Shown one piece after another: positions 1 to 64,000 of a stretch of DNA of 64,000 nt. The stretch comes from Methanomassiliicoccus sp. GTDB taxonomy: Archaea > Thermoplasmatota > Thermoplasmata > Methanomassiliicoccales > Methanomassiliicoccaceae. The position numbers and the translations under genes are program-made. The stretch spans positions 1 through 64,000 of the forward strand of contig JADFDJ010000004.1 of the NCBI GenBank assembly GCA_018262895.1, given 5' to 3'. Each line of letters starts with the position of its first letter. The stretch's first letter is position 1. The notes beneath the pieces were generated by a model, which searched no databases, was not told the DNA's origin, and saw only the letters and a list, made by a program, of their open reading frames with translations.

Positions 1-394
1 CATGGTTCATGGTATTTTCGATTAAGAATAAGGCATATGCCATTAAAATATCAACAACCGGATTTACGGTTAGAGGACTCTATATTTGGTATTGCCAATC
101 CAGTATTCGCGATGCGCCAGTGACCTTATTGATGGCATCATTCTTAGATTCTCTTTTCAATTCGAGACAACGAAATTCATACAAGCTCATGCACATGATA
201 TCCGGATAGGGAGACGATAACGAGCGGTTCCGAAACGCTTTCCTTCTTTCACCTTTCCAAAGAGGTGAGCCTTAGGTGTCGACCATCAAATTCCACCTCG
301 GTGAGGGGATGGGCGATCTTCGAGCTCTCCAACATTGGGGAGCCGCTCTCATCTCGCTAGGTTCGTCTCCCCCCCGTGATTTCTTCAGTGAACC
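1..394. other. no supported gene at left edge
   Basis: I find no convincing coding signal here. A 66-codon open frame at 9-209 has an A+T-rich composition unlike the neighbouring genes, lacks a ribosome-binding site and encodes nothing recognisable. The downstream gene runs toward this stretch on the minus strand, so part of it is probably its 3' untranslated region. Confidence 0.4.
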
Positions 395-1096
395 TCAGCT
401 CCCTGGTCCATCGTCCGGCTCCTTGAGCTTGATGGTCACCCTGGAGGGCGTGGTGAACCGGAACACCAGGGGCTGGAACGGCGTGGTTTGCAGCTCCTTC
501 GGTTTGATCGTCCTCTTGCTGCATTCCACCTTCAGCGGCCTCGGTCGACGTGGTCCTTGCCTTATCTGAGGGTAGGGGACCGTCAGCCTCGCTTCGGTCT
601 GGGCGATCTCGTTGCGGACGGTATACGTACCAGGCCGCAGACACACGGCGAGATAGGAATCATCACGGTCCAGCGCCTTGTTGTCTAGCACCACCTTGTC
701 CGCATCATCCCTCTTGGCGATCTTGATGGAGTACCCCCCCTCGCCCTTGGGGACGTAGAACAGCGCGCTGCCCCCCTTTCGGACAGAGAACCGGTGCTTG
801 ACCATCGTCGCCCCAATGACTGATAGGTCCAGCTCTCGGAGGTCGATGGTCGTCACTGATGAAGAGCCGTCGCCCAGGAATGCCAGGACGTTCACCTCAT
901 CCTCGCAGGTCACTGAACCATCGTTATCGTCCTTCACCTCGATCTCGAAGAGGGCGACCTCCCTATCCCCCTTGAACACGACACCCGAGTACTTCCCGCT
1001 CTCCTCGAACCGATGGATCACCGCCGAGAGCACGGATATGGATGCGGAGTCCCGATCGACCTGCTCGAACATGGCCCGGTTCATCACCGTCCTCAT
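395..1096 (-). CDS. hypothetical beta-rich protein, coupled to upstream gene
   Basis: This encodes a 233-residue soluble protein I do not recognise. There is no signal peptide or membrane segment. The sequence alternates hydrophobic and charged residues, as expected for a beta-sandwich, and residues about 140-170 (DRDDSYLAVCLRPGTY followed by a Val-Arg-Asn strand) look like a small Ig-like or carbohydrate-binding fold. The C-terminus is basic and proline-rich. The ATG lies one base after the TGA of the upstream gene (TGA-G-ATG), so the two are almost certainly co-transcribed and translationally coupled. A shared role is likely, but its nature is unknown. Confidence 0.75.
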   Translation of the reverse strand: MRTVMNRAMFEQVDRDSASISVLSAVIHRFEESGKYSGVVFKGDREVALFEIEVKDDNDGSVTCEDEVNVLAFLGDGSSSVTTIDLRELDLSVIGATMVKHRFSVRKGGSALFYVPKGEGGYSIKIAKRDDADKVVLDNKALDRDDSYLAVCLRPGTYTVRNEIAQTEARLTVPYPQIRQGPRRPRPLKVECSKRTIKPKELQTTPFQPLVFRFTTPSRVTIKLKEPDDGPGS

Positions 1097-1097
1097 C

Positions 1098-2780
1098 TCA
1101 ATCCCCCATGTCCACGTTCAGGGTCAGCTCCTGCGTATCGACCTTGATACCGATGTACTCCACGGGCAGGCGTACGGGGATGAGGACCCCGTCGGCGTCC
1201 AGGATGGGATAGGGGTCCTCCACCTCGAACACCGGAGGTATCACCAGGGCGATGTAGTCGTACAGCAGATCCAGCACGACCTGCACGATCCCCAGGTCGC
1301 TGATCATGTCCAGCAGCCACTCCCCGATGTCGTCAGGGATGTCCAGGATGTCCTCGATGATGCCCTCGACCCCTCCCAGCAGCCATAATATGGAATCCGA
1401 GAACCAGTTGGGACCGCCCAAGACCTTCTCCACCGCGCTCTTCAGGGCCTGTTGGAACAGACCGCCCACGGTGGCCGAGATGTCGATGAGATCGATATCG
1501 AAGGGCAGCACCGGCACGATCACGGTCTGCCACCTGTTGGGGACTCCCGCACCAACACCGTAGAACTCCTTCAACAGGACGCTGAGCGAGATCTCCGATG
1601 TGAGGATCCCGCTCAGGTCGAGGCCCACGCCCACATCGATATTGCTGTCGAAGATGCTCCAGATCCCAGGGATGATCCAGATCGTTGGCAGGTCGATCCC
1701 CACCCCCAGCATGAACTTGTCCCATACCACATCCAGCTCCTTCACCCTGATGGTCCCGTCGCTGTTCAGTGTGAGGGAACCGTCCTCCAGGTGGGCAGCG
1801 AAGTCGTACGAGGCCGTGAACGGTCCCCAGCCCGCACTGCCTGAATTGGAGACCTTGAAACCGCTGAGCACGGCCTGGAAGACCTTCTGGAAGCTCTTCT
1901 CCGAGACGGCCGCGGTCATGTCGAAATTGCCCGTCCTGGTACGATTACGCACTGTGCGGACGACCGTCCCACCGCCACCCGGCGTCCCCCCTCCAAGCCC
2001 GGAGAAGGAGAGCGCCAGGTCTATGTGATCGATGTCGACGAACAGCTTCAGCTGGTCGTCCTCGATGGCAGGGTTGTCGGGCACGGCGGTGGAAGCCGAG
2101 ACCTGTATGTGGCCAGTGCTGTCGGGAAGATCGATCATATCGAACGCCACCTTGGAAGCGGCGGTGCCGACCATGGGCAATATGCCCCGATTGAGGGCAT
2201 GGAGGGCGTAGCACTCAATGCACTCCGCTATCCCCTCCGGCTTCAGCTCCTCTATCTCGATATCATCGACCACCGGCCTGATGACCTGGTTCCCCGGGAC
2301 ACCTGCGATGATGCACCCGGCGATGGCGTACAGGTTCAAGGAGAAGCAGCTCAACGGTACGACGTACTTATCCGGCGGCGGCTCGTCCCATCCCCTCTTC
2401 GAGCAACCGAGGCCAGCGCACATCTTGAAATGTAGTCCAAGACGCTGCGGAGGCAGGGGCGGGGTCAGCTCGGCCGGAAGGTTGACTATGTTGCCCGGAT
2501 GGAGGTCGATCTCCCCCCTTGCCAATTGGACGCAGTAATCCATGTGGTAGGGGGTCCCAAGCACATCCAAAGGGTCCTGAGGGGTGACGATGGGGTTCTG
2601 GGCCAAAGTAACCTCAGGTGCCACGTTGACCTTGCAACAGAGGGAACTCACGTTCTTGGCGACCATCGGGCTTCCATAGTTGAACAGCGACGGTCTCTGC
2701 TCCATGACGTGCCTGACGATGCGGTTTATGCCCGCATCATGGATCGCCGCATAGATATCACAATTATTTGTCAATGCCAT
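1098..2780 (-). CDS. uncharacterised protein with TULIP-like amphipathic pattern
   Basis: This encodes about 560 residues. I chose the ATG at 2780, where the sequence begins MALTNNCDIY, because a GGGGAC Shine-Dalgarno-like element precedes it. An upstream TTG at 2852 would add 24 residues of less natural sequence. There is no signal peptide. The N-terminal third contains several cysteines (CAGLGCSK, CIECY). The middle has a glycine-rich linker (GGGTPGGGG). The C-terminal half has long alternating-hydrophobic strands and amphipathic helices (residues about 330-500) resembling tubular lipid-binding (TULIP) folds; that likeness is my impression only. A TATA box lies at about 2874-2884. The gene is first in a two-gene unit with the 395-1096 gene. 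Confidence 0.75.
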   Translation of the reverse strand: MALTNNCDIYAAIHDAGINRIVRHVMEQRPSLFNYGSPMVAKNVSSLCCKVNVAPEVTLAQNPIVTPQDPLDVLGTPYHMDYCVQLARGEIDLHPGNIVNLPAELTPPLPPQRLGLHFKMCAGLGCSKRGWDEPPPDKYVVPLSCFSLNLYAIAGCIIAGVPGNQVIRPVVDDIEIEELKPEGIAECIECYALHALNRGILPMVGTAASKVAFDMIDLPDSTGHIQVSASTAVPDNPAIEDDQLKLFVDIDHIDLALSFSGLGGGTPGGGGTVVRTVRNRTRTGNFDMTAAVSEKSFQKVFQAVLSGFKVSNSGSAGWGPFTASYDFAAHLEDGSLTLNSDGTIRVKELDVVWDKFMLGVGIDLPTIWIIPGIWSIFDSNIDVGVGLDLSGILTSEISLSVLLKEFYGVGAGVPNRWQTVIVPVLPFDIDLIDISATVGGLFQQALKSAVEKVLGGPNWFSDSILWLLGGVEGIIEDILDIPDDIGEWLLDMISDLGIVQVVLDLLYDYIALVIPPVFEVEDPYPILDADGVLIPVRLPVEYIGIKVDTQELTLNVDMGD

Positions 2781-2884
2781 GCAAATGTCCCCATCGTTGA
2801 CCGATCGGCCCCCAGACCGGACCTTCGCATACGTGGGGAACGATACGACCAACCATTATCCCTTTGGATAACTAGTTATTTATA

Positions 2885-3521
2885 ACATGGGCGGAAGCAA
2901 CGACAAAGGTCGAGCCATGCATCTAGAATTGCCTGTTTGTAGTTGAACATCCCATCCCCATCGTTCAGGCAAAGGGGGACCCGGACGACTCATAGGCACT
3001 TTGCGACCCCCATCTTTACCTCCTTCATTTGAATATGAATCGGACATCATCCAAAGCCTCCCTTCTCAATTAACGGATCTAACGGCATATTGGGCGCCGC
3101 ACTGTCCGCGGCGAGGAGAACATATCATAATAAGCAATCCTTTGATGATGCTTGAAGCGATCGAGTCCATGGTGGGTGCCTATATTCGAAGAAAAGGAAG
3201 GTTACCGCGTAGGCTCATATTATAAGCAGCAAGCCATAGTTTAACAGAAAAAGAAAGAGATAAGAGGTTTTCAATCCCCAGCTGATTGAAATGTAAAGTG
3301 ATTAGTCTTACTGTGGTCGCTTGCTCGGGCCGTCGCCCGCATCATTGGTCACTGTACTTCAAATTATTAGAAAAAGAATTGAAGAGGTTTGTTTTACTTC
3401 TTTTACAACTCTCGATCGGGGGTGGTGAACCGATAGTGGTTCAAAATGGGCCTTAGCCAGTATGTTTCGTGCACAGAAATCCCGATCGTACCGCCAACCT
3501 GCGATTCTACTCATCCTTACT
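2885..3521. other. intergenic region without supported gene
   Basis: The right end of the TULIP-like gene's promoter is here (TTATAAATAA on the minus strand near 2874-2884). A perfect 8-bp inverted repeat, TTTCAATC/GATTGAAA, lies at 3269-3291 with a 7-nt loop, and a GC-rich mini-hairpin CGGGC-CGTC-GCCCG lies near 3328-3341. An open frame at 3001-3225 lacks a ribosome-binding site and recognisable content, so I do not call it. Confidence 0.4.
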
Positions 3522-5810
3522 TTATTGACGCCTCCTGCGCCACAGTGCAAATGCCCCCACCCCCACGCTGAGGATCGCCAGACCGGCAACCGCAGCCTGA
3601 CCCTCGCCGGTATCCAGGAACGATGGAGGTGTCGTCGGAGCGGATGTTGCAGGCAGTGTGACGTTCACCATGGTGCTCCGGTTGCTCTCACCGTTCGCGT
3701 TGTAGGCGCTGACCTGGTAGTAGTAGGTGCTCCCGTCGACCAGCCCCTGGTGGGTGTAGTTCGTGCTGTTGGTGGTAATGACAGCAACATCACCATCGAT
3801 CTCGGTGCTCCAGTAGATGTGATATCCGATCGTCGGTGAGCCTCCGTCGGCCATAGTATCGTTCCATGTCAGGGTAACATCAGCATCACCGGGGACCGCT
3901 GTCAGCCCATAGGGCTCGCTTGGAGCAGAGAGCTCCTCGATGTTGTCGCCCATGGTCAAGCCGTTCCACACCTCCCCCGGCGAGGGAAAGTTCGAGGCCG
4001 CGTATGCATGACCCCGGACCTCCGCCGATGTGTCATTGATCCAGTACTGACCGACATGAGGCGGTGCGACCGGTCCCCTGAAGGATATCGAGGACAGGTC
4101 GATGCAGCCAGAGAACGCCGAGCCCCCTATAGACGTCAGACCGCTCCCCAGGGTCACCGAGGTCAGACCGCTCTCGTAAAAGGCGTATCCCCCGATATCC
4201 GTCACATTGTCCGGGATGGTCAGGGCGGTCAGGGACCCGCAGAAAGCGAGCGCGCCATAGCCGACGGAGTTGACGCTCTCCGGGATGGAAACGTGGCTGA
4301 GCGAGGAACAGTTCCAGAACAGATAGCCCTCAATGGAGGTTACGCCCTCTGGAATATCGATTTATGTGAGGGACGGACAGCTCAGGAACGCCTGCTCCCC
4401 GATATAGGTAACGGTTTCAGGTATGGAGATCGAAGTCAGTGGGCAGTGCCTGAAAGCCCCGTCTCCGATGTGTGTCAAGCCCTCGGGCAGGTATATTGAG
4501 GTCAGGCCGCTCTCAGAGAACGCCCATGCCTCGATGGTAGTTATCCCGGCGGGGATGGTGATGGAGTTCAGGGAACTGCACTTGGCGAACGTGCCGTTCG
4601 GTATCGCCTCCATTCCCTGTCCCAGAGCGGCCGAGGTCAGAGGGCACTCGGTGAACGCATCGTACCCCATGTGAACGACGCTGTCCGGTATGGTAATCGA
4701 GTTCAGGCCGGATCCGGCGAAGGCGGACCACCCTATAGAAGTGACGCTTTCAGGGATCGTGATGGATGCCAGCGATCTACAGCCGAAGAACGCCTTGTCC
4801 CCTATGGAATTCAAACTGACCGGCAGGTTCACCGATGTTAGGGCGGAGCAGCCGGAGAAAACACCGTCCGGGATGCTCGATACGCTCTCAGGTACGTCCA
4901 CCGACGTCAGATTGCGGCAGTTCTTGAACGCTCCCAAGGCGATGCTCGCGACGCTGTCCGGAATGTTCACCGATGTGAGCGAGCACTCCTCGAACGCGAA
5001 GTTATCGATCCACGTCACGCTTCCAGAGATGTTCACGGAGGTCAGGGCGGAGCACTGGTAGAAAGCCCTCCACCCGATGGTGGACACCCCGTCGGGCACA
5101 GTGAACGACCCGCTCTTACCTCCGGGGCAGACGGTCAGCACGCTGAGGTCATTGTTGTACAGCACGCCTTCAACGCTAGTATAGTTCGGATTGCCTACCT
5201 CCACAACGATGTCGGTCAGGGAGCGGCAGCCGTCAAAGGCCCCGTAGCCTATCCACGTGACGCTCTGGGGTATGGTCATTTGTGTTAGACCGATGCAGTT
5301 GGAGAACGCGAGGTTCCCGATGTACGTCACGTTTGCTGGGATGACCACGGAGGTCAGGGCGGAGCAGCCGCGAAAGGTCCCGTTGTCTATGCTGGCCACG
5401 TTGCCAGGGATCGTTACTGACAGCAGGGAGGAGCACTGAAAGAACGCGTAGTCCCCGACGAACGTCACGCTGCCCGGTATGGTCACCGAAGTGAGGTCGA
5501 TGCAGTTGTAGAACGCATCATCCCCGATCCATGTGACGCTGTCGGGAATCGCGACAGATGTCACCTTGGTATCCTTGAAGGAATTGAACCCGATGCCGAC
5601 CACCGGGTAACCACCCAGTTCGCTCGGGACCGCTACAGAGCTGGCGCTGCCGGTATACCTGGTCACGGTGACCTCGCCGTTCCTCACATCGAAGTTGTAA
5701 TCGCTCTCCCCTACCGCTACCACGACGTCCGTTGGGACCAAGAGGAACGTACCCAGCAAGGCTATGATCATTGCCATCGTGATCGTGAGTCCCCTGACCC
5801 CCCGTGCCAT
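3522..5810 (-). pseudogene. BspA-like LRR / FN3 cell-surface protein interrupted by in-frame TAA
   Basis: The frame runs from a well-placed ATG (5810, preceded by GGGAGGG) to 3522 with one break: TAA at 4364-4362. It opens with a signal peptide (MARGVRGLTITMAMIIALLG) and continues with about twenty 23-residue BspA/TpLRR-type leucine-rich repeats (pattern LTSVTIPxSVTxIGxxAFxxC). Then come one fibronectin type III domain and a C-terminal membrane helix followed by RRRRQ, so the protein was exported and anchored outside the cell. LRR sequence continues in frame straight after the stop (CPSLT-stop-IDIPEGVTSI), where most repeats have a serine or similar residue, so a single base change such as TCA to TAA explains it. 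The gene is either a recent pseudogene, read through, or affected by a sequencing error. A restart at 4205 (ATG) would give an anchored fragment without a signal peptide. Confidence 0.85.
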
Positions 5811-5857
5811 CCTTTTTCCCTCCCGATATCTTTGGCTATCATCATGCTGAGGTTTTA

Positions 5858-5889
5858 CATATTAAAAAGAAAAAAATATTAAAAAAATT
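5858..5889 (-). terminator. poly-T terminator of the propeller/FN3 gene, overlapping LRR promoter
   Basis: On the minus strand this reads as runs of seven and seven T residues separated by AATA, just past the stop of the gene ending at 5931. Such U-tracts terminate archaeal transcription without a hairpin. The far end (TTTAATATG, about 5858-5868) can also serve as a TATA-like box for the next minus-strand gene starting at 5810. Confidence 0.55.
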
Positions 5890-5930
5890 GAAGCGGAGCG
5901 TTCAGCTGACCCTTATTGGAGAGCCTTCTC

Positions 5931-8003
5931 CTATTGTGCCCTCCTCTTGTTCCTGAGCAGAAGCGCTGCCGCTCCCACCACTGCCGCTCCTCCCACACCG
6001 GCCACTGCCACGTACTCCAACGGGATGCTGGAGCCGGTGGTGCCGCCAACCGATGCGGTCACCTTGCTCGACGCCTGCCCCAGGCCGTTGGCGTTCTTGG
6101 CGGTGACCTGGTAGTAGTGATCGCCGCCCTCGCCCGCGTTGGTGTCCACGAAAGTCGTGTCAGTGACGGTCGCGACCTGTGTCAGGTTCGTCGAGTCATT
6201 ACCACGGTAGATGGTATACTCGATCACCGGCGACCCTCCGTCGTCCGAGGGCTCATCCCACGTGAGCTTTATGTCCTCCCCATCCACGCTGGCGGTGAGG
6301 TTCGTTGGCTCCGACGGGAGCATCGCCTCATCCACCATTGTGACGTCGATCTGGCCGCTGGGCTCGCCCTCGCCCACCTGGTTCTGGGCGGTGACATAGT
6401 AGAAGTACGTCTCACCGCCCTGCAGACCGGTGTGCAGGAAGCTCGTTCCCTGGACCGGTATGCTGTTGAAGTCCGCATGAGGGTTCAGGCTCCAGTAGAG
6501 CACGTAGCCGGTTATTGACGCCCCGCCTGTGCTCACCGGCTCGCTCCAGGAGAGCTGCACCTCACCGCTGCCAGGTGTCGCGTTGAACTGCTCCGGAGCT
6601 GACGGCAGCGTGATCTCAGGTGATGGCATCGCTCCCGGCGTTGCGCTCACCGTTCCACTGGCCGGACCCTCTCCCATGGAGTTGTTCGCAGCTACGGCGA
6701 AATCATAGCTGACGCCGTTGGTGAGGCCGTCAATGACAACGGTCGTCTCCGTTACCGTCGTCACGGCGGTCCCGTTCTGGTAGACCACATAGTGGTTCAC
6801 CGGGGAACCGCCATCGTTCGCGGGAGCGGTCCAATCGAGCTGGACCTGGCCGAGCCCTGGTGTGGCGGTCAGTCCGATCGGAGGCCCAAGCGATGGCACC
6901 CCGACCGATGAGAAGGTCGCATACTTCAGGTCCCCGTTGGTATCGTCGTAGTAGCTGATGTGGACCCCGTCCGACCGATCGACGGCGATGGCCGAGTCTC
7001 CTCCCACATCACCCTCACTGTCGATCACCCAGTAGCTCGGTTCTCCGCCTGAGTTGGTGAAGTAGCAGAGCACCCCCTCCTCATAGCTGTAGTAGCTGAT
7101 GTGGAACTGGTCAAGCGAATCTATGGCTATGGAGGAGTGATTGCCCACCTCCACCATGTCATCGATTATGTACAGTTTCCAAGAGCCAGCGGAGTTGGTC
7201 GCGTACAGGAGGTCCCCGTTCGTGGCGTCACAGTAGCTGATGTGGATCCCGTCCTTGGAGTCGATGGCGATCGAGGAGTCGTACCCCGTATCCCCCTCGG
7301 TATCCACGATGAACTTCTGCCATGTACCTGAAGTGTTGTTGGCGTACCTCAGGTGCATGTTCTCGGCGTCATAGTAGCTGATGTGGATCCCGTCCTTGGA
7401 GTCGATGGCGATCGCCGAATGGTCGCCGACCGCCACCTCGCTGTCGATGATATTTATGCTCCATTGACCCCCAGAATTGGTGACGTATCTAAGAGTCTCG
7501 TTCGTATAGTCCCAGTAGCTTATGTGGACATTGTCCTGAGAGTCGATGGCGATGGCCGAGTCCACCCCCACATCTTCATCGCTGTCGACCACCCAGCGGC
7601 TCCACGAACCACCGACATTGGTAGCATAGTCCAGGTCCATGTTGGTGGCGTCATAGTAGCTTATATGGACGTTATCCTGCGAATCTATCGCGACCGAGGG
7701 ATTGTAGCCTACATCTCCCTCGCTGTCGATGATCCATTTGGTCCACGAATCGCTCACATTGGTAGCCCATATCAGGTCCCCGTTGTCGTAATCATAGTAG
7801 CAGATGTGGACGTAACCCTTTGAATCGATGGCTATCGAGCTCCGCTCGCCAACGTCCCCCACGGAGTCGATCGTCATGATCGATGGGTCCCCCGCATCCG
7901 CTGCCTCTACTGTTCCAGGTACTGACACAATAATGGACGCACCTGCCGAGATGGCCATCATCAGTGCCAAAAACAAGACAGCACATTCTCTATTATGCCC
8001 CAT
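5931..8003 (-). CDS. surface protein: seven propeller-like repeats plus three FN3 domains
   Basis: This encodes a 690-residue predicted exported protein. The ATG at 8003 follows GGGAGAGG. There is an N-terminal signal peptide (residues about 1-35). Then come seven tandem repeats of about 47 residues (core SIAIDSxDxxHISYYD, then LxYATN and a Trp), a number that fits a seven-bladed beta-propeller. Three FN3 domains follow (from about residues 375, 470 and 560), each with the Tyr-rich YYxVTAxNxxG signature. A C-terminal membrane helix ends in RNKRRAQ. The architecture suggests an anchored adhesin or carbohydrate/protein-binding surface protein. It lies just upstream of the interrupted LRR/FN3 gene, which shares the same anchor style, so the two probably belong to one surface-protein island. 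Confidence 0.88.
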   Translation of the reverse strand: MGHNRECAVLFLALMMAISAGASIIVSVPGTVEAADAGDPSIMTIDSVGDVGERSSIAIDSKGYVHICYYDYDNGDLIWATNVSDSWTKWIIDSEGDVGYNPSVAIDSQDNVHISYYDATNMDLDYATNVGGSWSRWVVDSDEDVGVDSAIAIDSQDNVHISYWDYTNETLRYVTNSGGQWSINIIDSEVAVGDHSAIAIDSKDGIHISYYDAENMHLRYANNTSGTWQKFIVDTEGDTGYDSSIAIDSKDGIHISYCDATNGDLLYATNSAGSWKLYIIDDMVEVGNHSSIAIDSLDQFHISYYSYEEGVLCYFTNSGGEPSYWVIDSEGDVGGDSAIAVDRSDGVHISYYDDTNGDLKYATFSSVGVPSLGPPIGLTATPGLGQVQLDWTAPANDGGSPVNHYVVYQNGTAVTTVTETTVVIDGLTNGVSYDFAVAANNSMGEGPASGTVSATPGAMPSPEITLPSAPEQFNATPGSGEVQLSWSEPVSTGGASITGYVLYWSLNPHADFNSIPVQGTSFLHTGLQGGETYFYYVTAQNQVGEGEPSGQIDVTMVDEAMLPSEPTNLTASVDGEDIKLTWDEPSDDGGSPVIEYTIYRGNDSTNLTQVATVTDTTFVDTNAGEGGDHYYQVTAKNANGLGQASSKVTASVGGTTGSSIPLEYVAVAGVGGAAVVGAAALLLRNKRRAQ
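6890..7875 (-). repeat. seven tandem ~141-bp coding repeats
   Basis: Inside the surface-protein gene, seven consecutive units of about 47 codons each encode the motif IDSxxDVGxxSxIAIDSxDxxHISYYD. The repeats are clear in protein and partly in DNA (for example recurring tcgatggcgat segments on the plus strand). They could recombine, changing repeat number. Confidence 0.8.
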
Positions 8004-8246
8004 TTTTTTCCTCTCCCCTAAGACTCCGTATAGAACTCCCTAGACAGAATCAAAACATTATCAATCCATAGAATAAAAGGATGAGCGCTCTAATCTACGA
8101 GAAAAACGAACCTTTCTTTGTTGACCCTGATGTTTATCTATTCCGCTGAGGTGAACGACATCCAGGCCAGAATGCTCACGTTGTACGAGAGGATCTTCGA
8201 ACGAGCCTCGGTATGATAATGAAAAACAATAATGGAAGCCTCAACT
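8004..8246. other. promoter region and short unassigned frames
   Basis: This stretch contains the promoter of the minus-strand surface-protein gene. Two very short plus-strand frames, about 8081-8149 (22 codons) and 8130-8216 (28 codons), look mildly protein-like but have no homology I recognise and no clear ribosome-binding site, so I do not call genes. Confidence 0.35.
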
Positions 8247-8624
8247 TTAATGGGGATCCTTCCCGTCGCTCTCGCTTCCGATCCGGTCGGCCATGTGCTC
8301 CTTGCCCCAGGTGTACATCATTTCAACGATCGGCATCAGCGTCCTGTACCGCTCGGTCAGCGTGTACTCCACCCTGGGCGGTACCTCTGGATACACCTTC
8401 CTAGCCACGAGCCCATCGTCCTCCAGCTCGCGAAGCTGCTTGGTGAGCATCCTCTGGGTGATGTTCGGGGTGACCACCGACAGCTCTTCCGCGATCTGCC
8501 CGAACCTGAGCGTCCCGTCCCTGAGGGCCCACAGGATGAGCGGTTTCCACCTGCCGGATAGAATGTCGACGGTCGCTTCGACCGGACCGTGGTACTTCTT
8601 CTGACGCAAGGGCACAGCTCCCAT
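8247..8624 (-). CDS. HxlR-family winged-helix transcriptional regulator
   Basis: This encodes 125 residues (ATG at 8624; a GTG three codons earlier at 8633 is an alternative). The HxlR signature is clear: a helix-turn-helix around LSGRWKPLILWAL, then LRFGQIAEELSVVTPNITQRMLTKQL and LEDDGLVARKVYPEVPPRVEYTLTE. Members are small dimeric DNA-binding proteins that often respond to reactive electrophiles or redox signals. This one lacks the conserved N-terminal cysteine used by redox-sensing relatives. It is divergent from the tautomerase gene at 8788, and two inverted repeats in the shared promoter suggest it controls itself and perhaps that gene. Confidence 0.9.
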   Translation of the reverse strand: MGAVPLRQKKYHGPVEATVDILSGRWKPLILWALRDGTLRFGQIAEELSVVTPNITQRMLTKQLRELEDDGLVARKVYPEVPPRVEYTLTERYRTLMPIVEMMYTWGKEHMADRIGSESDGKDPH

Positions 8625-8645
8625 ATCGACCACCAGTATACATTT

Positions 8646-8660
8646 TGGTAGCTAATACCA
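8646..8660. promoter_or_regulatory. inverted repeat TGGTA-N5-TACCA, putative HxlR operator
   Basis: A perfect 15-bp palindrome sits 22 bp upstream of the HxlR ATG, in the position where a repressor would cover the transcription start. The arm length and spacing suit a dimeric winged-helix regulator. That the neighbouring HxlR protein binds it is inference. Confidence 0.45.
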
Positions 8661-8676
8661 CGATGTATTCTGTTCA

Positions 8677-8694
8677 CGCTATGTATCGATAGCG
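8677..8694. promoter_or_regulatory. inverted repeat CGCTAT-N6-ATAGCG in divergent promoter
   Basis: This second perfect palindrome is in the HxlR/tautomerase intergenic region, 16 bp beyond the TGGTA/TACCA site. It differs in sequence from the first, so it may be a site for another factor or an RNA hairpin in a leader. Confidence 0.3.
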
Positions 8695-8787
8695 CATACC
8701 CTGTGTTGCAGCGAACCGTTGATCTTGCGCTGCATGAAAAAGCATGGAAGAAGAAGATACGGTGAAAAAACAAGGAGAGATGAACCG

Positions 8788-8982
8788 ATGCCGATAATCA
8801 CACTGGAGATGGGGCCGCTGTCGACCGAGCAGAAAGAGAAGCTGATAGTATCGTTCACGCGGGATGTCTGTGAAGTGACAGGTATGCCGCCCGAGGCGAT
8901 GGTAGTGCTCATACGTGAGCTAAGCCGGGAAAACATGGGCGTGGGCGGCCAGCAGCTGTCAACGATGATCGGCAGGCGATGA
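8788..8982 (+). CDS. 4-oxalocrotonate tautomerase family protein
   Basis: This encodes 64 residues beginning MPIITLEMGPLSTEQKEKL. Removal of Met leaves the N-terminal proline that serves as the general base in this superfamily. The rest matches the short 4-OT subunit length (about 60-65 residues). The ATG at 8788 follows a strong GGAGAGATGA ribosome-binding site; in-frame upstream starts would bury the catalytic proline and are wrong. The enzyme likely forms hexamers and performs keto-enol tautomerisation on an unknown substrate. Divergence from HxlR suggests regulation by it. Confidence 0.88.
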   Translation: MPIITLEMGPLSTEQKEKLIVSFTRDVCEVTGMPPEAMVVLIRELSRENMGVGGQQLSTMIGRR

Positions 8983-9102
8983 TGGCCGTGAATGACGTCC
9001 CTATGGTCGGACCAGGGTACTGTGTTGGAAAGCCTGGCTACCAGGGGCACGAAACATTTACCCTTTTTTTCTTAACCCTTATCAGAAAGGGGGCGAGCTG
9101 AT

Positions 9103-9339
9103 ATGATACCGATCTGGCTCGGCCTCTTGCTTTCCACCGCCTCGATCATCGGAGGCATCATAAACGCTAGAGGACGGATAGAGGGCTTCTACATATGGAT
9201 GCTGACAAGTGGGGTGTGGGGGGCGCTTTGCATCCTTGATCCGTCCATGGTCGGGCAGCTTCCCATGTGGTTAGCGTACTTTGTTATCTCTGCATACGGC
9301 GTCATGATGTGGAGAAGAAAGCCGGATATGGCATCATGA
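9103..9339 (+). CDS. small membrane protein
   Basis: This encodes 78 residues with three predicted membrane helices (about residues 3-21, 28-44 and 50-70) and a basic tail (MMWRRKPDMAS). The ATG follows an AAGGGGGCGAG ribosome-binding site. I do not recognise a family; size and topology resemble small inner-membrane proteins of unknown role. Its stop overlaps an ATG of the adjoining broken aldo/keto reductase fragment, but the two do not look functionally linked. Confidence 0.6.
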   Translation: MIPIWLGLLLSTASIIGGIINARGRIEGFYIWMLTSGVWGALCILDPSMVGQLPMWLAYFVISAYGVMMWRRKPDMAS

Positions 9340-9350
9340 AGGAAAGGCTC

Positions 9351-9524
9351 AGTAACATTTGGATCGTCCCGATACCAGGCACCATGAGGCCACAATAGTT
9401 GAAGGACAATATGGCTGTGGTGGAACTGGAATTAACGCTTGAGGATCTTAGCGAACTAAGTATAGCCCCATCGAATACCACTGTGCGGGGAGAGAGTGAT
9501 CCAGAGAAGCTGGATGAAAAATAA
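9351..9524 (+). pseudogene. C-terminal remnant of an aldo/keto reductase with internal TAG
   Basis: One frame translates as IWIVPIPGTMRPQ, TAG (9396-9398), LKDNMAVVELELTLEDLSEL and about 25 further residues to TAA at 9522. This matches the end of aldo/keto reductases, where the conserved WIVPIPGT motif is followed by LEEN and then the ELTxEDLxEI segment. Only about the last 57 residues survive; the TIM-barrel body and catalytic Tyr/Lys are absent and the preceding frame belongs to another gene. The internal TAG replaces the usual basic residue before LEEN. It is most likely a decayed gene piece. Confidence 0.7.
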
Positions 9525-9868
9525 AAAGATCTCATATTGTAGTGGATTGAAGTGATCATACCTCATTTTTCCACACGGTGCCCCACATTCTTGATTGGAA
9601 AATTCTTTTTATAGATAATGGTTGTTTATACATTGCCCTGTTGCCAGGAAAGTGATGGATGGGCTTTGCGATCATCTGTTCACCTCTACTTCACCCCCCC
9701 AAGGGCAGTAGCTGGCCAGGGCCATGAAAACACATTTGTGATGGGCTCCATCCATTTTTATACAGCCGCAGGGAGAGCGCACCTCCACCGTTCTGTTCGC
9801 TACCAAAACACCGTATGAAGGACAGCGATGTGGGAATCGCCCTCAAGGTACGATGATTGAAGCATTAC
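9525..9868. other. intergenic region, nothing recognised
   Basis: I see no gene. Open frames on either strand are short, lack ribosome-binding sites and have no recognisable content. The A+T-rich stretch 9598-9630 could hold promoter elements. Confidence 0.4.
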
Positions 9869-10027
9869 CTAATATCCTAGCCTGCGTTGTACACTGCTAT
9901 GAGATTGCCGGTCCTCCGACCTCCTGACCGGTAGGGTCATCATTCTAGTTCCACACTTCGGACACCATCTATCGCTGTTTCCACCAGGGTGACCAAATTT
10001 GTACTCCCCGCATTCTGGACACTTCAT
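9869..10027 (-). CDS. small zinc-ribbon protein
   Basis: This encodes 52 residues starting MKCPECGEYKFG. Two CxxC knuckles (CPEC at residues 3-6 and CPKC near residue 23) form one zinc ribbon, followed by a basic, serine-rich tail. The ATG at 10027 follows GGGAGGTATTCAG, a strong Shine-Dalgarno, which sets this start against a longer frame beginning at 10174. Such mini zinc ribbons in archaea may bind nucleic acid or a protein partner; the role is unknown. Confidence 0.7.
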   Translation of the reverse strand: MKCPECGEYKFGHPGGNSDRWCPKCGTRMMTLPVRRSEDRQSHSSVQRRLGY

Positions 10028-10085
10028 CTGAATACCTCCCGGTCCCTCGCATTCGACGTTAGATCTGATATCAAATAACCAACTC

Positions 10086-10280
10086 TCACCAACAGTCCCT
10101 TTTGTAGACTGGCTGGAAGACGTCCATCCAGTCCTCTTCCAAGGACATGACTTCGTAAGGACCTGAGGAAACATAAAAAAAATAGAAGGCCGCGCCTCCT
10201 TCTGCGGTCAACTCATGAAATCGAGAACCATCTGACAGGTCGGCCAGACATTCTCTGGGAGTTCCTGTAAAGCTAGTCAC
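10086..10280 (-). CDS. possible small protein
   Basis: This is a 64-residue open frame with a balanced, protein-like composition (aromatic patch AFYFFYVSSGPYEV, acidic C-terminal half). No convincing ribosome-binding site precedes the ATG and I know no homologue. It lies upstream of the zinc-ribbon gene on the same strand. I list it only as a candidate. Confidence 0.25.
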   Translation of the reverse strand: MTSFTGTPRECLADLSDGSRFHELTAEGGAAFYFFYVSSGPYEVMSLEEDWMDVFQPVYKRDCW

Positions 10281-10621
10281 ATGAGAAGGCTCCGAACAGT
10301 ATCTGCCCTCTGAACATCATGGTAAAGCTTACGAATGGAATTATGGACGCCTTGACTGCATCGATGCACATGCAGCTTACTACGGCGGCGAAGTATGTCT
10401 CCCCCGGAGATCTTTTCGCCGCAGCATACCCGCGGTCATCAACGCTGGAGGGCGGATAGAGTGATTCTACATCTAGATACAGGGATAGAGGCTTGCTCCT
10501 GGTGGGAGATGTGGATAATATTGTATGCACTGGACCATACAGCATAACTTCCTTCGGGGCCTGTTAGGAACGAAAGGAAGGCTAATAGACCATGCGAGCG
10601 GTATAAAATGCGAGGTAAGAA
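10281..10621. other. intergenic region, nothing recognised
   Basis: There is no supported gene. The 3' end carries the promoter/leader for the DUF1801 gene. Antisense frames over this stretch belong to the shadow of that gene. Confidence 0.4.
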
Positions 10622-11068
10622 ATGGAGAGAACGTCGAGGCAGCCATCTCAGAAGAGCGTGCGGAAGGTTTCCACGAACGCCGCTGGTCAGGATGCGAACG
10701 GGCCAGACGGACCCAAAGGCCCGGGCGCGGGCAAGGCGGACGGGGAGAGCGCTGTCCTTGCGGCCATCGCCAAGATGCCGGAGCCGTTTCGCGGCATGGG
10801 AGAGAGGATCCACACTGTCATCAAGGAGGCCGCGCCGGCGCTGTCCCCGAGATTGTGGTACGGGATGCCTGCGTACGCCAAGGATGGGAAGGTCGTCTGC
10901 TTCTTCCGCGGCGGGGACAAGTTCGAGGAGAGGTACATGACGCTCGGCTTCAACGAGGTGGCGAACCTCGACGATGGCCATATGTGGCCGGTCGCTTTCG
11001 CCTTGACGGAGCTGACCGCGGTCGAAGAGGGGAGGATCGCCGATCTCGTGAAGAGAGCGGTGAGCTGA
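10622..11068 (+). CDS. DUF1801 domain protein
   Basis: This encodes 148 residues. After a low-complexity, charged N-terminus (residues 1-45), the sequence matches the DUF1801/YdhG-like fold: [21 protein letters not shown], then [19 protein letters not shown] and a C-terminal [20 protein letters not shown]. The family is small, soluble, widespread in bacteria and rarer in archaea, with no proven biochemical role. The ATG follows GCGAGGTAAGAA. It stands alone, and its bacterial-like character may reflect horizontal transfer. Confidence 0.85.
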
Positions 11069-11376
11069 GGGCCGGACCCGACAGTAGGTCCGGAGCGGAT
11101 AAGGTCGTGAGAGCGGTCCGAACGGGACATGATGGAGAGGCTTAGATGTCAGTAGATCGAACTATTGATTCCATTCATGTTGTAGGCCTTTCATTCACGT
11201 CACCGCTCGTTACTTTCAGGAGATCCACGTTGAGAGGGTCGATCCAACCATCCTCTTAGTGCGAGCCGCAGAGCCCATCACTAGTGGCCTGCCTACCATC
11301 AGCATCTGCTTTGCTTGAGGGCTGGAGGATACCATGATCGACCCGTCATACCCATCGGACCTTGTACCGTCTCGCC

Positions 11377-12669
11377 CTAAGCGAACCGATACATGCCCTT
11401 CGGGACCCTCATCTCGAACCTCGCACCCTTACCGTACTCCCCGGTCTCCTGAATGCTGATGCCGGTGATCCCCAGGATCTCCTTGGAGAGGAAGAGGCCA
11501 AGCCCCGTCCCCTTGCCGAAGCCCCTCTTGAACAGGTGCTCCCTGTCCGTGGCCGATATCCCGTTGCCGTCGTCCTCATAGATGAGCACCAGGTCCTCTT
11601 CGGCATCATTGCAGCATAATCGTGCGGAGACCGCCTTTCCGCCGTACTTGGCGCTGTTCTCCAGGAGGTTGTAGAACACCTTGCCTAGCATGGGATCGGC
11701 GAAGAGCTCCAGTCTCAGGGCCCTCTCGCACACGCTGATCCCCTTGATATCGAGAGCTCGCGCGTGCTCGGCCACGAGGTCCCCGACCCTCTGCCAGCGG
11801 GAGGCTGTCGATCCCAGCTCCTGGTAGTCCTTGGTGAACCGGATCTGCGCCCAGATGTTGTCCGTCGCCTTCTCTATCTTCATCAGCCTGGACCGTACCC
11901 CGGGATCGTCTATCTGGTTCATGGCCAGCTCGAGGTTGCCCCTCAGCACGACCAGCTGGTTGTTGATATCATGCCTGGTGATGTTTGACAGCAGGTTCAA
12001 CTTCTCGTTCGTCCGCCTGTACGCGTCCTCAATCCTCTTCCGCTCCGCGTTCTCCCTCAGGAGGTTCAGCTTGCTCAGGCTGAGCATGGAGATAAGCGTT
12101 GTAAGATTGACGCAGAAGCGTATGCAGGCCTCGACCCTGGCCCTGCTGAAGCGGGGAACGCTCTCCAGTGCCTCCAGGTACTCCTCCTTCATAAAGCCGA
12201 ACTTGTCCGCCTGCTCAGCGAAGACGTTGATATCGAGGTTCTCATCATCATAGAAGAACTGGCCCAGGAATACGTTGCCGATGTGCTGCCCCTCGATTAT
12301 GATAGGCGTGACCACGTGCCACATGTGGTTCTTGCACTTGTATCCGACCGTCTCGCCTACCTTTAGCGATCTAGTGGGGTGTATCTCGCTGTAGATGCAG
12401 TTCTTCAGAGATTCGGGGTTCTTACGGTGGAACTGGGTGCAGATGCTGTGCCATCCTGCCTGGACCAAGAGGTCCCCCTTCATGTCCATTATGGAAATGC
12501 CCATCTTTGTGAGCTCGAAGAAGTCGTCCATGATCTTCTGCAGCCGGTCGAGCTCGATGATGTCCCTTAGCACGATGGGGGCATCTATCCTGATGACCTT
12601 CTCTTGGACCGGGACCGAACCGGTCCCGATGGTTAGAGTTTCATTCTTCGAGCCCTTGGACACAGCCAT
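11377..12669 (-). CDS. PocR-domain sensor histidine kinase
   Basis: This encodes 430 residues. An N-terminal PocR ligand-binding domain (about 35-200) carries the family pattern of conserved Cys/His residues (CTQFHRKN, NCIYSEIHPTR, YKCKNHMWHVV) and likely binds a small molecule or metal. It is followed by a coiled linker, a phosphoacceptor region with His233 (SNITRHDINNQL), and an HATPase domain with N box (FYNLLENSAKYGG) and G boxes (YEDDGNGI, GFGKGTGLGL). There are no membrane helices, so it senses a cytoplasmic signal. A TATA box (about 12689-12700) centred 26 nt upstream of the ATG indicates a leaderless message. No response regulator is adjacent. Confidence 0.9.
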   Translation of the reverse strand: MAVSKGSKNETLTIGTGSVPVQEKVIRIDAPIVLRDIIELDRLQKIMDDFFELTKMGISIMDMKGDLLVQAGWHSICTQFHRKNPESLKNCIYSEIHPTRSLKVGETVGYKCKNHMWHVVTPIIIEGQHIGNVFLGQFFYDDENLDINVFAEQADKFGFMKEEYLEALESVPRFSRARVEACIRFCVNLTTLISMLSLSKLNLLRENAERKRIEDAYRRTNEKLNLLSNITRHDINNQLVVLRGNLELAMNQIDDPGVRSRLMKIEKATDNIWAQIRFTKDYQELGSTASRWQRVGDLVAEHARALDIKGISVCERALRLELFADPMLGKVFYNLLENSAKYGGKAVSARLCCNDAEEDLVLIYEDDGNGISATDREHLFKRGFGKGTGLGLFLSKEILGITGISIQETGEYGKGARFEMRVPKGMYRFA

Positions 12670-12688
12670 GCATTTAATCGAATATTTT

Positions 12689-12700
12689 CTTTATATATCA
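12689..12700 (-). promoter_or_regulatory. TATA box of PocR kinase gene
   Basis: The minus strand reads TGATATATAAAG, centred about 26 nt before the ATG at 12669. This places the transcription start at or next to the start codon, so the transcript is likely leaderless. Confidence 0.6.
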
Positions 12701-12831
12701 ACAATCGTCCGTGGAACTCAATTTCCAGATGACAAATGCCTATCATTAATCAATGTCCTGATGAGGCCAGGGCGATCTTCGCGAATAAAGGTCATTGCCC
12801 TCCCCCTCTCGGGATCATCGGGGCGTGCCTC

Positions 12832-13482
12832 TCAGCTGCTGACCTTGCGGGAGAAGAGCACCACCGACGAGGCCAGGACCACTGCGGCCAGCACCAGGCC
12901 GATCAGCGCCGAGGTCTCGGTGGAGACCACATTCTCCAGCGAGGTGAGCACTATCACGGCTGACAGCTGGTTCCCTCCGTATATGGTTAGGATGACTCCC
13001 AGCAGCACTGACCTCACGAGGGTGCCGACCAGTACCGCCACCGCGCATGAGACGCAGGCCATGGTCATGACGACCAACGTGGGCTGCCCCAGCTCGCCCA
13101 GATACACCGTGCCCTGGACCGACCAGTCGTAGGCGCTCGCCACGAGCAGGGCGAGGACGGCGGCCGCGACCACGCATGCCACCACCGCCAGGTACTTGGC
13201 CACCAGGAGGTGCGAGCGCTTCACCGGCCGGACCAGGAAAAGGTCGTACACGCCCTGGGTCCTCTCGTTGATGATGCTCACCGACAGCGTGGTCGAGGCC
13301 AGGAGGCCGGCCATGGACGATATGGTCACCGCGGTGAAGGCGGCGAGGGGCATGCCCCCGAGATCAGGCGACAGGAGGTACATGAGGACGGCGATCACGG
13401 GCATCCCGACCAGCAGGGCGATCATGACCTTGGAGCGGTAGAAGCCGTTGACCTCGTCCTTAAACAGCAGGCCGAGGCTCAC
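12832..13482 (-). CDS. ABC-2 type transporter permease
   Basis: This encodes 216 residues with about six membrane helices, typical of a short ABC-2 permease: a cytoplasmic start (SLGLLFKDEVNGFYRSK), then helices, and the central INERTQGVYDLFLVRPVKRSHLL loop characteristic of this family. I chose the GTG at 13482, which overlaps the TGA of the ATPase gene (GTGA); a longer frame reaching 13689 simply overlaps the ATPase gene. Together with the ATPase it forms an exporter whose substrate cannot be told from sequence. Confidence 0.85.
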   Translation of the reverse strand: MSLGLLFKDEVNGFYRSKVMIALLVGMPVIAVLMYLLSPDLGGMPLAAFTAVTISSMAGLLASTTLSVSIINERTQGVYDLFLVRPVKRSHLLVAKYLAVVACVVAAAVLALLVASAYDWSVQGTVYLGELGQPTLVVMTMACVSCAVAVLVGTLVRSVLLGVILTIYGGNQLSAVIVLTSLENVVSTETSALIGLVLAAVVLASSVVLFSRKVSS

Positions 13483-14411
13483 TTCGCTCCCCCCACGTAG
13501 GCCATGTACACGTCCTCGAGCTTGGGGTCGTGGCGGTTGAACGCACGTATATGACATCCGGCCTTCATCAGCGCCTCCACGATCCTGGAGGCGAGCACGT
13601 CCCACTGCGCGGCATCGTCGATGTGCACCACCAGCCAGCCGGGCGAGGGCTGCCGGATGTCCGTCCCGGGAACGCTCACCGACCTCCACTCCCCCCTGTC
13701 GTCAGCTAACTCCACCACCAGCTCCGAGCGCAGGGACACCATCCTCTCCAGGCCGTCGATAGGTCCGGAGTAGCGCGCCTTCCCGTTCTGCAGGAGGCCG
13801 ACATCATCGGCCAGGTCCTCGACGTCGGAGAGGATGTGGGATGAGAACAGGATCGTCGTTCCCGATGCCCTCAGATCCTTGATGATCTTCTTGAACATGA
13901 ACCGGCTGGCCGGGTCCAACGAGGCCATGGGCTCGTCTAGCACCAGCACGGAGGGCTCGTGGAGCATGGCCTGGGCAAAGCCCAGCTTCTGCAGCGTCCC
14001 CCCGGATAGCTTGCTGACCCTCCTCTTCCGATGCTCCTCCAAACCTAGTTGGTCCAGTACCTCGTCCACCCTCGTGCGTAATCTCTCCCCCTCCAGACCT
14101 GAAAGACGGCCGAGGGTCAGGAGCGCCTGCTCGCAGGTCCTCCACTCCTGGAACGCCGCCTTCTGGGGAAGGTACCCCACCCTGACCTTCCTCTGGGCGT
14201 CGGGGGTGCTCATGTCCGTACCTGACACTATGACCTTCCCGCCCTGGTAGGGTATGAGCCCCAGCAGGGAGCGGATGATGGTCGACTTGCCTGCTCCGTT
14301 AGGTCCTATGAGGCCATACACGGTGCCCTCGTCCACCCTCAGGGTGGCGCGGTCCACCGCCGTGAACTGTCCATACCTCTTGACCAGGTCCTCGATGATT
14401 ATCGCTTCCAT
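13479..14411 (-). CDS. ABC transporter ATP-binding protein
   Basis: This encodes 310 residues. The nucleotide-binding domain has Walker A GPNGAGKST, a Q-loop (YLPQKAAF), ABC signature LSGGTLQKL, Walker B VLVLDEPMASLD and the H-loop histidine (SSHIL). A C-terminal extension (about 220-310) is common in DrrA/CcmA-like exporters. The ATG at 14411 is set by GAGAGGTGAGCAG in front of it. The stop overlaps the GTG of the permease. The pair likely acts in export of a lipid, drug or protein substrate. Confidence 0.9.
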   Translation of the reverse strand: MEAIIIEDLVKRYGQFTAVDRATLRVDEGTVYGLIGPNGAGKSTIIRSLLGLIPYQGGKVIVSGTDMSTPDAQRKVRVGYLPQKAAFQEWRTCEQALLTLGRLSGLEGERLRTRVDEVLDQLGLEEHRKRRVSKLSGGTLQKLGFAQAMLHEPSVLVLDEPMASLDPASRFMFKKIIKDLRASGTTILFSSHILSDVEDLADDVGLLQNGKARYSGPIDGLERMVSLRSELVVELADDRGEWRSVSVPGTDIRQPSPGWLVVHIDDAAQWDVLASRIVEALMKAGCHIRAFNRHDPKLEDVYMAYVGGAK

Positions 14412-14559
14412 CTGCTCACCTCTCTTGACCATCGAACCGAGGGGCGTGCTCTTGAGGTCATGTACCCCGGAGATGAGCGGAAAGCGTCATCTTTCACACA
14501 AATATGGTCGGTTCGTCCCCCGGGCGGTGTACGGAACGGCCATCGGGTCGTGGTGCCAG

Positions 14560-15456
14560 TCACTTCGCCCGTGACTCGATGAGCTTCCTCGACCAAGTGG
14601 GGTAGATGCGCATGTCGTAGTACAGGTTAGAGAACATGGACTCGAAGTCACCGCCGGAGTTGAGGCTCCTCTCCGCCTCCCGCAGCTCCCTCAGGTCCCG
14701 CGCCCAGATTGAGAAGATCATCAGACCCGGCTCCACGTTGGAGGCGGAGATGCCCAGGATGTGGGGGTCCTTCCTGTTGATGAACAGCGGGAACATGTCC
14801 TCTAATCGGCGGTCCGGCCTCAGCTTGGCGTGGACGATGGATATGAGGTCCCCGGAGGAGCACAGGACGAGGTCGAGGTTGAAGCCCACCCAGTGGTTGA
14901 CCTCCATGTGCTCGACCCTTCGCTTCACTGTCTTGGCGGTGGAGCCGACCTCCGCGGCCACGTCCTGCAGGGGGCGGCGACAATCCTCGGCCAACGCTCG
15001 GACGATGCGGTAGTCGAGCTGGGTCAGGGGGTCCTTGGCCGGTGGCTCCCCGACGGTGAACACCGCCAGGCTCTTCAGGTCGTCGATCCTACCGACGTCC
15101 CGGACGAAGGACTGGTAGTCGTACATCTCCTGGTTGCTCCGAACGAAGGCGTCCACGTACAGGAACTGGCCGCCGGTGGCTATGACCCGGGAGGTGCATT
15201 CATGCCCGCCGATGTGCTCGATGGTCAATGAGAGGTCAGTGGAGGAGGAGCGTCCGCACAGACCTATGACGCTTCCTCCGGTCACGAGAGGAGTGATGTT
15301 AGCCCTGAACCCCACGATGATGCCCTTGGCGATGAGCTGCTGGATGCGCTTGTGGAGGCCGTTGACCGAGAGCGACAGACGGTCGGCGAGGTCGAGGTAC
15401 GGCCGTCGCGCGTCCACTGCCAGCTCCTTGATGATCAAAACGTCCGTCTCGTCCAT
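14560..15456 (-). CDS. two-domain Lrp/AsnC-like transcriptional regulator
   Basis: This encodes 298 residues. Two AsnC-type winged helices are present: the first at residues 2-50 (DVLIIKELAVDARRPYLDLA) and the second at about 147-195 (LDYRIVRALAEDCRRPLQDVAAEVG with TVKRRVEHM). Each is followed by an alpha/beta region instead of a canonical RAM domain. This duplicated form is common in Thermoplasmata and methanogens and regulates unknown targets. A TATA-like CCTTATAAAGG (15473-15483) lies 22 nt before the ATG. It sits beside the exporter pair, which it might control. Confidence 0.85.
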   Translation of the reverse strand: MDETDVLIIKELAVDARRPYLDLADRLSLSVNGLHKRIQQLIAKGIIVGFRANITPLVTGGSVIGLCGRSSSTDLSLTIEHIGGHECTSRVIATGGQFLYVDAFVRSNQEMYDYQSFVRDVGRIDDLKSLAVFTVGEPPAKDPLTQLDYRIVRALAEDCRRPLQDVAAEVGSTAKTVKRRVEHMEVNHWVGFNLDLVLCSSGDLISIVHAKLRPDRRLEDMFPLFINRKDPHILGISASNVEPGLMIFSIWARDLRELREAERSLNSGGDFESMFSNLYYDMRIYPTWSRKLIESRAK

Positions 15457-15472
15457 GGCCGGCCCCTAATGA

Positions 15473-15483
15473 CCTTTATAAGG
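15473..15483 (-). promoter_or_regulatory. TATA box of the Lrp-like regulator gene
   Basis: The sequence CCTTATAAAGG is itself palindromic and centred about 22 nt from the ATG at 15456. This implies a leaderless or near-leaderless transcript. Confidence 0.5.
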
Positions 15484-15611
15484 ATAAAAAGGGCGTTCGT
15501 ACGCTGGAGATGTCATGGACCCGCTACAGGCATATCATTACCTAAAAAAGACGTTCCAGCGTAGCAGGCCGTATCGCTCTACAAACAGAAGATGTTTGTA
15601 CTCGAACCAGG

Positions 15612-16157
15612 TTGTCGCCGTTGTTGGACATCGGTCAGGCGTTGGACTCATTCGTCAATGGAATGATGCAGTTCCTAGCTCAGACCGCCAACGACCCAGT
15701 GATGTACAGCCTCGTGTTCTTTGCATACGCCGTTCTTGCTGCCATCATTCTCCCCATACCCGTGGAGGTAGGGCTATTGCTCAGCCCTCACACCCCCATC
15801 ATCTGGCTGATCGTTCTGCTTGGAATAGGTAAGATGCTGGGAAGCATCCTGGTCTTCTACCTGGGCCTAGGTGTTGGAGAAAAGGTGCGCGGTTGGTCCG
15901 TCCGATGGACATGGTTCGATTGGTTCCTTAAGAGGTGCGAGTGGCTGGTGTCCCGTTTACACTACATGGGGTTGTACATCCTTCTGTCCATCCCGCTGAT
16001 GTCAGATACTGTTCCTCTCTACATCTTCTCGATACTCAACGATGAGGGGGTGTTCAATGTACAGTTCTTCGCCCTTACAAACCTTCTAGCGGGCTTCTCT
16101 CGAGCAATGATCCTCTTCCTACTGCTTCCCCTTTTTGGAGTGGACCTGTTCCATTGA
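15612..16157 (+). CDS. multi-pass membrane protein, possibly SNARE-associated/DedA-like
   Basis: This encodes up to 181 residues with four or five membrane helices (for example MYSLVFFAYAVLAAIILPIP and WLIVLLGIGKMLGSILVFYL). The arrangement, with a proline-containing first helix and a long glycine-rich second helix followed by an amphipathic WFDWFLKRCEWLV stretch, resembles the DedA/VTT superfamily. That assignment is tentative. The start is uncertain: no ATG with a good ribosome-binding site lies near the N-terminus, and TTG codons at 15612, 15621 or 15642 are possible. Confidence 0.65.
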   Translation: MSPLLDIGQALDSFVNGMMQFLAQTANDPVMYSLVFFAYAVLAAIILPIPVEVGLLLSPHTPIIWLIVLLGIGKMLGSILVFYLGLGVGEKVRGWSVRWTWFDWFLKRCEWLVSRLHYMGLYILLSIPLMSDTVPLYIFSILNDEGVFNVQFFALTNLLAGFSRAMILFLLLPLFGVDLFH

Positions 16158-16415
16158 GGGCAACCTTGGACCTGATCTTGACCGCCGAAGTTGGGTGTAA
16201 CGTATTGCATCTGCTACGAATGAACCCCTGTCCACCCAATAACGCGCCCCCGGGCTTTGGCTCCGGCGGTCTCTGTCGTTCCATTTTTTTATTGATGGAC
16301 CCGGCCCGCTAACCTCTGGCCGAGGCCCTGATGGAGCCTTCATGGGTGCCTTATCTCATATCAGTGGTTGGACCAAGAATGCTTAAAAATACTTCAGGAA
16401 GCGAATCCACCCTCA

Positions 16416-17903
16416 ATGGGGCCGCCAAAAAAAGGGAAGGTCGTGCTCACCAGGAAGCTCAACACCTTTGACGTGACGAACATGGTGGTAGGGTCCATCA
16501 TCGGGGCTGACATCTACATCGCTACTGGGCTCTCGGCCAACCTGGTGGGTCCTGCGGCTCTTGTAGCATGGGTCCTCGCCGGCGTTATGGCCATGGTCAT
16601 CGCCCTGAGCTTCTCCTACTGCGTTACCCTGCTCCCTCGGGTGGGAGGCCCATACGCCTATGTCAAGGACGTGTCCACTCCCTTCGCCGGTTTCATGGTC
16701 GGATGGAGCCTGTTACTGGCGGAGTGGTTCTCCCTGGCGGTGTTCCCAGTGGCCTTCGCCCAGTACTCCACGACCCTGGTGCCTGGTGTCGATGCCTTCG
16801 GTATCGTGTTGCTGAAGGCGGCCTTCGTCATCTTCATCATGGTCACCAACATGGTCAGCGTGAAGGCAGCTGGACGGGCGAACGATATCCTCACCATCAT
16901 CAAGCTGAGCCCGCTGGTGATGATCGTGATAGGCGGTCTGTTCTTTATGTTCATCCATCCATCGACGGTGGGGGACAATATGAACCCGTTCTTCACCGGA
17001 GATGCCTTGTCGTTCGGCAATGCCCTGGTTCTGGTGTTCTGGGCCTACGCGGGGTTCGAGCTCTCGACTTTGCCAGCGGAGAATGTGGACAGGCCAGAAC
17101 GGACCATTCCCCGTTCGATAGTGATCGGTATGATGATCGTCATCTCCTTCTACCTGCTGACGAACCTTGTCGTCGTCGGGAGCGTAAGCCAGGAAACCTT
17201 GATCGGTTCCAGCACACCGCTAATCACCACCGCCCATGTGCTGTTCGATCCGTTGGCTTCCGTGGCCCCGCTCTTGTTGGCAATCGTCGGCATAGGGGCT
17301 CTATTCTCCATCATGGGAGCGGACGAGTCGGGCACCATCGGCTCGACTCAACTGGCATATGCCATGTCCATAGATGGCCTCCTGCCCCATTCTTTGGCCA
17401 GGAAGGGCAAGAGGAGCGATGCTCCGTATATCGCCATCATCGCACTCTGCTCCAGCGCGTTCATTGTCAGTGTCTTCGGAGGTTTGTCGTCCCTCATCAA
17501 TGCGTCCGTCTTCCTGCTGGCCTTCGTCTACCTGAGCACTTGCCTCTCGACCATGGGATTGCTGAAGAAATACCCGGAACGGGGCAAAGGTTTCAAGGGA
17601 AAAGTGACGGTACCCATCGCCGGCGCTGCATTCTCCCTGCTGCTCATTGTCCTAACGGGACCATGGGAGATCCTGGTCTCCCTGGTCCTGCTGTCTGTGG
17701 GAGTCCCCATATACATGTTTTTCTCGCCCAAGAAGGAGCTGACCGTGGCCAGGTCAGTGTTCCTATCGACCGAGGCGGTCCTGGCTCGGGCCGCTGCCCA
17801 GAGCACCAAGTTTCTTGCCCACCCTCTGCATCACCTCAAACTTCTGGTCTACCGCAAGAAGATGGTCCAACCCGCGTTCAAGGTTGTGGAACACGAGAGA
17901 TAA
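16416..17903 (+). CDS. APC-family amino-acid/polyamine permease
   Basis: This encodes 495 residues from the ATG at 16416 (MGPPKKGKVVLTRKL); an in-frame TTG at 16368 would add 16 residues. About twelve membrane helices are visible. The first carries the superfamily signature VVGSIIGADIYIATG, and helix 6 contains FWAYAGFELSTLPAENVDRPERTIPRS, typical of APC antiporters/permeases. A basic C-terminal tail of about 60 residues is cytoplasmic. The substrate is unknown. It stands alone between two minus-strand genes. Confidence 0.9.
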   Translation: MGPPKKGKVVLTRKLNTFDVTNMVVGSIIGADIYIATGLSANLVGPAALVAWVLAGVMAMVIALSFSYCVTLLPRVGGPYAYVKDVSTPFAGFMVGWSLLLAEWFSLAVFPVAFAQYSTTLVPGVDAFGIVLLKAAFVIFIMVTNMVSVKAAGRANDILTIIKLSPLVMIVIGGLFFMFIHPSTVGDNMNPFFTGDALSFGNALVLVFWAYAGFELSTLPAENVDRPERTIPRSIVIGMMIVISFYLLTNLVVVGSVSQETLIGSSTPLITTAHVLFDPLASVAPLLLAIVGIGALFSIMGADESGTIGSTQLAYAMSIDGLLPHSLARKGKRSDAPYIAIIALCSSAFIVSVFGGLSSLINASVFLLAFVYLSTCLSTMGLLKKYPERGKGFKGKVTVPIAGAAFSLLLIVLTGPWEILVSLVLLSVGVPIYMFFSPKKELTVARSVFLSTEAVLARAAAQSTKFLAHPLHHLKLLVYRKKMVQPAFKVVEHER

Positions 17904-18088
17904 TGGCATTAAGCAAATCTATGGAGTTTTCACACTCTTAGTCAAATGGAAGAATGGGCATAGCAGCGATGTGGATACTGGGGGCTGTTTCGACCTCGGC
18001 GAGGTTATGTGGATGATGCGGTAGGAACGCAACAGCATTCAGAACCTGCACTTAGATGGTCTAACCTTATTATGCGTTGGATCAACAT

Positions 18089-18844
18089 TCATAATGACCT
18101 GCGGATCATAAGGATGGCCACTGCGAAAGCGATAGCTGTAACGGTAAATGCGATCGGCACCCAGTCAGGGAACCAAGCATCTCCGGAATTGTTCTCGGCA
18201 ACAACGATGGTAACAGCGTCCGCCGGCAGCGTCCATTCCTGCGACCAACCGTCGAACTGGTAGTTGACGGTGGTGCGGCCGTTCGCCTGTATCTCCGCGA
18301 TCTTGGAACTGGACAGGTCGGCGACATCCTTACTGTCGCCCCAGGAGACGGCTCCATGCGTGTCGTAGTAGCGCCAGTTCGTCAGGGAGGCGACCTGCGA
18401 TCCGTTGTACTCGGCATTGAAGGCAAAGATGAGATAGTACGTGCCTGGAGCTGTCGGTACAGTGAAAGATACGTCAGCTGTATGCTCGCGGGTCCCAGTG
18501 CCTATCCAAGGGTTGAGGGTCTCGAAGCCGGCGTAGTGCGCATCCCAGGACCGGGTCCAGATCAGCGGAGCGACGAAGCCCGGGTCCATTCCGTTGAAGG
18601 TGTCCAGGCGGATCGTTCCGGAGAGCGTGGCACCAGGCTTAACGGTCACCAGCTTGGCATGATCGGATAGGGCCGAGAACGACCCTGTGCCCGACCTTAT
18701 CTTCACACTGCTTGTGGTGAGAGGATCGTCGAAGACCAGCGCCGTGGTGTTTGCTGGCAGCAGCAAAATGGAAGCTGTCAAGGCCGCGAACACCACGACG
18801 GCGATACAGCTACGTTTCCATACCCTTATGCCATCACCCGTCAT
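18089..18844 (-). CDS. exported membrane-anchored protein of unknown function
   Basis: This encodes 251 residues. There is an N-terminal signal/anchor (residues about 10-36, SCIAVVVFAALTASILLLP) and a C-terminal membrane helix (FTVTAIAFAVAILMI) ending in RRSL. The extracellular part is beta-rich with tryptophans (LIWTRSW, GWSQEWTLP) and the pattern FTVPTAPGTYYLIFAF seen in Ig-like or jelly-roll surface domains. It probably sits outside the cytoplasmic membrane. I recognise no family. Confidence 0.75.
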   Translation of the reverse strand: MTGDGIRVWKRSCIAVVVFAALTASILLLPANTTALVFDDPLTTSSVKIRSGTGSFSALSDHAKLVTVKPGATLSGTIRLDTFNGMDPGFVAPLIWTRSWDAHYAGFETLNPWIGTGTREHTADVSFTVPTAPGTYYLIFAFNAEYNGSQVASLTNWRYYDTHGAVSWGDSKDVADLSSSKIAEIQANGRTTVNYQFDGWSQEWTLPADAVTIVVAENNSGDAWFPDWVPIAFTVTAIAFAVAILMIRRSL

Positions 18845-19089
18845 GTTATCGACTCGAACCGACCTTGCAGGAGCAGAAGTTGAGTCCCCTAGTAATATAT
18901 TCAGGGGCCGTCAACGGTCTGACCCATCAGAGGTGGTGTATCGTCCTCGAAGGCATAAAGGCTGAGTCGTGTCTATGCAAAAAGGGTTTGGTCAACCCCC
19001 TGCTGTTGCATGTTCATCATCCGTTCATCATGCCATTCTCTATGTCCGAGCTTCCTTCATTCTCACCAACGGTGCTGGATGAATCCTTC
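18845..19089. other. intergenic region, nothing recognised
   Basis: There is no supported gene. It contains the upstream region of the membrane-anchored protein gene and the 3' region of the 40-residue peptide gene. Confidence 0.4.
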
Positions 19090-19212
19090 TCAGATCCTCT
19101 CGGTCCTGAATCTCAGCCTTTTACCGATGAACATCATGAAGACAAAGACACCAGTTATGATGATGGCTAACGCGGCCACCATGTGCGCTGAGACCCTTAT
19201 CATTTTCAGCAT
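19090..19212 (-). CDS. 40-residue single-span membrane peptide
   Basis: A perfect AAGGAGGT Shine-Dalgarno (19228-19221, minus strand) is followed 8 nt later by ATG and a 40-codon frame ending TGA. The peptide starts MLKMIRVSAHMVAALAI, has one hydrophobic helix (about residues 11-30) and a strongly basic tail (KRLRFRTERI), giving a predicted topology with the C-terminus inside. It is too short for most gene callers. The strength of the ribosome-binding site is the main evidence for translation. The function is unknown; it may partner a nearby surface or membrane protein. Confidence 0.6.
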   Translation of the reverse strand: MLKMIRVSAHMVAALAIIITGVFVFMMFIGKRLRFRTERI

Positions 19213-19412
19213 CTCCCGATACCTCCTTGTTCGGTCCCTTGCCTCGAAATCTCATCCACCGATCGGCGACCATCCTTCTAGTGTCGGCCGCTCAGTGAAG
19301 ACCATTTCGATCTCTGGACCTAGAGATCAGGATGTCCCGTGGAAGGTTAATGAAAAAAGAAGCACCGAATTCCTTCTACAGATGCTGGTTGCTCCAACCG
19401 TAATGTTTTGTT

Positions 19413-19436
19413 AAAAAAAATAAAAAGGGGAAAAAA
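19413..19436 (-). terminator. poly-T terminator after the Ig-repeat surface protein
   Basis: The minus strand reads T6-CCCC-T5-A-T8 just past the stop at 19446, a typical archaeal U-rich termination signal. Confidence 0.6.
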
Positions 19437-19445
19437 GGAGAGGGT

Positions 19446-20969
19446 TTAGGCAGGAGACTGTATCGGCAGCGGGATGTTCACATTGTAGGTTTCTGGACCA
19501 AGGAATCCGAAGTCCTGGTAGTACCAGTCGTTGCTTGTGTGCACCACGCCGTACAGTCCGTTGATCACCAGCGACTGGGTGTTGGGAACCCAGAAGCAGA
19601 CCCAGACCTTGGCCTCTCCGCCAGGTGCCAGGCCACTGGCGAAATCATTCGGTCCAATAAATCTGCCCTCCATACCACTATAGGAATTATTATCCGTGTC
19701 CGTTACATAGAGGTTACGAACATTCAGGTTCGTGTTGATGGTATTCTGAGCGTTCTTGACCTTCAGCAGGACGAACACTGGATCCCACCCATTGTCGATG
19801 GGATAACCGAAATCCGATGGGTATTTCCTAGGATCGGCGGTAATGTACCACTTCTCCACAGAGATCCATAAACCGTGCCAGTAAACGGTGTTACCAGTCG
19901 CTTTCGTGGTCGCGTGCCCATCCACCTTCATATACTTCGCGTTGCCCGGGAAGTGCGCCTCCACGCTCCACTGACCAGCCATGTAGCACGGGAACTCCAC
20001 GGTGGCAATTCCATCTTTCAGCGATGATGTGGAATCGATGCTCACCGAGACGCCGTTACTGTTCTTGAAGGTCCAGGTGATCTCAGCGTCCACTCCAGGT
20101 AGCCATGGAGAAACCTTGCAGTACACATCGTACGTCTTGACGAGCAGCTGGCACTTGAACGTGTATGTCTCACCGGCGACCATCGATGCCGGCACCTCGA
20201 TCATGTCGATCTTGGACGGCCAGGGCTTATCGCATTGCACCGGGTCCTTCTTTTCCACGCTTACACTGAAGTATTCTGTGGTTGTCGATCCCTTGTGCTC
20301 GTCGTTCCCAGCGAACGAAGCAATGAATTGGTACGATCCGGCAACGGTCGGTATGTAGTCCATCGAGAACTTACCAGAACTATCGGTAACGACGCTCTTC
20401 CCCTGAGAGGGGCTGGCGAAACTTCCGTCAGGCTTCTTGACGCTCAGCGTCACAGTGGCTCCCGCGATCCCCGAGGTCCCGGTGAGCTGCCCGCTTGCAT
20501 GCATGTTCTTTCCGACATCGATATCGTATGCAACCAGGGTCAACATGATCGTGGTCTCTTTCTTTTCTAACGTTTCTTCAACTGTTACCTGGGTGATGAC
20601 AGAGCATCCCTGGTAGTTGGCGGTCTCGGAGAAGGCCGCCGTGAACTTGTAAGTGCCTTTAGTATCTGGCACATAGTCTATGTCGAAATTACCTGAGCTG
20701 TCGGTCCTCACGTTCGCTCCCTGCACAGGGTACGCGCTCGTCCCGTCCGGCTTGGTGATCATCAGGGTCACCAGCATATCGGGGATGCCATCTCCCGACC
20801 TCAGCTTACCATCGATGTGGATTGATTCGCCCATCTCTATGATCGACGACGCCGGTATCAAGGCGATCGATGTACTATTCTTCCCCGTTAACGAGGCGCT
20901 GGCGAAAACGCCTACAGAACCTATCAACAGCATAGCGACGATGGCTGTTGCGATCAATTTTTTGTCCAT
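19446..20969 (-). CDS. secreted protein with two Ig-like repeats
   Basis: This encodes 507 residues from the ATG at 20969, which follows GGGAGGAATTAC; a longer frame to 21185 is not needed. A signal peptide (MDKKLIATAIVAMLLIGSVG) precedes two Big/Ig-like repeats of about 100 residues (residues about 30-130 and 133-235). Each carries TKPDGTSAYPVQG or KKPDGSFASPSQG, then TDSSGxFxxDYxPxxxGxYxFxAxF. The rest is a Trp/Tyr-rich beta region with no C-terminal anchor. It is probably an exported structural or binding protein, possibly held by association with S-layer components. Confidence 0.82.
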   Translation of the reverse strand: MDKKLIATAIVAMLLIGSVGVFASASLTGKNSTSIALIPASSIIEMGESIHIDGKLRSGDGIPDMLVTLMITKPDGTSAYPVQGANVRTDSSGNFDIDYVPDTKGTYKFTAAFSETANYQGCSVITQVTVEETLEKKETTIMLTLVAYDIDVGKNMHASGQLTGTSGIAGATVTLSVKKPDGSFASPSQGKSVVTDSSGKFSMDYIPTVAGSYQFIASFAGNDEHKGSTTTEYFSVSVEKKDPVQCDKPWPSKIDMIEVPASMVAGETYTFKCQLLVKTYDVYCKVSPWLPGVDAEITWTFKNSNGVSVSIDSTSSLKDGIATVEFPCYMAGQWSVEAHFPGNAKYMKVDGHATTKATGNTVYWHGLWISVEKWYITADPRKYPSDFGYPIDNGWDPVFVLLKVKNAQNTINTNLNVRNLYVTDTDNNSYSGMEGRFIGPNDFASGLAPGGEAKVWVCFWVPNTQSLVINGLYGVVHTSNDWYYQDFGFLGPETYNVNIPLPIQSPA

Positions 20970-21299
20970 GTAATTCCTCCCTTTTTCTTGCCCATTCTCT
21001 TCCTCACGATCTCTCCCCCTTGTCTCGAGCCTCTTTCTTATTTTCCTCTTCGCTTCCTCCAGACCTGTGTGCCTACCTTTTGTCAGCAGAGCGAGCCCAT
21101 CTCGTTCGTTCCACAGGCCTAGGTACAAGGAGGGCCGGGGGAACGATAACAAAATTAGAAGATGGGGTGAGCTTCTAAGGTCCAAGGCCCCGAGAGACTG
21201 TTCGTTGAGATCTCTCGTTGTCTACCTGGGGCATTATCAGCTCGATCGATGGGGGGAACCCAATATCCACTGTTAGGACTATCTTGAACGAATCCGTGC

Positions 21300-23543
21300 T
21301 CACTCGAGCCTAGAACCGCAATTGGAGCAGAACTGGAAGATGGGGGAGTTGCGGGCGCCGCAGCTGCTGCACACGGGCCTGTAATCTGCGTGGCATCCGG
21401 TGCACAGGAAGTGGCCTTCCTCGATGGGCTGACCACATTGGATGCAGGCTCTGGACGAACTATCTTTTATCAATAGGAACAGGACCCTGGAGTAAATTGA
21501 GGATCGTTGCTTGTCCTGAACGCTCCCCATCACCTCGTGGATGAGCTTCGCCGATCTGGTGGATTGGACCTTTTCCAGGCTCGGGGAGAAGGGAACGTTC
21601 CCCAGCACCGCCAGGGCCAGGAGGATCGATATCTTCTCCTTCCGCTGCTCCTGGGGCACATCAGCGTCGAGCTCTGCCAGCAACATGCTGTACGGTCCGT
21701 TGTCCGGCCTGAAGGTCTGAGCGGAGTTCGTGAAGAACGTTTCAATGTACCCCGACATTCCGATCAGGTCCTCGACCGTCATCGAACCAAGGAACTCTTG
21801 CAGGCGCGGCCTTGATTGGAACGTACGGATCAATGGGAGCATGATGATCGCCCTCTTCTCGGAGAGCGTGTCGAACTCCCGCCTGACCAAGGGATCGAAG
21901 AACCCGACGCTGTCATCCTTCTCGGACAGAACGCCATAGAGCTTCATTGCCTCCAGATACTGCTCTATCTCCACGCTGCGGGCGCTCTCGAAGGTCTCCA
22001 ATAGCCATGACATCACTCTCCTTGAGATCCCCTCCCGATAGTGTGGGGACCGCTCATCCTTCATGATGTGCGCGAGGACGAGCATGGGCTGCACCGCGGG
22101 GATGTTCTCCATGCTGCGGTCGTACTCGTACAGGATTCCCAGGTGCAGCAGCGCCTCGCTGATCTGCCGGTCCAGGAACGATGTGTCCGGTGAGATGCCG
22201 TCCACACCGCGCTGGGCGATCGACGGCAGGTTCTTGATGTTCCGTATCAGGAAGTAGAGGCGCATCTGGCCCGAGCACTGCTCGTACAGCAGGCCTATGC
22301 CACCTTTCACGTCGGACGGTGCAAGCCCTTCCAGGTCCTCGACCTCATTGGTGATGAGTGACGATGCCTCCTGTACGAACTCGGCCCTTTCGGGCATGCC
22401 GATGCTCAGCATCCTGATCGTCCTGCTATCCTTTTCGAACCCCGCCACGCCGGCAACCTCATCGACATGACGGAAGAGGGAGCGGGGGTTGTTCTCCACG
22501 GCGGTCACCAGGCGGAAACCGTCCATCCCCGTGATCTTCTCGTACAGCACCCTCACTGCCTCCCTCTTGGTGTCCAGCGTCCAGCCGAAGGACCCGCGTT
22601 CCAGGTGATCGATGCCGATGTACCAGCGCCAGAAGGTGGAATCGCCGGGTATGAGCCTGTCCAGGTTGATGTTCTCCAGGAAAACGGCCAGCTCCTCCTC
22701 GAACTCATGCAGGGAGATCCGGCGCCTGAGCCTGTCCTCGGACCGCAGGTAGGCGGAGGCGGACATGTACACCTGCTTGTTGATGTCCTCCACCAGCGAG
22801 CCTATTCGCTCGTCGAGGAGGTTCAGCAGCATCGCGTACCTCCTGTCCGAGGTCGTATCTGAACCTAGGAGGTGTTCGACCAGCAGCTCCGGGATATGCC
22901 CCCACTCACCGTCGCCCGTCCTTCCGCGGCGCGGCCGTTTCTCATCGTCCAGGACCCCCGGGACCTTCTTGGCATCACATACCGCCCGCGCCAACCTGTC
23001 GGAGAACTGCACCAGTGACGATTCCGCCAGCTTGGTCACCTGGGCCTCATCGAACCCCTGCTCGATGCTGGCCTCCAGATGGACCTCCACGATGGTCCTG
23101 TCCATCTGCATCAGGGTGGAGGTACCATGGAACGTGGTGGCGTTCGCTCTCGCGTCCAGGTCCTGCTCCCTCCCCAGCAGAAAGCTCCTCTCCTCCCTGA
23201 CCCCGTTCGCGTCCCACTTCACGACGATTGTCGCTCCACGGCGCGTGACTGGCCTCCCCCTCACCCTGAGGAACTGAACGAAGGACTCCAGGTCCTCGAA
23301 GTACAGGGAGTGGCCGGACTCCGGGCATTTGGTCTGTGATGAGCTGTTCTTCGGCGATACCCCGCCCAGGTCCCTGAGGGTATGAAGCATCAGGGTGGTC
23401 TTCCCCATCCCTCCAAGGCCGGCAAGGAGCACGCCGTCCCTGCCATCTGCCAGATGCTGGCACAGCGACCGTCTCTCCCTCCCCCTTCCGAAAAGGTGGT
23501 CGTGCCTTATCAGCTCGTTATCAAGGGCTCTAAGCGACCTCAT
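21300..23543 (-). CDS. STAND-like P-loop ATPase with C-terminal double zinc ribbon
   Basis: This encodes 747 residues. The N-terminus follows the STAND/NACHT-like pattern: HDHLFGRGRERRSLCQHL, then Walker A GLGGMGKTT (residues 42-50). A long helical middle region has a possible sensor-type strand (FRLVTAVENNPRSLF). The last 48 residues hold four CxxC knuckles (CIQC, CTGC, CSSC, CSNC), a double zinc ribbon. Such ATPases act as nucleotide-switched signalling hubs. The ATG follows GAGGGAGGGGG and overlaps the 3' end of the GTPase gene by 14 bp, so the two are co-translated and probably form one complex. A clear Walker B is not obvious to me. Confidence 0.8.
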   Translation of the reverse strand: MRSLRALDNELIRHDHLFGRGRERRSLCQHLADGRDGVLLAGLGGMGKTTLMLHTLRDLGGVSPKNSSSQTKCPESGHSLYFEDLESFVQFLRVRGRPVTRRGATIVVKWDANGVREERSFLLGREQDLDARANATTFHGTSTLMQMDRTIVEVHLEASIEQGFDEAQVTKLAESSLVQFSDRLARAVCDAKKVPGVLDDEKRPRRGRTGDGEWGHIPELLVEHLLGSDTTSDRRYAMLLNLLDERIGSLVEDINKQVYMSASAYLRSEDRLRRRISLHEFEEELAVFLENINLDRLIPGDSTFWRWYIGIDHLERGSFGWTLDTKREAVRVLYEKITGMDGFRLVTAVENNPRSLFRHVDEVAGVAGFEKDSRTIRMLSIGMPERAEFVQEASSLITNEVEDLEGLAPSDVKGGIGLLYEQCSGQMRLYFLIRNIKNLPSIAQRGVDGISPDTSFLDRQISEALLHLGILYEYDRSMENIPAVQPMLVLAHIMKDERSPHYREGISRRVMSWLLETFESARSVEIEQYLEAMKLYGVLSEKDDSVGFFDPLVRREFDTLSEKRAIIMLPLIRTFQSRPRLQEFLGSMTVEDLIGMSGYIETFFTNSAQTFRPDNGPYSMLLAELDADVPQEQRKEKISILLALAVLGNVPFSPSLEKVQSTRSAKLIHEVMGSVQDKQRSSIYSRVLFLLIKDSSSRACIQCGQPIEEGHFLCTGCHADYRPVCSSCGARNSPIFQFCSNCGSRLE

Positions 23544-25404
23544 CCCCCTCCCTCATCTCGCCGAGGAACGATCTCAGGCTCAGGAGCAACGCCCTGGTAA
23601 GAGCTGACCGTTCTTTCCCCGAGCCGAGCATGTAGCTGTCGATCCAGGCCATGGTGGCGGCAAAGTAGTCCTCTGGGACCTTGGTCCCGTGAGCATCGTA
23701 CACCTCCTCCTTGAACCTCTGGGCATCCTCACCGGGCAGCAGGTTTCCTATCACTCCCTGGTTGATGCCGAGCCGTATCCCGGTGAAGGCCTTCCTCCGG
23801 TCCTCGTCGGATGTCCCGAAGACTGCCATGAGCAGTTTCCTCGAGATCTCGCTACGATCCACGTGGAGCGTGGACAAGAATCCCAGGCTCTCGCCCGATA
23901 ACCCCTCCCCATGCTCGTCGATCGCGGCCAGGAAGCACCGCTCATGGTCGCTCTTGAACTGACCTACTATCCCGGCCTTCTCCGCGTTGTCCGCCTTGTT
24001 GAGCAGCAGGAATATCTTGTTCGGAAGCTCGAGTTCGAAGAAGGCCAGGTTCTGCACCTCCTCCAGGAACCTGATGAAGACATCCTCGAACCCGTGGAGG
24101 TCCTTCACCAGGTCGTAGCTTGGCTCGCAGGACCACACGAACAGCAGGTTGTAGTCCGCCGGATCGTCGAGGAACATCTTCCTCCTCATCTCCCTCACCG
24201 AGATCGTCAGCTGCTGGCCCAGGAGACGGTAGTCCTCTGAGCCGGCGGTGTCCATCCAGCACAAGGTCAGCCTTTTCTTGCTGCTGCTGAAGAGCGGGAC
24301 CTCGATATCCTTGAACATGTGCCCGACCACGAAGGCTGTGCTCTTCGGGTCGATGTCCTCGGTGAGGCCTCCGTTCCCGTAGTCCTCCCTCAGCACGTCA
24401 TAGCACCTGCGGAGGAACGTTGTCTTTCCAGAACCGCCCATCCCCACCACCACCAGCCCTGCCCGGTCCATCTCCCTTGAGCGGTTCAGGCGGTCCGCAA
24501 GTTCCCGGTACTCACGGAAGGAGGACATGAAGGAGGCGAGGAAGTCCTCCCTGAGCGTCAGGAACATCGTGCTCTTCTTCGGTCCGCGGTCAAGGTCGAT
24601 GGAGTCGATGAGGCATTTCACGAGGCACGCCTGTCTGATAGCGTCCCGGTGCAGCTGCCTCAGATCGTCATTCAGGTCTCTCTCCCACTCCGCTAACATC
24701 CTGGATGCCCTCAAGGCCATCTGCCCCATCTCTATCTCCAGGGCCTCGGTGGACATGAACCGCTCCAGAAGCCACAGTAAGGGTATGATACGGCCCTCGA
24801 TGAAACGGTCCTTGTTCAGACCTTTCTTCTCTCCACCAATCAACTCCCATGCGCTGGCCATCAGATCGGAGCATCGGATGGGCATCCTCACGCCAAGGAT
24901 CGGCCCCCCATCGTCCTCGATGGCACCGTTGATCGTCCTCCAATCGTTCACCAGAAGATCATTCTCCTTCCGCCCCTTCCTGTCGGAGATGCTCTTCTTC
25001 AGGAGGTGGGTCATCTGACCGAACTCAGCGTCCGCGAGGAACACCGTCCTTACGACATCGTAGAGATAATCGTCCAGCTTGAAGTCGTCCAAAATATCCA
25101 TTTTTTCCTCGAGCCTCGCCAGCTCCTTCTCCGCATCCGAGCGTTTACGTTTTGCTTGCGCCTCCGTCAGGGATATGTCCTTGGCGATAGAGTCCAGGTT
25201 CTTTTTCCACCCATCCATGGCGTTCAAGATGTGCTCTCTTTTCTGGGACAGGAAGTGGTCGGCGAAAGACGCCACGATGTCCCCGCCCAAGATGACCTTG
25301 GTCCTCTGCTTACCGACGGAGTAGCGGAAGCATTGGTCATCCTCCGTGTTCCAGCTAAAGCCGCCATCTTGGACGCACGCTGTCTGGATGGTTGTTTCCG
25401 ACAC
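23530..25404 (-). CDS. large GTPase-like protein with N-terminal coiled coil
   Basis: This encodes 624 residues (GTG at 25404 after GGTGAGCGGGG). An N-terminal region with a predicted coiled coil (about 70-105) and all-helical segments leads into a Ras-like GTPase domain: G1 GMGGSGKTT (321-329), switch II DTAGSEDYR (385-393), G4 NKAD (469-472). A helical C-terminal tail follows (520-624). There are no membrane helices. It ends in TAG and overlaps the STAND-like gene by 14 bp. A G-protein coupled to a STAND ATPase suggests a nucleotide-gated signalling or conflict (defence-type) module; this is inference. The exact GTPase family is not one I can name. Confidence 0.8.
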   Translation of the reverse strand: MSETTIQTACVQDGGFSWNTEDDQCFRYSVGKQRTKVILGGDIVASFADHFLSQKREHILNAMDGWKKNLDSIAKDISLTEAQAKRKRSDAEKELARLEEKMDILDDFKLDDYLYDVVRTVFLADAEFGQMTHLLKKSISDRKGRKENDLLVNDWRTINGAIEDDGGPILGVRMPIRCSDLMASAWELIGGEKKGLNKDRFIEGRIIPLLWLLERFMSTEALEIEMGQMALRASRMLAEWERDLNDDLRQLHRDAIRQACLVKCLIDSIDLDRGPKKSTMFLTLREDFLASFMSSFREYRELADRLNRSREMDRAGLVVVGMGGSGKTTFLRRCYDVLREDYGNGGLTEDIDPKSTAFVVGHMFKDIEVPLFSSSKKRLTLCWMDTAGSEDYRLLGQQLTISVREMRRKMFLDDPADYNLLFVWSCEPSYDLVKDLHGFEDVFIRFLEEVQNLAFFELELPNKIFLLLNKADNAEKAGIVGQFKSDHERCFLAAIDEHGEGLSGESLGFLSTLHVDRSEISRKLLMAVFGTSDEDRRKAFTGIRLGINQGVIGNLLPGEDAQRFKEEVYDAHGTKVPEDYFAATMAWIDSYMLGSGKERSALTRALLLSLRSFLGEMREGDEVA

Positions 25405-25436
25405 CCCCGCTCACCGTTCAATCGAATGTACGATCA

Positions 25437-25446
25437 AAATAAAAAG
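25437..25446 (-). promoter_or_regulatory. TATA-like box of the GTPase/STAND operon
   Basis: The minus strand reads TTTTTATTTT about 37 nt upstream of the GTG at 25404, placing a transcription start near 25415 and leaving room for the GGTGAG ribosome-binding site. Confidence 0.4.
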
Positions 25447-25802
25447 GTCCCTACCGAAGGTATGGACCAATATTAGTGGGGATGGTTGCGTTCGGCCTTT
25501 CCTCATCCTAAAGGACCGTTCCATGTCGCGGCACAACATCTATTATTTCTTGTAATGCCATATTAAGGTGGGTCCAATGTGCAGGGAAAGGATCGTGAGA
25601 TCTCCAAGGGATTGGTGCCATACCATGCCTCCTTACCATCGGATAGCTCCATGGTCGCTCCCCCTCCCATGTGGACCCTTCATGACATTGAAGGAAGGAG
25701 AGCATCAGGGATGGGACCGGCATTGCTCCGTTCATCGTCCCTGCGGAGCTTTCCTTTCTTGTGCACCGCCATTCTTCCACAACCCCTGGAGGCCTTGATC
25801 CG

Positions 25803-26252
25803 ATGCTCGCTGTGAGCGATGGACAAGCGGCGCTGTTCCCGGCCGACCTTTGGCCATACATCTACATCATCTTCGTCATCTCGCTGTTCGCCATAGCCAT
25901 CGGGTACTGGTTCATCGTTCACGATGAGGTCAAGAGAAGGCCGATAGCGAAGGAGAGGATAGCGAGCCTCGCCAAGGAGGTCGAAGGAATGGCAGAGTAT
26001 GCAAAGCCAGCGTTCCTGGAGAAGCTTGCTGTCTGCAAGGACCTGTTCCAGCGTAAGTATTACGATCGTTCCTTGAAGCTCGCAGACAGGGCGCTGGGCG
26101 AGGCCAAGGAGCTGAACGACATCGCGCACCAGGTGGAGGCGGAGATGGGATCAATGACCTCCAAATTACGGAAGGCAAGAGAGCTTGGCCTGGAGATCGA
26201 CGAGGATGCGATAGGTCTAACACAGCTCAAGAGGGACCTTAAGATGAGGTGA
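25803..26252 (+). CDS. membrane-anchored coiled-coil/helical-repeat protein
   Basis: This encodes 149 residues from the ATG at 25803, preceded by GGAGG. One membrane helix lies near the N-terminus (WPYIYIIFVISLFAIAIGYW), followed by a cytoplasmic helical region of about 110 residues. That region contains a TPR-like hairpin (CKDLFQRKYYDRSLKLADRAL) and a coiled coil. It is opposite in strand to both neighbours, but its helical style resembles the 26291-26878 protein, which has similar regularly spaced leucines. It may tether the adjacent GTPase/STAND proteins to the membrane; this is inference. Confidence 0.7.
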   Translation: MLAVSDGQAALFPADLWPYIYIIFVISLFAIAIGYWFIVHDEVKRRPIAKERIASLAKEVEGMAEYAKPAFLEKLAVCKDLFQRKYYDRSLKLADRALGEAKELNDIAHQVEAEMGSMTSKLRKARELGLEIDEDAIGLTQLKRDLKMR

Positions 26253-26290
26253 TGGACCGCTCGCATAACGGACGAACGTGCCGTTGGGCG

Positions 26291-26878
26291 TCATTTCCTG
26301 CTCTCTTTCGACGATGCTGCACCGCAGAAGGGGCAGTTATTGAAGGCCTCGGAAACCTTCTTACCGCAGCTGGCGCACTCCGCAAGGGCAGATTCCAGGT
26401 CGTACCCGCACACGGGGCACATGATCGCCCCGGTAGCGATGCCTGCACCGCAGAGGCCGCACACGGTATCGCCATTGACGCCTTCCCTGTTCGTTGGCAG
26501 GGGTGGCGGTGATCCAGCATCCTCAACGTCGGCCGAGAGGTACCCTATCTCCGCCTCTAAATTTTTCAGGGCATCGTCTGCGCCCAGATAATCCTCGAGG
26601 ATGATCATGTTCTCTATTTCCTTCAAAGAGGTGTTCAGATTTCCAGGGCTGTCTGGACCGCCCCTCTGTGATCGTTCCTCGACCCTCGACATCCTGTTCA
26701 CTAGAGGTTGGCTCCACTTGACCGCCAGTTCGTAAGCGTTCAAGCTGCTTCTGGCCTCAGTGTGGTTCGCTGATCTGATGAGCTTCCCGACACCCTCCAG
26801 CCTGGAGATCAGATCTGATCGGAGCCTATCGTTCCTGGCGAAAGGACCATTGTCAAGCTGAGACCTGTGCTCCATCAC
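26291..26878 (-). CDS. coiled-coil protein with C-terminal double zinc ribbon
   Basis: This encodes 195 residues from GTG/ATG at 26878, but the same frame stays open and protein-like for about 31 codons further upstream (DIARDLLARTKLINQRIDEL). No ATG, GTG or TTG occurs there; an AAAGGAGG element lies 7 nt before a CTG at 26971. The true start may be that CTG. The protein is mainly helical coiled coil, then a Pro-rich linker and four CxxC knuckles (CGLC, CPVC, CASC, CPFC). The zinc-ribbon tail echoes the STAND-like protein nearby, suggesting a common partner. Confidence 0.7.
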   Translation of the reverse strand: MMEHRSQLDNGPFARNDRLRSDLISRLEGVGKLIRSANHTEARSSLNAYELAVKWSQPLVNRMSRVEERSQRGGPDSPGNLNTSLKEIENMIILEDYLGADDALKNLEAEIGYLSADVEDAGSPPPLPTNREGVNGDTVCGLCGAGIATGAIMCPVCGYDLESALAECASCGKKVSEAFNNCPFCGAASSKESRK

Positions 26879-27215
26879 CTTCTGATGAAGGTCAATGAGC
26901 TCATCGATGCGCTGGTTGATGAGCTTCGTGCGTGCCAGAAGGTCCCTCGCAATGTCTACGGAAGTTACCAGCCTGATGCCTCCTTTGTTGGATCGCTTTT
27001 TAGAGACATTGCGGGGGCCGATGCCACCTTATGACAGGTCACCTTCAGATGGGTGCTCGTGTTCAAGCCTTGGCCATGCCTCCTCCGCCACACGCTCACG
27101 ATCTTCCTTTTTCGCACTTTCTCGTCCAAGCCGATATTCGTGTCGATGATATATGCTCATATTCACACCTTGGTCGATTTCCTTGGAGGTCAGAGATCGT
27201 CATCGTCAAGAAGGA

Positions 27216-27731
27216 TCAAGGAGCGGTCCTATGCTCTTCCAGATATGTTCTTATCCTCATCCATTCTGTCCTTTTCACCTCAGCCCTGGTGGTGTTGGCG
27301 GGTGAGGTGGACGGCAATGTGATGAACTTCAGTCTTCTCTCGATGCTGCTATCCAGGGAAGCGTTGGTCCAAAATGACCTCTCGGCCTTGATGCCATTGA
27401 AGACCACGAGGCCTATGTCCGGATGGCAGCGAAAGAGGCCGTTCAGGTCGTTGGTCCTCTCGTGCTGTATGGAGGTGTCCAGGCTCCCCTTCCTTTCGCA
27501 ACTTTCTATAACGTCCCACAGGGCGATCTTTCGCTCCTTAAGGAAGGCGATGCGGTCCTCGTAATCCGGGTCAGGCTCCTTCCCGAACAGCGAGAACACG
27601 ATCGTCCAGAACTGGTTCCTGGGATTGCCGTAGTATCGACCCAGCTCCAGCGACATCGCGCTCGGCATGCTTCCGAGGACGATCACGCGGGACGAGCCTT
27701 CGATGACAGGGGGGAGACCGGTCGAACGCAT
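27216..27731 (-). CDS. hypoxanthine/uracil-DNA glycosylase (UDG family 6, HDG-like)
   Basis: This encodes 171 residues from the ATG at 27731 (MRSTGLPPVIEG). The family-6 UDG motifs are present: VIVLGSMPSAMSLELGRYYGNPRNQFW near the N-terminus, and the C-terminal LPSTSPANTT. Members remove deaminated adenine (hypoxanthine) and sometimes uracil from DNA, and Methanosarcina enzymes founded the family. It acts alone in base excision repair. The longer frame starting at 27803 adds unrelated residues. Confidence 0.85.
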   Translation of the reverse strand: MRSTGLPPVIEGSSRVIVLGSMPSAMSLELGRYYGNPRNQFWTIVFSLFGKEPDPDYEDRIAFLKERKIALWDVIESCERKGSLDTSIQHERTNDLNGLFRCHPDIGLVVFNGIKAERSFWTNASLDSSIERRLKFITLPSTSPANTTRAEVKRTEWMRIRTYLEEHRTAP

Positions 27732-27847
27732 TCCATGCAATATTTGTTCTCGGTGCCTTGTATGTTGCGAGGGGCGCCTGAACCAGGCTGAACCATTGCA
27801 CACAGCGACTGGAGATCTGAGGAAGAGGGCAGTTCAGTTCAAATCCT

Positions 27848-28624
27848 TCACAACTTAACGTACTCATCGACCAACGCTAGGTCGGAGAAGCCTATACGGT
27901 GGTACATCGGGATCCCGGCCGGTGAGGCCTCCACCAGGGCCGACCTGCACCCATTGGACAGCCCCCGCTTGACGGTCTCGTAGGTGATCCAAGCGCCGAT
28001 GCCCCTGCCGCGCTCCTCGGGAATGGTGGAGACGAAGTATACGCCGCAATCGGTGCTCTCCAGGAGAACGGAGGTGGCTACGGGCTCATCCCCCCGTTCC
28101 GCGATGAACGGTGTAAGTCGAGGCGCCGATCCGGGGTCGATGCCTGACATCAGGTGAACGAGCTCCTCCTCAAGGGATGGCGGAAGCTCGTTCCCCCGGC
28201 ACGCTGTCCTGCAGAACCTGATCAGGTCCTCGGACGAGTCCACGGACCGAACCCGCAAACCCGATGGCCGGGGCACTGGATTCAGCGATGATGCGTCCAT
28301 TGCCATGGCGGTGTTGACGGCCTCCAGGGTGTAGCCGTTCTCGGCCATTATCCCCCTGAACCTCTCAGGTTCGGCAGCGCAGCAGGCGTGGACCATGTAG
28401 GGCTGCTCATGGCGCTGGTAGAAGCACTCCAGGGTCCATAGCAGGCTGCGCGACGGTGGGCTAGATGCGTCCTTGATGAGGGCCTCGTTGAAGAAAGGAT
28501 GCGTCCCCCTCATGCTGGCCATCAGCAGATCATCGTCCTCCTCCAGGGGAGAACGGGTGACCTCGCTCAATATGCGAAGGTACTCTGCCTCGTTGCGCAG
28601 AAATCTGCCTATCAGGGGCTCCAC
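27848..28624 (-). CDS. GNAT-family N-acetyltransferase
   Basis: This encodes 258 residues with a GTG start at 28624. A GTATATAATC TATA box centred 27 nt upstream supports a leaderless mRNA. The C-terminal half is a GNAT fold: VYFVSTIPEERGRGIGAWIT supplies the acetyl-CoA pyrophosphate-binding motif (R/Q-x-x-G-x-G/A), and MYHRIGF is the conserved motif B. The N-terminal 120 residues are a degenerate second half. The substrate is unknown. A small inverted repeat, CGAAT-N4-ATTCG, overlaps the start codon (28624-28637). Confidence 0.85.
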   Translation of the reverse strand: MEPLIGRFLRNEAEYLRILSEVTRSPLEEDDDLLMASMRGTHPFFNEALIKDASSPPSRSLLWTLECFYQRHEQPYMVHACCAAEPERFRGIMAENGYTLEAVNTAMAMDASSLNPVPRPSGLRVRSVDSSEDLIRFCRTACRGNELPPSLEEELVHLMSGIDPGSAPRLTPFIAERGDEPVATSVLLESTDCGVYFVSTIPEERGRGIGAWITYETVKRGLSNGCRSALVEASPAGIPMYHRIGFSDLALVDEYVKL

Positions 28625-28641
28625 GAATTATTATTCGAGGT

Positions 28642-28659
28642 AAATGATTATATACATTG
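28642..28659 (-). promoter_or_regulatory. TATA box of the GNAT gene
   Basis: The minus strand reads CAATGTATATAATCA, centred about 27 nt from the GTG at 28624, the spacing expected when transcription starts on the initiation codon. Confidence 0.5.
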
Positions 28660-28857
28660 CTCATCGACCGATAAGGGATGTTTGATGCGTTCCCTGCTCG
28701 CCCATCACCGGACCGCCAAGGTAGATCTGCCCCTTCCCCTGGTTTCTGAGGCTGGACCTTTCATGAGGTGTGGTCCTAGCCCCGACCAAATCGTTCATGA
28801 GCCAACGGCCATAGGATTATGAAGGAGATGCACTTACTGTTCCTTGGTGGCCATAAG

Positions 28858-29403
28858 ATGACCCTGTGGAAGACATTGCCTGTTGGTAGGGACCCTCCAA
28901 ACATCGTGAACGTCATCATCGAGACCCCTAAGGGAAGCAAGAACAAGTGCGAGGTATCGAAGAACTACAGGGCCATAGTCCTTGACCGTGTCCTCCACTC
29001 CAGCGTCGTCTTTCCCCTGGAGTATGGCATGATCCCCCAGACATACTACGAGGATGGTGACGCCCTCGACGCCATGGTCATCATCTCCGAGCCCACCTTC
29101 CCAGGATGCGTCATCGAGGCCCGTCCCATAGGTCTGCTGCGGATGCGTGACGAGAACGGCGCGGACGACAAGGTGCTGTGCGCTGCCATCAAGGACCCCC
29201 GTAACCGTGAGTATCATGACCTATACGATCTGCCGAGGCACTACCTCGAGGAGTACGCCGAGTTCTTCCGCACCTACAAACACCTGGAGGAGGGGAAGAA
29301 CACGGAGATACTGGGCTGGGAGGACAAGAGGGCAGGTCTGGAGTGCGTCAGGGGCGGAATAGACCTGTTCGAGAAGACCTTCGGGACTATCCCCAAGAGG
29401 TGA
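28858..29403 (+). CDS. ppa: inorganic pyrophosphatase (class A)
   Basis: This encodes 181 residues from the ATG at 28858 (MTLWKTLPVGRDPPN), which matches the usual family start; frames starting at 28819 or 28828 add non-conserved residues. Signature residues are visible: KGSKNKCEV (substrate lysine), VFPLEYGMIPQTYYEDGDALDAMVI (the aspartate cluster that binds Mg2+), and DPRNREYHD near the end of the active site. The enzyme hydrolyses pyrophosphate made by biosynthesis, driving those reactions forward. It acts in the cytoplasm as an oligomer. Confidence 0.95.
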   Translation: MTLWKTLPVGRDPPNIVNVIIETPKGSKNKCEVSKNYRAIVLDRVLHSSVVFPLEYGMIPQTYYEDGDALDAMVIISEPTFPGCVIEARPIGLLRMRDENGADDKVLCAAIKDPRNREYHDLYDLPRHYLEEYAEFFRTYKHLEEGKNTEILGWEDKRAGLECVRGGIDLFEKTFGTIPKR

Positions 29404-29489
29404 TCGGGGACATCAGCTTCCGGGTGTCCTCCCATCGTTCTGCCTGCAGATTCCTCGTTCTAGTGCCATCATGCGAGGGTCCAGCATTG

Positions 29490-29978
29490 TCACAGGGGAG
29501 TTACCTTTTCCGTCTCCATCGTCGCATTGAGAATGGAATCGAACTTGATCTGGAAATGCCATCCAGACCGTTTCAGGATGTCCATGAACCCCACGCCGAC
29601 GACCTTCGTTCCACCAGGCTTGGACACCTTTCCGATGAACTGCTGCACCGCCTCCACAGAGCATCCGAACTTGGGCATGGCCAGCCCTCCCAGGACCACT
29701 ATGAGGTCCGCGTCAGATATCTCCTCACCCTTGGAGGATATGCTGTACCCGGTGCCGGCCTTCCACTCCAATGGCCGGCAATCCTTCTCCCTCGCCAGCG
29801 GTGAGAAGTAGAGGGCAAGCTCCTTGTCACGAACGGCGTATCCCAACAGCTCCGCGAAGGGGGCGCACACCGCCTCCGAACCTGCGAAGATGACGACCGC
29901 TCCCTTAGAAAGGTCGTTGGTCTCGCTCCGGAACAGTTTGGTCAAGCCGACTATGCCCTCCATCTTACCCTTCTCCAT
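29490..29978 (-). CDS. DUF2124 family protein
   Basis: This encodes 162 residues (ATG at 29978 after GGTGATC). The sequence matches the DUF2124 group of methanogen proteins: an alpha/beta fold with VVIFAGSEAVCAPFAELLGY, then ADLIVVLGGLAMPKFGCS and GGTKVVGVGFMDILK. The group is nearly confined to methanogens and has no known biochemical role; the conserved cysteine in MPKFGCS may bind a metal or cofactor. It supports a methanogen origin for this DNA. Confidence 0.8.
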   Translation of the reverse strand: MEKGKMEGIVGLTKLFRSETNDLSKGAVVIFAGSEAVCAPFAELLGYAVRDKELALYFSPLAREKDCRPLEWKAGTGYSISSKGEEISDADLIVVLGGLAMPKFGCSVEAVQQFIGKVSKPGGTKVVGVGFMDILKRSGWHFQIKFDSILNATMETEKVTPL

Positions 29979-30219
29979 CCATGATCACCGTCCACTTCTT
30001 GCTCACTGATACCGTGAATATGTTGTATAAACGATTCTGCCTTTAAGCAGCATCGCGGAGGACGTGGTCCTAGTATCCTGGTGAGCCTACGAGGCGGTGA
30101 ACGCTCGTTGCCCCCGCCGGTGGTGAAAGGTCGTTCCAGCTCCACGGCCCCTAAAACCGGTGCATGCGGGGGGGGGCGAATAGATAGTTATTTATAATTT
30201 CTCTTCATAGAGGGAAAAT
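29979..30219. other. divergent promoter region with a G9 tract
   Basis: This separates the DUF2124 gene from the DUF134 gene. A run of nine G residues (30169-30177) sits 10 bp before the TATA box of the DUF134 gene. No RNA or small ORF is apparent. Confidence 0.4.
30188..30198 (+). promoter_or_regulatory. TATA box of the DUF134 gene
   Basis: TTATTTATAAT is centred 27 nt before the ATG at 30220, implying a near-leaderless transcript, although GAGGG also precedes the ATG. Confidence 0.6.
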
Positions 30220-30729
30220 ATGAGGCCGGGACGACCACGTTGCCCTAGAAGGATCCAGTCTGAGCCGGCCGTATCGTACTTCAAGCCTCGAGGAGTGCCC
30301 CTAAAGGAGCTCGAGGTAACGTCCCTTACATTGGAGGAGCTCGAGGCCGTCAGGTTGACCGACCTGGAAGGGCTGAGCCAGGAGGATGCCGCCCACAGCA
30401 TGGGCATATCCAGGCGCGCTCTCTGGGAGGACCTCCAAAATGCCAGGAGCAAGATCGTGGACGCCCTGGTGTCGGGTAAGGCCATAGAGATCAAGGGTGG
30501 CAACTACGCCCTGGAGGGCGGCTGGAGATACACCTGCCATGAGTGCGAGAGCGAATGGGATGAGCCTGGTGACGATAACCAGCCGCCGCACTGTCCGAGC
30601 TGCGGAAGCGAAGAGGTCGGAAGGCGGTGTGGAGGGCAGGAGGTCGGCACAAAGGGATCCGCCCACAGAGGTCGGTGCCATAACGCTGAAATGGAACGGA
30701 AGCGGAGGGCAGACCATGATGAGAGGTGA
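30220..30729 (+). CDS. DUF134 helix-turn-helix protein with added zinc ribbon
   Basis: This encodes 169 residues. The N-terminal part is the DUF134 pattern ([11 protein letters not shown] then [12 protein letters not shown]), followed by a sigma-70 region-4-like helix-turn-helix ([20 protein letters not shown] with [19 protein letters not shown]). Residues about 105-130 add a zinc ribbon (CHEC...CPSC). DUF134 genes usually sit next to NifX/NifB-type domain genes, as here (30951), and probably sense or regulate Fe-S or Fe-Mo cofactor handling. The zinc-ribbon addition and the basic C-terminus are not present in most family members. Confidence 0.88.
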
Positions 30730-30950
30730 GAGAGCGATTATCGAGCGCTGTCCTCTAGGGTCGGCCCCATCGGCCATCCGTGGAATCGAAGCCACAGGAA
30801 TGGGACAAACTCCATGATGATAACGATGACAGAAGGAGCTGCAACGGTGATACCCTCTTGGGCTCTAACGGGCCGGGGAGAATCGATAATCCAGCATCGC
30901 AGGTCCAGCGATCGAGAGTGGACCACATAGTTTCGGAAAGAGGTAAGGAA

Positions 30951-31319
30951 ATGAAAGTAGGCATACCAAGCAACAACCCAGGTGGACTGGACGCAGGCGT
31001 TTCCGCACATTTTGGACATTGCGAGCTGTTCACAGCGGTGGAGATAGAGGATAACCAGGTCAGGTCAGTTTGGACCATAGACAACAATGGGGAGCATAAC
31101 TGCATGATCCCTGTGAAGAAGATGGCCGATGCGGGCATCGAAGCTGTCCTTATCGGAGGCATCGGCCGCCGTCCCCTGATGGAGTTCCAGAACTGTGGCA
31201 TCAAGGTCTTCGTGGGCGCCGGGGGAACCGTGAAGGATGCCCTCCAGAACTACCTCGATGGTGGACTCATGGAGGCAACCCTGCAGGACGTCTGCCGCGG
31301 CGGCGGCCACTGCCACTAA
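30951..31319 (+). CDS. NifX/NifB-type dinitrogenase cofactor-domain protein
   Basis: This encodes 122 residues from the ATG at 30951, preceded by GAGGTAAGGAA. It is a single dinitrogenase iron-molybdenum cofactor-binding domain: MKVGIPSNNPGGLDAGVSAHFGHCELFTAVEI and the closing GAGGTVKDALQNYLDGGL. The Cys/His-rich tail (CRGGGHCH) may bind metal. These proteins bind or escort Fe-S clusters. No nitrogenase genes are in the window, so a general Fe-S or metal role is likely. It probably shares a transcript with the DUF134 gene despite a 221-bp gap. Confidence 0.88.
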   Translation: MKVGIPSNNPGGLDAGVSAHFGHCELFTAVEIEDNQVRSVWTIDNNGEHNCMIPVKKMADAGIEAVLIGGIGRRPLMEFQNCGIKVFVGAGGTVKDALQNYLDGGLMEATLQDVCRGGGHCH

Positions 31320-31398
31320 GATCGATCGCGGACCCGGCTACCACATGCTATCAGAAAGGATGGACATGGGTCCGCACTTGGTGCAGTATTTTTGACCC

Positions 31399-31426
31399 GG
31401 GCTCCAGAATCTGGAGCCCCTTTTTT
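31399..31426 (+). terminator. hairpin plus T6 terminator between convergent genes
   Basis: GGGCTCCAGA and TCTGGAGCCC form a perfect stem around a minimal loop, followed directly by TTTTTT. It lies 80 bp past the NifX-like gene and 23 bp before the end of the convergent MBL gene. It resembles a bacterial intrinsic terminator, which is uncommon in archaea where U-tracts alone usually suffice. Confidence 0.7.
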
Positions 31427-31448
31427 CCATTTTCCAACAACCCGGCCT

Positions 31449-32144
31449 TCAAAGCTCTATTTCGTATATCTTGCCGGCCGCACCGATACTGACCCTCTCG
31501 ATATGGGCGGCGGATGCCTCATCCTTGCATCGTGTGCAGTGGCAGAGCACCGCCGTTAGCGAGGGGTTCTCTCGTAGCGAGCTCTCAAGGTCGGAAAGGG
31601 TGCAATCATGCAGCCCGCCAATCAGCCACTTGGGAACTCCAATAGAGGAGCCGGCCGATAGAATCGCATTCAGTCCGGGGTGGCCACAGCCTGTTAGTAT
31701 GGCAACTCCGCTCTCTCCCTTCAAGATCAGAGCCTGTTCCGGCACATCGCCGCCCAGTGGGCCGGTGGCCCAGATTTCCGGAAAAACCTCCTGGGGCGAT
31801 CTTACCTCCCTGACCGTTGCCATCCGCCGTATCTCCTTCATCAAATTCTTCGAGAAGCCGTACGGCACGATCACCTCCAGCGTCCTTTTCACCGACGGGT
31901 CCGAGAGCATCACAGGCAATCCCGTAAGGTGGTCCCAGTGGTAGTGGGACAGAACCACCAGGTCCATGTCGGAGAAGGTAAATCCCAACCGAGAGAGGTT
32001 GTCTTGCAGTATGCGAGCGTCCCAGCCACAATCAAAGAGGATGTTGCCAGCATCAGAAGAGATAACCGCCGAGAACCCCCACCCCTCCTTAAACTTTGGA
32101 AGAGCTGGTGAGTCATACGCTATGGATAATCGCCAACGAGCCAT
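31449..32144 (-). CDS. metallo-beta-lactamase fold hydrolase
   Basis: This encodes 231 residues from the ATG at 32144 (MARWRLSIAYDSPAL), set by GATGAGGTGGACC before it. The metal-binding motif HxHxDH is present as LSHYHWDHLTG, with further ligand candidates in TGCGHPGL and LCHCTRC. The overall pattern (ILFDCGWDARILQDNL, LIGGLHD) is that of the archaeal MBL subfamily annotated as related to the methanopterin enzyme beta-ribofuranosylaminobenzene 5'-phosphate synthase. Function in that pathway is unproven for this subfamily. It probably binds two zinc ions. Confidence 0.85.
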   Translation of the reverse strand: MARWRLSIAYDSPALPKFKEGWGFSAVISSDAGNILFDCGWDARILQDNLSRLGFTFSDMDLVVLSHYHWDHLTGLPVMLSDPSVKRTLEVIVPYGFSKNLMKEIRRMATVREVRSPQEVFPEIWATGPLGGDVPEQALILKGESGVAILTGCGHPGLNAILSAGSSIGVPKWLIGGLHDCTLSDLESSLRENPSLTAVLCHCTRCKDEASAAHIERVSIGAAGKIYEIEL

Positions 32145-32532
32145 CGAGGTCCACCTCATCCATATCCAGGGATGCAACATCAATTTGTCGTCCACAACAG
32201 CTAAAATAACGGAGATTAAAACCTCAGAAGGACGGGGCATTATTTTGATGATTCCTATCTATTGATCTTATCTCATCGTCTGAACCTGGTCATCCGTATT
32301 ATCCTGCGGTCTTAGGAAAAAGAGGCTAGGTCGAGGCATATGCTGGAGTTTGAACCGGCCATCCAAGACGGTCCATCCCCATTACTCTGACATTTTTGCT
32401 ACATAAAATGGGATAATCGATGATTTTCCTACATGCTTACATAAATACCCCTCAGTCCTTTCGCATCTTTTAACAAACGATCTTGTTAACAGACATGACA
32501 GAAGGTAACAGCAGGGCGATACGGAGCGATCG

Positions 32533-32919
32533 ATGCACCATCTGAACTTAACCGTGGAAGAGCTGGCGCTGGCGATAAAGAGAACGATAGATGAGTATGA
32601 GATGCCGGACGAGGTGGCCAAGGAACTAGCCCACCGTATCTTGAATTTTTTCGGCCACGGTGAACGCGTGGTCGACAACATACTCGAGCCCGTTGATAGG
32701 GACGCCTTCTACATGCTGGAGGACGCCGGGATCCTGACAACGGAGATGGAGCAGGTCACCCTCTATGATGGCAGGGAATGGCGGATCCATTACTGGTTGT
32801 TCCGCAAGGATAGGATACGTGAGCTGATCGAGGACAAGGCCGCCACCGATGAGGAATCTGACAACGACTCGGTCTATGATTCGCTAACGGATGACGTCTG
32901 GAAGCACAAGGAGCAGTGA
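32533..32919 (+). CDS. conserved archaeal protein, DUF6015-like
   Basis: This encodes 128 residues. It resembles a short Thermoplasmata family (I believe DUF6015): LTVEELALAIKRTIDEYEMP, then ILNFFGHGERVVDNILEPVDRD, MLEDAGILTTEMEQVTLYDGREWRIHYWLFRKDRI. The fold is predicted helical with a winged-helix-like C-terminal part, then an acidic tail. It has no membrane segment. The family is linked to archaeal cores but has no known role. Confidence 0.75.
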   Translation: MHHLNLTVEELALAIKRTIDEYEMPDEVAKELAHRILNFFGHGERVVDNILEPVDRDAFYMLEDAGILTTEMEQVTLYDGREWRIHYWLFRKDRIRELIEDKAATDEESDNDSVYDSLTDDVWKHKEQ

Positions 32920-33040
32920 GGGGGGACGGCAACTGCCATGCCATGCTAACGGGTCTGGCAGCAACGGATGGCCCGGCCGTATGGATATTAAAAAAAGACA
33001 TGCGCCCGCTAAAGGACGGGCGATCGATGAGCTCCTGGCC

Positions 33041-33604
33041 CTAAATGGTCGCCTTGAGCATACCGATGGACTGAAGTTCCTCCGTGATCTTCCTGACCGC
33101 AGCCTCGACATCCTTTGGTGTCCGTGCACCGGTGCACACGAGCTTGCCGGAACCGAACAGCAGCACCACCACTTTGGGCTCCTCCAGGCGGTAGACCAGG
33201 CCTGGGAACTGCTCCGGCTCGTACTCCACCCTCTCCAGACCCAGGGAGATGGCGATGGCATTTAGGTTGATGTCCTGTCCCAGGTCCGATGAGGCCACGA
33301 TGTTCTGGACTATGATCTCCGGAGAGGCAGTTATAGGAATACCGGCCTTTTTGACGTCAGATACCACTGTCTCGATGGCCTGCTTGACATTTGCCAGAGA
33401 TCTGGACCCGGTGCACACCAGCTTCCCGCTCCGGAAGAGCAGGGTCGCCGACTTCGGGTTCTTCAGTCTGTAGATCAGCCCGGGGAACTGCTCCGGCTCG
33501 TACTCCGCGCCGCTCAGGCTGAGCGCAAGCGTTCCAAGGTCAAGCTCTATGCCCAAGTTCGCGGATGCTACGATGTTCTGGATGACATATTCTGAAATGG
33601 TAAT
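33041..33604 (-). CDS. tbp: TATA-binding protein (TBP)
   Basis: This encodes about 187 residues with two pseudo-symmetric repeats, each containing ExVxNIVASxxL and EYEPEQFPGLxYRL, plus FRSGKLVCTGSRS and FGSGKLVCTGART. It is the general transcription factor that binds the TATA box and recruits TFB and RNA polymerase. The first repeat must include ITISEYVIQNIVASANL, encoded upstream of the first standard start (TTG at 33556). No ATG, GTG or TTG precedes it in frame; ATT at 33604 is the likeliest start. A TATA-like element near 33630-33637 puts the transcript start at about 33608. A homopolymer frameshift from an ATG at 33626 is the alternative. Confidence 0.9.
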   Translation of the reverse strand: MTISEYVIQNIVASANLGIELDLGTLALSLSGAEYEPEQFPGLIYRLKNPKSATLLFRSGKLVCTGSRSLANVKQAIETVVSDVKKAGIPITASPEIIVQNIVASSDLGQDINLNAIAISLGLERVEYEPEQFPGLVYRLEEPKVVVLLFGSGKLVCTGARTPKDVEAAVRKITEELQSIGMLKATI

Positions 33605-33847
33605 ACCCCGGGGGCGATAACTTCATACAATATATATGATTATAGAGGTCGCTCAACCCCCGCGGCTCGTTAAAAAGCTTGCATTTTTCGCCGGCCATAT
33701 CCGATCTCTCATCGGGCGATCGTCCAAAATATCCTTAAGATCACCATAGGGAGCATCGGGAAAAAGCAGTTGGGCAGCTATGTACATCGATACGACATAA
33801 CGTTCCCATTCGTCCAATGGGCTTGGGCAGATGATGTTTTTTTGTGA

Positions 33848-34078
33848 TCAGTTGTTGATGACCCTCTCCCCTTTGCTCAGCTCCGTGAGGTACTGCTTAG
33901 CGAGAGGGTTGGTCACCTCGACCATAAGGATTATCTTGTCGTCCTCTTCCCTGGCATCTCTCAGGAAGCCCATGACGAAGTTGTCGAACCCGAACGAGCA
34001 AACCCTTTCGGTCTTGAACCTCTTGCACCAGACCCTTGCTGCCAGATTGCTGCTTGAAGATGTTATGCGGACGAACAC
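33848..34078 (-). CDS. small conserved-looking protein
   Basis: This encodes 76 residues from GTG at 34078 (a TTG lies one codon upstream). A TTAATAAATA TATA box (34101-34110) centred 27 nt before it makes a leaderless transcript likely. The sequence begins VFVRITSSSSNLAARVW and has a mixed alpha/beta pattern ending in a charged helix (NPLAKQYLTELSKGERV). Codon use matches neighbouring genes. I recognise no family. Confidence 0.6.
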   Translation of the reverse strand: MFVRITSSSSNLAARVWCKRFKTERVCSFGFDNFVMGFLRDAREEDDKIILMVEVTNPLAKQYLTELSKGERVINN

Positions 34079-34100
34079 CAATGATACTTGGAGCTTCCAA

Positions 34101-34110
34101 TATTTATTAA
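34101..34110 (-). promoter_or_regulatory. TATA box of the 76-residue protein gene
   Basis: The minus strand reads TTAATAAATA, 27 nt (centre) from the GTG at 34078. Confidence 0.5.
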
Positions 34111-34269
34111 AATCGTTTGAATTAAAGGGAACTTTTCTACATCCCCTACTTGCGGGACCTGCTCATCCAGCTACGATAGGACTGAAGCGTCAAAGGGGCA
34201 CACCAGCATCAGGACGGACCTGATCGATCTTCTCCATAAGATGGGGTCGAGACAAAAAACGTATGATGC

Positions 34270-34476
34270 TCAAACGTCCATGATCACTTTCTCATCTTCG
34301 ACCTTGATGATCAACACCTGACGGTCGGCTGCCTTGGCCAGCAGTATGAATGGCCTTTTCAGGTTCTTTTCCATCTTAAGATCGTAAGCGGAGCCAAGAA
34401 CGGGACATTTGACCATGGCCCCGATAAGCCTGCCCGGGCCGAGATCGGCCACCCTGCCCACGATCGACCAGACCAT
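34270..34476 (-). CDS. small hypothetical protein
   Basis: This encodes 68 residues with ATG at 34476 after GAAGGTTGA. The N-terminal half (VWSIVGRVADLGPGRLIGAM) and the beta-rich C-terminal half (QVLIIKVEDEKVIMDV) suggest a small beta-barrel. There is no signal peptide. The role is unknown; the gene is single. Confidence 0.6.
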   Translation of the reverse strand: MVWSIVGRVADLGPGRLIGAMVKCPVLGSAYDLKMEKNLKRPFILLAKAADRQVLIIKVEDEKVIMDV

Positions 34477-34607
34477 AGTTCAACCTTCTTGCAGGGGTGG
34501 AGAGCGCCGATGGTTTTTATGCTCGATGTTCTTCCCCCGGTGCCCTGTTCGTTCCTCTCAATTTGAAAAGGTCAAATGGTCTCCGGTCTGGCGTTTTGAA
34601 CGCAATA

Positions 34608-35249
34608 TTATAGGCGGCTTCCCCTTCCGAACCCGCGCACGAACCACCGCTCCAGACGTTCGGCCTCCAGGCTGGAAACGAACTCGTCCACCGATCGTCG
34701 CCTAAGGTATAGGAACACCCCTATCCCCCCCACAATGCCTGAGATAAGGTTGCTGACGATGTCATTGACAGTGTCGGTGAGGCCGTGCTGCATTCCAGTC
34801 CCTAGCACGACATCAATGATGTACTCCAGGATCTCCCATATGCCCTCCAGCGTGAGGATCGCTATCGGGATGATCATAAGGTACCATATGCTGGGTATCT
34901 TGATGGATTCGGTGCGCAGGTCGAGGAGCAGGACCTCAATGGCCACCAGGGTGGAGAGCACTACCCCAGAGGTCATGTGCGTCAGCTTGTCCCACCAGAA
35001 GACGGTATAGTACCACTCCGTGACGAGCCCGAGACCGTGCAGGAGTAGGGAGAGAGCAGCTCCCAGGACTACTGGCCACGGTAACAGTATCACCTTCCTC
35101 GCTTCTAATGCCAGGGGCACGAGCATGAGGACCTGGGACAGGACCAAGGTAGAGATCCAGTAGGTCCTCCACTGGAAGATGCTGTACAGCAGCATTGACA
35201 GGAGGATCGCTTCGGTGATTATGGTGATGGCCATGGTCTGCCGCTTCAT
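34608..35249 (-). CDS. membrane protein, DUF2238/YjdF-like
   Basis: This encodes 213 residues with about six membrane helices and a charged C-terminal tail. The segments WWDKLTHMTSGVVLS and GIWEILEYIIDVVLG followed by GLTDTVNDIVSNLISGIVGG match the YjdF/DUF2238 pattern, in which conserved Asp/His/Glu residues lie in the membrane. The family is of unknown function. Its ATG overlaps the stop of the upstream membrane-protein gene (ATGA), so the two are translated together. Confidence 0.75.
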   Translation of the reverse strand: MKRQTMAITIITEAILLSMLLYSIFQWRTYWISTLVLSQVLMLVPLALEARKVILLPWPVVLGAALSLLLHGLGLVTEWYYTVFWWDKLTHMTSGVVLSTLVAIEVLLLDLRTESIKIPSIWYLMIIPIAILTLEGIWEILEYIIDVVLGTGMQHGLTDTVNDIVSNLISGIVGGIGVFLYLRRRSVDEFVSSLEAERLERWFVRGFGRGSRL

Positions 35250-35842
35250 ATCGCCCCCTCCTCGCGCTCGCTCACGCTCCCGCGAGGCTCTCCCCTCGTG
35301 GCCGCATAGTAGAAGACGAGGGTCAGGACGAGGCCAGCCAGGGCAGTGATCAGGATGTTGAGCATCAAGCCTCCGTTGCTGGGGAGCATGTCCGTACCCA
35401 ACCAGAGATCGCTGTAGTAGAAGATAGGCCCCTGGAGCGTCACCATCGACATGTACAACATGAAAGCCAGCTGCAGTGCGAAGTTGAGGTTGGTCCTAAG
35501 GTCTCCATAAAGGTCGCTGTAGGCGACGGTCACCAGGCTCAGGGAGAAGATGGCCACGCTGAAGGCGAGCCAATACCAAGGAGAGGTCAGAGGAAGGACG
35601 CCTCCTCCCTCCATGTCCACTAGGAGGCCGATGATGAAAGGGGCCGTCGCTAGAGGCAGGAGCCTGCAAACTCCTGGGATTGCCATGTCCGAGTGACGGA
35701 AGGAGGGGTAGGCCACCAGGAGCAGCCCCCACAGCGCGATACCGGCCCAGTAGATGTCCCTCCTCGAAACGGCCAGTAGGAGACCTATGGCCATCAAGGC
35801 CGCGACGATAGCTGACGATATCTTCGAGAGGGGACTTTGCAT
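35246..35842 (-). CDS. multi-pass membrane protein
   Basis: This encodes 198 residues from ATG at 35842 (MQSPLSKISSAIVAAL); a TTG three codons earlier is possible. Six membrane helices are predicted. It ends in a charged tail (GEPRGSVSEREEGAI). I recognise no family. The four-base overlap with the YjdF-like gene suggests the proteins form one membrane complex. A CTTTATAGG box lies about 30 nt upstream of the ATG. Confidence 0.7.
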   Translation of the reverse strand: MQSPLSKISSAIVAALMAIGLLLAVSRRDIYWAGIALWGLLLVAYPSFRHSDMAIPGVCRLLPLATAPFIIGLLVDMEGGGVLPLTSPWYWLAFSVAIFSLSLVTVAYSDLYGDLRTNLNFALQLAFMLYMSMVTLQGPIFYYSDLWLGTDMLPSNGGLMLNILITALAGLVLTLVFYYAATRGEPRGSVSEREEGAI

Positions 35843-36055
35843 AGATGCCAATTATTCAGTACTCCTGTCCTATAAAGATAGGTCATGAGTTCAAATTTTT
35901 CCATGGGCCACACTTCTTGCATATGGTGAATGGGGTTCAAGCAGCAACGGTGGAAGGCCATCTAGATGACAGGTTAGTGTGATCTGCTGAAAATATTACA
36001 ATCACATATGCTCGTTAAGAAAAAAGGTCCCGACATTGGACTTGAAGGCCGGACC

Positions 36056-37255
36056 TCAAGGGCCTTCCACGCTCTCCTGACAGTCCCGGCTATCCCACTC
36101 ATCGCCGACCCCGTCCCTGAGCATCCTGTGCTGGTTGACCACCTCGCTGTAAAGGATTATTCCCCCGATGCTCCCGTCACCCCGAGACCATGGCCGGCAC
36201 TCCCACCTCGTCCAGTATGTGGTGCCGTCCTCTCTGACGAAGGGGTCGCTCTCAGCGCTCAGCACCTCTCCGGAGAGGGCCCGCTGGTGCACCTCCCTGA
36301 TCTTCTGCGGCAGGTCCGGGAACACCTCGTAGTGTTTCTTACCGATCAGGTCCTTCTCAGCAACATTATATTCCTTAAAGAATTGGGTGCTGGCATACAG
36401 GTAACGTAGGTCTCTGTCGAAAACGGCTATGCCGCTGGGGCTGTGCTCGATGATGTAGCTCATGAGCTTGTTGGCCTGAACTAGCTCTTCCTCAGCCCGC
36501 CTGCGGTCGGTGATGTCGAGCGAGGATGCTATGAAGAGGTCCCTGCTCAGCGGGACCCAGATTGTCTTGAAGTAGCCCTTGACGGGCGGAAAGTACTCCT
36601 CGGTCTCGATCTCCCTGTTCTCTTTTCTCATCCTGTTGAGGGTAGGCAGATACTGCTCAAGGTTGTCAGCTCCGAAAACCTGACCCACGGAACGCCCGTT
36701 CACCTCTTCCTCGCTCTTTCCGAGCACTCGCCACAACGTGGGATTGAGATCGACATACGCGAAGTCCACTACATCGTCATTATCATCGACGATGTACCGG
36801 TAGATCCCTACGGCCTCGCCCAGGTGATTGAAGAGGTTGCGGTACTTGGCCTCGCTGCTCTTCAGGGCCTCCTCGGACTCCCGATGCTTGACCGCGTCCC
36901 TGACGACATGCTCCAGCTCCTTGAACAATGATGTCGGTTCCCCGCCCTTTTGGAGGTAGAAGTCGGCTCCGCAGTTCAACGCCTTGATAACCACCTCCTC
37001 CCGGCCCTTTCCGGTGAAGAGGATGAAGGGGATCTTCTCCCCTTGCGACCGCAGAAGGCTTAGGAACTCGATGCCGTCCATCTCGGGCATCTGGTAGTCG
37101 GACACGATCGCATCATAGCTGCTTGCTTCCAACACGTCCACGGCCTCCTTTGGGGAGATAGCTGTATCCACAACCATGTCGCCTGAGAGTTCCAGAAATG
37201 ACTTGGCTATCTCAAGGAGACCCTGCTCATCATCAACGTATAGTACGCGAATCAA
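36056..37255 (-). CDS. response regulator with two PAS domains
   Basis: This encodes 399 residues. A CheY-like receiver domain (1-120) has the acidic pair DD at residues 8-9, the phosphoacceptor Asp in IVSDYQMPEMDGIEF, a switch Thr (LFTGKG) and Lys (YLQKGG). Two PAS domains follow (about 135-260 and 275-385); the second has the FDRDLRYLYASTQFFKEYN core and a WTRWECRPW motif. No kinase or output domain is present, so it likely acts by protein contact with a separate kinase, a common design in methanogens. Confidence 0.88.
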   Translation of the reverse strand: MIRVLYVDDEQGLLEIAKSFLELSGDMVVDTAISPKEAVDVLEASSYDAIVSDYQMPEMDGIEFLSLLRSQGEKIPFILFTGKGREEVVIKALNCGADFYLQKGGEPTSLFKELEHVVRDAVKHRESEEALKSSEAKYRNLFNHLGEAVGIYRYIVDDNDDVVDFAYVDLNPTLWRVLGKSEEEVNGRSVGQVFGADNLEQYLPTLNRMRKENREIETEEYFPPVKGYFKTIWVPLSRDLFIASSLDITDRRRAEEELVQANKLMSYIIEHSPSGIAVFDRDLRYLYASTQFFKEYNVAEKDLIGKKHYEVFPDLPQKIREVHQRALSGEVLSAESDPFVREDGTTYWTRWECRPWSRGDGSIGGIILYSEVVNQHRMLRDGVGDEWDSRDCQESVEGP

Positions 37256-37260
37256 AGAGA

Positions 37261-37508
37261 TGCAACTTGTCCATATGACTACGATGATAAAAACCCTGCA
37301 TTTGACAACATTGTTTATTGATACTGAAGTTGAGGGATCTCCTCCTGCATCTTTTTCCCTTCAGACAGGAGGAGGAAACCTCATTACCCTGCTATCACGA
37401 AGGCTATACGTCCGATGGACTGGCATGTAAGCGCACCTTTTTTATTGAATAGTGACGGCAACGAGCTAGACAAAGTATTATTACCAGGACGGTTGATAAC
37501 GACATAAA
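37261..37508. other. intergenic region upstream of the transporter unit
   Basis: It holds the REC-PAS promoter on the left and the transporter promoter on the right, the latter with AT-rich elements before the palindrome at 37509. I see no riboswitch I can support. Confidence 0.4.
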
Positions 37509-37525
37509 TTGGATGATATATCCAA
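37509..37525. promoter_or_regulatory. palindromic operator TTGGAT-N5-ATCCAA (copy 1)
   Basis: This perfect 17-bp palindrome has the same arms, spacer length and similar flanks (AA before, CT(T)ATT after) as the copy at 46611-46627 in the sirC/cfbA promoter. It stands just after an AT-rich, TATA-like CATAAATT, where a bound repressor would block transcription of the downstream ORF-ecfT-ecfA unit. Confidence 0.65.
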
Positions 37526-37575
37526 CTATTATCAAAACTAGGACACTGGTTTCAACTCAAGGAGGCCTCAACACG

Positions 37576-37959
37576 ATGGACACCGTCGATGATCTCATGC
37601 AGTGGCATTTCGGTAGGTCGTGTCCCCATACTCTGTTGTCAACGATGAACGGCGGATCGATGGACCGACCAACAGCTTCAAATGTTCATGGGTACAGAGG
37701 CCTGCCGTTCGAGAGACCTCAGTGGCTCATTTCTGAGGTGCCGATCTCTGGACCAGCGTACGACCGAACCTCCTCCGCTCGTTTGCGCTTTGACTTGCCT
37801 CATTCATACGTCGGAGCAATAGAAAGGCCGACTGGTTCAGGCATACTGGATGCTGCTAGTTCTGCCACAATAAGGTTTCAAATCACCAACCACCAGATGC
37901 ACAATAAATCTTCATGGGCTCGGTGGGCCGGGGCATCGCCATCGAGGAGTGGTCGCTGA
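37576..37959 (+). CDS. uncharacterised small protein in the Ni/Co transporter unit
   Basis: This encodes 127 residues. The ATG at 37576 follows CAAGGAGGCC, a strong ribosome-binding site. The TGA stop shares one base with the start codon of ecfT (TGATG at 37957-37961), typical of translational coupling. There are no membrane helices, so it is not a CbiM or CbiN homologue. Histidine/cysteine groupings (MQWHFGRSCPH, NHQMH) could bind metal, but the codon bias weakens toward the 3' end. It is either a new accessory protein of the transporter or a fortuitous frame in a long leader. Confidence 0.4.
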   Translation: MDTVDDLMQWHFGRSCPHTLLSTMNGGSMDRPTASNVHGYRGLPFERPQWLISEVPISGPAYDRTSSARLRFDLPHSYVGAIERPTGSGILDAASSATIRFQITNHQMHNKSSWARWAGASPSRSGR

Positions 37960-38756
37960 TGCATGCGGTGGACGAGATCGCCTATGCCTCCCCCTTCCGA
38001 GAGTGGTCGCCGTTAGGCAAGCTTTTGTTCGCCGTGACCCTGCTGGTGTCCTCGCTCATGGCCTCCTCCTTAGAAATTCCCTTGATCGTCACCCTGATCG
38101 GCCTTGTGCTCCTGTTCCTGTCGAGCCGGATGCGCTTTCCTAGGGTCATTGGCCTTGCCTTGCTGGAGGGACTGGGCATCTTTGTTCTCGGTGCCGTCAT
38201 GATCGCGCTCGTAACCGCCGGTGAGACGGTGTGGTCGATGGACCTAGGCATCTTCGTCATATCCCTATCCAGGCAGGGACTGGAGCTTGGTGCCCTAGTG
38301 TTCCTGCGCGCTGTGGCAGGCATCACGGTGATGCTGTTCTTCGCCACCTCCACTCCCATCCCGCACCTTGCCAACGCTCTGCGGCAGATCAGGATACCGG
38401 CGGAGCTGGTGGAACTCACGGTGCTGGTGTACCGCTACTCGTTCCTGCTGCTGGAGCAGCTCGACACCATGTACGTGGCCGCGCATTCCCGTCTTGGCTT
38501 CAGAGGCCTGAGACCAAAATTCCATACCACCGGCAAGCTCCTGGTTGGGATATTCATCCGCTCACTGGACATGGCCGAAAGGTCGCAGACCGCCCTGAAC
38601 TGCCGGAGCTTTGTCGGGGAGTTCCACTGCTATCGTCCTCCCGCTAAGTTGTCCTTCAGGTGGGGGATCGCCGCCATCTCTGTGTTCCTGGTCCTGTTCT
38701 CGATCAACATCCATCTGATCGATCTGGCCGCGTTGGGGACCCTTCTAAGGTTGTGA
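37959..38756 (+). CDS. energy-coupling factor transporter transmembrane protein (CbiQ/EcfT)
   Basis: This encodes 265 residues from ATG at 37959 (MHAVDEIAYASPFREWSPLGKL), set by GAGGAG 9 nt before; the in-frame ATG at 37914 lacks this. It has about six membrane helices and the EcfT coupling motifs (AHSRLGFRGL near residue 184 and AERSQTALNCRSF). It is the scaffold that links the ATPase to a substrate-binding CbiM/NikM component, which is not in this window. The context of F430 synthesis favours nickel as the substrate, cobalt being the alternative. Confidence 0.88.
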   Translation: MHAVDEIAYASPFREWSPLGKLLFAVTLLVSSLMASSLEIPLIVTLIGLVLLFLSSRMRFPRVIGLALLEGLGIFVLGAVMIALVTAGETVWSMDLGIFVISLSRQGLELGALVFLRAVAGITVMLFFATSTPIPHLANALRQIRIPAELVELTVLVYRYSFLLLEQLDTMYVAAHSRLGFRGLRPKFHTTGKLLVGIFIRSLDMAERSQTALNCRSFVGEFHCYRPPAKLSFRWGIAAISVFLVLFSINIHLIDLAALGTLLRL

Positions 38757-38759
38757 ACC

Positions 38760-39950
38760 ATGACCCCAGATCCCATTATCCGGACCGAAGGGCTGAGCTT
38801 CTCCTACCCCAACAAGGTCCTCGCCCTTGACAGTGTCGACATGGTCCTGGAGAGAGGAAGGAAGGTGGTGTTCCTCGGACCCAACGGGGCGGGAAAGAGC
38901 ACTCTGTTCCTCCACTTCAACGGGATCCTACGTCCTCGGAGCGGAAAGGTGCTCTTCGAGGGCAGGGAGTTGAAGTACGACAAGCGCTCGCTCTCCTCCC
39001 TGCGAGAGAAAGTGGGGATGGTCCTGCAGAACCCTGATGACCAAATATTCTCCACCACTGTGGAGGAGGACGTGGCCTTCGGGCCCATGAACCTGAGGTT
39101 GCCACGGGAGGAGGTGGAGAGGCGCATCGATGAGGCCCTGCACCTTGTCTGGCTGGAGGACCTCAGGGAGAGGCCGACGCAACAGCTCTCCTTCGGTCAG
39201 CGGAAGAGGGTCTCACTCGCAGGAGCTCTGGCCATGAGGCCCAAGGTGCTCATCATGGACGAGCCCACGGCCGGCCTGGACCCAGAGATGGTGCACGAGC
39301 TCATGGAGCTCTCGGACGAGCTTAATCACCGAGGCATGACCATGGTCATGTCGACTCATGACATAGAGACCGCCTACCAGTGGGCAGACGAAATGAAGGT
39401 GATGGATCAGGGCAAGGTCGTATTCTCAGGTACTCCCGAGGAGCTGTTCGCGGATCAGCGTCTCGTGGACCAGCTTAGGCTGGTCCCCCCCTTCCCTGTG
39501 CTCATGAACCAGCAGCTTCATCACCGCCGGGCCTGCCCGCTAGAACCCCTTCCGAAGAACCTCATGGAGCTGGCGGAGAAGTGCTTCCCATGCTCGGGGA
39601 CGAGTGGGGGATCAGTGAGAACAAAAGGCTCGGTGCGCATCATCGATGTCAACGACCCTGGGTACAAGGCCCAGGCCGAGGAGGCGACCCGGGGTATGGA
39701 CGACCCTCGTCGTTACTCCGGGGCTTACGGTGCAAAGGCCCGGCGCCTTGCCCGGGAGGGGGAGATAAGCGTTCATAACTCCTTCCATGCCATGGAAAAC
39801 GCCATCCTCCAGGCTAGCTTGGGTAACGAGTACCTTTTATACACGGAAACTCCGCTTATCTCGCTAGTGGAATCGAACCTTCAGAGGCTGGAGGAAAGAA
39901 TGGGACTTGTGCTTAAGGCGGAGACAATGACCAAGCGAGAGGGGACATGA
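38760..39950 (+). CDS. ECF/CbiO-type ABC ATPase with long C-terminal extension
   Basis: This encodes 396 residues. Residues 1-240 are a CbiO/EcfA nucleotide-binding domain: Walker A LGPNGAGKST (39-48), Q-loop VLQNPDDQIFSTTV, signature LSFGQRKRV, Walker B VLIMDEPTAGLDPE, H-loop MSTHDIE. About 150 extra residues follow, with a CPLEPLP...CFPC cysteine stretch and a conserved-looking segment (VNDPGYKAQAEEATRG, GAYGAKARRLAREG, NSFHAMENAILQAS, LLYTETPL). This part is not in ordinary EcfA and I cannot name it; it might sense metal or a tetrapyrrole. The ATG starts 3 nt after the ecfT stop. Confidence 0.88.
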   Translation: MTPDPIIRTEGLSFSYPNKVLALDSVDMVLERGRKVVFLGPNGAGKSTLFLHFNGILRPRSGKVLFEGRELKYDKRSLSSLREKVGMVLQNPDDQIFSTTVEEDVAFGPMNLRLPREEVERRIDEALHLVWLEDLRERPTQQLSFGQRKRVSLAGALAMRPKVLIMDEPTAGLDPEMVHELMELSDELNHRGMTMVMSTHDIETAYQWADEMKVMDQGKVVFSGTPEELFADQRLVDQLRLVPPFPVLMNQQLHHRRACPLEPLPKNLMELAEKCFPCSGTSGGSVRTKGSVRIIDVNDPGYKAQAEEATRGMDDPRRYSGAYGAKARRLAREGEISVHNSFHAMENAILQASLGNEYLLYTETPLISLVESNLQRLEERMGLVLKAETMTKREGT

Positions 39951-40020
39951 TGCCTGAAGGTTGTGGTATTAGGGGAGGCATCCCCCGGCCGGATGCTCAC
40001 TTGTAGGTCAGGTTGGATCA

Positions 40021-40827
40021 TCACTGTCCGCCGGCAGGTGACGCAGGGGCACCCGCCTTCCAGGAGATGATACCGTCCAGCATGGCCGCGAAGGTGGCGC
40101 TTGAAGGAACTACGGAGACGTGGATGCCCATCCCCTCCAGCTTCCTCCTCGTCGGCCCTCCCATGGCCGCGACCAGGTGAGCGTTGAGCATGGCTATGAT
40201 GTCCTCACGCGGGTAAGATAGCTCAGCGGCGGTGATGTATGTTTCCGCCGAGAGGGACGATGTGAAGGCGAACGCATCCACCCTACCCGCCATGCTCTCA
40301 TCGATGAGGTACTTGAGCTCCGGGCTGCCGAGGTCCGGGACCAGCCGGTACAGCACCCTCTCTGACACTTTTGCCCCGCATTCCACCAGTCCGTCGAACA
40401 GCGACCTCTCACCATGTGATGAGCGGAGAAGGCACACCTTTTTACCAGCCAGCTGCCTCCCCATCTGCCGAACCAGGCCGTCGGAGGAGTGCTCGTCGGG
40501 AACCATGTCGACCCTGATACCCCGGTCGTTCATGGCCTCGGCCGTCAACGGTCCGATGGCGATGTTGTAGCATCCTGCGAGCAACGTAGCCAGCTCCGCA
40601 CGGCTCTCCGTTGCCATCATGTCCAGGACCTCCACGCCTGTGGTGCTGGTCAGGACCACGACCTCGGCGGCGCCCTCCTTCAGCAGCTCGATGATAGCGG
40701 CGCCCTCCGCACCGTTTATTGGCTGCACCAGAAGAGGGGACGCCGATACCACATCCAGCCCCCTCTCCCTGGCCAGCTGGAGCGATTCCTCGAGCTTGTC
40801 CTGCGGACGCATCACCGCCAGCCTCAT
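40021..40827 (-). CDS. hemD: uroporphyrinogen-III synthase
   Basis: This encodes 268 residues. It fits the poorly conserved HemD fold: two alpha/beta domains with VVLTSTTGVEVLDMM, NIAIGPLTAEAMNDRGIRVDMVP, VCLLRSSHGERSLFDGL and DAFAFTSSLSAETYITAA followed by AAMGGPTRRKLEGMGI. It cyclises hydroxymethylbilane to uroporphyrinogen III. It is the last gene of the sirC-hemABL-hemC-cobA-hemD operon; its ATG overlaps the cobA stop (ATGA). Position and motifs agree. Confidence 0.9.
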   Translation of the reverse strand: MRLAVMRPQDKLEESLQLARERGLDVVSASPLLVQPINGAEGAAIIELLKEGAAEVVVLTSTTGVEVLDMMATESRAELATLLAGCYNIAIGPLTAEAMNDRGIRVDMVPDEHSSDGLVRQMGRQLAGKKVCLLRSSHGERSLFDGLVECGAKVSERVLYRLVPDLGSPELKYLIDESMAGRVDAFAFTSSLSAETYITAAELSYPREDIIAMLNAHLVAAMGGPTRRKLEGMGIHVSVVPSSATFAAMLDGIISWKAGAPASPAGGQ

Positions 40828-41567
40828 CGCAGATCACCCAGCCGGTGGTAGCAGCCCACCACATCGCCCACGACCACGATCGAGGGCGAGCCCACTCCCT
40901 GGTCCCGGCAATCCCTCACTACCTCCCTCAGGGTGGATATCACCACCCTCTGTTGAGGTGTCGAACCGCGATGGACGACCCCCACGGGGGTGGCCGGGTC
41001 CATGCCGCCCTCCATGAGCCGGGACATGTTGTGCTCCAGGTTGCTCATGCCCATGAGTATCACGATGGTACCTCCGGTCCGGGCCAGGGCGCCCCAGTCG
41101 ATGCGCTCGTCGGAGCGGTCACCTCGCTCATGGCCGGTGACGAAGGTCACCATAGGTGCATGGTCACGATGCGTAACGGGGATCCCGGCCAGTGCGGGAG
41201 CTGCGATCGCCGAGGTGACGCCTGGCACCACGTGGACATCTATCCCGGCCTTCCGGAGCTCCTCCGCTTCCTCCCCGCCCCGACCGAACAGGAAGGGATC
41301 GCCCCCCTTCAGCCTGACCACCTTGTTGCCGGCCCTGGCCTCGTCTACTATGATCTGGTTTATGCCCTCCTGGGGGACCTTGTGGCGCCCGCCCTGCTTC
41401 CCCACGTCGATGAGCTTGGCCCCGGGATGGACATGGTCCAGGAGATCGTGGTTGGCCAGCTCGTCGTAGACGACGACATCCGCCTTTCTAAGCAGCTCCA
41501 TTCCCTTCACGGTTATGAGCCCGGCGTCTCCGGGACCGGCCCCAACGAGATATGCCTCTCCGGGCAT
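40824..41567 (-). CDS. cobA: uroporphyrinogen-III C-methyltransferase (SUMT)
   Basis: This encodes 247 residues. SUMT motifs: VGAGPGDAGLITVKG at the start, VRLKGGDPFLFGRGGEE (the SAM/substrate loop), VVPGVTSAIAAPALAGIPVTHR. It methylates uroporphyrinogen III twice to precorrin-2, the branch point to siroheme, cobalamin and F430. The gene starts 3 nt after the hemC TAG stop and is in frame with hemC. The product feeds SirC in the same operon. Confidence 0.95.
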   Translation of the reverse strand: MPGEAYLVGAGPGDAGLITVKGMELLRKADVVVYDELANHDLLDHVHPGAKLIDVGKQGGRHKVPQEGINQIIVDEARAGNKVVRLKGGDPFLFGRGGEEAEELRKAGIDVHVVPGVTSAIAAPALAGIPVTHRDHAPMVTFVTGHERGDRSDERIDWGALARTGGTIVILMGMSNLEHNMSRLMEGGMDPATPVGVVHRGSTPQQRVVISTLREVVRDCRDQGVGSPSIVVVGDVVGCYHRLGDLR

Positions 41568-41570
41568 GGT

Positions 41571-42446
41571 CTAGCCTCCCACCGCTGGCCGGAGCAGGTC
41601 CGCGATGCTGTCAAGCTCCGCTCTCATTTCGCTCAGGCGCACCACCTTGTCGACGTGGACGGTGTTCTCCCTGGATCGTCCCGTAACCGTACCGACGATC
41701 CTCAGCTCGCTCCCTTGCATAGATGCCCACACTCCAATCGGTACCGAGCAGCCACCGCCCAGCGCCCTCAGGACGTAACGCTCGGCCTCCACCTCTGTCC
41801 GTGTCCTTATATCGTTCAAGGCCTGCAGGACGTGAAGATGAGGGCTGTGCTCGGTGCAGACCAGTGCGATCGCGCCCTGGCCCGGGGCAGGGACGAACTC
41901 CTCGGGGTCCAGGATGAAGCCCTTCTCAGTGATCCCCAGGCGGTCCAGACCCGCCCTGGCGAGCACTATGGCATCATACTGTCCGTCCTTCCACTTCTTT
42001 ATGCGCGTGGGCACGTTCCCGCGTAGGTCCCGCACCCTCAGGTCCGGCCTCTTGGCCTCGAGCAGCGAACGACGGCGCACGCTCGACGACCCCACCACTG
42101 CTCCAGATGGAAGCTCCTCAAGGGGGACCTCGGACAGGAGCATGTCCTCCACCGGCCCTCTCGGGAGGACAGCTGCCATCTTGGTCCCCGGCGTCAGGTC
42201 CACGGGCATGTCCTTAAGGCTGTTGACCGCCACATCTATCTGACCTTCCAGTATACGCTGGTCCAGCTCCTTGGTGAAGGCGCCGTAGCCACCGAGCGTG
42301 GACAGGGGGCGGTCGGTGACCCTGTCGCCCGTGGTCCTCACCTCCAGCACCTCCAACTCCAGGTCCGGGTCGCGGGACGCCAGCATCCCCATCACTATCT
42401 TCGTCTGGGCCATCGCCAGGGCGCTGCCGCGGGTGCCGACTATCAT
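41571..42446 (-). CDS. hemC: hydroxymethylbilane synthase (porphobilinogen deaminase)
   Basis: This encodes 291 residues from ATG at 42446 ([15 protein letters not shown]), overlapping the hemL stop as ATGA. Key features: RGSALAMAQT, VNSLKDMP with the catalytic Asp region, VGSSSVRRRSLL, and LRALGGGCSVPIG, where the Cys anchors the dipyrromethane cofactor. It condenses four porphobilinogens. It ends in TAG, and TAG-ACC-ATG leads in frame into cobA. Confidence 0.95.
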   Translation of the reverse strand: MIVGTRGSALAMAQTKIVMGMLASRDPDLELEVLEVRTTGDRVTDRPLSTLGGYGAFTKELDQRILEGQIDVAVNSLKDMPVDLTPGTKMAAVLPRGPVEDMLLSEVPLEELPSGAVVGSSSVRRRSLLEAKRPDLRVRDLRGNVPTRIKKWKDGQYDAIVLARAGLDRLGITEKGFILDPEEFVPAPGQGAIALVCTEHSPHLHVLQALNDIRTRTEVEAERYVLRALGGGCSVPIGVWASMQGSELRIVGTVTGRSRENTVHVDKVVRLSEMRAELDSIADLLRPAVGG

Positions 42447-43717
42447 CTCGACACCTCGCGCAGGCAGGCGGCTAAACAATCCACGGTTCTCCTGATGTCC
42501 TCATCGGTGTGGGCCGTGGACAGGAAGTTGGTCTCGAACTGAGAGGGCGCCAGGTAGATGCCATCGTCCAGAAGACGGCGGAACAGGCGGTCGAACATGG
42601 CGCTGTCCGAGGACAGCGCCTCACGGTAGTTCCGTACCGGAGAGGACGAGAGGAACAGCTGGAACATGGAGCCTATGCCCGCCACCTTATGCGGCACCTT
42701 GAGGTCCCAAAGCGCCTCCTCAAGACCCCGGCGCATGAGGTCGCCCTTGCGCTCCAGGCCCTCATGGCCCTGACCGCGCAGCTCCTTCACGGTGGCCATG
42801 CCCGCGGCGAGGGACATAGGGTTCCCGGAGAAGGTGCCAGCCTGGTACACCTTTCCCAGCGGGGAGATCTTGCTCATGATATCCTCGGAGGCGCCGAAGA
42901 CCCCGATAGGCATCCCGCCGCCTGCGATCTTCCCCAGCGTGGTGATGTCAGGAGCGACCCCGTAGCGACGCTGGGCCCCTCCCATGGAGAGCCGGAAACC
43001 GGTGATGACCTCATCGAAGATCAGGAGCGTCCCGTGCGCGGTCGTCAGATCCCTAAGCCCTTGAAGGAAGCCCTCGGCGGGAAGAACTGGACCCACATTG
43101 CCCATCACCGGCTCGACGATGACCGCGGCGACCTCGCCCCGGTGCGCCCTCAGCGCGCTCTCGACTGAACCAAGATCGTTGTAAGTTGCCAACAGAGTGT
43201 TGGAGGCTACCTCCTCCAGGACTCCCGATGAGTTGGGGGCGCCGTGGGTGGTGGCCCCTGAACCAGCCTTCACCAGGACGGCATCGTGGGCCCCGTGGAA
43301 GCATCCCTCGAACTTCAGGACCTTCTTACGGCCAGTGTGGCCGCGCGCCAGCCTCAGGGCGTGCATGGTCGCCTCGGTGCCGCTGCTCACGAAGCGCACC
43401 ATCTCCATGGACCGGTACTCCCTCGATATCTCCTCTGCGAACTGGGCCTCGGCCTCGATGGGGGCCCCGTAGAGGGTTCCCCTCTCCGCCTGCGCCTGAA
43501 GGGCACTGACGACGGCCGGGTGAGCGTGTCCCAGTATGAGGGGGCCGAAGGCCATGCAGTAGTCTATGTACTCGTTTCCGTCCACATCGGTTATCCGGTC
43601 CCCCTTGGCCGAGGAGATGTAGCGGGGATATGGCTGGTACGCCCGCACCGGAGAGGAGACTCCCCCTGGCATGACCTTCCGCGCCCTTTGGTAGAGGCTC
43701 TCGGACCGTCCGTTCAT
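42443..43717 (-). CDS. hemL: glutamate-1-semialdehyde 2,1-aminomutase
   Basis: This encodes 424 residues from ATG at 43717 ([19 protein letters not shown]), overlapping the hemB stop as ATGA. It is a PLP enzyme with [17 protein letters not shown] (phosphate binding), [12 protein letters not shown], and the PLP lysine in [14 protein letters not shown]. It converts glutamate semialdehyde, made by HemA, to 5-aminolevulinate. The family's usual length is 425-430 residues. Upstream in-frame sequence back to 43789 overlaps hemB and is not coding. Confidence 0.96.
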
Positions 43718-44682
43718 TCCGCCACCACCCTGGCCACCTCCTTGGCGAAGTAGGTGATGATGATGTCCGCCCCCGCGCGCTTGATGCAACGCAGGGATTC
43801 CATCATGGCCCTGTCATGATCGATCCACCCGTTCGCGGCAGCGGCCTTTATCATCGAGTACTCCCCGCTCACCTGGTATGCGGCTATGGGAACATCGAAC
43901 CTCTCCCGGGCCCGGTGCAATATGTCCAGATACGGCAAGGCCGGCTTGACCATAAGGATGTCCGCTCCTTCCTCGAGGTCCAGGCTCATCTCCCGGAGCG
44001 CCTCCCGGGCGTTCCCCGGATCCATCTGGTGGCTCCTCCGGTCACCGTGCTGGGGGGTGCTCTCGGCGGCGTCCCGGAAGGGGCCGTAGAACGAGGAGGC
44101 GTACTTGGCGGCATAGGACATTATAGGTATATTCTCGAAGCCTGATCGGTCCAGCGCTGCCCGGATCGCTGCCACCTGTCCGTCCATCATCCCTGAGGGG
44201 GCTATCATGTCCGCCCCCGCCCTTGCCTGGCTGACCGCAATCGCCGCGTACCGCTCCAGGGTTGAATCGTTGTCGACGTCGCCACCTTTCAGCATACCGC
44301 AGTGGCCGTGATCGGTGTACTCGCAGAGGCACAGGTCCGTGATGATGGTGACGTCGGATGCCTTCCTGATCTCCTTTATACCTCTCTGGACGATGCCATC
44401 GGGGTCGCCCGCAGAGGTCCCTCCAGGGTCCTTCCTGCTGGGAACTCCGAAAAGGAGCACCGCCGGTATCCCCAGCTCCTCGACGCAGCGTGCCTCCTCA
44501 CCTACATCCGAAACGGGCAGGGAGAGCACACCCGGCATGGAGGCTATCTCCTTGGGGGCGGTCAGGTTCTCGTTCACGAACAAAGGGTAGACCAGATCAC
44601 GGACCGAGAGCTCGGTCTCCCGGACCAGGTCCCTAATGTTCTGTCTCGCTCGCAGCCTTCGAGGTCTGCTCTGTGGGAACAA
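43714..44682 (-). CDS. hemB: delta-aminolevulinic acid dehydratase (porphobilinogen synthase)
   Basis: This encodes 322 residues. The best start is TTG at 44682, giving [15 protein letters not shown], the normal HemB beginning, with GAAGGTG 6 nt before it. It overlaps the end of hemA by 50 bp. The zinc-site cysteines are in [15 protein letters not shown], and the active-site lysines in [15 protein letters not shown] and [13 protein letters not shown]. It condenses two 5-aminolevulinates into porphobilinogen. It is a zinc-dependent type. Confidence 0.95.
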
Positions 44683-45943
44683 TCGTAGCACCTTCCAATT
44701 TGAACAAACTCTGAACCTTCTCGAAAACATCCTCGTTGCCCTCGCGGCAGGCATCCTTAAGAGCCACCGTGGGGTCCGCGAGGAACTTCCTAGTGATGAC
44801 GTCAGCGAAATCCTTGAGGACGACCTCAGCAGGCTCCTGTCCCGAGCTCAGGCGGTTCAGGGCCTTGCGGACCTCACGGTCCCGGAGGCTGAAGTACTTC
44901 CCGTACAGCCTTCCGAGTATCTCGTCGGCCTTCATCTCCTTCATTCGCGCCCCGAGGGCGTCCAGCTCCTGGGAGATGATCAGCTCCGCCCCCCTGATCT
45001 CCGAGCGGCGCTTGAGGAGGTTCTCCTCAGCCTTTCCTCTTAGGCCATCTATGTCGTACAGCTCCACACCCTGAAGCTCGGCCACCTGCGGTTCCACGTT
45101 GCGGGGAAAGCTGACGTCGATTATCAGTAGCTTGCTGTCCACCTTCCGCAGCTCCTGCGCCCTTCGCACATGCGCTGGCGTTATGATCATGTGCGACGCC
45201 GAAGTGGCCACCAGTACCACGTCCGCCTGCGAGAAGAACTCCATCAGGCTGTCGAACCGCACCGCTTTTCCGTTCAGCACCCAGGCCAGCTCCACCGCCC
45301 TGGAGTAGGTGCGGTTGGAGACGAACACGGCCTTCGGGCCCTTGCCCACGAGATGCTTAGCGATGAGGGTGGCCATCTCCCCCGCCCCCACCACCAGGAT
45401 GTTCTTGTCCTTCAAAGAGCCTACCTTCTCCTCGGCCAGCTCCACAGCCGCCGTCCCTATGGACACGCACCCCTTGTTGACGCTGGTCCTGCTGCGGACC
45501 ATCTTCCCCACCGAGATGGCCTTCTGGAATACGATGGTGAGCACCGGCCCTACGCTGCCATGGCGCTTGGCCAGGTCGAAGGCCTCCTTCACCTGACACT
45601 GGATCTGGTCCTCACCCACAATAAGCGACTCCAGGCCGCTGGACACTCTGAGGATGTGCCTGACCGACTCCTTCCCATTCAGGTACTGGACCAGGTTCTG
45701 CTCGGCGTCGAAAGGCACCAGACCGTTGATCAGGTCCTCCAGGCCTTTGCGGGTGGCGTTGAGGTCCTTCGTGGCAAGGTATAGCTCCATGCGGTTGCAG
45801 GTGCGCAGCACTATGCACTCCGTGGCCCCCGGAATGGATAGGGCGTTCCTCATCATCAGCACCGGGTCGATCTTCCCGAGCCTCTCCATGTCCGCCACTC
45901 TGGCCTGCTTATGGGTAATGTGAGCGCTGAGGATGGACTCCAT
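44633..45943 (-). CDS. hemA: glutamyl-tRNA reductase
   Basis: This encodes 436 residues. The catalytic cysteine is Cys49 in [17 protein letters not shown]-binding ([20 protein letters not shown]) and dimerisation helices follow. It reduces the glutamate on tRNA-Glu to the semialdehyde, the first committed tetrapyrrole step, and is usually feedback controlled. The ATG directly abuts the sirC TAG stop and is in the same reading frame as sirC. The stop is TAG. Confidence 0.96.
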
Positions 45944-46555
45944 CTACCTCACCACGATGCTATGGGCGACCTCGCGGGCCTCCTGAGGATCGTTCTCCAA
46001 CAGATCCCATATTCTCTCGTCTTCTAGAACCTGCCACAGGCGTTCCTCTCGTTCCTTCTGCGACGGGACCGCTTCCTTGGCCACCTCACGAAGTTCTTCC
46101 TGGAGGGCGACCATAAGGTCGTACCGACGGTCCAGACGCGCATCAAGGAGCTGACGAAGGTACCTGGACATCCCTGGGCTGCGCCCTTCCGTGGAAACCG
46201 CCACCTTGTACCTTTCACGTTCCACTACCGACGGTATCATAAAGGTGGAGATGCCGTCAGCGCGGTTGCACCACTTACCCTGCCTTCTGGCCTCATTGGT
46301 TATCCTCTCGTTCATAACGGGATCGTTGGTCGCGGCCACTACAAGATCGGCCCACCCCACCATATCGACCAGGTAATCCTCGGCCTTACCATGAACGGTC
46401 CTCACCGAGGAAGGAAGGTCCCCGCTGAAGGCCTCCGATACCATGATCACCTCTGCTTCCGCTGCTAAGTACGCGGCCTTTCTCCTCCCTACTGGGCCGC
46501 CGCCGAAAACGACCGCCTTACGGCTACTCAGATCTAACCATAACGGTAGCATCAT
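45944..46555 (-). CDS. sirC: precorrin-2 dehydrogenase (SirC/Met8-like)
   Basis: This encodes 203 residues. An NAD-binding Rossmann motif (VVFGGGPVGRRKAAYLA), VVAATNDPVMNERI, and the conserved KWCNRADG/FMIPSVVERERYKVAVSTEGRSPGMSRYL segment (quoted in parts) define precorrin-2 dehydrogenase. It oxidises precorrin-2 to sirohydrochlorin, the substrate of CfbA. It is the first gene of the hem operon and divergent from cfbA; the shared promoter holds the TTGGAT/ATCCAA palindrome 56 bp upstream of the ATG. Confidence 0.93.
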   Translation of the reverse strand: MMLPLWLDLSSRKAVVFGGGPVGRRKAAYLAAEAEVIMVSEAFSGDLPSSVRTVHGKAEDYLVDMVGWADLVVAATNDPVMNERITNEARRQGKWCNRADGISTFMIPSVVERERYKVAVSTEGRSPGMSRYLRQLLDARLDRRYDLMVALQEELREVAKEAVPSQKEREERLWQVLEDERIWDLLENDPQEAREVAHSIVVR

Positions 46556-46610
46556 TACCCCTTGTCGAACCCGTATCGGTGAAGGACGTTAATACAATCA
46601 TCGTATTTAA

Positions 46611-46627
46611 TTGGATGTATCATCCAA
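46611..46627. promoter_or_regulatory. palindromic operator TTGGAT-N5-ATCCAA (copy 2)
   Basis: This perfect palindrome (TTGGATG-TAT-CATCCAA when arms are extended by one) lies in the sirC/cfbA divergent promoter, directly after TATTTAAT (46603-46610). That AT-rich box reads TATA-like on both strands, so one bound regulator could control both operons. It is identical in arms and spacing to the site at 37509-37525. Confidence 0.7.
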
Positions 46628-46740
46628 CTTATTGCCCCTTCACGCTGGACGCTTTACCGGCCTCGAATAGAAGCTTAATTAAGGGGACCGTGTATTTCCG
46701 CTCGACCGATTTCGCGGTCAATGACAAGGGGATTTCGAAA

Positions 46741-47139
46741 ATGAAGAACGGAGTACTTGTAGTAGGGCATGGTAGCAAGCTGCAGCACAACAGGGACCTG
46801 GTCGTCAATGCCGCAGCGAGGATGGCTCGTTCGCAGGAGTTCGGCCCGGTGGTGGCGGCATTTATGCAGCTGAACGAGCCCAATGTCAAGACCGGCATCA
46901 GGGAACTCGTTGCACAGGGCGTGGATATGATCTATGTTCAGCCATGCTTCCTCGCTTCTGGCATCCATCTCACCGAGGACATTCCCGGGGAGATTGGCCT
47001 GGAGAAAGGAAAGAGCGAGGCAAAGATGAACGTGGACGGCAAGATCATCACCCTTCGTTACTGCGATCCCATTGGTGACGATGATCGTGTAGCCCAGATC
47101 CTGGCCGATCGGACCAGGGCTCGGATGCAGCGGGCATAG
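46741..47139 (+). CDS. cfbA: sirohydrochlorin nickelochelatase
   Basis: This encodes 132 residues from ATG at 46741 (MKNGVLVVGHGSKLQ) after AAGGGGAT; a long in-frame upstream extension has no support. It is the short, homodimeric CbiXS-type chelatase. The metal-insertion histidines are His10 (VVGHGSK) and His76 (ASGIHLTEDIPGE). In methanogens it inserts Ni2+ into sirohydrochlorin, the first step to F430, and can also act with cobalt for cobalamin. It leads the cfbAEDCB operon and ends in TAG followed one codon later by an in-frame TGA. Confidence 0.92.
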   Translation: MKNGVLVVGHGSKLQHNRDLVVNAAARMARSQEFGPVVAAFMQLNEPNVKTGIRELVAQGVDMIYVQPCFLASGIHLTEDIPGEIGLEKGKSEAKMNVDGKIITLRYCDPIGDDDRVAQILADRTRARMQRA

Positions 47140-47141
47140 AC

Positions 47142-48437
47142 ATGAGCGAGAAGGTCCTGGTGCTGGACCTCACCCATGGTGGGGAAATCCTGTCCCAGGT
47201 GTTCGCGTCCCGCGGTGACAGCGTCACCGCTGTGGACATCTACGGTACCGCCTCCTCAGAAAAGAAGGATGCATTGACGAGGGCGGGCGTCCGCGTACTG
47301 AGCGAGGCTCCGCAGGAAAGATTCGATTTGGGAGTGGTACCCATCCACTGTCCTGACCGCTTCATCGGCCCGGCAAGCCTGGGCAGGCGGATCACAGCCC
47401 ATCAGGCAGTAGGTGAGCTGGCCTCCTTCGCCATGCCGACGGTGGAGATCACAGGGGCCAGGGGAAAGACGTCGGCGTGTCACGTCCTTGCCCATATCCT
47501 GGCCTCCTTTGGCTCGGAGGTGCTACTGCACACGAGCAGAGGCCTGGGCACCGTTAACGCCCAAAACCATCGGTCGCTTCGTGACAAAGTGAGCATTGCT
47601 CCGCCCTCCATTCTAGCCTTGTCCTTGGAGCATCCTCCGGCTGACGTGGGAGTGTTCGAGGTGAGCCTCGGGGGCACAGGCCTGGCCGATGTGTCGGTGA
47701 TAACCGGGCTCGATGACAACTATGCCATAGCTGGAGGGACCAAGAAGGCCTTCGATGGTAAGGTTCAGATGGCCGCCACGGCCAGGGTACTGGTCTGTCC
47801 CGCATCGGAAAGGGATTTGTGGGCTCCCCATGTGCCACCCTCCGCCCGCATCATCACCTTCGGGGAAGGGGGAGATGTGGAGGTCATCCTGCCAGAGCAC
47901 CTGGAGCTGGGTAAGGGGGCAATGCTTTCGGTGCGTTGGAAAGGAAGAGAGTTCTTCTCCCGGCTTCCCGGCAGCTTGCTGGCGCCTAGCTACTCAACAG
48001 CCCTAGCCAGCGGCCTGGCGGCTGCCGTCGCCATGGGCGTGGGCATGGACCTGGCAGTGAGATCCCTGGCCACATTTAACGGGGTACCGGGCCGGGGGGA
48101 CGTGACACGGGAGAAGGGCAGGTTCCTCATAAGGGAGCGCAACCCAGGGGTCAGCGCGGGGTCCATCGACTGGAACGTTGGTGTCCTGGAGCGATACTAC
48201 TCGCAAACGGACATCGGGGTGGCCATCGACCCCGTGAACGTGAAGATATGCGAGAAGCTGGACCTGGAGGATGTCCACAAGGTGCTGATGAAGCACCCCG
48301 CAGTGACGGGGCAGTATGTCATCAACATGCCCGGGCTGTCGCGTGGGTCCAGCGGCTACCTCCGCATCGATGGGCCGGGAGAGGTCATGGGGAAGCATGA
48401 GGTTCTGGTCCACTGCATCAAGGAGGGGTACCTCTGA
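47142..48437 (+). CDS. cfbE: coenzyme F430 synthetase (Mur ligase-like)
   Basis: This encodes 431 residues starting 2 nt after the cfbA stop. It has the Mur-ligase ATP-binding P-loop VEITGARGKTSACHVL and a central domain (GVFEVSLGGTGLADVSVITG). CfbE activates and cyclises the propionate side chain of seco-F430 to form the carbocyclic ring of F430, the last step. Its sequence and position between cfbA and cfbD fit the known clusters. Confidence 0.92.
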   Translation: MSEKVLVLDLTHGGEILSQVFASRGDSVTAVDIYGTASSEKKDALTRAGVRVLSEAPQERFDLGVVPIHCPDRFIGPASLGRRITAHQAVGELASFAMPTVEITGARGKTSACHVLAHILASFGSEVLLHTSRGLGTVNAQNHRSLRDKVSIAPPSILALSLEHPPADVGVFEVSLGGTGLADVSVITGLDDNYAIAGGTKKAFDGKVQMAATARVLVCPASERDLWAPHVPPSARIITFGEGGDVEVILPEHLELGKGAMLSVRWKGREFFSRLPGSLLAPSYSTALASGLAAAVAMGVGMDLAVRSLATFNGVPGRGDVTREKGRFLIRERNPGVSAGSIDWNVGVLERYYSQTDIGVAIDPVNVKICEKLDLEDVHKVLMKHPAVTGQYVINMPGLSRGSSGYLRIDGPGEVMGKHEVLVHCIKEGYL

Positions 48438-48442
48438 AGGAC

Positions 48443-49519
48443 GTGCTCCATCCCCGCCCCAACCCCATCATCGCGGCCATGTACACGCTCAGGGACCTGG
48501 ACGCTGACATCATCGTGATGCACGGACCTGCGGGCTGTGGCTTCATGGCCGCCCGAAGGCTGGAGGAGGCGGGCGTTAGGGTAGTGACCACGGGGATGCA
48601 GGAGAACGACCTCATCTTCGGTGCGGAGGAAAAGCTCATCAGGATCCTCAAGAACGTGGGTGAGAGGTTCCACCCACGCCTTATAGGGGTGGTGGGCACC
48701 TGCGCATCCATGATCATAGGGGAGAACCTCGATGGCGCGGTCAAGAAGGCAGGGGTGAGCGCTGTGGTCCTGCCTGTTGATGTGCACGGCTGCTCTGGCC
48801 CCAACACCTCAGGGGCCATCCGCGCCCTGGAGGTCGCGGCGGAGAAGGGCGTGATAACCTCTGAAGAGAGGGACCGGCAGAGAAGCATGTTGCTGAAGGC
48901 GACGCAGATCGAGCGGGAGCGGGGGCTGACCAGCAAGGATTACCTAGAGCCCCATCCGGGAGCAACGAAGATGTCGGTTGGGCGCAGGATCGTCAACGCC
49001 CTTCGTGAAGGTCGGAGGGTGGCCGTAGCCCTTAACGCAAAGAAGGAGACCGCCTACGGCTTCGCCGATACCATGCGGGCGGTGCAGTACGCGAAAGATA
49101 AGGTCGGGGGGGAGGTGGTCTACATAGGCAACCTGGACCCCGATGTGGGTCTTCCTCGCATCCGCCGTTATGCCTCTAACATCCTTCGGGACCTCAAGGG
49201 GTCAGGGGTTGCGGATGTCCTCTTAACCGGAGGCCTGGACGAGTACCCGGTGGCCGGAGAGGCCGCGGCCAGGGCCCTGGACGAGTGCGGCGCGGACCTA
49301 CGCGTCATCGCCGGCCTGCCACATGCGGTGCCCGGACTGCGAAGGGAGGACGTGCTGGTCACGGACCAGCCCCGGGAGCTGCGCAACTATATCGAGCAGG
49401 GTTTCCTGCTGTCGGTGGGAGAGGTCAACACCCACGCCGATGTCATGAGCACGAGCAAGGTGCTGTACAGCGAGCTGGGTAACACCATACGGGAGATCGT
49501 CGACGAGGGACCGGCATGA
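48443..49519 (+). CDS. cfbD: Ni-sirohydrochlorin a,c-diamide reductive cyclase, NifD-like subunit
   Basis: This encodes 358 residues, a nitrogenase component-1-like protein of reduced size. Three likely Fe-S cysteines are Cys32 (HGPAGCGF), Cys87 (VVGTCASM) and Cys117 ([10 protein letters not shown]). With CfbC it performs the six-electron reduction and ring closure that makes seco-F430. The start is GTG at 48443; a CTG at 48434, 5 nt after AAGGAGGGG and overlapping the cfbE stop, would give the family-like beginning of Lys-Asp-Val-Leu-His-Pro-Arg-Pro. Confidence 0.92.
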
Positions 49520-50295
49520 GGCAGATGGCCATCTACGGGAAGGGGGGCATCGGCAAGTCCACGATCTCCGCGAATGTGGTAGCATCCTTCGCGGAGGCGG
49601 GGCTTCGCACCTGGTATATCGGGTGCGATCCAAAGTCCGACGGGAGCATGACCCTTCTTCACGGCAGGAGGATCCCCACCTTCCTTGAGCAGATGAGGAC
49701 GGGGGGTCAGGAGGTGGTGTTCACTGGCTTCGGGGGAGTGAGGTGCGTGGAGACCGGGGGTCCCCTGGCCGGGGTGGGGTGCGCGGGACGGGGGATCATC
49801 GTTGCGGTCCAGAAGCTGGCCCAGGAACATTTTCAGCAGGAGGACGATGTCCTCGTCTACGATGTACCGGGTGATGTCGTGTGCGGAGGTTTCGCCGCCC
49901 CCCTGCGGGAGAGATATGCCAACGAGGTCTACATCGTGACCAGCGGAGAGTACCTTGCCCTGTACGCGGCGAACAACATCGCCAGGGGCCTGGCGAACCT
50001 CAATGTGGCTCTGGGCGGGATCATATGCAACTCCCGGGAGATCGGTGGGGAGGAGGAGGCCGTGACCGAGTACGCCCGCCGGATCGGCTCCCGGCTCATA
50101 GGCTTCATACCGCGCAGCCCGGTGGTCAGGGAGTGCGAGAACAGAGGGGTCACCGTCATTGAAGGGGCGCCGCAACACATACAGGCGGACGCCTACCGCC
50201 GCTTGGGCCAGGCGGTCCTTGGAAACCGCGAGCTTAGCGTCCCCCGTCCCATAGACCCCGAGGAGATCCGCGCTCTTTTGCGGGAGATGACATGA
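49516..50295 (+). CDS. cfbC: Ni-sirohydrochlorin a,c-diamide reductive cyclase, NifH-like reductase
   Basis: This encodes 259 residues. It has the NifH P-loop [10 protein letters not shown] and GCDPKSDGS, with the 4Fe-4S ligands Cys89 (GVGCAGRG) and Cys123 (GDVVCGGFA). It is the ATP-dependent electron donor to CfbD. The ATG overlaps the cfbD stop (ATGA), and its stop overlaps cfbB, so subunits are made in step. Confidence 0.94.
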
Positions 50296-51647
50296 CCGCA
50301 CCGCCCAGGGTCGTGATCGCGGGTTCGGGCAGCGGGGTGGGGAAGACGGTCATCACCACTGGCCTCATGTCCCGGCTGTCGAAGGGGCGCAAGGTGCAGG
50401 GGTACAAGGTGGGTCCCGACTTCATAGATCCCATGTACCATACGGCGGCCACCGGCCGCCCGTCCCGGAACCTGGACTCCTACTTCATGGAGAGAGGCGC
50501 CCTTCTCAACCTGTTCGGGTGGTCGAGCAGGGACGCAGACCTGGCGGTGGTGGAGGGGGTCAGAGGCCTCTACGATGGGCTCACCTCAACAGGGGACACG
50601 GGATCGACGGCGGAGATAGCCAAGTTCCTGCAGGCGCCGGTCATACTGGTGGTCAACGCCCGCAGCTTGGCCAAGAGCGCCGCCGCACATGTGCTGGGTT
50701 TCAAGATGCTCGACCGGACGGTCAACATCGCCGGGGTGATCCTCAACAACGTGGGCGGGGAGAGGCACCGGCAAAAGGCGGTCGAGGCGGTTGAATCGCT
50801 CACCGGCACAGAGATCGTGGGAACGATAGAGAGGCGGCGGGAGAGTTTGCCGGAGAGGCACCTGGGGCTCATGACCTTGGACGGCGGCCAGGATGCCAGG
50901 GCGCTGTTGAGGGACCTAGAGGACCTGGTGGCGGAGATCGATGTGGAGCGGATCCTGGAGATCGCAGGTTCCGCCCCGGAGATAGAGCTGGACAAGGGAT
51001 CGCCATACCCGAACTACGACGCTCAGGGAGTAAAGGTCGCTGTCCCTCGGGACCGTTCCTTCTGCTTCTATTACCCGGAGAACCTTGAATCGCTGGAGGC
51101 CGCTGGGGCGAAGCTCGTGTTCTTCCGCCCCACCGAGGGTGAGCGGCTACCGGACTGCGATGCTGTGTACATGGGAGGCGGCTACCCAGAGGTCCATGCC
51201 GAGCTCCTCGAAGGCAACAGCGACTTCCTTGAAGGATTGAGGCAAATGTCGGAGCAGGGCGCTCTTGTTTATGGCGAGTGCGGGGGCCTGATGGTGATGT
51301 GCCGCTCCATAGACGCATTCGGCAGGCTCAACCGCATGGCAGGCATCTTCGATGCCCGGGCCGTCCTTACCAGGGACCGCCAAGGCCTAGCATATGTGAG
51401 GGCCCGGGGAACTGCCGATAACTTCATTTTTCCTGGATTGGACCTCCGTGCTCACGAGTTCCATTACTCACGCCTCGAACCTATCCCTTCAGGTCCCTAC
51501 GGTTTCTCGATACAACGGGGCACGGGTATCGGGCACTCCATGGACGGAATCATGGTGAGGCGGTCCATGGGCACCTACATGCATCAGCACGCCCTGGCAA
51601 ACCCCTCTTGGGGTAGAGCACTGGTAAGATCGGCGTCGAGATCTTAG
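50292..51647 (+). CDS. cfbB: Ni-sirohydrochlorin a,c-diamide synthase
   Basis: This encodes 451 residues, a CbiA/CobB-type amidotransferase. An N-terminal synthetase domain ([19 protein letters not shown], then [12 protein letters not shown]) is followed by a glutaminase domain with catalytic Cys in [13 protein letters not shown] and His in [11 protein letters not shown]. It amidates the a and c acetate side chains of Ni-sirohydrochlorin using glutamine and ATP, the step between CfbA and CfbCD. It ends in TAG, with another in-frame TAG two codons later. Confidence 0.93.
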
Positions 51648-51908
51648 TACTAGATAGAGCCTGTTGCCTTCGGCGACCGTCGGCTCCTCCCTCGAAGGCA
51701 GCGGCCCGGAACGCTGCACACGCAAGGGCGGTCTCACTGGCAATGGATTATGGTGATGGCTATCGTCATTTACTCCTCGATTATCACCTGCCGTTCTGAA
51801 AGGCCATAAATGAAGGATAAGAGTAAAAAAATATAGATACCGAAATTGATAATGTTCTACTCCGGTTTATTATATCTGTCTGCTGATTTTTTATACGGTG
51901 GTGAAGCA

Positions 51909-54900
51909 GTGGATACGGTCTCTATTGTTACGATGTATACCGTAATAGTGGGACTTCTCACCCTCGCCCTTCTGATCGTTGTATGGAAGGTCAGCCACCA
52001 GCGCAACCGGTACGTGTTCGTGGTCATGCTGGGCTGTGTCCTCATCATCCTGATCGGCTTCATTTTTGAGATCTCTGCATCAACGCTCAGCGATAGGCTG
52101 TTCTGGAATATCGTGCAATACTTCGGTCACATTTTCTCGCCCACATTGTTCCTGGTCTTCTCGCTTACGATCGTTCAAAAGAAAAAGTGGTTATCTACCA
52201 AGTACATGGTACCGTTGTTCGGTGCCGGCATCCTCATCTTCATTCTGGTGGCAACCAATCCTTTCCACAACCTCCATTATCTGAGCGTGACCCTCTCGCC
52301 GGACCCGGTTCGCTCCTTTGAAGCGGAGCGGGGACCTGTATACTATGCTTACCTGGCATATGTCTTCAGCACCATGATCCTCGCTGCCTGTGTGCTGTAC
52401 GCGAACTACCGGAAGGTGGGATTGGCCCTGAAGAGGAGGACCATGATCATGGAGCTGGCCGTGCTGCTGCCGCTGATGACCATGACGCTGCTGTTCCCCC
52501 TATGGCAGTTCATTCCTTCGGAGGTCATGATAATCACCGGCATCCTCCTCAGCAGCATCCTCCTGTTCGTCGGAACGTTCGGCTTCGAGATGTTCAGGAT
52601 GCTTCCGTTCACGTTCGACGGGACCGTTCACACACTGAAGGATGGGGTCCTAATCGCCGATGAGTTCAACCAGGTGCTGTACCTCAACCCGGCGATGGGG
52701 AGCATACTGGGCCTGGAGCGTTTGTCCGACTGCATCGGCAAGCACATCAACGATATCATCCCAGGGCTCAATGTCGATGTGAAAGAGCGTCAAGGCAGGA
52801 TGACCTACCAGGAATACTCTGAGCTTGAGCTCTTCGACGGCCGCTTCTTCGACGTCCAGAGATCGAACATCTACACTAGGTCCGGGAAGAACCTGAGCTG
52901 CCTGTACATCATTAGGGATGTGACCAACAGGATGAGGATGGAGGAGGAGCAGAGGATGCGGATGAAGGTCGTGTCCGCGTTCGCCACCGTATCCTCGAGG
53001 TTGATATCGATCTCTCCTGATAAGATCCCGGGCGTAGTCCAGGAAGCGCTGTCATCCCTGGGGGAGCTGGTCAAGGTTGACCGGGCCTATCTTCTTCAGT
53101 TCTCCAAGGACCATACCGCCCTCGCCATCACCCAGTCCTGGTGTGCTCCAGGGATCTCCCCTCCCGTAGAGGAGCTGCAAGCGATGCCTTGCGACCGCAT
53201 CGCCTGGTCAAGCTCAAAGATCCATGCTCAAGAGGTCATCAACATCCCTCATGTCTCCGACCTCCCTCCGGAGGCGAATGCCGAGCGCGAGGTCCTGTCA
53301 GCGCAGGGAACCCGCTCTGCCATAGGATTCCCTCTAGTATGGGCCGACAGCCCGCAGGGCCTGGTGGTCCTCGAGTCCGTGACCAGGGAGCGTTCGTGGA
53401 TGGAGGAGGAGGTCCGCATCCTGGAGACCTTCTCCAACGTCTTCGGCCAGGCCTTCGATAAGAAGATCGCCGATGAGACCATTAGAATCAGTGAAGAGAA
53501 GTTCCGCACCCTGTTCAACAATGCCGGGGACTCCATGTTCATCCTCTCCGGGGCAGGGGACATCATCGAGGTCAATCCCCATGGCTGCGAGAGGCTGAAG
53601 AAATCGCGGGAGGAACTGCTGGGAACGAGTATCATGTCCCTCCTGACCGCGGAGACCGCGGAGAAGATCCCCCAGGCCATCTCCACCCTGTTCCGCGATG
53701 GAAGCATCTGCATCGAGGTCACGAGCATCGCCAGGGATGGAACGCACATCATTTCCGAGGCAAGCGCTCGGACCGTGCAGTATGAGGGGCAGCAGGCCGT
53801 TCTCATGATAAACCGGGATATATCAGAGAGGAAGGCCGCGGAGAGCGCCCTACGGTTCGAGCGGGACAGGCTAGACGTGACCATCAACACCATCACCGAT
53901 GGGGTCATCATGGTGGATTCCTCGCACCGTGTACTCCTCATGAACAGGACGGCCGAGGAGATGTTGGGGTTGAGCCGCGGCCAAGCCCTTGGCAGCTCAT
54001 TGAAGGAACTTTTCCCCGCTCAGAGCCCTGATGAGGAGGGCGTGGTCAGCGCGGTGGAGAGGGCTGTGAGAACGAGGGCCCCATTCACCTACTATCGGCA
54101 GGTCCTTACGTCCCCGGCCTCGGGGGACATGCTGATAAATGAGTCCGCTGCGCCCATCTATCAAAAGGGCGAGGTCACCGGGGCCATCGTGGTGCTGCAC
54201 GACGTGAGCACCGAGAAGAAGCTAGAGAACGAGCTGGAAAGGGTGGAGAGGCTCAAGTCGTTGGGGATATTGGCCGGAGGCATCGCCCACGACTTCAACA
54301 ACGTCCTCACCATCCTCACGGGGCATCATGAGGTGATGAGCCACGACGGATTGAGCATGGAGGAGATGAGAGCCCGCCTGAACGAGTCCGCGAAGGTCCT
54401 GGAGAGAGCCAAGGGTCTTGCGGGCCAACTGCTCACGTTCTCCCGGGGAGGGGGGCCGGTGAAGCGACCCACTCAGATCCCGGATCTTATCGAGGAGGTG
54501 TTGCAGGAGGCTTACCTGCCTCCTTCCATAAAGGTTCACAGGTCCGTCCCCAGGGACCTCTTTACCGTGGAGGTGGATAACCGCCAGATGAAACAGGCCT
54601 TATCGTGCTTGGTCCAGAACGCTCAGGAGTCCATGCCTGACGGCGGTAACCTGCTCATTTCCATGGAAAATGTCCACCTGGACCGCAAGGGACTGCCCGA
54701 CGGGGATTATGTTCACCTGCTCATAAGGGATGAGGGCTTGGGAATTGAGGAGTCCAATCTCGCCCACCTCTTCGAGCCGTTCTTCAGCACCAAGCAGGGT
54801 AGGTCGGGAATGAGCTTGGCCGTGACCCACTCCATCATCAAACAGCATGATGGTGACATAAAGGTGGAATCGAAGGTGGGCATCGGCACCACTTTCCATA

Positions 54901-55382
54901 TCTACCTTCCAGCCTCCACCAGCGCTCCGCCGCAGGAAGATGCTGCTCCCGACCAGGCATGCAACGAGTGGCCTCATGAGGCACGTGTCCTCATCATGGA
55001 CGATGAGGACATGATCCTGGAGGTGGCCAGCGAGATGCTTCAGATGCTGGGTCTTGAGGCCTCGAGATCGCACGACGGGGCCGAGGCCTTGGCCAAGTAC
55101 ATAGAGGCGAAAAGGAACGGGACGCCCTTCGATGCGGTGATCATGGACCTGACCATACCTGAGGGTATGGGAGGGAAGGAGGCCATATCTCGCCTTCTGC
55201 AGTATGATCCAAGGGCCCGCGTCATAGTATCCAGCGGGTACAGCAACGATCCGGTCATGAGTAACTACAGGGCTTTCGGGTTCGTCGAGGTCATGCCCAA
55301 GCCGTACACGCTGAAAGAGCTGGAAGAGACCATCGCCAGAACGCTCAGGACCAACGGCGGTCTCGATGGAGCGACTTCCTGA
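51909..55382 (+). CDS. hybrid histidine kinase with N-terminal 7TM sensor, PAS and GAF domains
   Basis: This encodes about 1157 residues. I prefer GTG at 51909 (after GGTGGTGA) to the earlier TTG/ATG near 51846-51852, since a TATA-like box at 51827-51835 would place transcription start past those codons. Order: a 7TM sensor region (1-200), PAS (about 215-330), GAF (about 350-530), two PAS (about 535-770), a HisKA with His in GGIAHDFNNVLTILTG, HATPase (N box LVQNAQESMPDGG, G box DEGLGIEESN), and a C-terminal receiver (LIMDDEDM, VIMDLTIPEGMGG, MPKPYT). It belongs to the hybrid kinases abundant in methanogens; the signal is unknown. Confidence 0.9.
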   Translation: MDTVSIVTMYTVIVGLLTLALLIVVWKVSHQRNRYVFVVMLGCVLIILIGFIFEISASTLSDRLFWNIVQYFGHIFSPTLFLVFSLTIVQKKKWLSTKYMVPLFGAGILIFILVATNPFHNLHYLSVTLSPDPVRSFEAERGPVYYAYLAYVFSTMILAACVLYANYRKVGLALKRRTMIMELAVLLPLMTMTLLFPLWQFIPSEVMIITGILLSSILLFVGTFGFEMFRMLPFTFDGTVHTLKDGVLIADEFNQVLYLNPAMGSILGLERLSDCIGKHINDIIPGLNVDVKERQGRMTYQEYSELELFDGRFFDVQRSNIYTRSGKNLSCLYIIRDVTNRMRMEEEQRMRMKVVSAFATVSSRLISISPDKIPGVVQEALSSLGELVKVDRAYLLQFSKDHTALAITQSWCAPGISPPVEELQAMPCDRIAWSSSKIHAQEVINIPHVSDLPPEANAEREVLSAQGTRSAIGFPLVWADSPQGLVVLESVTRERSWMEEEVRILETFSNVFGQAFDKKIADETIRISEEKFRTLFNNAGDSMFILSGAGDIIEVNPHGCERLKKSREELLGTSIMSLLTAETAEKIPQAISTLFRDGSICIEVTSIARDGTHIISEASARTVQYEGQQAVLMINRDISERKAAESALRFERDRLDVTINTITDGVIMVDSSHRVLLMNRTAEEMLGLSRGQALGSSLKELFPAQSPDEEGVVSAVERAVRTRAPFTYYRQVLTSPASGDMLINESAAPIYQKGEVTGAIVVLHDVSTEKKLENELERVERLKSLGILAGGIAHDFNNVLTILTGHHEVMSHDGLSMEEMRARLNESAKVLERAKGLAGQLLTFSRGGGPVKRPTQIPDLIEEVLQEAYLPPSIKVHRSVPRDLFTVEVDNRQMKQALSCLVQNAQESMPDGGNLLISMENVHLDRKGLPDGDYVHLLIRDEGLGIEESNLAHLFEPFFSTKQGRSGMSLAVTHSIIKQHDGDIKVESKVGIGTTFHIYLPASTSAPPQEDAAPDQACNEWPHEARVLIMDDEDMILEVASEMLQMLGLEASRSHDGAEALAKYIEAKRNGTPFDAVIMDLTIPEGMGGKEAISRLLQYDPRARVIVSSGYSNDPVMSNYRAFGFVEVMPKPYTLKELEETIARTLRTNGGLDGATS

Positions 55383-55467
55383 TCAGCGGTCCCTCGATAC
55401 CTGGTGTCGATGCACGCTTGGGAAAGAGAACTGTGTCTCAGGCGGAACGAGGTTCTAGACCTACCTT

Positions 55468-55899
55468 TCACTTCTCTCCGAACTGGGCCCGATAAGGTAT
55501 GGTCTCGATGTACTTCTTTAGGCCAGCAAGCTGGCTGGGAACATCAAGGTCAGCCTCGGTTATGTTCCTGTTCTTGGCGACCCACTGCTTCGTCTTTCTG
55601 TCCCAGACAAGTCCTAGGCTTCGAAGTTGCCCCTTGAACGGCCTGGTGTCGCCTCCGACAAGGGTGTCGTTGCCGACCTTTGTGAATGTGAGCGATCCCT
55701 TTGCGGATGGGAGCCTCCCCTTCTCCTTGTTCAGGAGGTTATCGAGCCTCGTCCTGAGATTTGGATCGTTGACGTCCATAGGCCCTATCCGTGACTCTAT
55801 CCACCTGTTGAGGCGCTGGTACTGGGGACCCAGCTTGGGCGCTGCCTTTCCGCGCCCGCCCGGTTCATCCTTGCCCAACAGACCTCTGAACAGTCCCAT
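55468..55899 (-). CDS. hypothetical soluble protein
   Basis: This encodes 143 residues from ATG at 55899 (MGLFRGLLGKDEPGG) after AGAGGTCAGAC. It is basic, with a helical N-terminal half (NRWIESRIGPMDVND) and a beta-rich C-terminal half (SLGLVWDRKTKQWVAKNRNI) ending in YIETIPYRAQFGEK. It has no signal peptide or membrane segment. I recognise no family. It lies convergent with the kinase gene. Confidence 0.65.
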   Translation of the reverse strand: MGLFRGLLGKDEPGGRGKAAPKLGPQYQRLNRWIESRIGPMDVNDPNLRTRLDNLLNKEKGRLPSAKGSLTFTKVGNDTLVGGDTRPFKGQLRSLGLVWDRKTKQWVAKNRNITEADLDVPSQLAGLKKYIETIPYRAQFGEK

Positions 55900-56065
55900 G
55901 TCTGACCTCTGTAAATGAAAGTAAGGGCGGAGAACCACTCCCGTTCAGCCGCCCAAGGTAGTACTCGTAGACGAATGTCCGCATCATCTTCCCGAAGGAA
56001 TCAGGTGGAGTGCACCTGTGTATCGGACCGGGGACATAAAAAGGTAAGTGTGGGTGATGGAGCTC

Positions 56066-57346
56066 TCACAGGCGGACCTCGGCATCGACCAGCTTGAACT
56101 CCCCGCTCCCATGGGTCCTGGGATGCACCAGGGGGGTGAACCCGTGCTTCTCTAAGAAATCAATATGTCCCCGGCTCACGAAAGTGCGTTCCCTGGTGGC
56201 CGCGGGGCACTCCAAAAACGTCACGAACTTTGCCGATGGCTCCAGCTCGCGCATGTTCTGGTCGATGAGCGGACCCATCCTCAGGGAGACCCGGTCGTAC
56301 CTCCTGAGCTGGCTGGACGACGGTGAGCGCACCGAGTCCAGTATCTTCTGGTAGCGGTTACGTTGCACGGTCTTGAGGCAGATCACCTGGTAGGATCGCG
56401 GCAGCTCGAATATGTATACGTCCGTGAGGTCGTACACCCGCTGGGCCTGCGACAACCTCCGGACCGCACCTTCCAGAGTACCCCTGGGAAGGGTCAGCAG
56501 CACCGCGTGGCGGCCCTTGGTCCCCAGGACGGAGCTGGTGATGTATGTGGTGTAACCCACCTCGACCTCACCATCAGGATGGGGCGTTCTTAAGGCAGGC
56601 CTGTGCCCAGACAGGGGCTTCCACCCGAATCTCGGTATGGTCCTGTGGCCCTCGATCCTCTCCACGACGTCCAACCATTCCGCCACCGGTGCTCGAAGCT
56701 GCTCGAGCGTGAGGGTCTGACAGCAGTAACCTGTCTTAGAGTTCAGGGTACCTGGAAGACGGATGATCCTTCTAGTGTCCACGGTGACAGACGTGTCTAT
56801 GCGGATACCTCGCTGTGTCACCTCCTCCACCAAGGCCTTCCTCCTGCCTATGATCTCCTTCTCCCTAGAACGGTGGTCCTCTTCCAACCCAGTATCCCGG
56901 TCGGAGAAGACGAGATGGAAACCCTTGCTTCCGCTGAACGCCGCGTACTTGAGGGAGTATTGCCTATCCAGCATGAGGTCGAGGAGACGGACCGCATCCT
57001 TTCGAGCCCTCTCCAGGTTCAGTATGGACAGGGGTCGGCGGTCCAGGTCGAACGCCACATCGTTCCCCAGGATGATATTGCCGGGACCCCAGTACTCAGA
57101 GGCGGTCCTGGGCCGCGGTGACACCGAGGTAGGGTTCAGGTAGGTCGAGGTCGAGTAGTATACGTCCAACGGTCTCGATCTGATGAGCCAACCCTGCAGG
57201 TCCCGGGGCGTGCGGATGACGTCCTTGACCTTGAAGAACCTGCCATTGGGAAGCAGGAGGCGAAAATGCCTCTTGTTGACATCCGTTATGCAGGACAGGT
57301 CAGGTGGGTGCCCGCAATAGAATTCCCTGATACGGTCTGAGTCCAT
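56066..57346 (-). CDS. archaeo-eukaryotic primase (PriS-like) paralogue
   Basis: This encodes 426 residues from ATG at 57346 (MDSDRIREFYCGHPPD); ATG at 57394 is an alternative. It has AEP primase motifs: motif I LGNDVAFDLDRR (the metal-binding DxD), motif II FSGSKGFHLVFS, motif III VTVDTRRIIRLPGTLNSKTG. These are the PriS fold, but the N-terminus lacks the usual PriS beginning and the C-terminal 170 residues form an extra region (RHAVLLTLPRGTLEGAVRRL). It is probably a second primase-like enzyme acting in repair or plasmid/virus replication. No large subunit is adjacent. Confidence 0.8.
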   Translation of the reverse strand: MDSDRIREFYCGHPPDLSCITDVNKRHFRLLLPNGRFFKVKDVIRTPRDLQGWLIRSRPLDVYYSTSTYLNPTSVSPRPRTASEYWGPGNIILGNDVAFDLDRRPLSILNLERARKDAVRLLDLMLDRQYSLKYAAFSGSKGFHLVFSDRDTGLEEDHRSREKEIIGRRKALVEEVTQRGIRIDTSVTVDTRRIIRLPGTLNSKTGYCCQTLTLEQLRAPVAEWLDVVERIEGHRTIPRFGWKPLSGHRPALRTPHPDGEVEVGYTTYITSSVLGTKGRHAVLLTLPRGTLEGAVRRLSQAQRVYDLTDVYIFELPRSYQVICLKTVQRNRYQKILDSVRSPSSSQLRRYDRVSLRMGPLIDQNMRELEPSAKFVTFLECPAATRERTFVSRGHIDFLEKHGFTPLVHPRTHGSGEFKLVDAEVRL

Positions 57347-57680
57347 TTTCCGAACCGGCAGAACCTCAGCACGCTGATGTGATATTAATGGCATGTGCCT
57401 GGTTGTAAACACCTTCTTATGAACGGTGCTCTTCCGCGGACTCCGTTCCCGAGCAGAGCAGCGACACTCGGAACGTGAACGTTGGATGATCTCGCCCGAT
57501 CGGTCGATGTCGCTCTTCACGAAAACGCAAGACCTTAGAACGCGATGCGCTCTCCTCATCACACGACGTTGTCACCATTACCAGGGATGGCCGCCTTCCT
57601 ATCATGCCGTCACTGCCCTTCTTGGAACCCATATATGTCGGGTAGCAGGAGATGCACTTATTCCCTGGTGATTTGTTCAT
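57347..57680. other. divergent promoter region between primase-like and hydrolase genes
   Basis: Both divergent genes begin from this stretch. Open frames in it are short and lack ribosome-binding sites. I see no RNA gene. Confidence 0.4.
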
Positions 57681-58463
57681 ATGGAGCACCTAATCTCCAA
57701 GGACTGCACACCCATCACCTATGAATCGGGAGGACGAGGACCGCCGCTCATCCTCGTACATGGCACAGTGATCGACCATACCTACTGGGAGCCTGTAAGG
57801 GCGGAGATCGAGAACCATTTCTCCGTGACCATCCTGGATAGGAGGGGGCGGGGAGATAGCGGCGACACCTTGCCTTATTCGATCCAGCGCGAGTTCGAGG
57901 ACGTGGCCGCGACGGTGGAAAATATGGGTGGACCTGTGGACGTTCTGTGCCATTCATACGGGGCATTATGCTCCTTAGAGGCGGGCCTTCTGACCGATAA
58001 CATCCGCAGGATAGTGTTGTACCAGCCGCCGATCTACACATACATCGGAATCCTTTACCCTCACGACGCTCTCGATAGGTACAACGCGTACCTCGAGGAG
58101 GGCAGGAACGAGGAGGCCATTATGATGATCTACGAGATAAGGGACGCCCCGCCGGACGAAGTGGAGCTTCACCGCTCCCTGCCCAACTGGCGGTCCCGCC
58201 TGCTCTCGGCGGCGACCATTCCTCTGGAGCTGTTCGGTGCCAGGGGATTCAAGTTCAATCCCCACCGCTTCCGAAGTATGAATGTGCCGACGCTCCTTCT
58301 TCTGGGTACGGAGAGCACTCCGTTCTACAAGGCAGCGACCGAGGCAGTGCATTCCTCCTTGTCTAACAGCCTCATGTCGATGCTGCCCGGGCAAGGGCAT
58401 GAAGCGATCATCACAGCGCCAGAGCATTTCCTGCATCTGGCTCTAGGTTTCCTTGATCGGTGA
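57681..58463 (+). CDS. alpha/beta hydrolase
   Basis: This encodes 260 residues. Catalytic triad candidates: Ser in LCHSYGAL (the nucleophile elbow), Asp in the LLLGTES region or nearby, and His in MLPGQGHEAI. The oxyanion HG motif is ILVHGTVIDHTYW, and DRRGRGDSG follows beta-4. It is a cytoplasmic esterase/lipase-like enzyme of unknown substrate, with a lid region at about 125-185. Confidence 0.88.
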   Translation: MEHLISKDCTPITYESGGRGPPLILVHGTVIDHTYWEPVRAEIENHFSVTILDRRGRGDSGDTLPYSIQREFEDVAATVENMGGPVDVLCHSYGALCSLEAGLLTDNIRRIVLYQPPIYTYIGILYPHDALDRYNAYLEEGRNEEAIMMIYEIRDAPPDEVELHRSLPNWRSRLLSAATIPLELFGARGFKFNPHRFRSMNVPTLLLLGTESTPFYKAATEAVHSSLSNSLMSMLPGQGHEAIITAPEHFLHLALGFLDR

Positions 58464-58528
58464 TGGGAGCGACGATCGGATATTCTCGGTAGGAGATCTG
58501 ATGAGTCAAGAGCGTTGTTGATGGCATT

Positions 58529-59212
58529 TCACTTCACGCAGTAGAAGCCCGCCTGCATGTTGGAGTACCACAGCAGCTCCACTGTCTCGAAGCCCGATCT
58601 CCTCAGGAGGTCAAGGTGCTGCTCGACCGTTATGGGAAAGTATTCCTTGTCGAACCTTGCGAGGTGGGCCTCGACCTCTGATTCCGTTTTTCCATTGGAA
58701 GCTTGGAACCGACCCCACTTCCTCTTCCCTATCTCCGTGCCCACCTCCGTGAGCGGCCTTATGTTCTCGAAGGTGATGAACACGCCGCCCTTTGCCAGGA
58801 GATCGTAGCACACCCGGACGGCAGTGGCGCGCTCCTCGCGAGAAAGGTAGTGGTGACACTGCACGGCGGTGATGACGTCAGGGGCCTTATCGACCTTTCC
58901 TGGGAGGTCCTGGGTACGACAAGGCCCTAGGACGCGGACCTTGGGCTCTTCCCCCAACCTCGTCCTTGCCTGCTCCAGCATCGTCGGTGATGGGTCGACC
59001 AATATGAACTGGGTATCGGGGAGCGCCTTCCGGGCCTTCTGCACCATCGCCCCGGTCCCGCAGCCAGTGTCCAGCCAGACCTTCGGTCGGCAGCGGAGGG
59101 AGAGGACAAGGTCGATAGCCTCCCCATGCAGCGAGTCATAGTACGGTATCGTTCTGCCTACCTGGACATCGTAGTCCTCTGGAAGGTGGGGAGTGCTGTT
59201 GCCGGTCCTCAT
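58529..59212 (-). CDS. class I SAM-dependent methyltransferase
   Basis: This encodes 227 residues. Motif I VWLDTGCGTGAMVQKA, motif II ILVDPSPTMLEQA, and the post-I CHHYLSREERATAVR region are those of class I methyltransferases. The arrangement (YDSLHGEAIDLV before motif I, then DLLAKGGVFITFENIRP) is like the Ubie/CmoA-type group. The substrate is unknown. It is convergent with the hydrolase and separated from it by 65 bp. Confidence 0.88.
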   Translation of the reverse strand: MRTGNSTPHLPEDYDVQVGRTIPYYDSLHGEAIDLVLSLRCRPKVWLDTGCGTGAMVQKARKALPDTQFILVDPSPTMLEQARTRLGEEPKVRVLGPCRTQDLPGKVDKAPDVITAVQCHHYLSREERATAVRVCYDLLAKGGVFITFENIRPLTEVGTEIGKRKWGRFQASNGKTESEVEAHLARFDKEYFPITVEQHLDLLRRSGFETVELLWYSNMQAGFYCVK

Positions 59213-59404
59213 ATACTCTTTGCATATAAATGAGGGATAAAAACTGATCGCCCGCAGTGCCAGTGCTGGGGTCCATCAGCAGGTCCGATGGCCGTTCCAT
59301 GGGCCGTAACCTCTCCCTGTCCACCGCTGAGCATGAATGAAAATGATGCCAATGTGCGCTCATGGGAGATTTTAAGGACATCAGCGTCCGCGGTCCTCCC
59401 CTGC

Positions 59405-60010
59405 TCATCCGTTCCCGCTCATGATGATCCCTATGTTGGTATCCGATATAATCGCTGTGAGCGTGTACAGGAAGGCATCGACCTCCAGGCGGTAGACCAC
59501 CTGAGGGTTGGTCCCTAAATATGTGGTTATCTTTCCGCTGCTGTTCTCGGCGTAGTACACATCTACCGTCTTCTGACCCCATGGTGTCGCTATCTGAGTG
59601 GTGTTGACCTTGGCACCCAGGCCCATATCGCCCCAAACGGGGTCGTCCCAGGAGTAATCGTATGATGCGTCATTCAGGAAGGGCACTCCCGAGGATGTCA
59701 TCGTTGCGGTGAAGCCGTCAATGGTCACGTTGGATATGTCGATCCTTACTGTGCCGGTCACATCGCCCAGGATGGTGTCGCCTTCGACATCATAAAGGAT
59801 GTAATCGCCATTGTGGAGATAGGCCTGGGCGATGATCCCTTTGAGGGGGGTTGTGAAGGCCCAGGCCATCAGGACAATTACGACCACGGCGACGACCGCG
59901 ATCACCAGAGCTATCTTCCTTCCGCTCCATCTCCTGGAGGGTGCAGAACCCTGAGGCTGCGAATCAGGCGGTGAACCCCCTGTCGTTCCTCTTCTTCCGT
60001 CAGCATCCAT
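59405..60010 (-). CDS. membrane-anchored protein with extracytoplasmic domain
   Basis: This encodes 201 residues. A Ser/Pro-rich cytoplasmic N-terminus (1-28) precedes one membrane helix (KIALVIAVVAVVVIVLMAWAF) and an extracytoplasmic beta-rich domain (GDYILYDVEGDTILGDVTG and VVYRLEVDAFLYTLTAIIS). The style matches other small Thermoplasmata proteins of unknown role. It sits 207 bp upstream of and divergent from the adenylating-enzyme gene. Confidence 0.7.
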   Translation of the reverse strand: MDADGRRGTTGGSPPDSQPQGSAPSRRWSGRKIALVIAVVAVVVIVLMAWAFTTPLKGIIAQAYLHNGDYILYDVEGDTILGDVTGTVRIDISNVTIDGFTATMTSSGVPFLNDASYDYSWDDPVWGDMGLGAKVNTTQIATPWGQKTVDVYYAENSSGKITTYLGTNPQVVYRLEVDAFLYTLTAIISDTNIGIIMSGNG

Positions 60011-60189
60011 CGGCAGTCAAGAATGCATCACTTGGAAAATAAGCGTATGCAGGACAGGCTGCACCGGGAATATGAGCCGTCTCTCCTGACCATTGCTGGT
60101 GTTGATAAGATTTAATTTCTTAGCGGTCAAGCCCTAAGAAGTACCTGTGGATAGTAGCGTTAATACTCTTTCTTCATAATAATAAATAA

Positions 60190-60199
60190 TTTATATAAT
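60190..60199 (+). promoter_or_regulatory. TATA box of the adenylate-forming enzyme gene
   Basis: TTTATATAAT is centred 24 nt before the GTG at 60218, so the transcript probably begins on the start codon (leaderless). Confidence 0.65.
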
Positions 60200-60217
60200 A
60201 ACCTTCAATGTGATTCT

Positions 60218-61846
60218 GTGGTAGATGATAACGGGCCTCGCCTAGATGAAGAGGTCATGCGGCAGTTGGCCGTTCCTTATGAGCAGTACCGGGTGAGGCA
60301 CGAGGCCCTTCTGGAAGAGATCACGACACGTGCATTGAGCTCACCTATCTATGCTGATCGCATCAGGCCGGTATCCACGCTGGAAGAGCTTGGGGGGCTT
60401 CCCCTCACCTCATACGAGCATATCCTGGAATGCACCGAACGTGAAGGTGTCGATAAGGTCTTGCTCGCACCCGTGGAGCAGGCGTTCCACACTTCTGGCT
60501 CCACCGGCAAGCCGAAGCGCTTTCACTATGGCAAGGAGGACGTTCAGCGAATAGTGCAGGAGTATGCCATGGTTTCCCGTATCATCGGCATCAATCCCGG
60601 GCAGAAGGCCTGGAACCTGGGAGGACCATTGCCCGATGTCTCGGGCTACTTCCTGACCAAAGTAGGGGAGTTCATGGACATGAAGGGCTCGTTCTCCACG
60701 CTCCTGAAGGATGATAAGGACCTTATCAACGCCCTCCGCCGCGCTTCCTCTGAGAAGAACATCGAGATCCTAGCGAGCCCGGCGCTGATCTTGTACCTCA
60801 TCGGGCGTATGAGCCATGAGCCAGGGTTCCTTAGCGGCCTTGTGGAGGACAAGGCGGTACGGTCCTACCATGTTCCCAGGCCTTTGGCGAAGCTCGTCCG
60901 CAAGGTCTACCTTAGAGGGGTGGACCTGGACTCCCTCAAGGAGACGACGCTCAACGCCAAGACCGCCATATCGTACGCGGAGCCGCTGAATCCCTACATG
61001 GGCGAGCTGTCCAAATGCTACCCGCAGCTGCGCATCTACGATTTCTACGGCAGCACGGAGAACCCCATCATGGCCGCCCAGATCGACCAGTCGGTCAACG
61101 GCTTGAACATGATCATTAACACTATCATACCGGAGATAGCGCCTCCCGAGGAAGTACATAAGGGCAAGTCCGACCCCCGGCATGTTGTCAAGGGCATCAT
61201 GTGGCCTGACTGGAAGGAAGGGATGGTCGGCGAGCTCATCATCACACGTCCGGGGCAGTGCCTGCCGCTCGTACGCTATCCCACCGGCGATGTGATACAG
61301 GTCCTGGAACCTGCGCATGAGATCAGGTTTCAGACCAAGGACGGTTTGGTGACCTTCGACCTGCCCCTCATACGCGTGCTGGGTCGGTCGGTGGAGACCC
61401 TGGACTTTGATGCCAAGGACGAGTCCGGCAACTTCCTGGGCATGAAGTTCTACTCCCGCTACGTCAACGAGGCCCTCCACAAGTCCAGCAATGTCCGGTG
61501 GTGGGAGATGTACAACATCAAGGGCTCACCTGCACGCCTGGCCGTGGTGGTGATCCCGGAGAGGGAGCCGGCGGATGTGAAGAGGTTCAAGTCAGAGATA
61601 GTAAGGCGGCTGACGGAGGAGAGGTCGGACATCCCCCACTCTTTCCAAACCGCGAACGACCTGGGAAAGCTGGAGGTCATCGTCCTGCCTTCGAGCACCT
61701 ACGATGCCATCCAGGCCGAGATCGATAGGCGCATCCGGGAGGGGCGCTCCTATGGGCAGCTGAAGCCCAAGCACATCTATGTCATGTCCGGTGAGGAGGA
61801 GTTCGCTCGAATAATGAGGGAGAAGTTCTCATATGTTCCATCCTAA
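60218..61846 (+). CDS. ANL-superfamily adenylate-forming enzyme (PaaK-like)
   Basis: This encodes 542 residues with a GTG start. The AMP-binding P-loop is AFHTSGSTGKPKRFHYGK, then a later YDFYGSTENPIM motif and the hinge region PLIRVLGRSVETLDFD. Overall it resembles phenylacetate-CoA ligase/coenzyme F390 synthetase types. It activates a carboxylic acid as adenylate; the acid is unknown. It is convergent with a condensation-domain acyltransferase gene, and the two may act in one pathway. Confidence 0.85.
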   Translation: MVDDNGPRLDEEVMRQLAVPYEQYRVRHEALLEEITTRALSSPIYADRIRPVSTLEELGGLPLTSYEHILECTEREGVDKVLLAPVEQAFHTSGSTGKPKRFHYGKEDVQRIVQEYAMVSRIIGINPGQKAWNLGGPLPDVSGYFLTKVGEFMDMKGSFSTLLKDDKDLINALRRASSEKNIEILASPALILYLIGRMSHEPGFLSGLVEDKAVRSYHVPRPLAKLVRKVYLRGVDLDSLKETTLNAKTAISYAEPLNPYMGELSKCYPQLRIYDFYGSTENPIMAAQIDQSVNGLNMIINTIIPEIAPPEEVHKGKSDPRHVVKGIMWPDWKEGMVGELIITRPGQCLPLVRYPTGDVIQVLEPAHEIRFQTKDGLVTFDLPLIRVLGRSVETLDFDAKDESGNFLGMKFYSRYVNEALHKSSNVRWWEMYNIKGSPARLAVVVIPEREPADVKRFKSEIVRRLTEERSDIPHSFQTANDLGKLEVIVLPSSTYDAIQAEIDRRIREGRSYGQLKPKHIYVMSGEEEFARIMREKFSYVPS

Positions 61847-61932
61847 GCTGTTTTTATAAACCCTAAGTGGCCGCGTCCCAAAGGAGCGACCCCTGCCGTC
61901 GAACAATCTTATGCCGGATCAGGGAAGGCGTC

Positions 61933-63396
61933 TCATGGGGACCGGAGCGGCGGCACGGGGGTGGCGCCAGGCGTTGGAGGTGGAGGGGGACAGATGCATA
62001 CCGCCTTCACCGACGAGACGGTCTGTTCCCCGGTGATATCGTGCTGCTCTTCTGAAGACCGTCCACCGCTAGATGGAGTCTCCGCCGGTCCAGGGACCTC
62101 CATCAGGAAGAGGTCAAGAAATCGCCCTTTGGTTAGATCATCGACGGCGGAGCGGGGATAGTTCAGGCTGACGTTGAGCCGTCCACGGAAGGTGTATATG
62201 CCCATGCCTATGTTCGGCGGGTACAGAAGCGGGCCTATGAAATGGACGTCCTTTATTTCAGGGCCTCCGAAGTCCACCTCCTTTGGATCGACCACACCCA
62301 AATTGGAGATGACCGGATGGGCGGTCTTGGAACCGACCACGCCCTTGATGGTCCTCAGCAACCAGGGGCCCGGGAGCATGAACAGCTCCAGCAGCACCAT
62401 CTCCGCCAGCTCTATCTTGTTTTTCTTCTTGTCTTCCACCTGCCGATGCACCCTGTCCATGGTCTGATCGAAGGTCTCGTTGTGCAAACGCTCGATGTTG
62501 AGGAGATAGATGGCGGATAGGTCGCTGACCACGTCCGCCTGGAATCTGGGAAGGTGTTTGCGCAGGTTCACGGGGACCTCGATCATCAACCGCTCACCCA
62601 ACGGTGGATCGCAGATCTCAAAGAGGGCCCGGCAGAAGCTCGTGAGCAGAACGTCATTTATAGTTACGTTCCTCTCCTTGGCATACTCTCGAACGAAGCT
62701 CAGCCTCTCGGGGCTGAGCTGCGTCACCGTGAATGTTCCCTGGTCATCGTTGCCGCCGGTACGAGGGACCCCCCATGACCTACCGGGCAGATCGATGTGA
62801 GGCAGGGCCTTGATGGCGTTGAGAAGGCCCACCTCCTTGAGGACCTGGAGGGGCCCCGGTCGACCTGCGGCGGACCTTTCCGGGATATGGTGTGGGTCCT
62901 TCCCGAGCTGCCGATAGATCGAGGCCAGGAGGGAGAGGTATCTCACCGCGCCCCCTCCGTCAAGGGCCATGTGGTTGGACCTTATGCACAGAACATCGTT
63001 CTCCCAGCGGAACAGACCGACCTTTACCTGGGGAGCGTTCTCTGGAAGCATGGGTTCGTTGATGAACTTGTAGAAACGGGGATCGGAGGGGAGGCAGACA
63101 ACCATGTGGAAGATCGGCCACCAATCTTTTTCATCCACCCGCTGCCAGTACGGTCGGAGCCCATCATCGACGTAACGGTATGCAATCCAAGGGCTGGCAA
63201 CGAGGGTCAGGCGCACCGCCTCCTCAAGCCTGGCCTCATCCACATGGCCGTCGAAGTAGACCAAAATGCGGGCCTGGCCATCCATGAAGTCGTGTCCCAG
63301 GCTCATGAAACGATCGATGGACGTGGAGGGGAGCCTCTTCGGATGCCCGGTATCGGCATCTTCCATCTGAGCGGAACCATTCAGAATGGAACGCAT
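61933..63396 (-). CDS. condensation-domain acyltransferase (WES/PapA-like)
   Basis: This encodes 487 residues from ATG at 63396; TTG at 63405 is possible. The catalytic motif is a variant of HHxxxDG: SNHMALDGGGAVRYL, with Asn replacing the first His. The second half has NVTINDVLLTSFCRAL, PVNLRKHLPRF and VISNLGVVD, typical of condensation/acyltransferase folds such as wax-ester synthases and PapA. It joins an acyl group to an alcohol or amine. A proline-rich tail (PPPPPTPG) ends the protein. Loss of the first His is also seen in some active relatives. Confidence 0.82.
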   Translation of the reverse strand: MRSILNGSAQMEDADTGHPKRLPSTSIDRFMSLGHDFMDGQARILVYFDGHVDEARLEEAVRLTLVASPWIAYRYVDDGLRPYWQRVDEKDWWPIFHMVVCLPSDPRFYKFINEPMLPENAPQVKVGLFRWENDVLCIRSNHMALDGGGAVRYLSLLASIYRQLGKDPHHIPERSAAGRPGPLQVLKEVGLLNAIKALPHIDLPGRSWGVPRTGGNDDQGTFTVTQLSPERLSFVREYAKERNVTINDVLLTSFCRALFEICDPPLGERLMIEVPVNLRKHLPRFQADVVSDLSAIYLLNIERLHNETFDQTMDRVHRQVEDKKKNKIELAEMVLLELFMLPGPWLLRTIKGVVGSKTAHPVISNLGVVDPKEVDFGGPEIKDVHFIGPLLYPPNIGMGIYTFRGRLNVSLNYPRSAVDDLTKGRFLDLFLMEVPGPAETPSSGGRSSEEQHDITGEQTVSSVKAVCICPPPPPTPGATPVPPLRSP

Positions 63397-63688
63397 CCTC
63401 CGCAAGTGTGACGTATCAACATCTGGGCCGGGATGGTCATGCCTGAAGGACGATAAAAACCTGCCACACCGCGGTCTAATGACAGGTACGGGAATTTCGT
63501 GAAAGATTCTGCCATGATGCAGGTTGAGGTATGCGAATGAATAGATAGGAGCGAAAGGCGTTTGGAGGATGATGGTGGAAGCAGACCAGGCAAAGAGTGG
63601 TCATTGGGCCATCTGCCCGTTGGGTTTACTTCCTCGACAGACTTTATAGGGTATCGGACGTATCAACCACGGGCAGACGAGGAATCCT
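63397..63688. other. divergent promoter region
   Basis: This holds the promoter of the acyltransferase gene (TTTTTATC on the minus strand near 63450) and of the ABC ATPase gene (CTTTATAGG at 63642-63650). No small gene is apparent. Confidence 0.4.
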
Positions 63689-64000
63689 GTGTCCATAATA
63701 AGTTGTCAGGGACTTACCAAGACATATGTGACGGGCGACGTGCGTGTCGAGGCTTTGAAGGGCATCACGCTGGAGATCGGAAAGGGGGAGATGGTCGCCA
63801 TCATGGGTCCGTCAGGATGCGGCAAGACCACCCTGCTGAACTGTCTTTCCGGTCTTGACGACGTCACCTCTGGTAAGATATTCATCGAGGAAAATGACAT
63901 CACGACGCTGGACGACGACGAGAAGAGCGAGCTCCGTGCAGTCCGGATGGGTTTCGTGTTCCAGTTCTACAACCTACTGCCAGTGCTCTCGGCCACGGAG
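63689..64000 (+). CDS. ABC transporter ATP-binding protein (MacB/LolD type), cut by window edge
   Basis: This is the first 104 codons of a gene that runs off the right edge. GTG at 63689 follows GAGGAATCCT. It shows SCQGLTKTYVTGDVRVEAL, Walker A MGPSGCGKTT, and the Q-loop region RMGFVFQFYNLLPVLSATE, the pattern of MacB/LolD-like ATPases that pair with FtsX-type permeases. The permease probably lies beyond the edge. It may export a product linked to the nearby adenylating and condensation enzymes. Confidence 0.85.
   Translation, partial: MSIISCQGLTKTYVTGDVRVEALKGITLEIGKGEMVAIMGPSGCGKTTLLNCLSGLDDVTSGKIFIEENDITTLDDDEKSELRAVRMGFVFQFYNLLPVLSATE

Follow-up and report, generated by a model that had tools for sequence, protein, structure and literature searches.

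The 64,000-nt stretch of DNA analysed here, from the methane-producing archaeon Methanomassiliicoccus (the window) contains a locus of four genes, all of them present where the first-pass annotation had placed them. One, on the reverse strand (23530..25404), encodes a Ras/Roc-like GTPase of 624 residues recognised from its motifs, profile matches and a structure model; it is followed on the same strand by a gene (21300..23543) for an ATPase of 747 residues, whose AAA_16/STAND-type P-loop was identified by profile matches and in the alignment. A large GTPase overlapping a 747-residue ATPase had been described, and the overlap was confirmed: the end of the GTPase gene and the start of the ATPase gene share 14 nt (23530..23543, reverse strand), and a G-rich stretch resembling a ribosome-binding site precedes the ATPase start inside the end of the GTPase gene. 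The ATPase does end, as claimed, in a double zinc ribbon (21312..21446, reverse strand; residues 700-743), which matched Pfam DZR above the cut-off and whose eight conserved cysteines are invariant in five genomes. Upstream of the GTPase gene, a TATA-like element TTTTTATTTT (25436..25445, reverse strand) was located by inspection of the sequence, as was a similar element at a similar distance from the GTPase gene in the relatives.

The other two genes are smaller. The forward strand encodes a membrane protein of about 149 residues (25803..26252), for which the ATG at 25803 is the likely start, as opposed to the beginning of the longest open reading frame at 25761; a single N-terminal transmembrane helix is followed by a helical region predicted to be cytoplasmic. 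On the reverse strand, from 26291 to about 26971, lies the gene of a helical protein of about 226 residues with a C-terminal double zinc ribbon. Its start is uncertain: the in-frame upstream sequence has no ATG, GTG or TTG, and a CTG at 26971 stands close after AGGAGG, an apparent CTG (or other rare codon) start behind a good ribosome-binding site; the relative in genome G019 has an ATG start. A candidate linked part, a gene encoding a secreted Ig-like protein (Big_3_5/filamin; 19446..21185, reverse strand), is located 115 bp downstream of the ATPase gene.

Homologues of the GTPase and the ATPase were 42-79% identical, and dN/dS of the four genes between two species was 0.19-0.31; we therefore consider all four genes to be real.

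Conservation and distribution of the locus

The GTPase was detected in five of the seven Methanomassiliicoccus genomes and the ATPase in the same five, with an identical 14-nt overlap in every case, which supports the pair being a fixed unit. The two outcomes that had been named beforehand as speaking against a dedicated system were thus not observed: the genes were not apart in most genomes, and the profile searches linked neither of them strongly to a housekeeping family. The membrane and zinc-ribbon protein genes were both found in the same four genomes (G000, G018, G019 and G020). They adjoin the GTPase-ATPase pair in G000, G019 and G020, and in G018 they lie about 6.5 kb from it, still as a two-gene unit of their own; in G000 and G019 they are convergent, and in G018 and G020 they follow each other on one strand. 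The genes flanking the locus differ between the G000/G019 and G018/G020 lineages, so the unit persists on at least two chromosomal backgrounds. The split GTPase of G018 was considered as a pseudogene and this was rejected, the assembly having an undetermined base and a frame break there.

The pair was absent from G022, a genome 99% complete in which true absence is likely, implying that members of the genus can live without the module; the absence from G017 is uninformative, as this genome is 67% complete and its syntenic contig stops before the locus. We did not find the pair in 140 other genomes of the order Methanomassiliicoccales, the GTPase profile gave no further relative among 400 genomes sampled from the class, and the full-length matches of the ATPase profile among 390 genomes sampled from the phylum were confined to the genus. 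A scan of 85,000 species with GTPase patterns returned only three genomes (G020, G021 and G018), and the relatives found in sequence records belonged to Methanomassiliicoccus or Thermoplasmatota bins. Among the genomes covered, the module is narrowly distributed and restricted to the genus. The literature search returned no paper on the locus or on the GTPase-ATPase pair.

Several other matches were inspected and discarded. A weak GTPase match in G061 came from an unrelated protein whose matched stretch has no P-loop, and a match of a Streptomyces plasmid to the G domain (E=0.01) reflected generic GTPase similarity. Matches to positions 503-628 of the ATPase profile in other Methanomassiliicoccales were attributed to chance, the two inspected (L096 and L098) looking like Lon-type proteases, and those phylum-wide matches to the ATPase N-terminus that were inspected were general wHTH-STAND-TPR proteins, aligned over the P-loop region only.

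The two nucleotide-binding proteins and their relation to known systems

The G1, DTAG and NKAD motifs reported earlier for the GTPase were all recovered, as GMGGSGKT (G1, residue 321), DTAGSEDY (G3, residue 385) and NKAD (G4, residue 469), and they are kept in the relatives, with NKSD as G4 in one of them. They are preceded by an N-terminal region of about 290 mostly helical residues. Pfam gave sub-threshold matches to P-loop families only, Ras and Roc among them. The structure model, built like that of the ATPase on an alignment of only 4-5 sequences, had a mean pLDDT of 66, and its Foldseek matches were Ras, Rho and Rac GTPases with a probability of 1.00 and modest E-values (about 4e-3 to 2e-2); the protein thus shows the features of a Ras-superfamily/TRAFAC GTPase, namely G1, G3 and G4 in a Ras-like fold. 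The position of the Ras Gln61 is occupied by Ser in all five genomes. A different residue at this position is also known in some GTPases of the MglA/Rup/Roco type (Roc), the Thr78 of MglA being a separate change.

The ATPase has its Walker A motif (GLGGMGKTT) at residues 42-50 and, judged by eye on the alignment, a putative Walker B (WYIGIDHLE) near residue 312, separated from beta-2 by an insert of about 180 residues; its C-terminal half is helical. The earlier label of STAND-like was fair, given an AAA_16 match at E=5e-5 and weak NB-ARC and nSTAND matches, but it does not amount to a family assignment. The AAA_16 matches (E=6e-6 to 5e-5) lay under the curated cut-off, and outside the zinc ribbons no family of Pfam, NCBIfam or PADLOC was above cut-off for any of the four proteins. 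The tripartite STAND layout of N-terminal effector, central NTPase and C-terminal repeat sensor was not found, since the P-loop starts at residue 42, leaving no effector domain ahead of it, and the C-terminus is helical with zinc ribbons. The label STAND remains provisional because the N-terminal core of the ATPase was not confidently modelled (pLDDT about 30). Foldseek matches of this poor model (ribosomal protein S3 and CcsBA, E>=0.18) were uninformative, and profile matches to WDR24/SEH1 of GATOR2 (E=0.08-0.14), located over the zinc-ribbon end, were not significant.

Compared with the archaeal wHTH-STAND-TPR regulators (for example L073 and L074), which recognisably resemble it in the AAA_16/STAND P-loop region (best E=6e-6), the ATPase has its P-loop at the extreme N-terminus, lacks the wHTH and the TPRs, and possesses the large insert before Walker B, the C-terminal zinc ribbons and a constant GTPase partner.

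The first-pass annotation had taken the zinc ribbons shared by two members as evidence of a nucleotide-switched complex. This argument proved weak: 15 open reading frames genome-wide carry DZR domains above cut-off, and the ATPase ribbon is 41% identical to that of an unlinked gene on contig C11 and 35% identical to that of its neighbour. Sharing a ribbon so common in the genome, and so similar in an unlinked gene, is therefore not evidence of a complex. A nucleotide-switched complex is nevertheless plausible.

It had also been claimed that no described system has this composition. The exact composition was indeed not found in the literature searched, but two systems come near it, minus the ATPase. 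The nearest in composition is DO-GTPase/GAP1, in which a TRAFAC-type GTPase is followed by a large partner gene, accompanied by helical, zinc-ribbon, membrane and FNIII proteins, and which is thought to be membrane-proximal (PMC7159879); the locus shares with it the GTPase, the large downstream partner and the helical, zinc-ribbon, membrane and beta-sandwich repeat parts. However, we found no GAP1 match, a P-loop ATPase stands in the place of GAP1, and the zinc ribbons are carried by the ATPase and by a further protein rather than by the GTPase N-terminus. Pfam DO-GTPase1 matched one of four relatives (E=0.28) and DO-GTPase2 none, so that neither core protein belongs to this system. The other is ArvABC, an archaeal vesiculating GTPase system whose further members are ArvC, which has a zinc ribbon, and ArvB (PMC10927574). 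Here the likeness is an archaeal Ras-superfamily GTPase clustered with a zinc-ribbon protein, whereas the GTPase of the locus is large, with its own N-terminal helical region, and a STAND-type ATPase is present. With MglA/MglB and Rup/Roco (PMC4316618) the GTPase has the Ras-like G domain in common, but the locus has neither a roadblock MglB partner nor LRR/COR, and its partner is an ATPase.

These comparisons bear on the possibility that the locus encodes a membrane-remodelling or trafficking machine (for vesicles, division or the positioning of a surface organelle), whose GTPase would act on the membrane directly, like haloarchaeal ArvA or bacterial MglA. The Ras/Rho-like fold, the one-helix membrane partner, the zinc-ribbon partner, which recalls ArvC (PMC10927574), and the envelope genes nearby are all consistent with such a machine. 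On the other hand, neither the four proteins nor their scanned neighbours matched the roadblock domain of MglB, no scanned protein matched DUF2073 (ArvB) or DUF2072 (ArvC), the GTPase exceeds 600 residues and is not a small GTPase, and an ATPase partner is found in neither the ArvA nor the MglA system. We regard this explanation as doubtful.

Genomic context and a proposed role

STAND-type NTPases are common in defence, and the first-pass annotation had leaned towards a defence role. If the system were antiviral or worked by abortive infection, its STAND-type ATPase would sense an invader and the GTPase or the zinc-ribbon parts would execute or gate a suicidal response; the patchy presence inside the genus fits such a role, and the DO-GTPase systems, partly similar in make-up, have been proposed as conflict systems (PMC7159879). 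The evidence gathered around the locus gave such a role no support. The proteins scanned at and around the locus included no transposase or integrase and matched no defence family or effector domain. Neighbouring genes belong to core metabolism, transporters and surface proteins; they include those for a pyrophosphatase, a deoxyinosine glycosylase-type UDG, an amino-acid permease, tetrapyrrole biosynthesis and a primase-like protein, and the one flanking ABC ATPase that matched MADS/AriA models did so as ABC ATPases do. PADLOC gave no meaningful score for the four proteins (E>=0.006, covering only the P-loop or short stretches), and no nuclease, pore, NADase or TIR domain was recognisable in them as an effector. 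Neither the GTPase nor the ATPase had a relative among viral contigs, phage records contained no ATPase relative, and plasmids gave none of note. Between G000 and G019, dN/dS was 0.22 for both the GTPase and the ATPase and 0.08-0.32 for neighbouring genes; the pair is thus under purifying selection at the level of its neighbours, and nothing in these values suggests an arms race. These null results remove the support for defence, a role that we now consider quite unlikely.

Regarding the wider window, large surface-type proteins, one with BspA-type leucine-rich repeats and one with a triple fibronectin type III region, are encoded at 4362-8003. A tetrapyrrole cluster at 40021-51647 (glutamyl-tRNA reductase, ALA dehydratase, porphobilinogen deaminase, uroporphyrinogen-III synthase and an aminotransferase) adjoins nitrogenase-like and CobB/CobQ-like proteins and probably serves coenzyme F430 and corrinoids. 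At 56066-57562, a 498-residue protein shows a weak match to the DNA primase small subunit (E=8.5e-7).

Each of the four genomes that have all the genes encodes a secreted Ig-like (Big_3_5) protein no more than 8 kb away: its gene adjoins the locus in G000 and G019 and the two small genes in G018, and in G020 it lies 7.6 kb from that of the ATPase. A single Big_3_5 protein was detected in G020, G018 had two, and G000 and G019 had several; we roughly estimated the chance of such a gene falling within 10 kb at about 1-2% for the G018/G020 lineage and about 6% for the G000/G019 lineage. The linkage of the Ig-like gene to the locus, based on two largely independent lineages, is suggestive. The Ig-like genes are located at 19446-21185 of the window, L059:14320-16659 and L120:7717-9597, and the Ig-like proteins of G018 and G020 are fusions with a beta-helix-like region.

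Surface-glycan genes (a GDP-mannose dehydratase-like protein, an epimerase-like protein and a Wzt-like ABC ATPase, identified by reading the open reading frames) also lie near the locus in G018 and G020, whose neighbourhoods have in common a PAS-GAF histidine kinase (56% identity; L059:8368-10917 and L058:16603-19044) and a secreted protein of about 410 residues (36% identity). Beside surface-glycan genes, G018 contains at least five related FemAB/GNAT-like open reading frames of about 370 residues, arranged in tandem (L121:3747-10949).

The free-living clade of Methanomassiliicoccales is reported to have more Ig-like and FN3 surface proteins (PMC7883539), and such richness in surface genes makes an accidental linkage likelier. 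The locus might then have nothing to do with the envelope and encode a factor that assembles a cytoplasmic complex, or controls its quality, in a nucleotide-dependent way; two NTPases and zinc ribbons would fit this too, and a weak, non-significant similarity of the ATPase to Orc4 (E=0.045) goes in the same direction. But the locus is confined to part of one genus, unlike assembly factors of core complexes, and every genome with the complete set has the gene of a membrane-anchored protein linked to it; this account seems improbable to us.

The reading that we prefer, tentatively and at a little under an even chance, is that of a genus-restricted, membrane-proximal signalling switch of two NTPases acting for the envelope. 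From the observed gene linkage, the GTPase and the STAND-type ATPase may be subunits of one complex, made in a fixed ratio if their translation is coupled. The Ser at the position of the catalytic Gln61 of Ras would probably keep GTP hydrolysis slow until a partner acts; the ATPase is the simplest candidate for this partner, and its ATP-dependent state could report to the GTPase or reset it. Anatomy and linkage suggest that the one-helix membrane protein may anchor the assembly and that the helical zinc-ribbon protein may be an adaptor. Going by the genes nearby, the output would most likely be control of envelope traits, for example how the Ig-like/beta-helix surface proteins and the surface glycan are displayed or assembled. 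The purifying selection on the pair also speaks for this reading; the convergence of the two small genes in G000, their distance from the pair in G018 and the absence of the locus from G022 speak against it. A more specific form, in which the STAND-type ATPase would be a dedicated GAP or exchange factor for the large Ras-like GTPase at the membrane, setting surface display through an ATP-plus-GTP switch, we hold to be rather unlikely.

The locus is real, conserved and undescribed, akin to membrane-proximal GTPase switch systems, and its composition lies outside DO-GTPase/GAP1, MglA/MglB and the Arv systems. Its small distribution limits its general weight. A partner or a task is known for few archaeal Ras-like GTPases, and a GTPase fixed by a conserved gene overlap to a STAND-type ATPase offers a simple system in which the control of one nucleotide switch by another can be tested.
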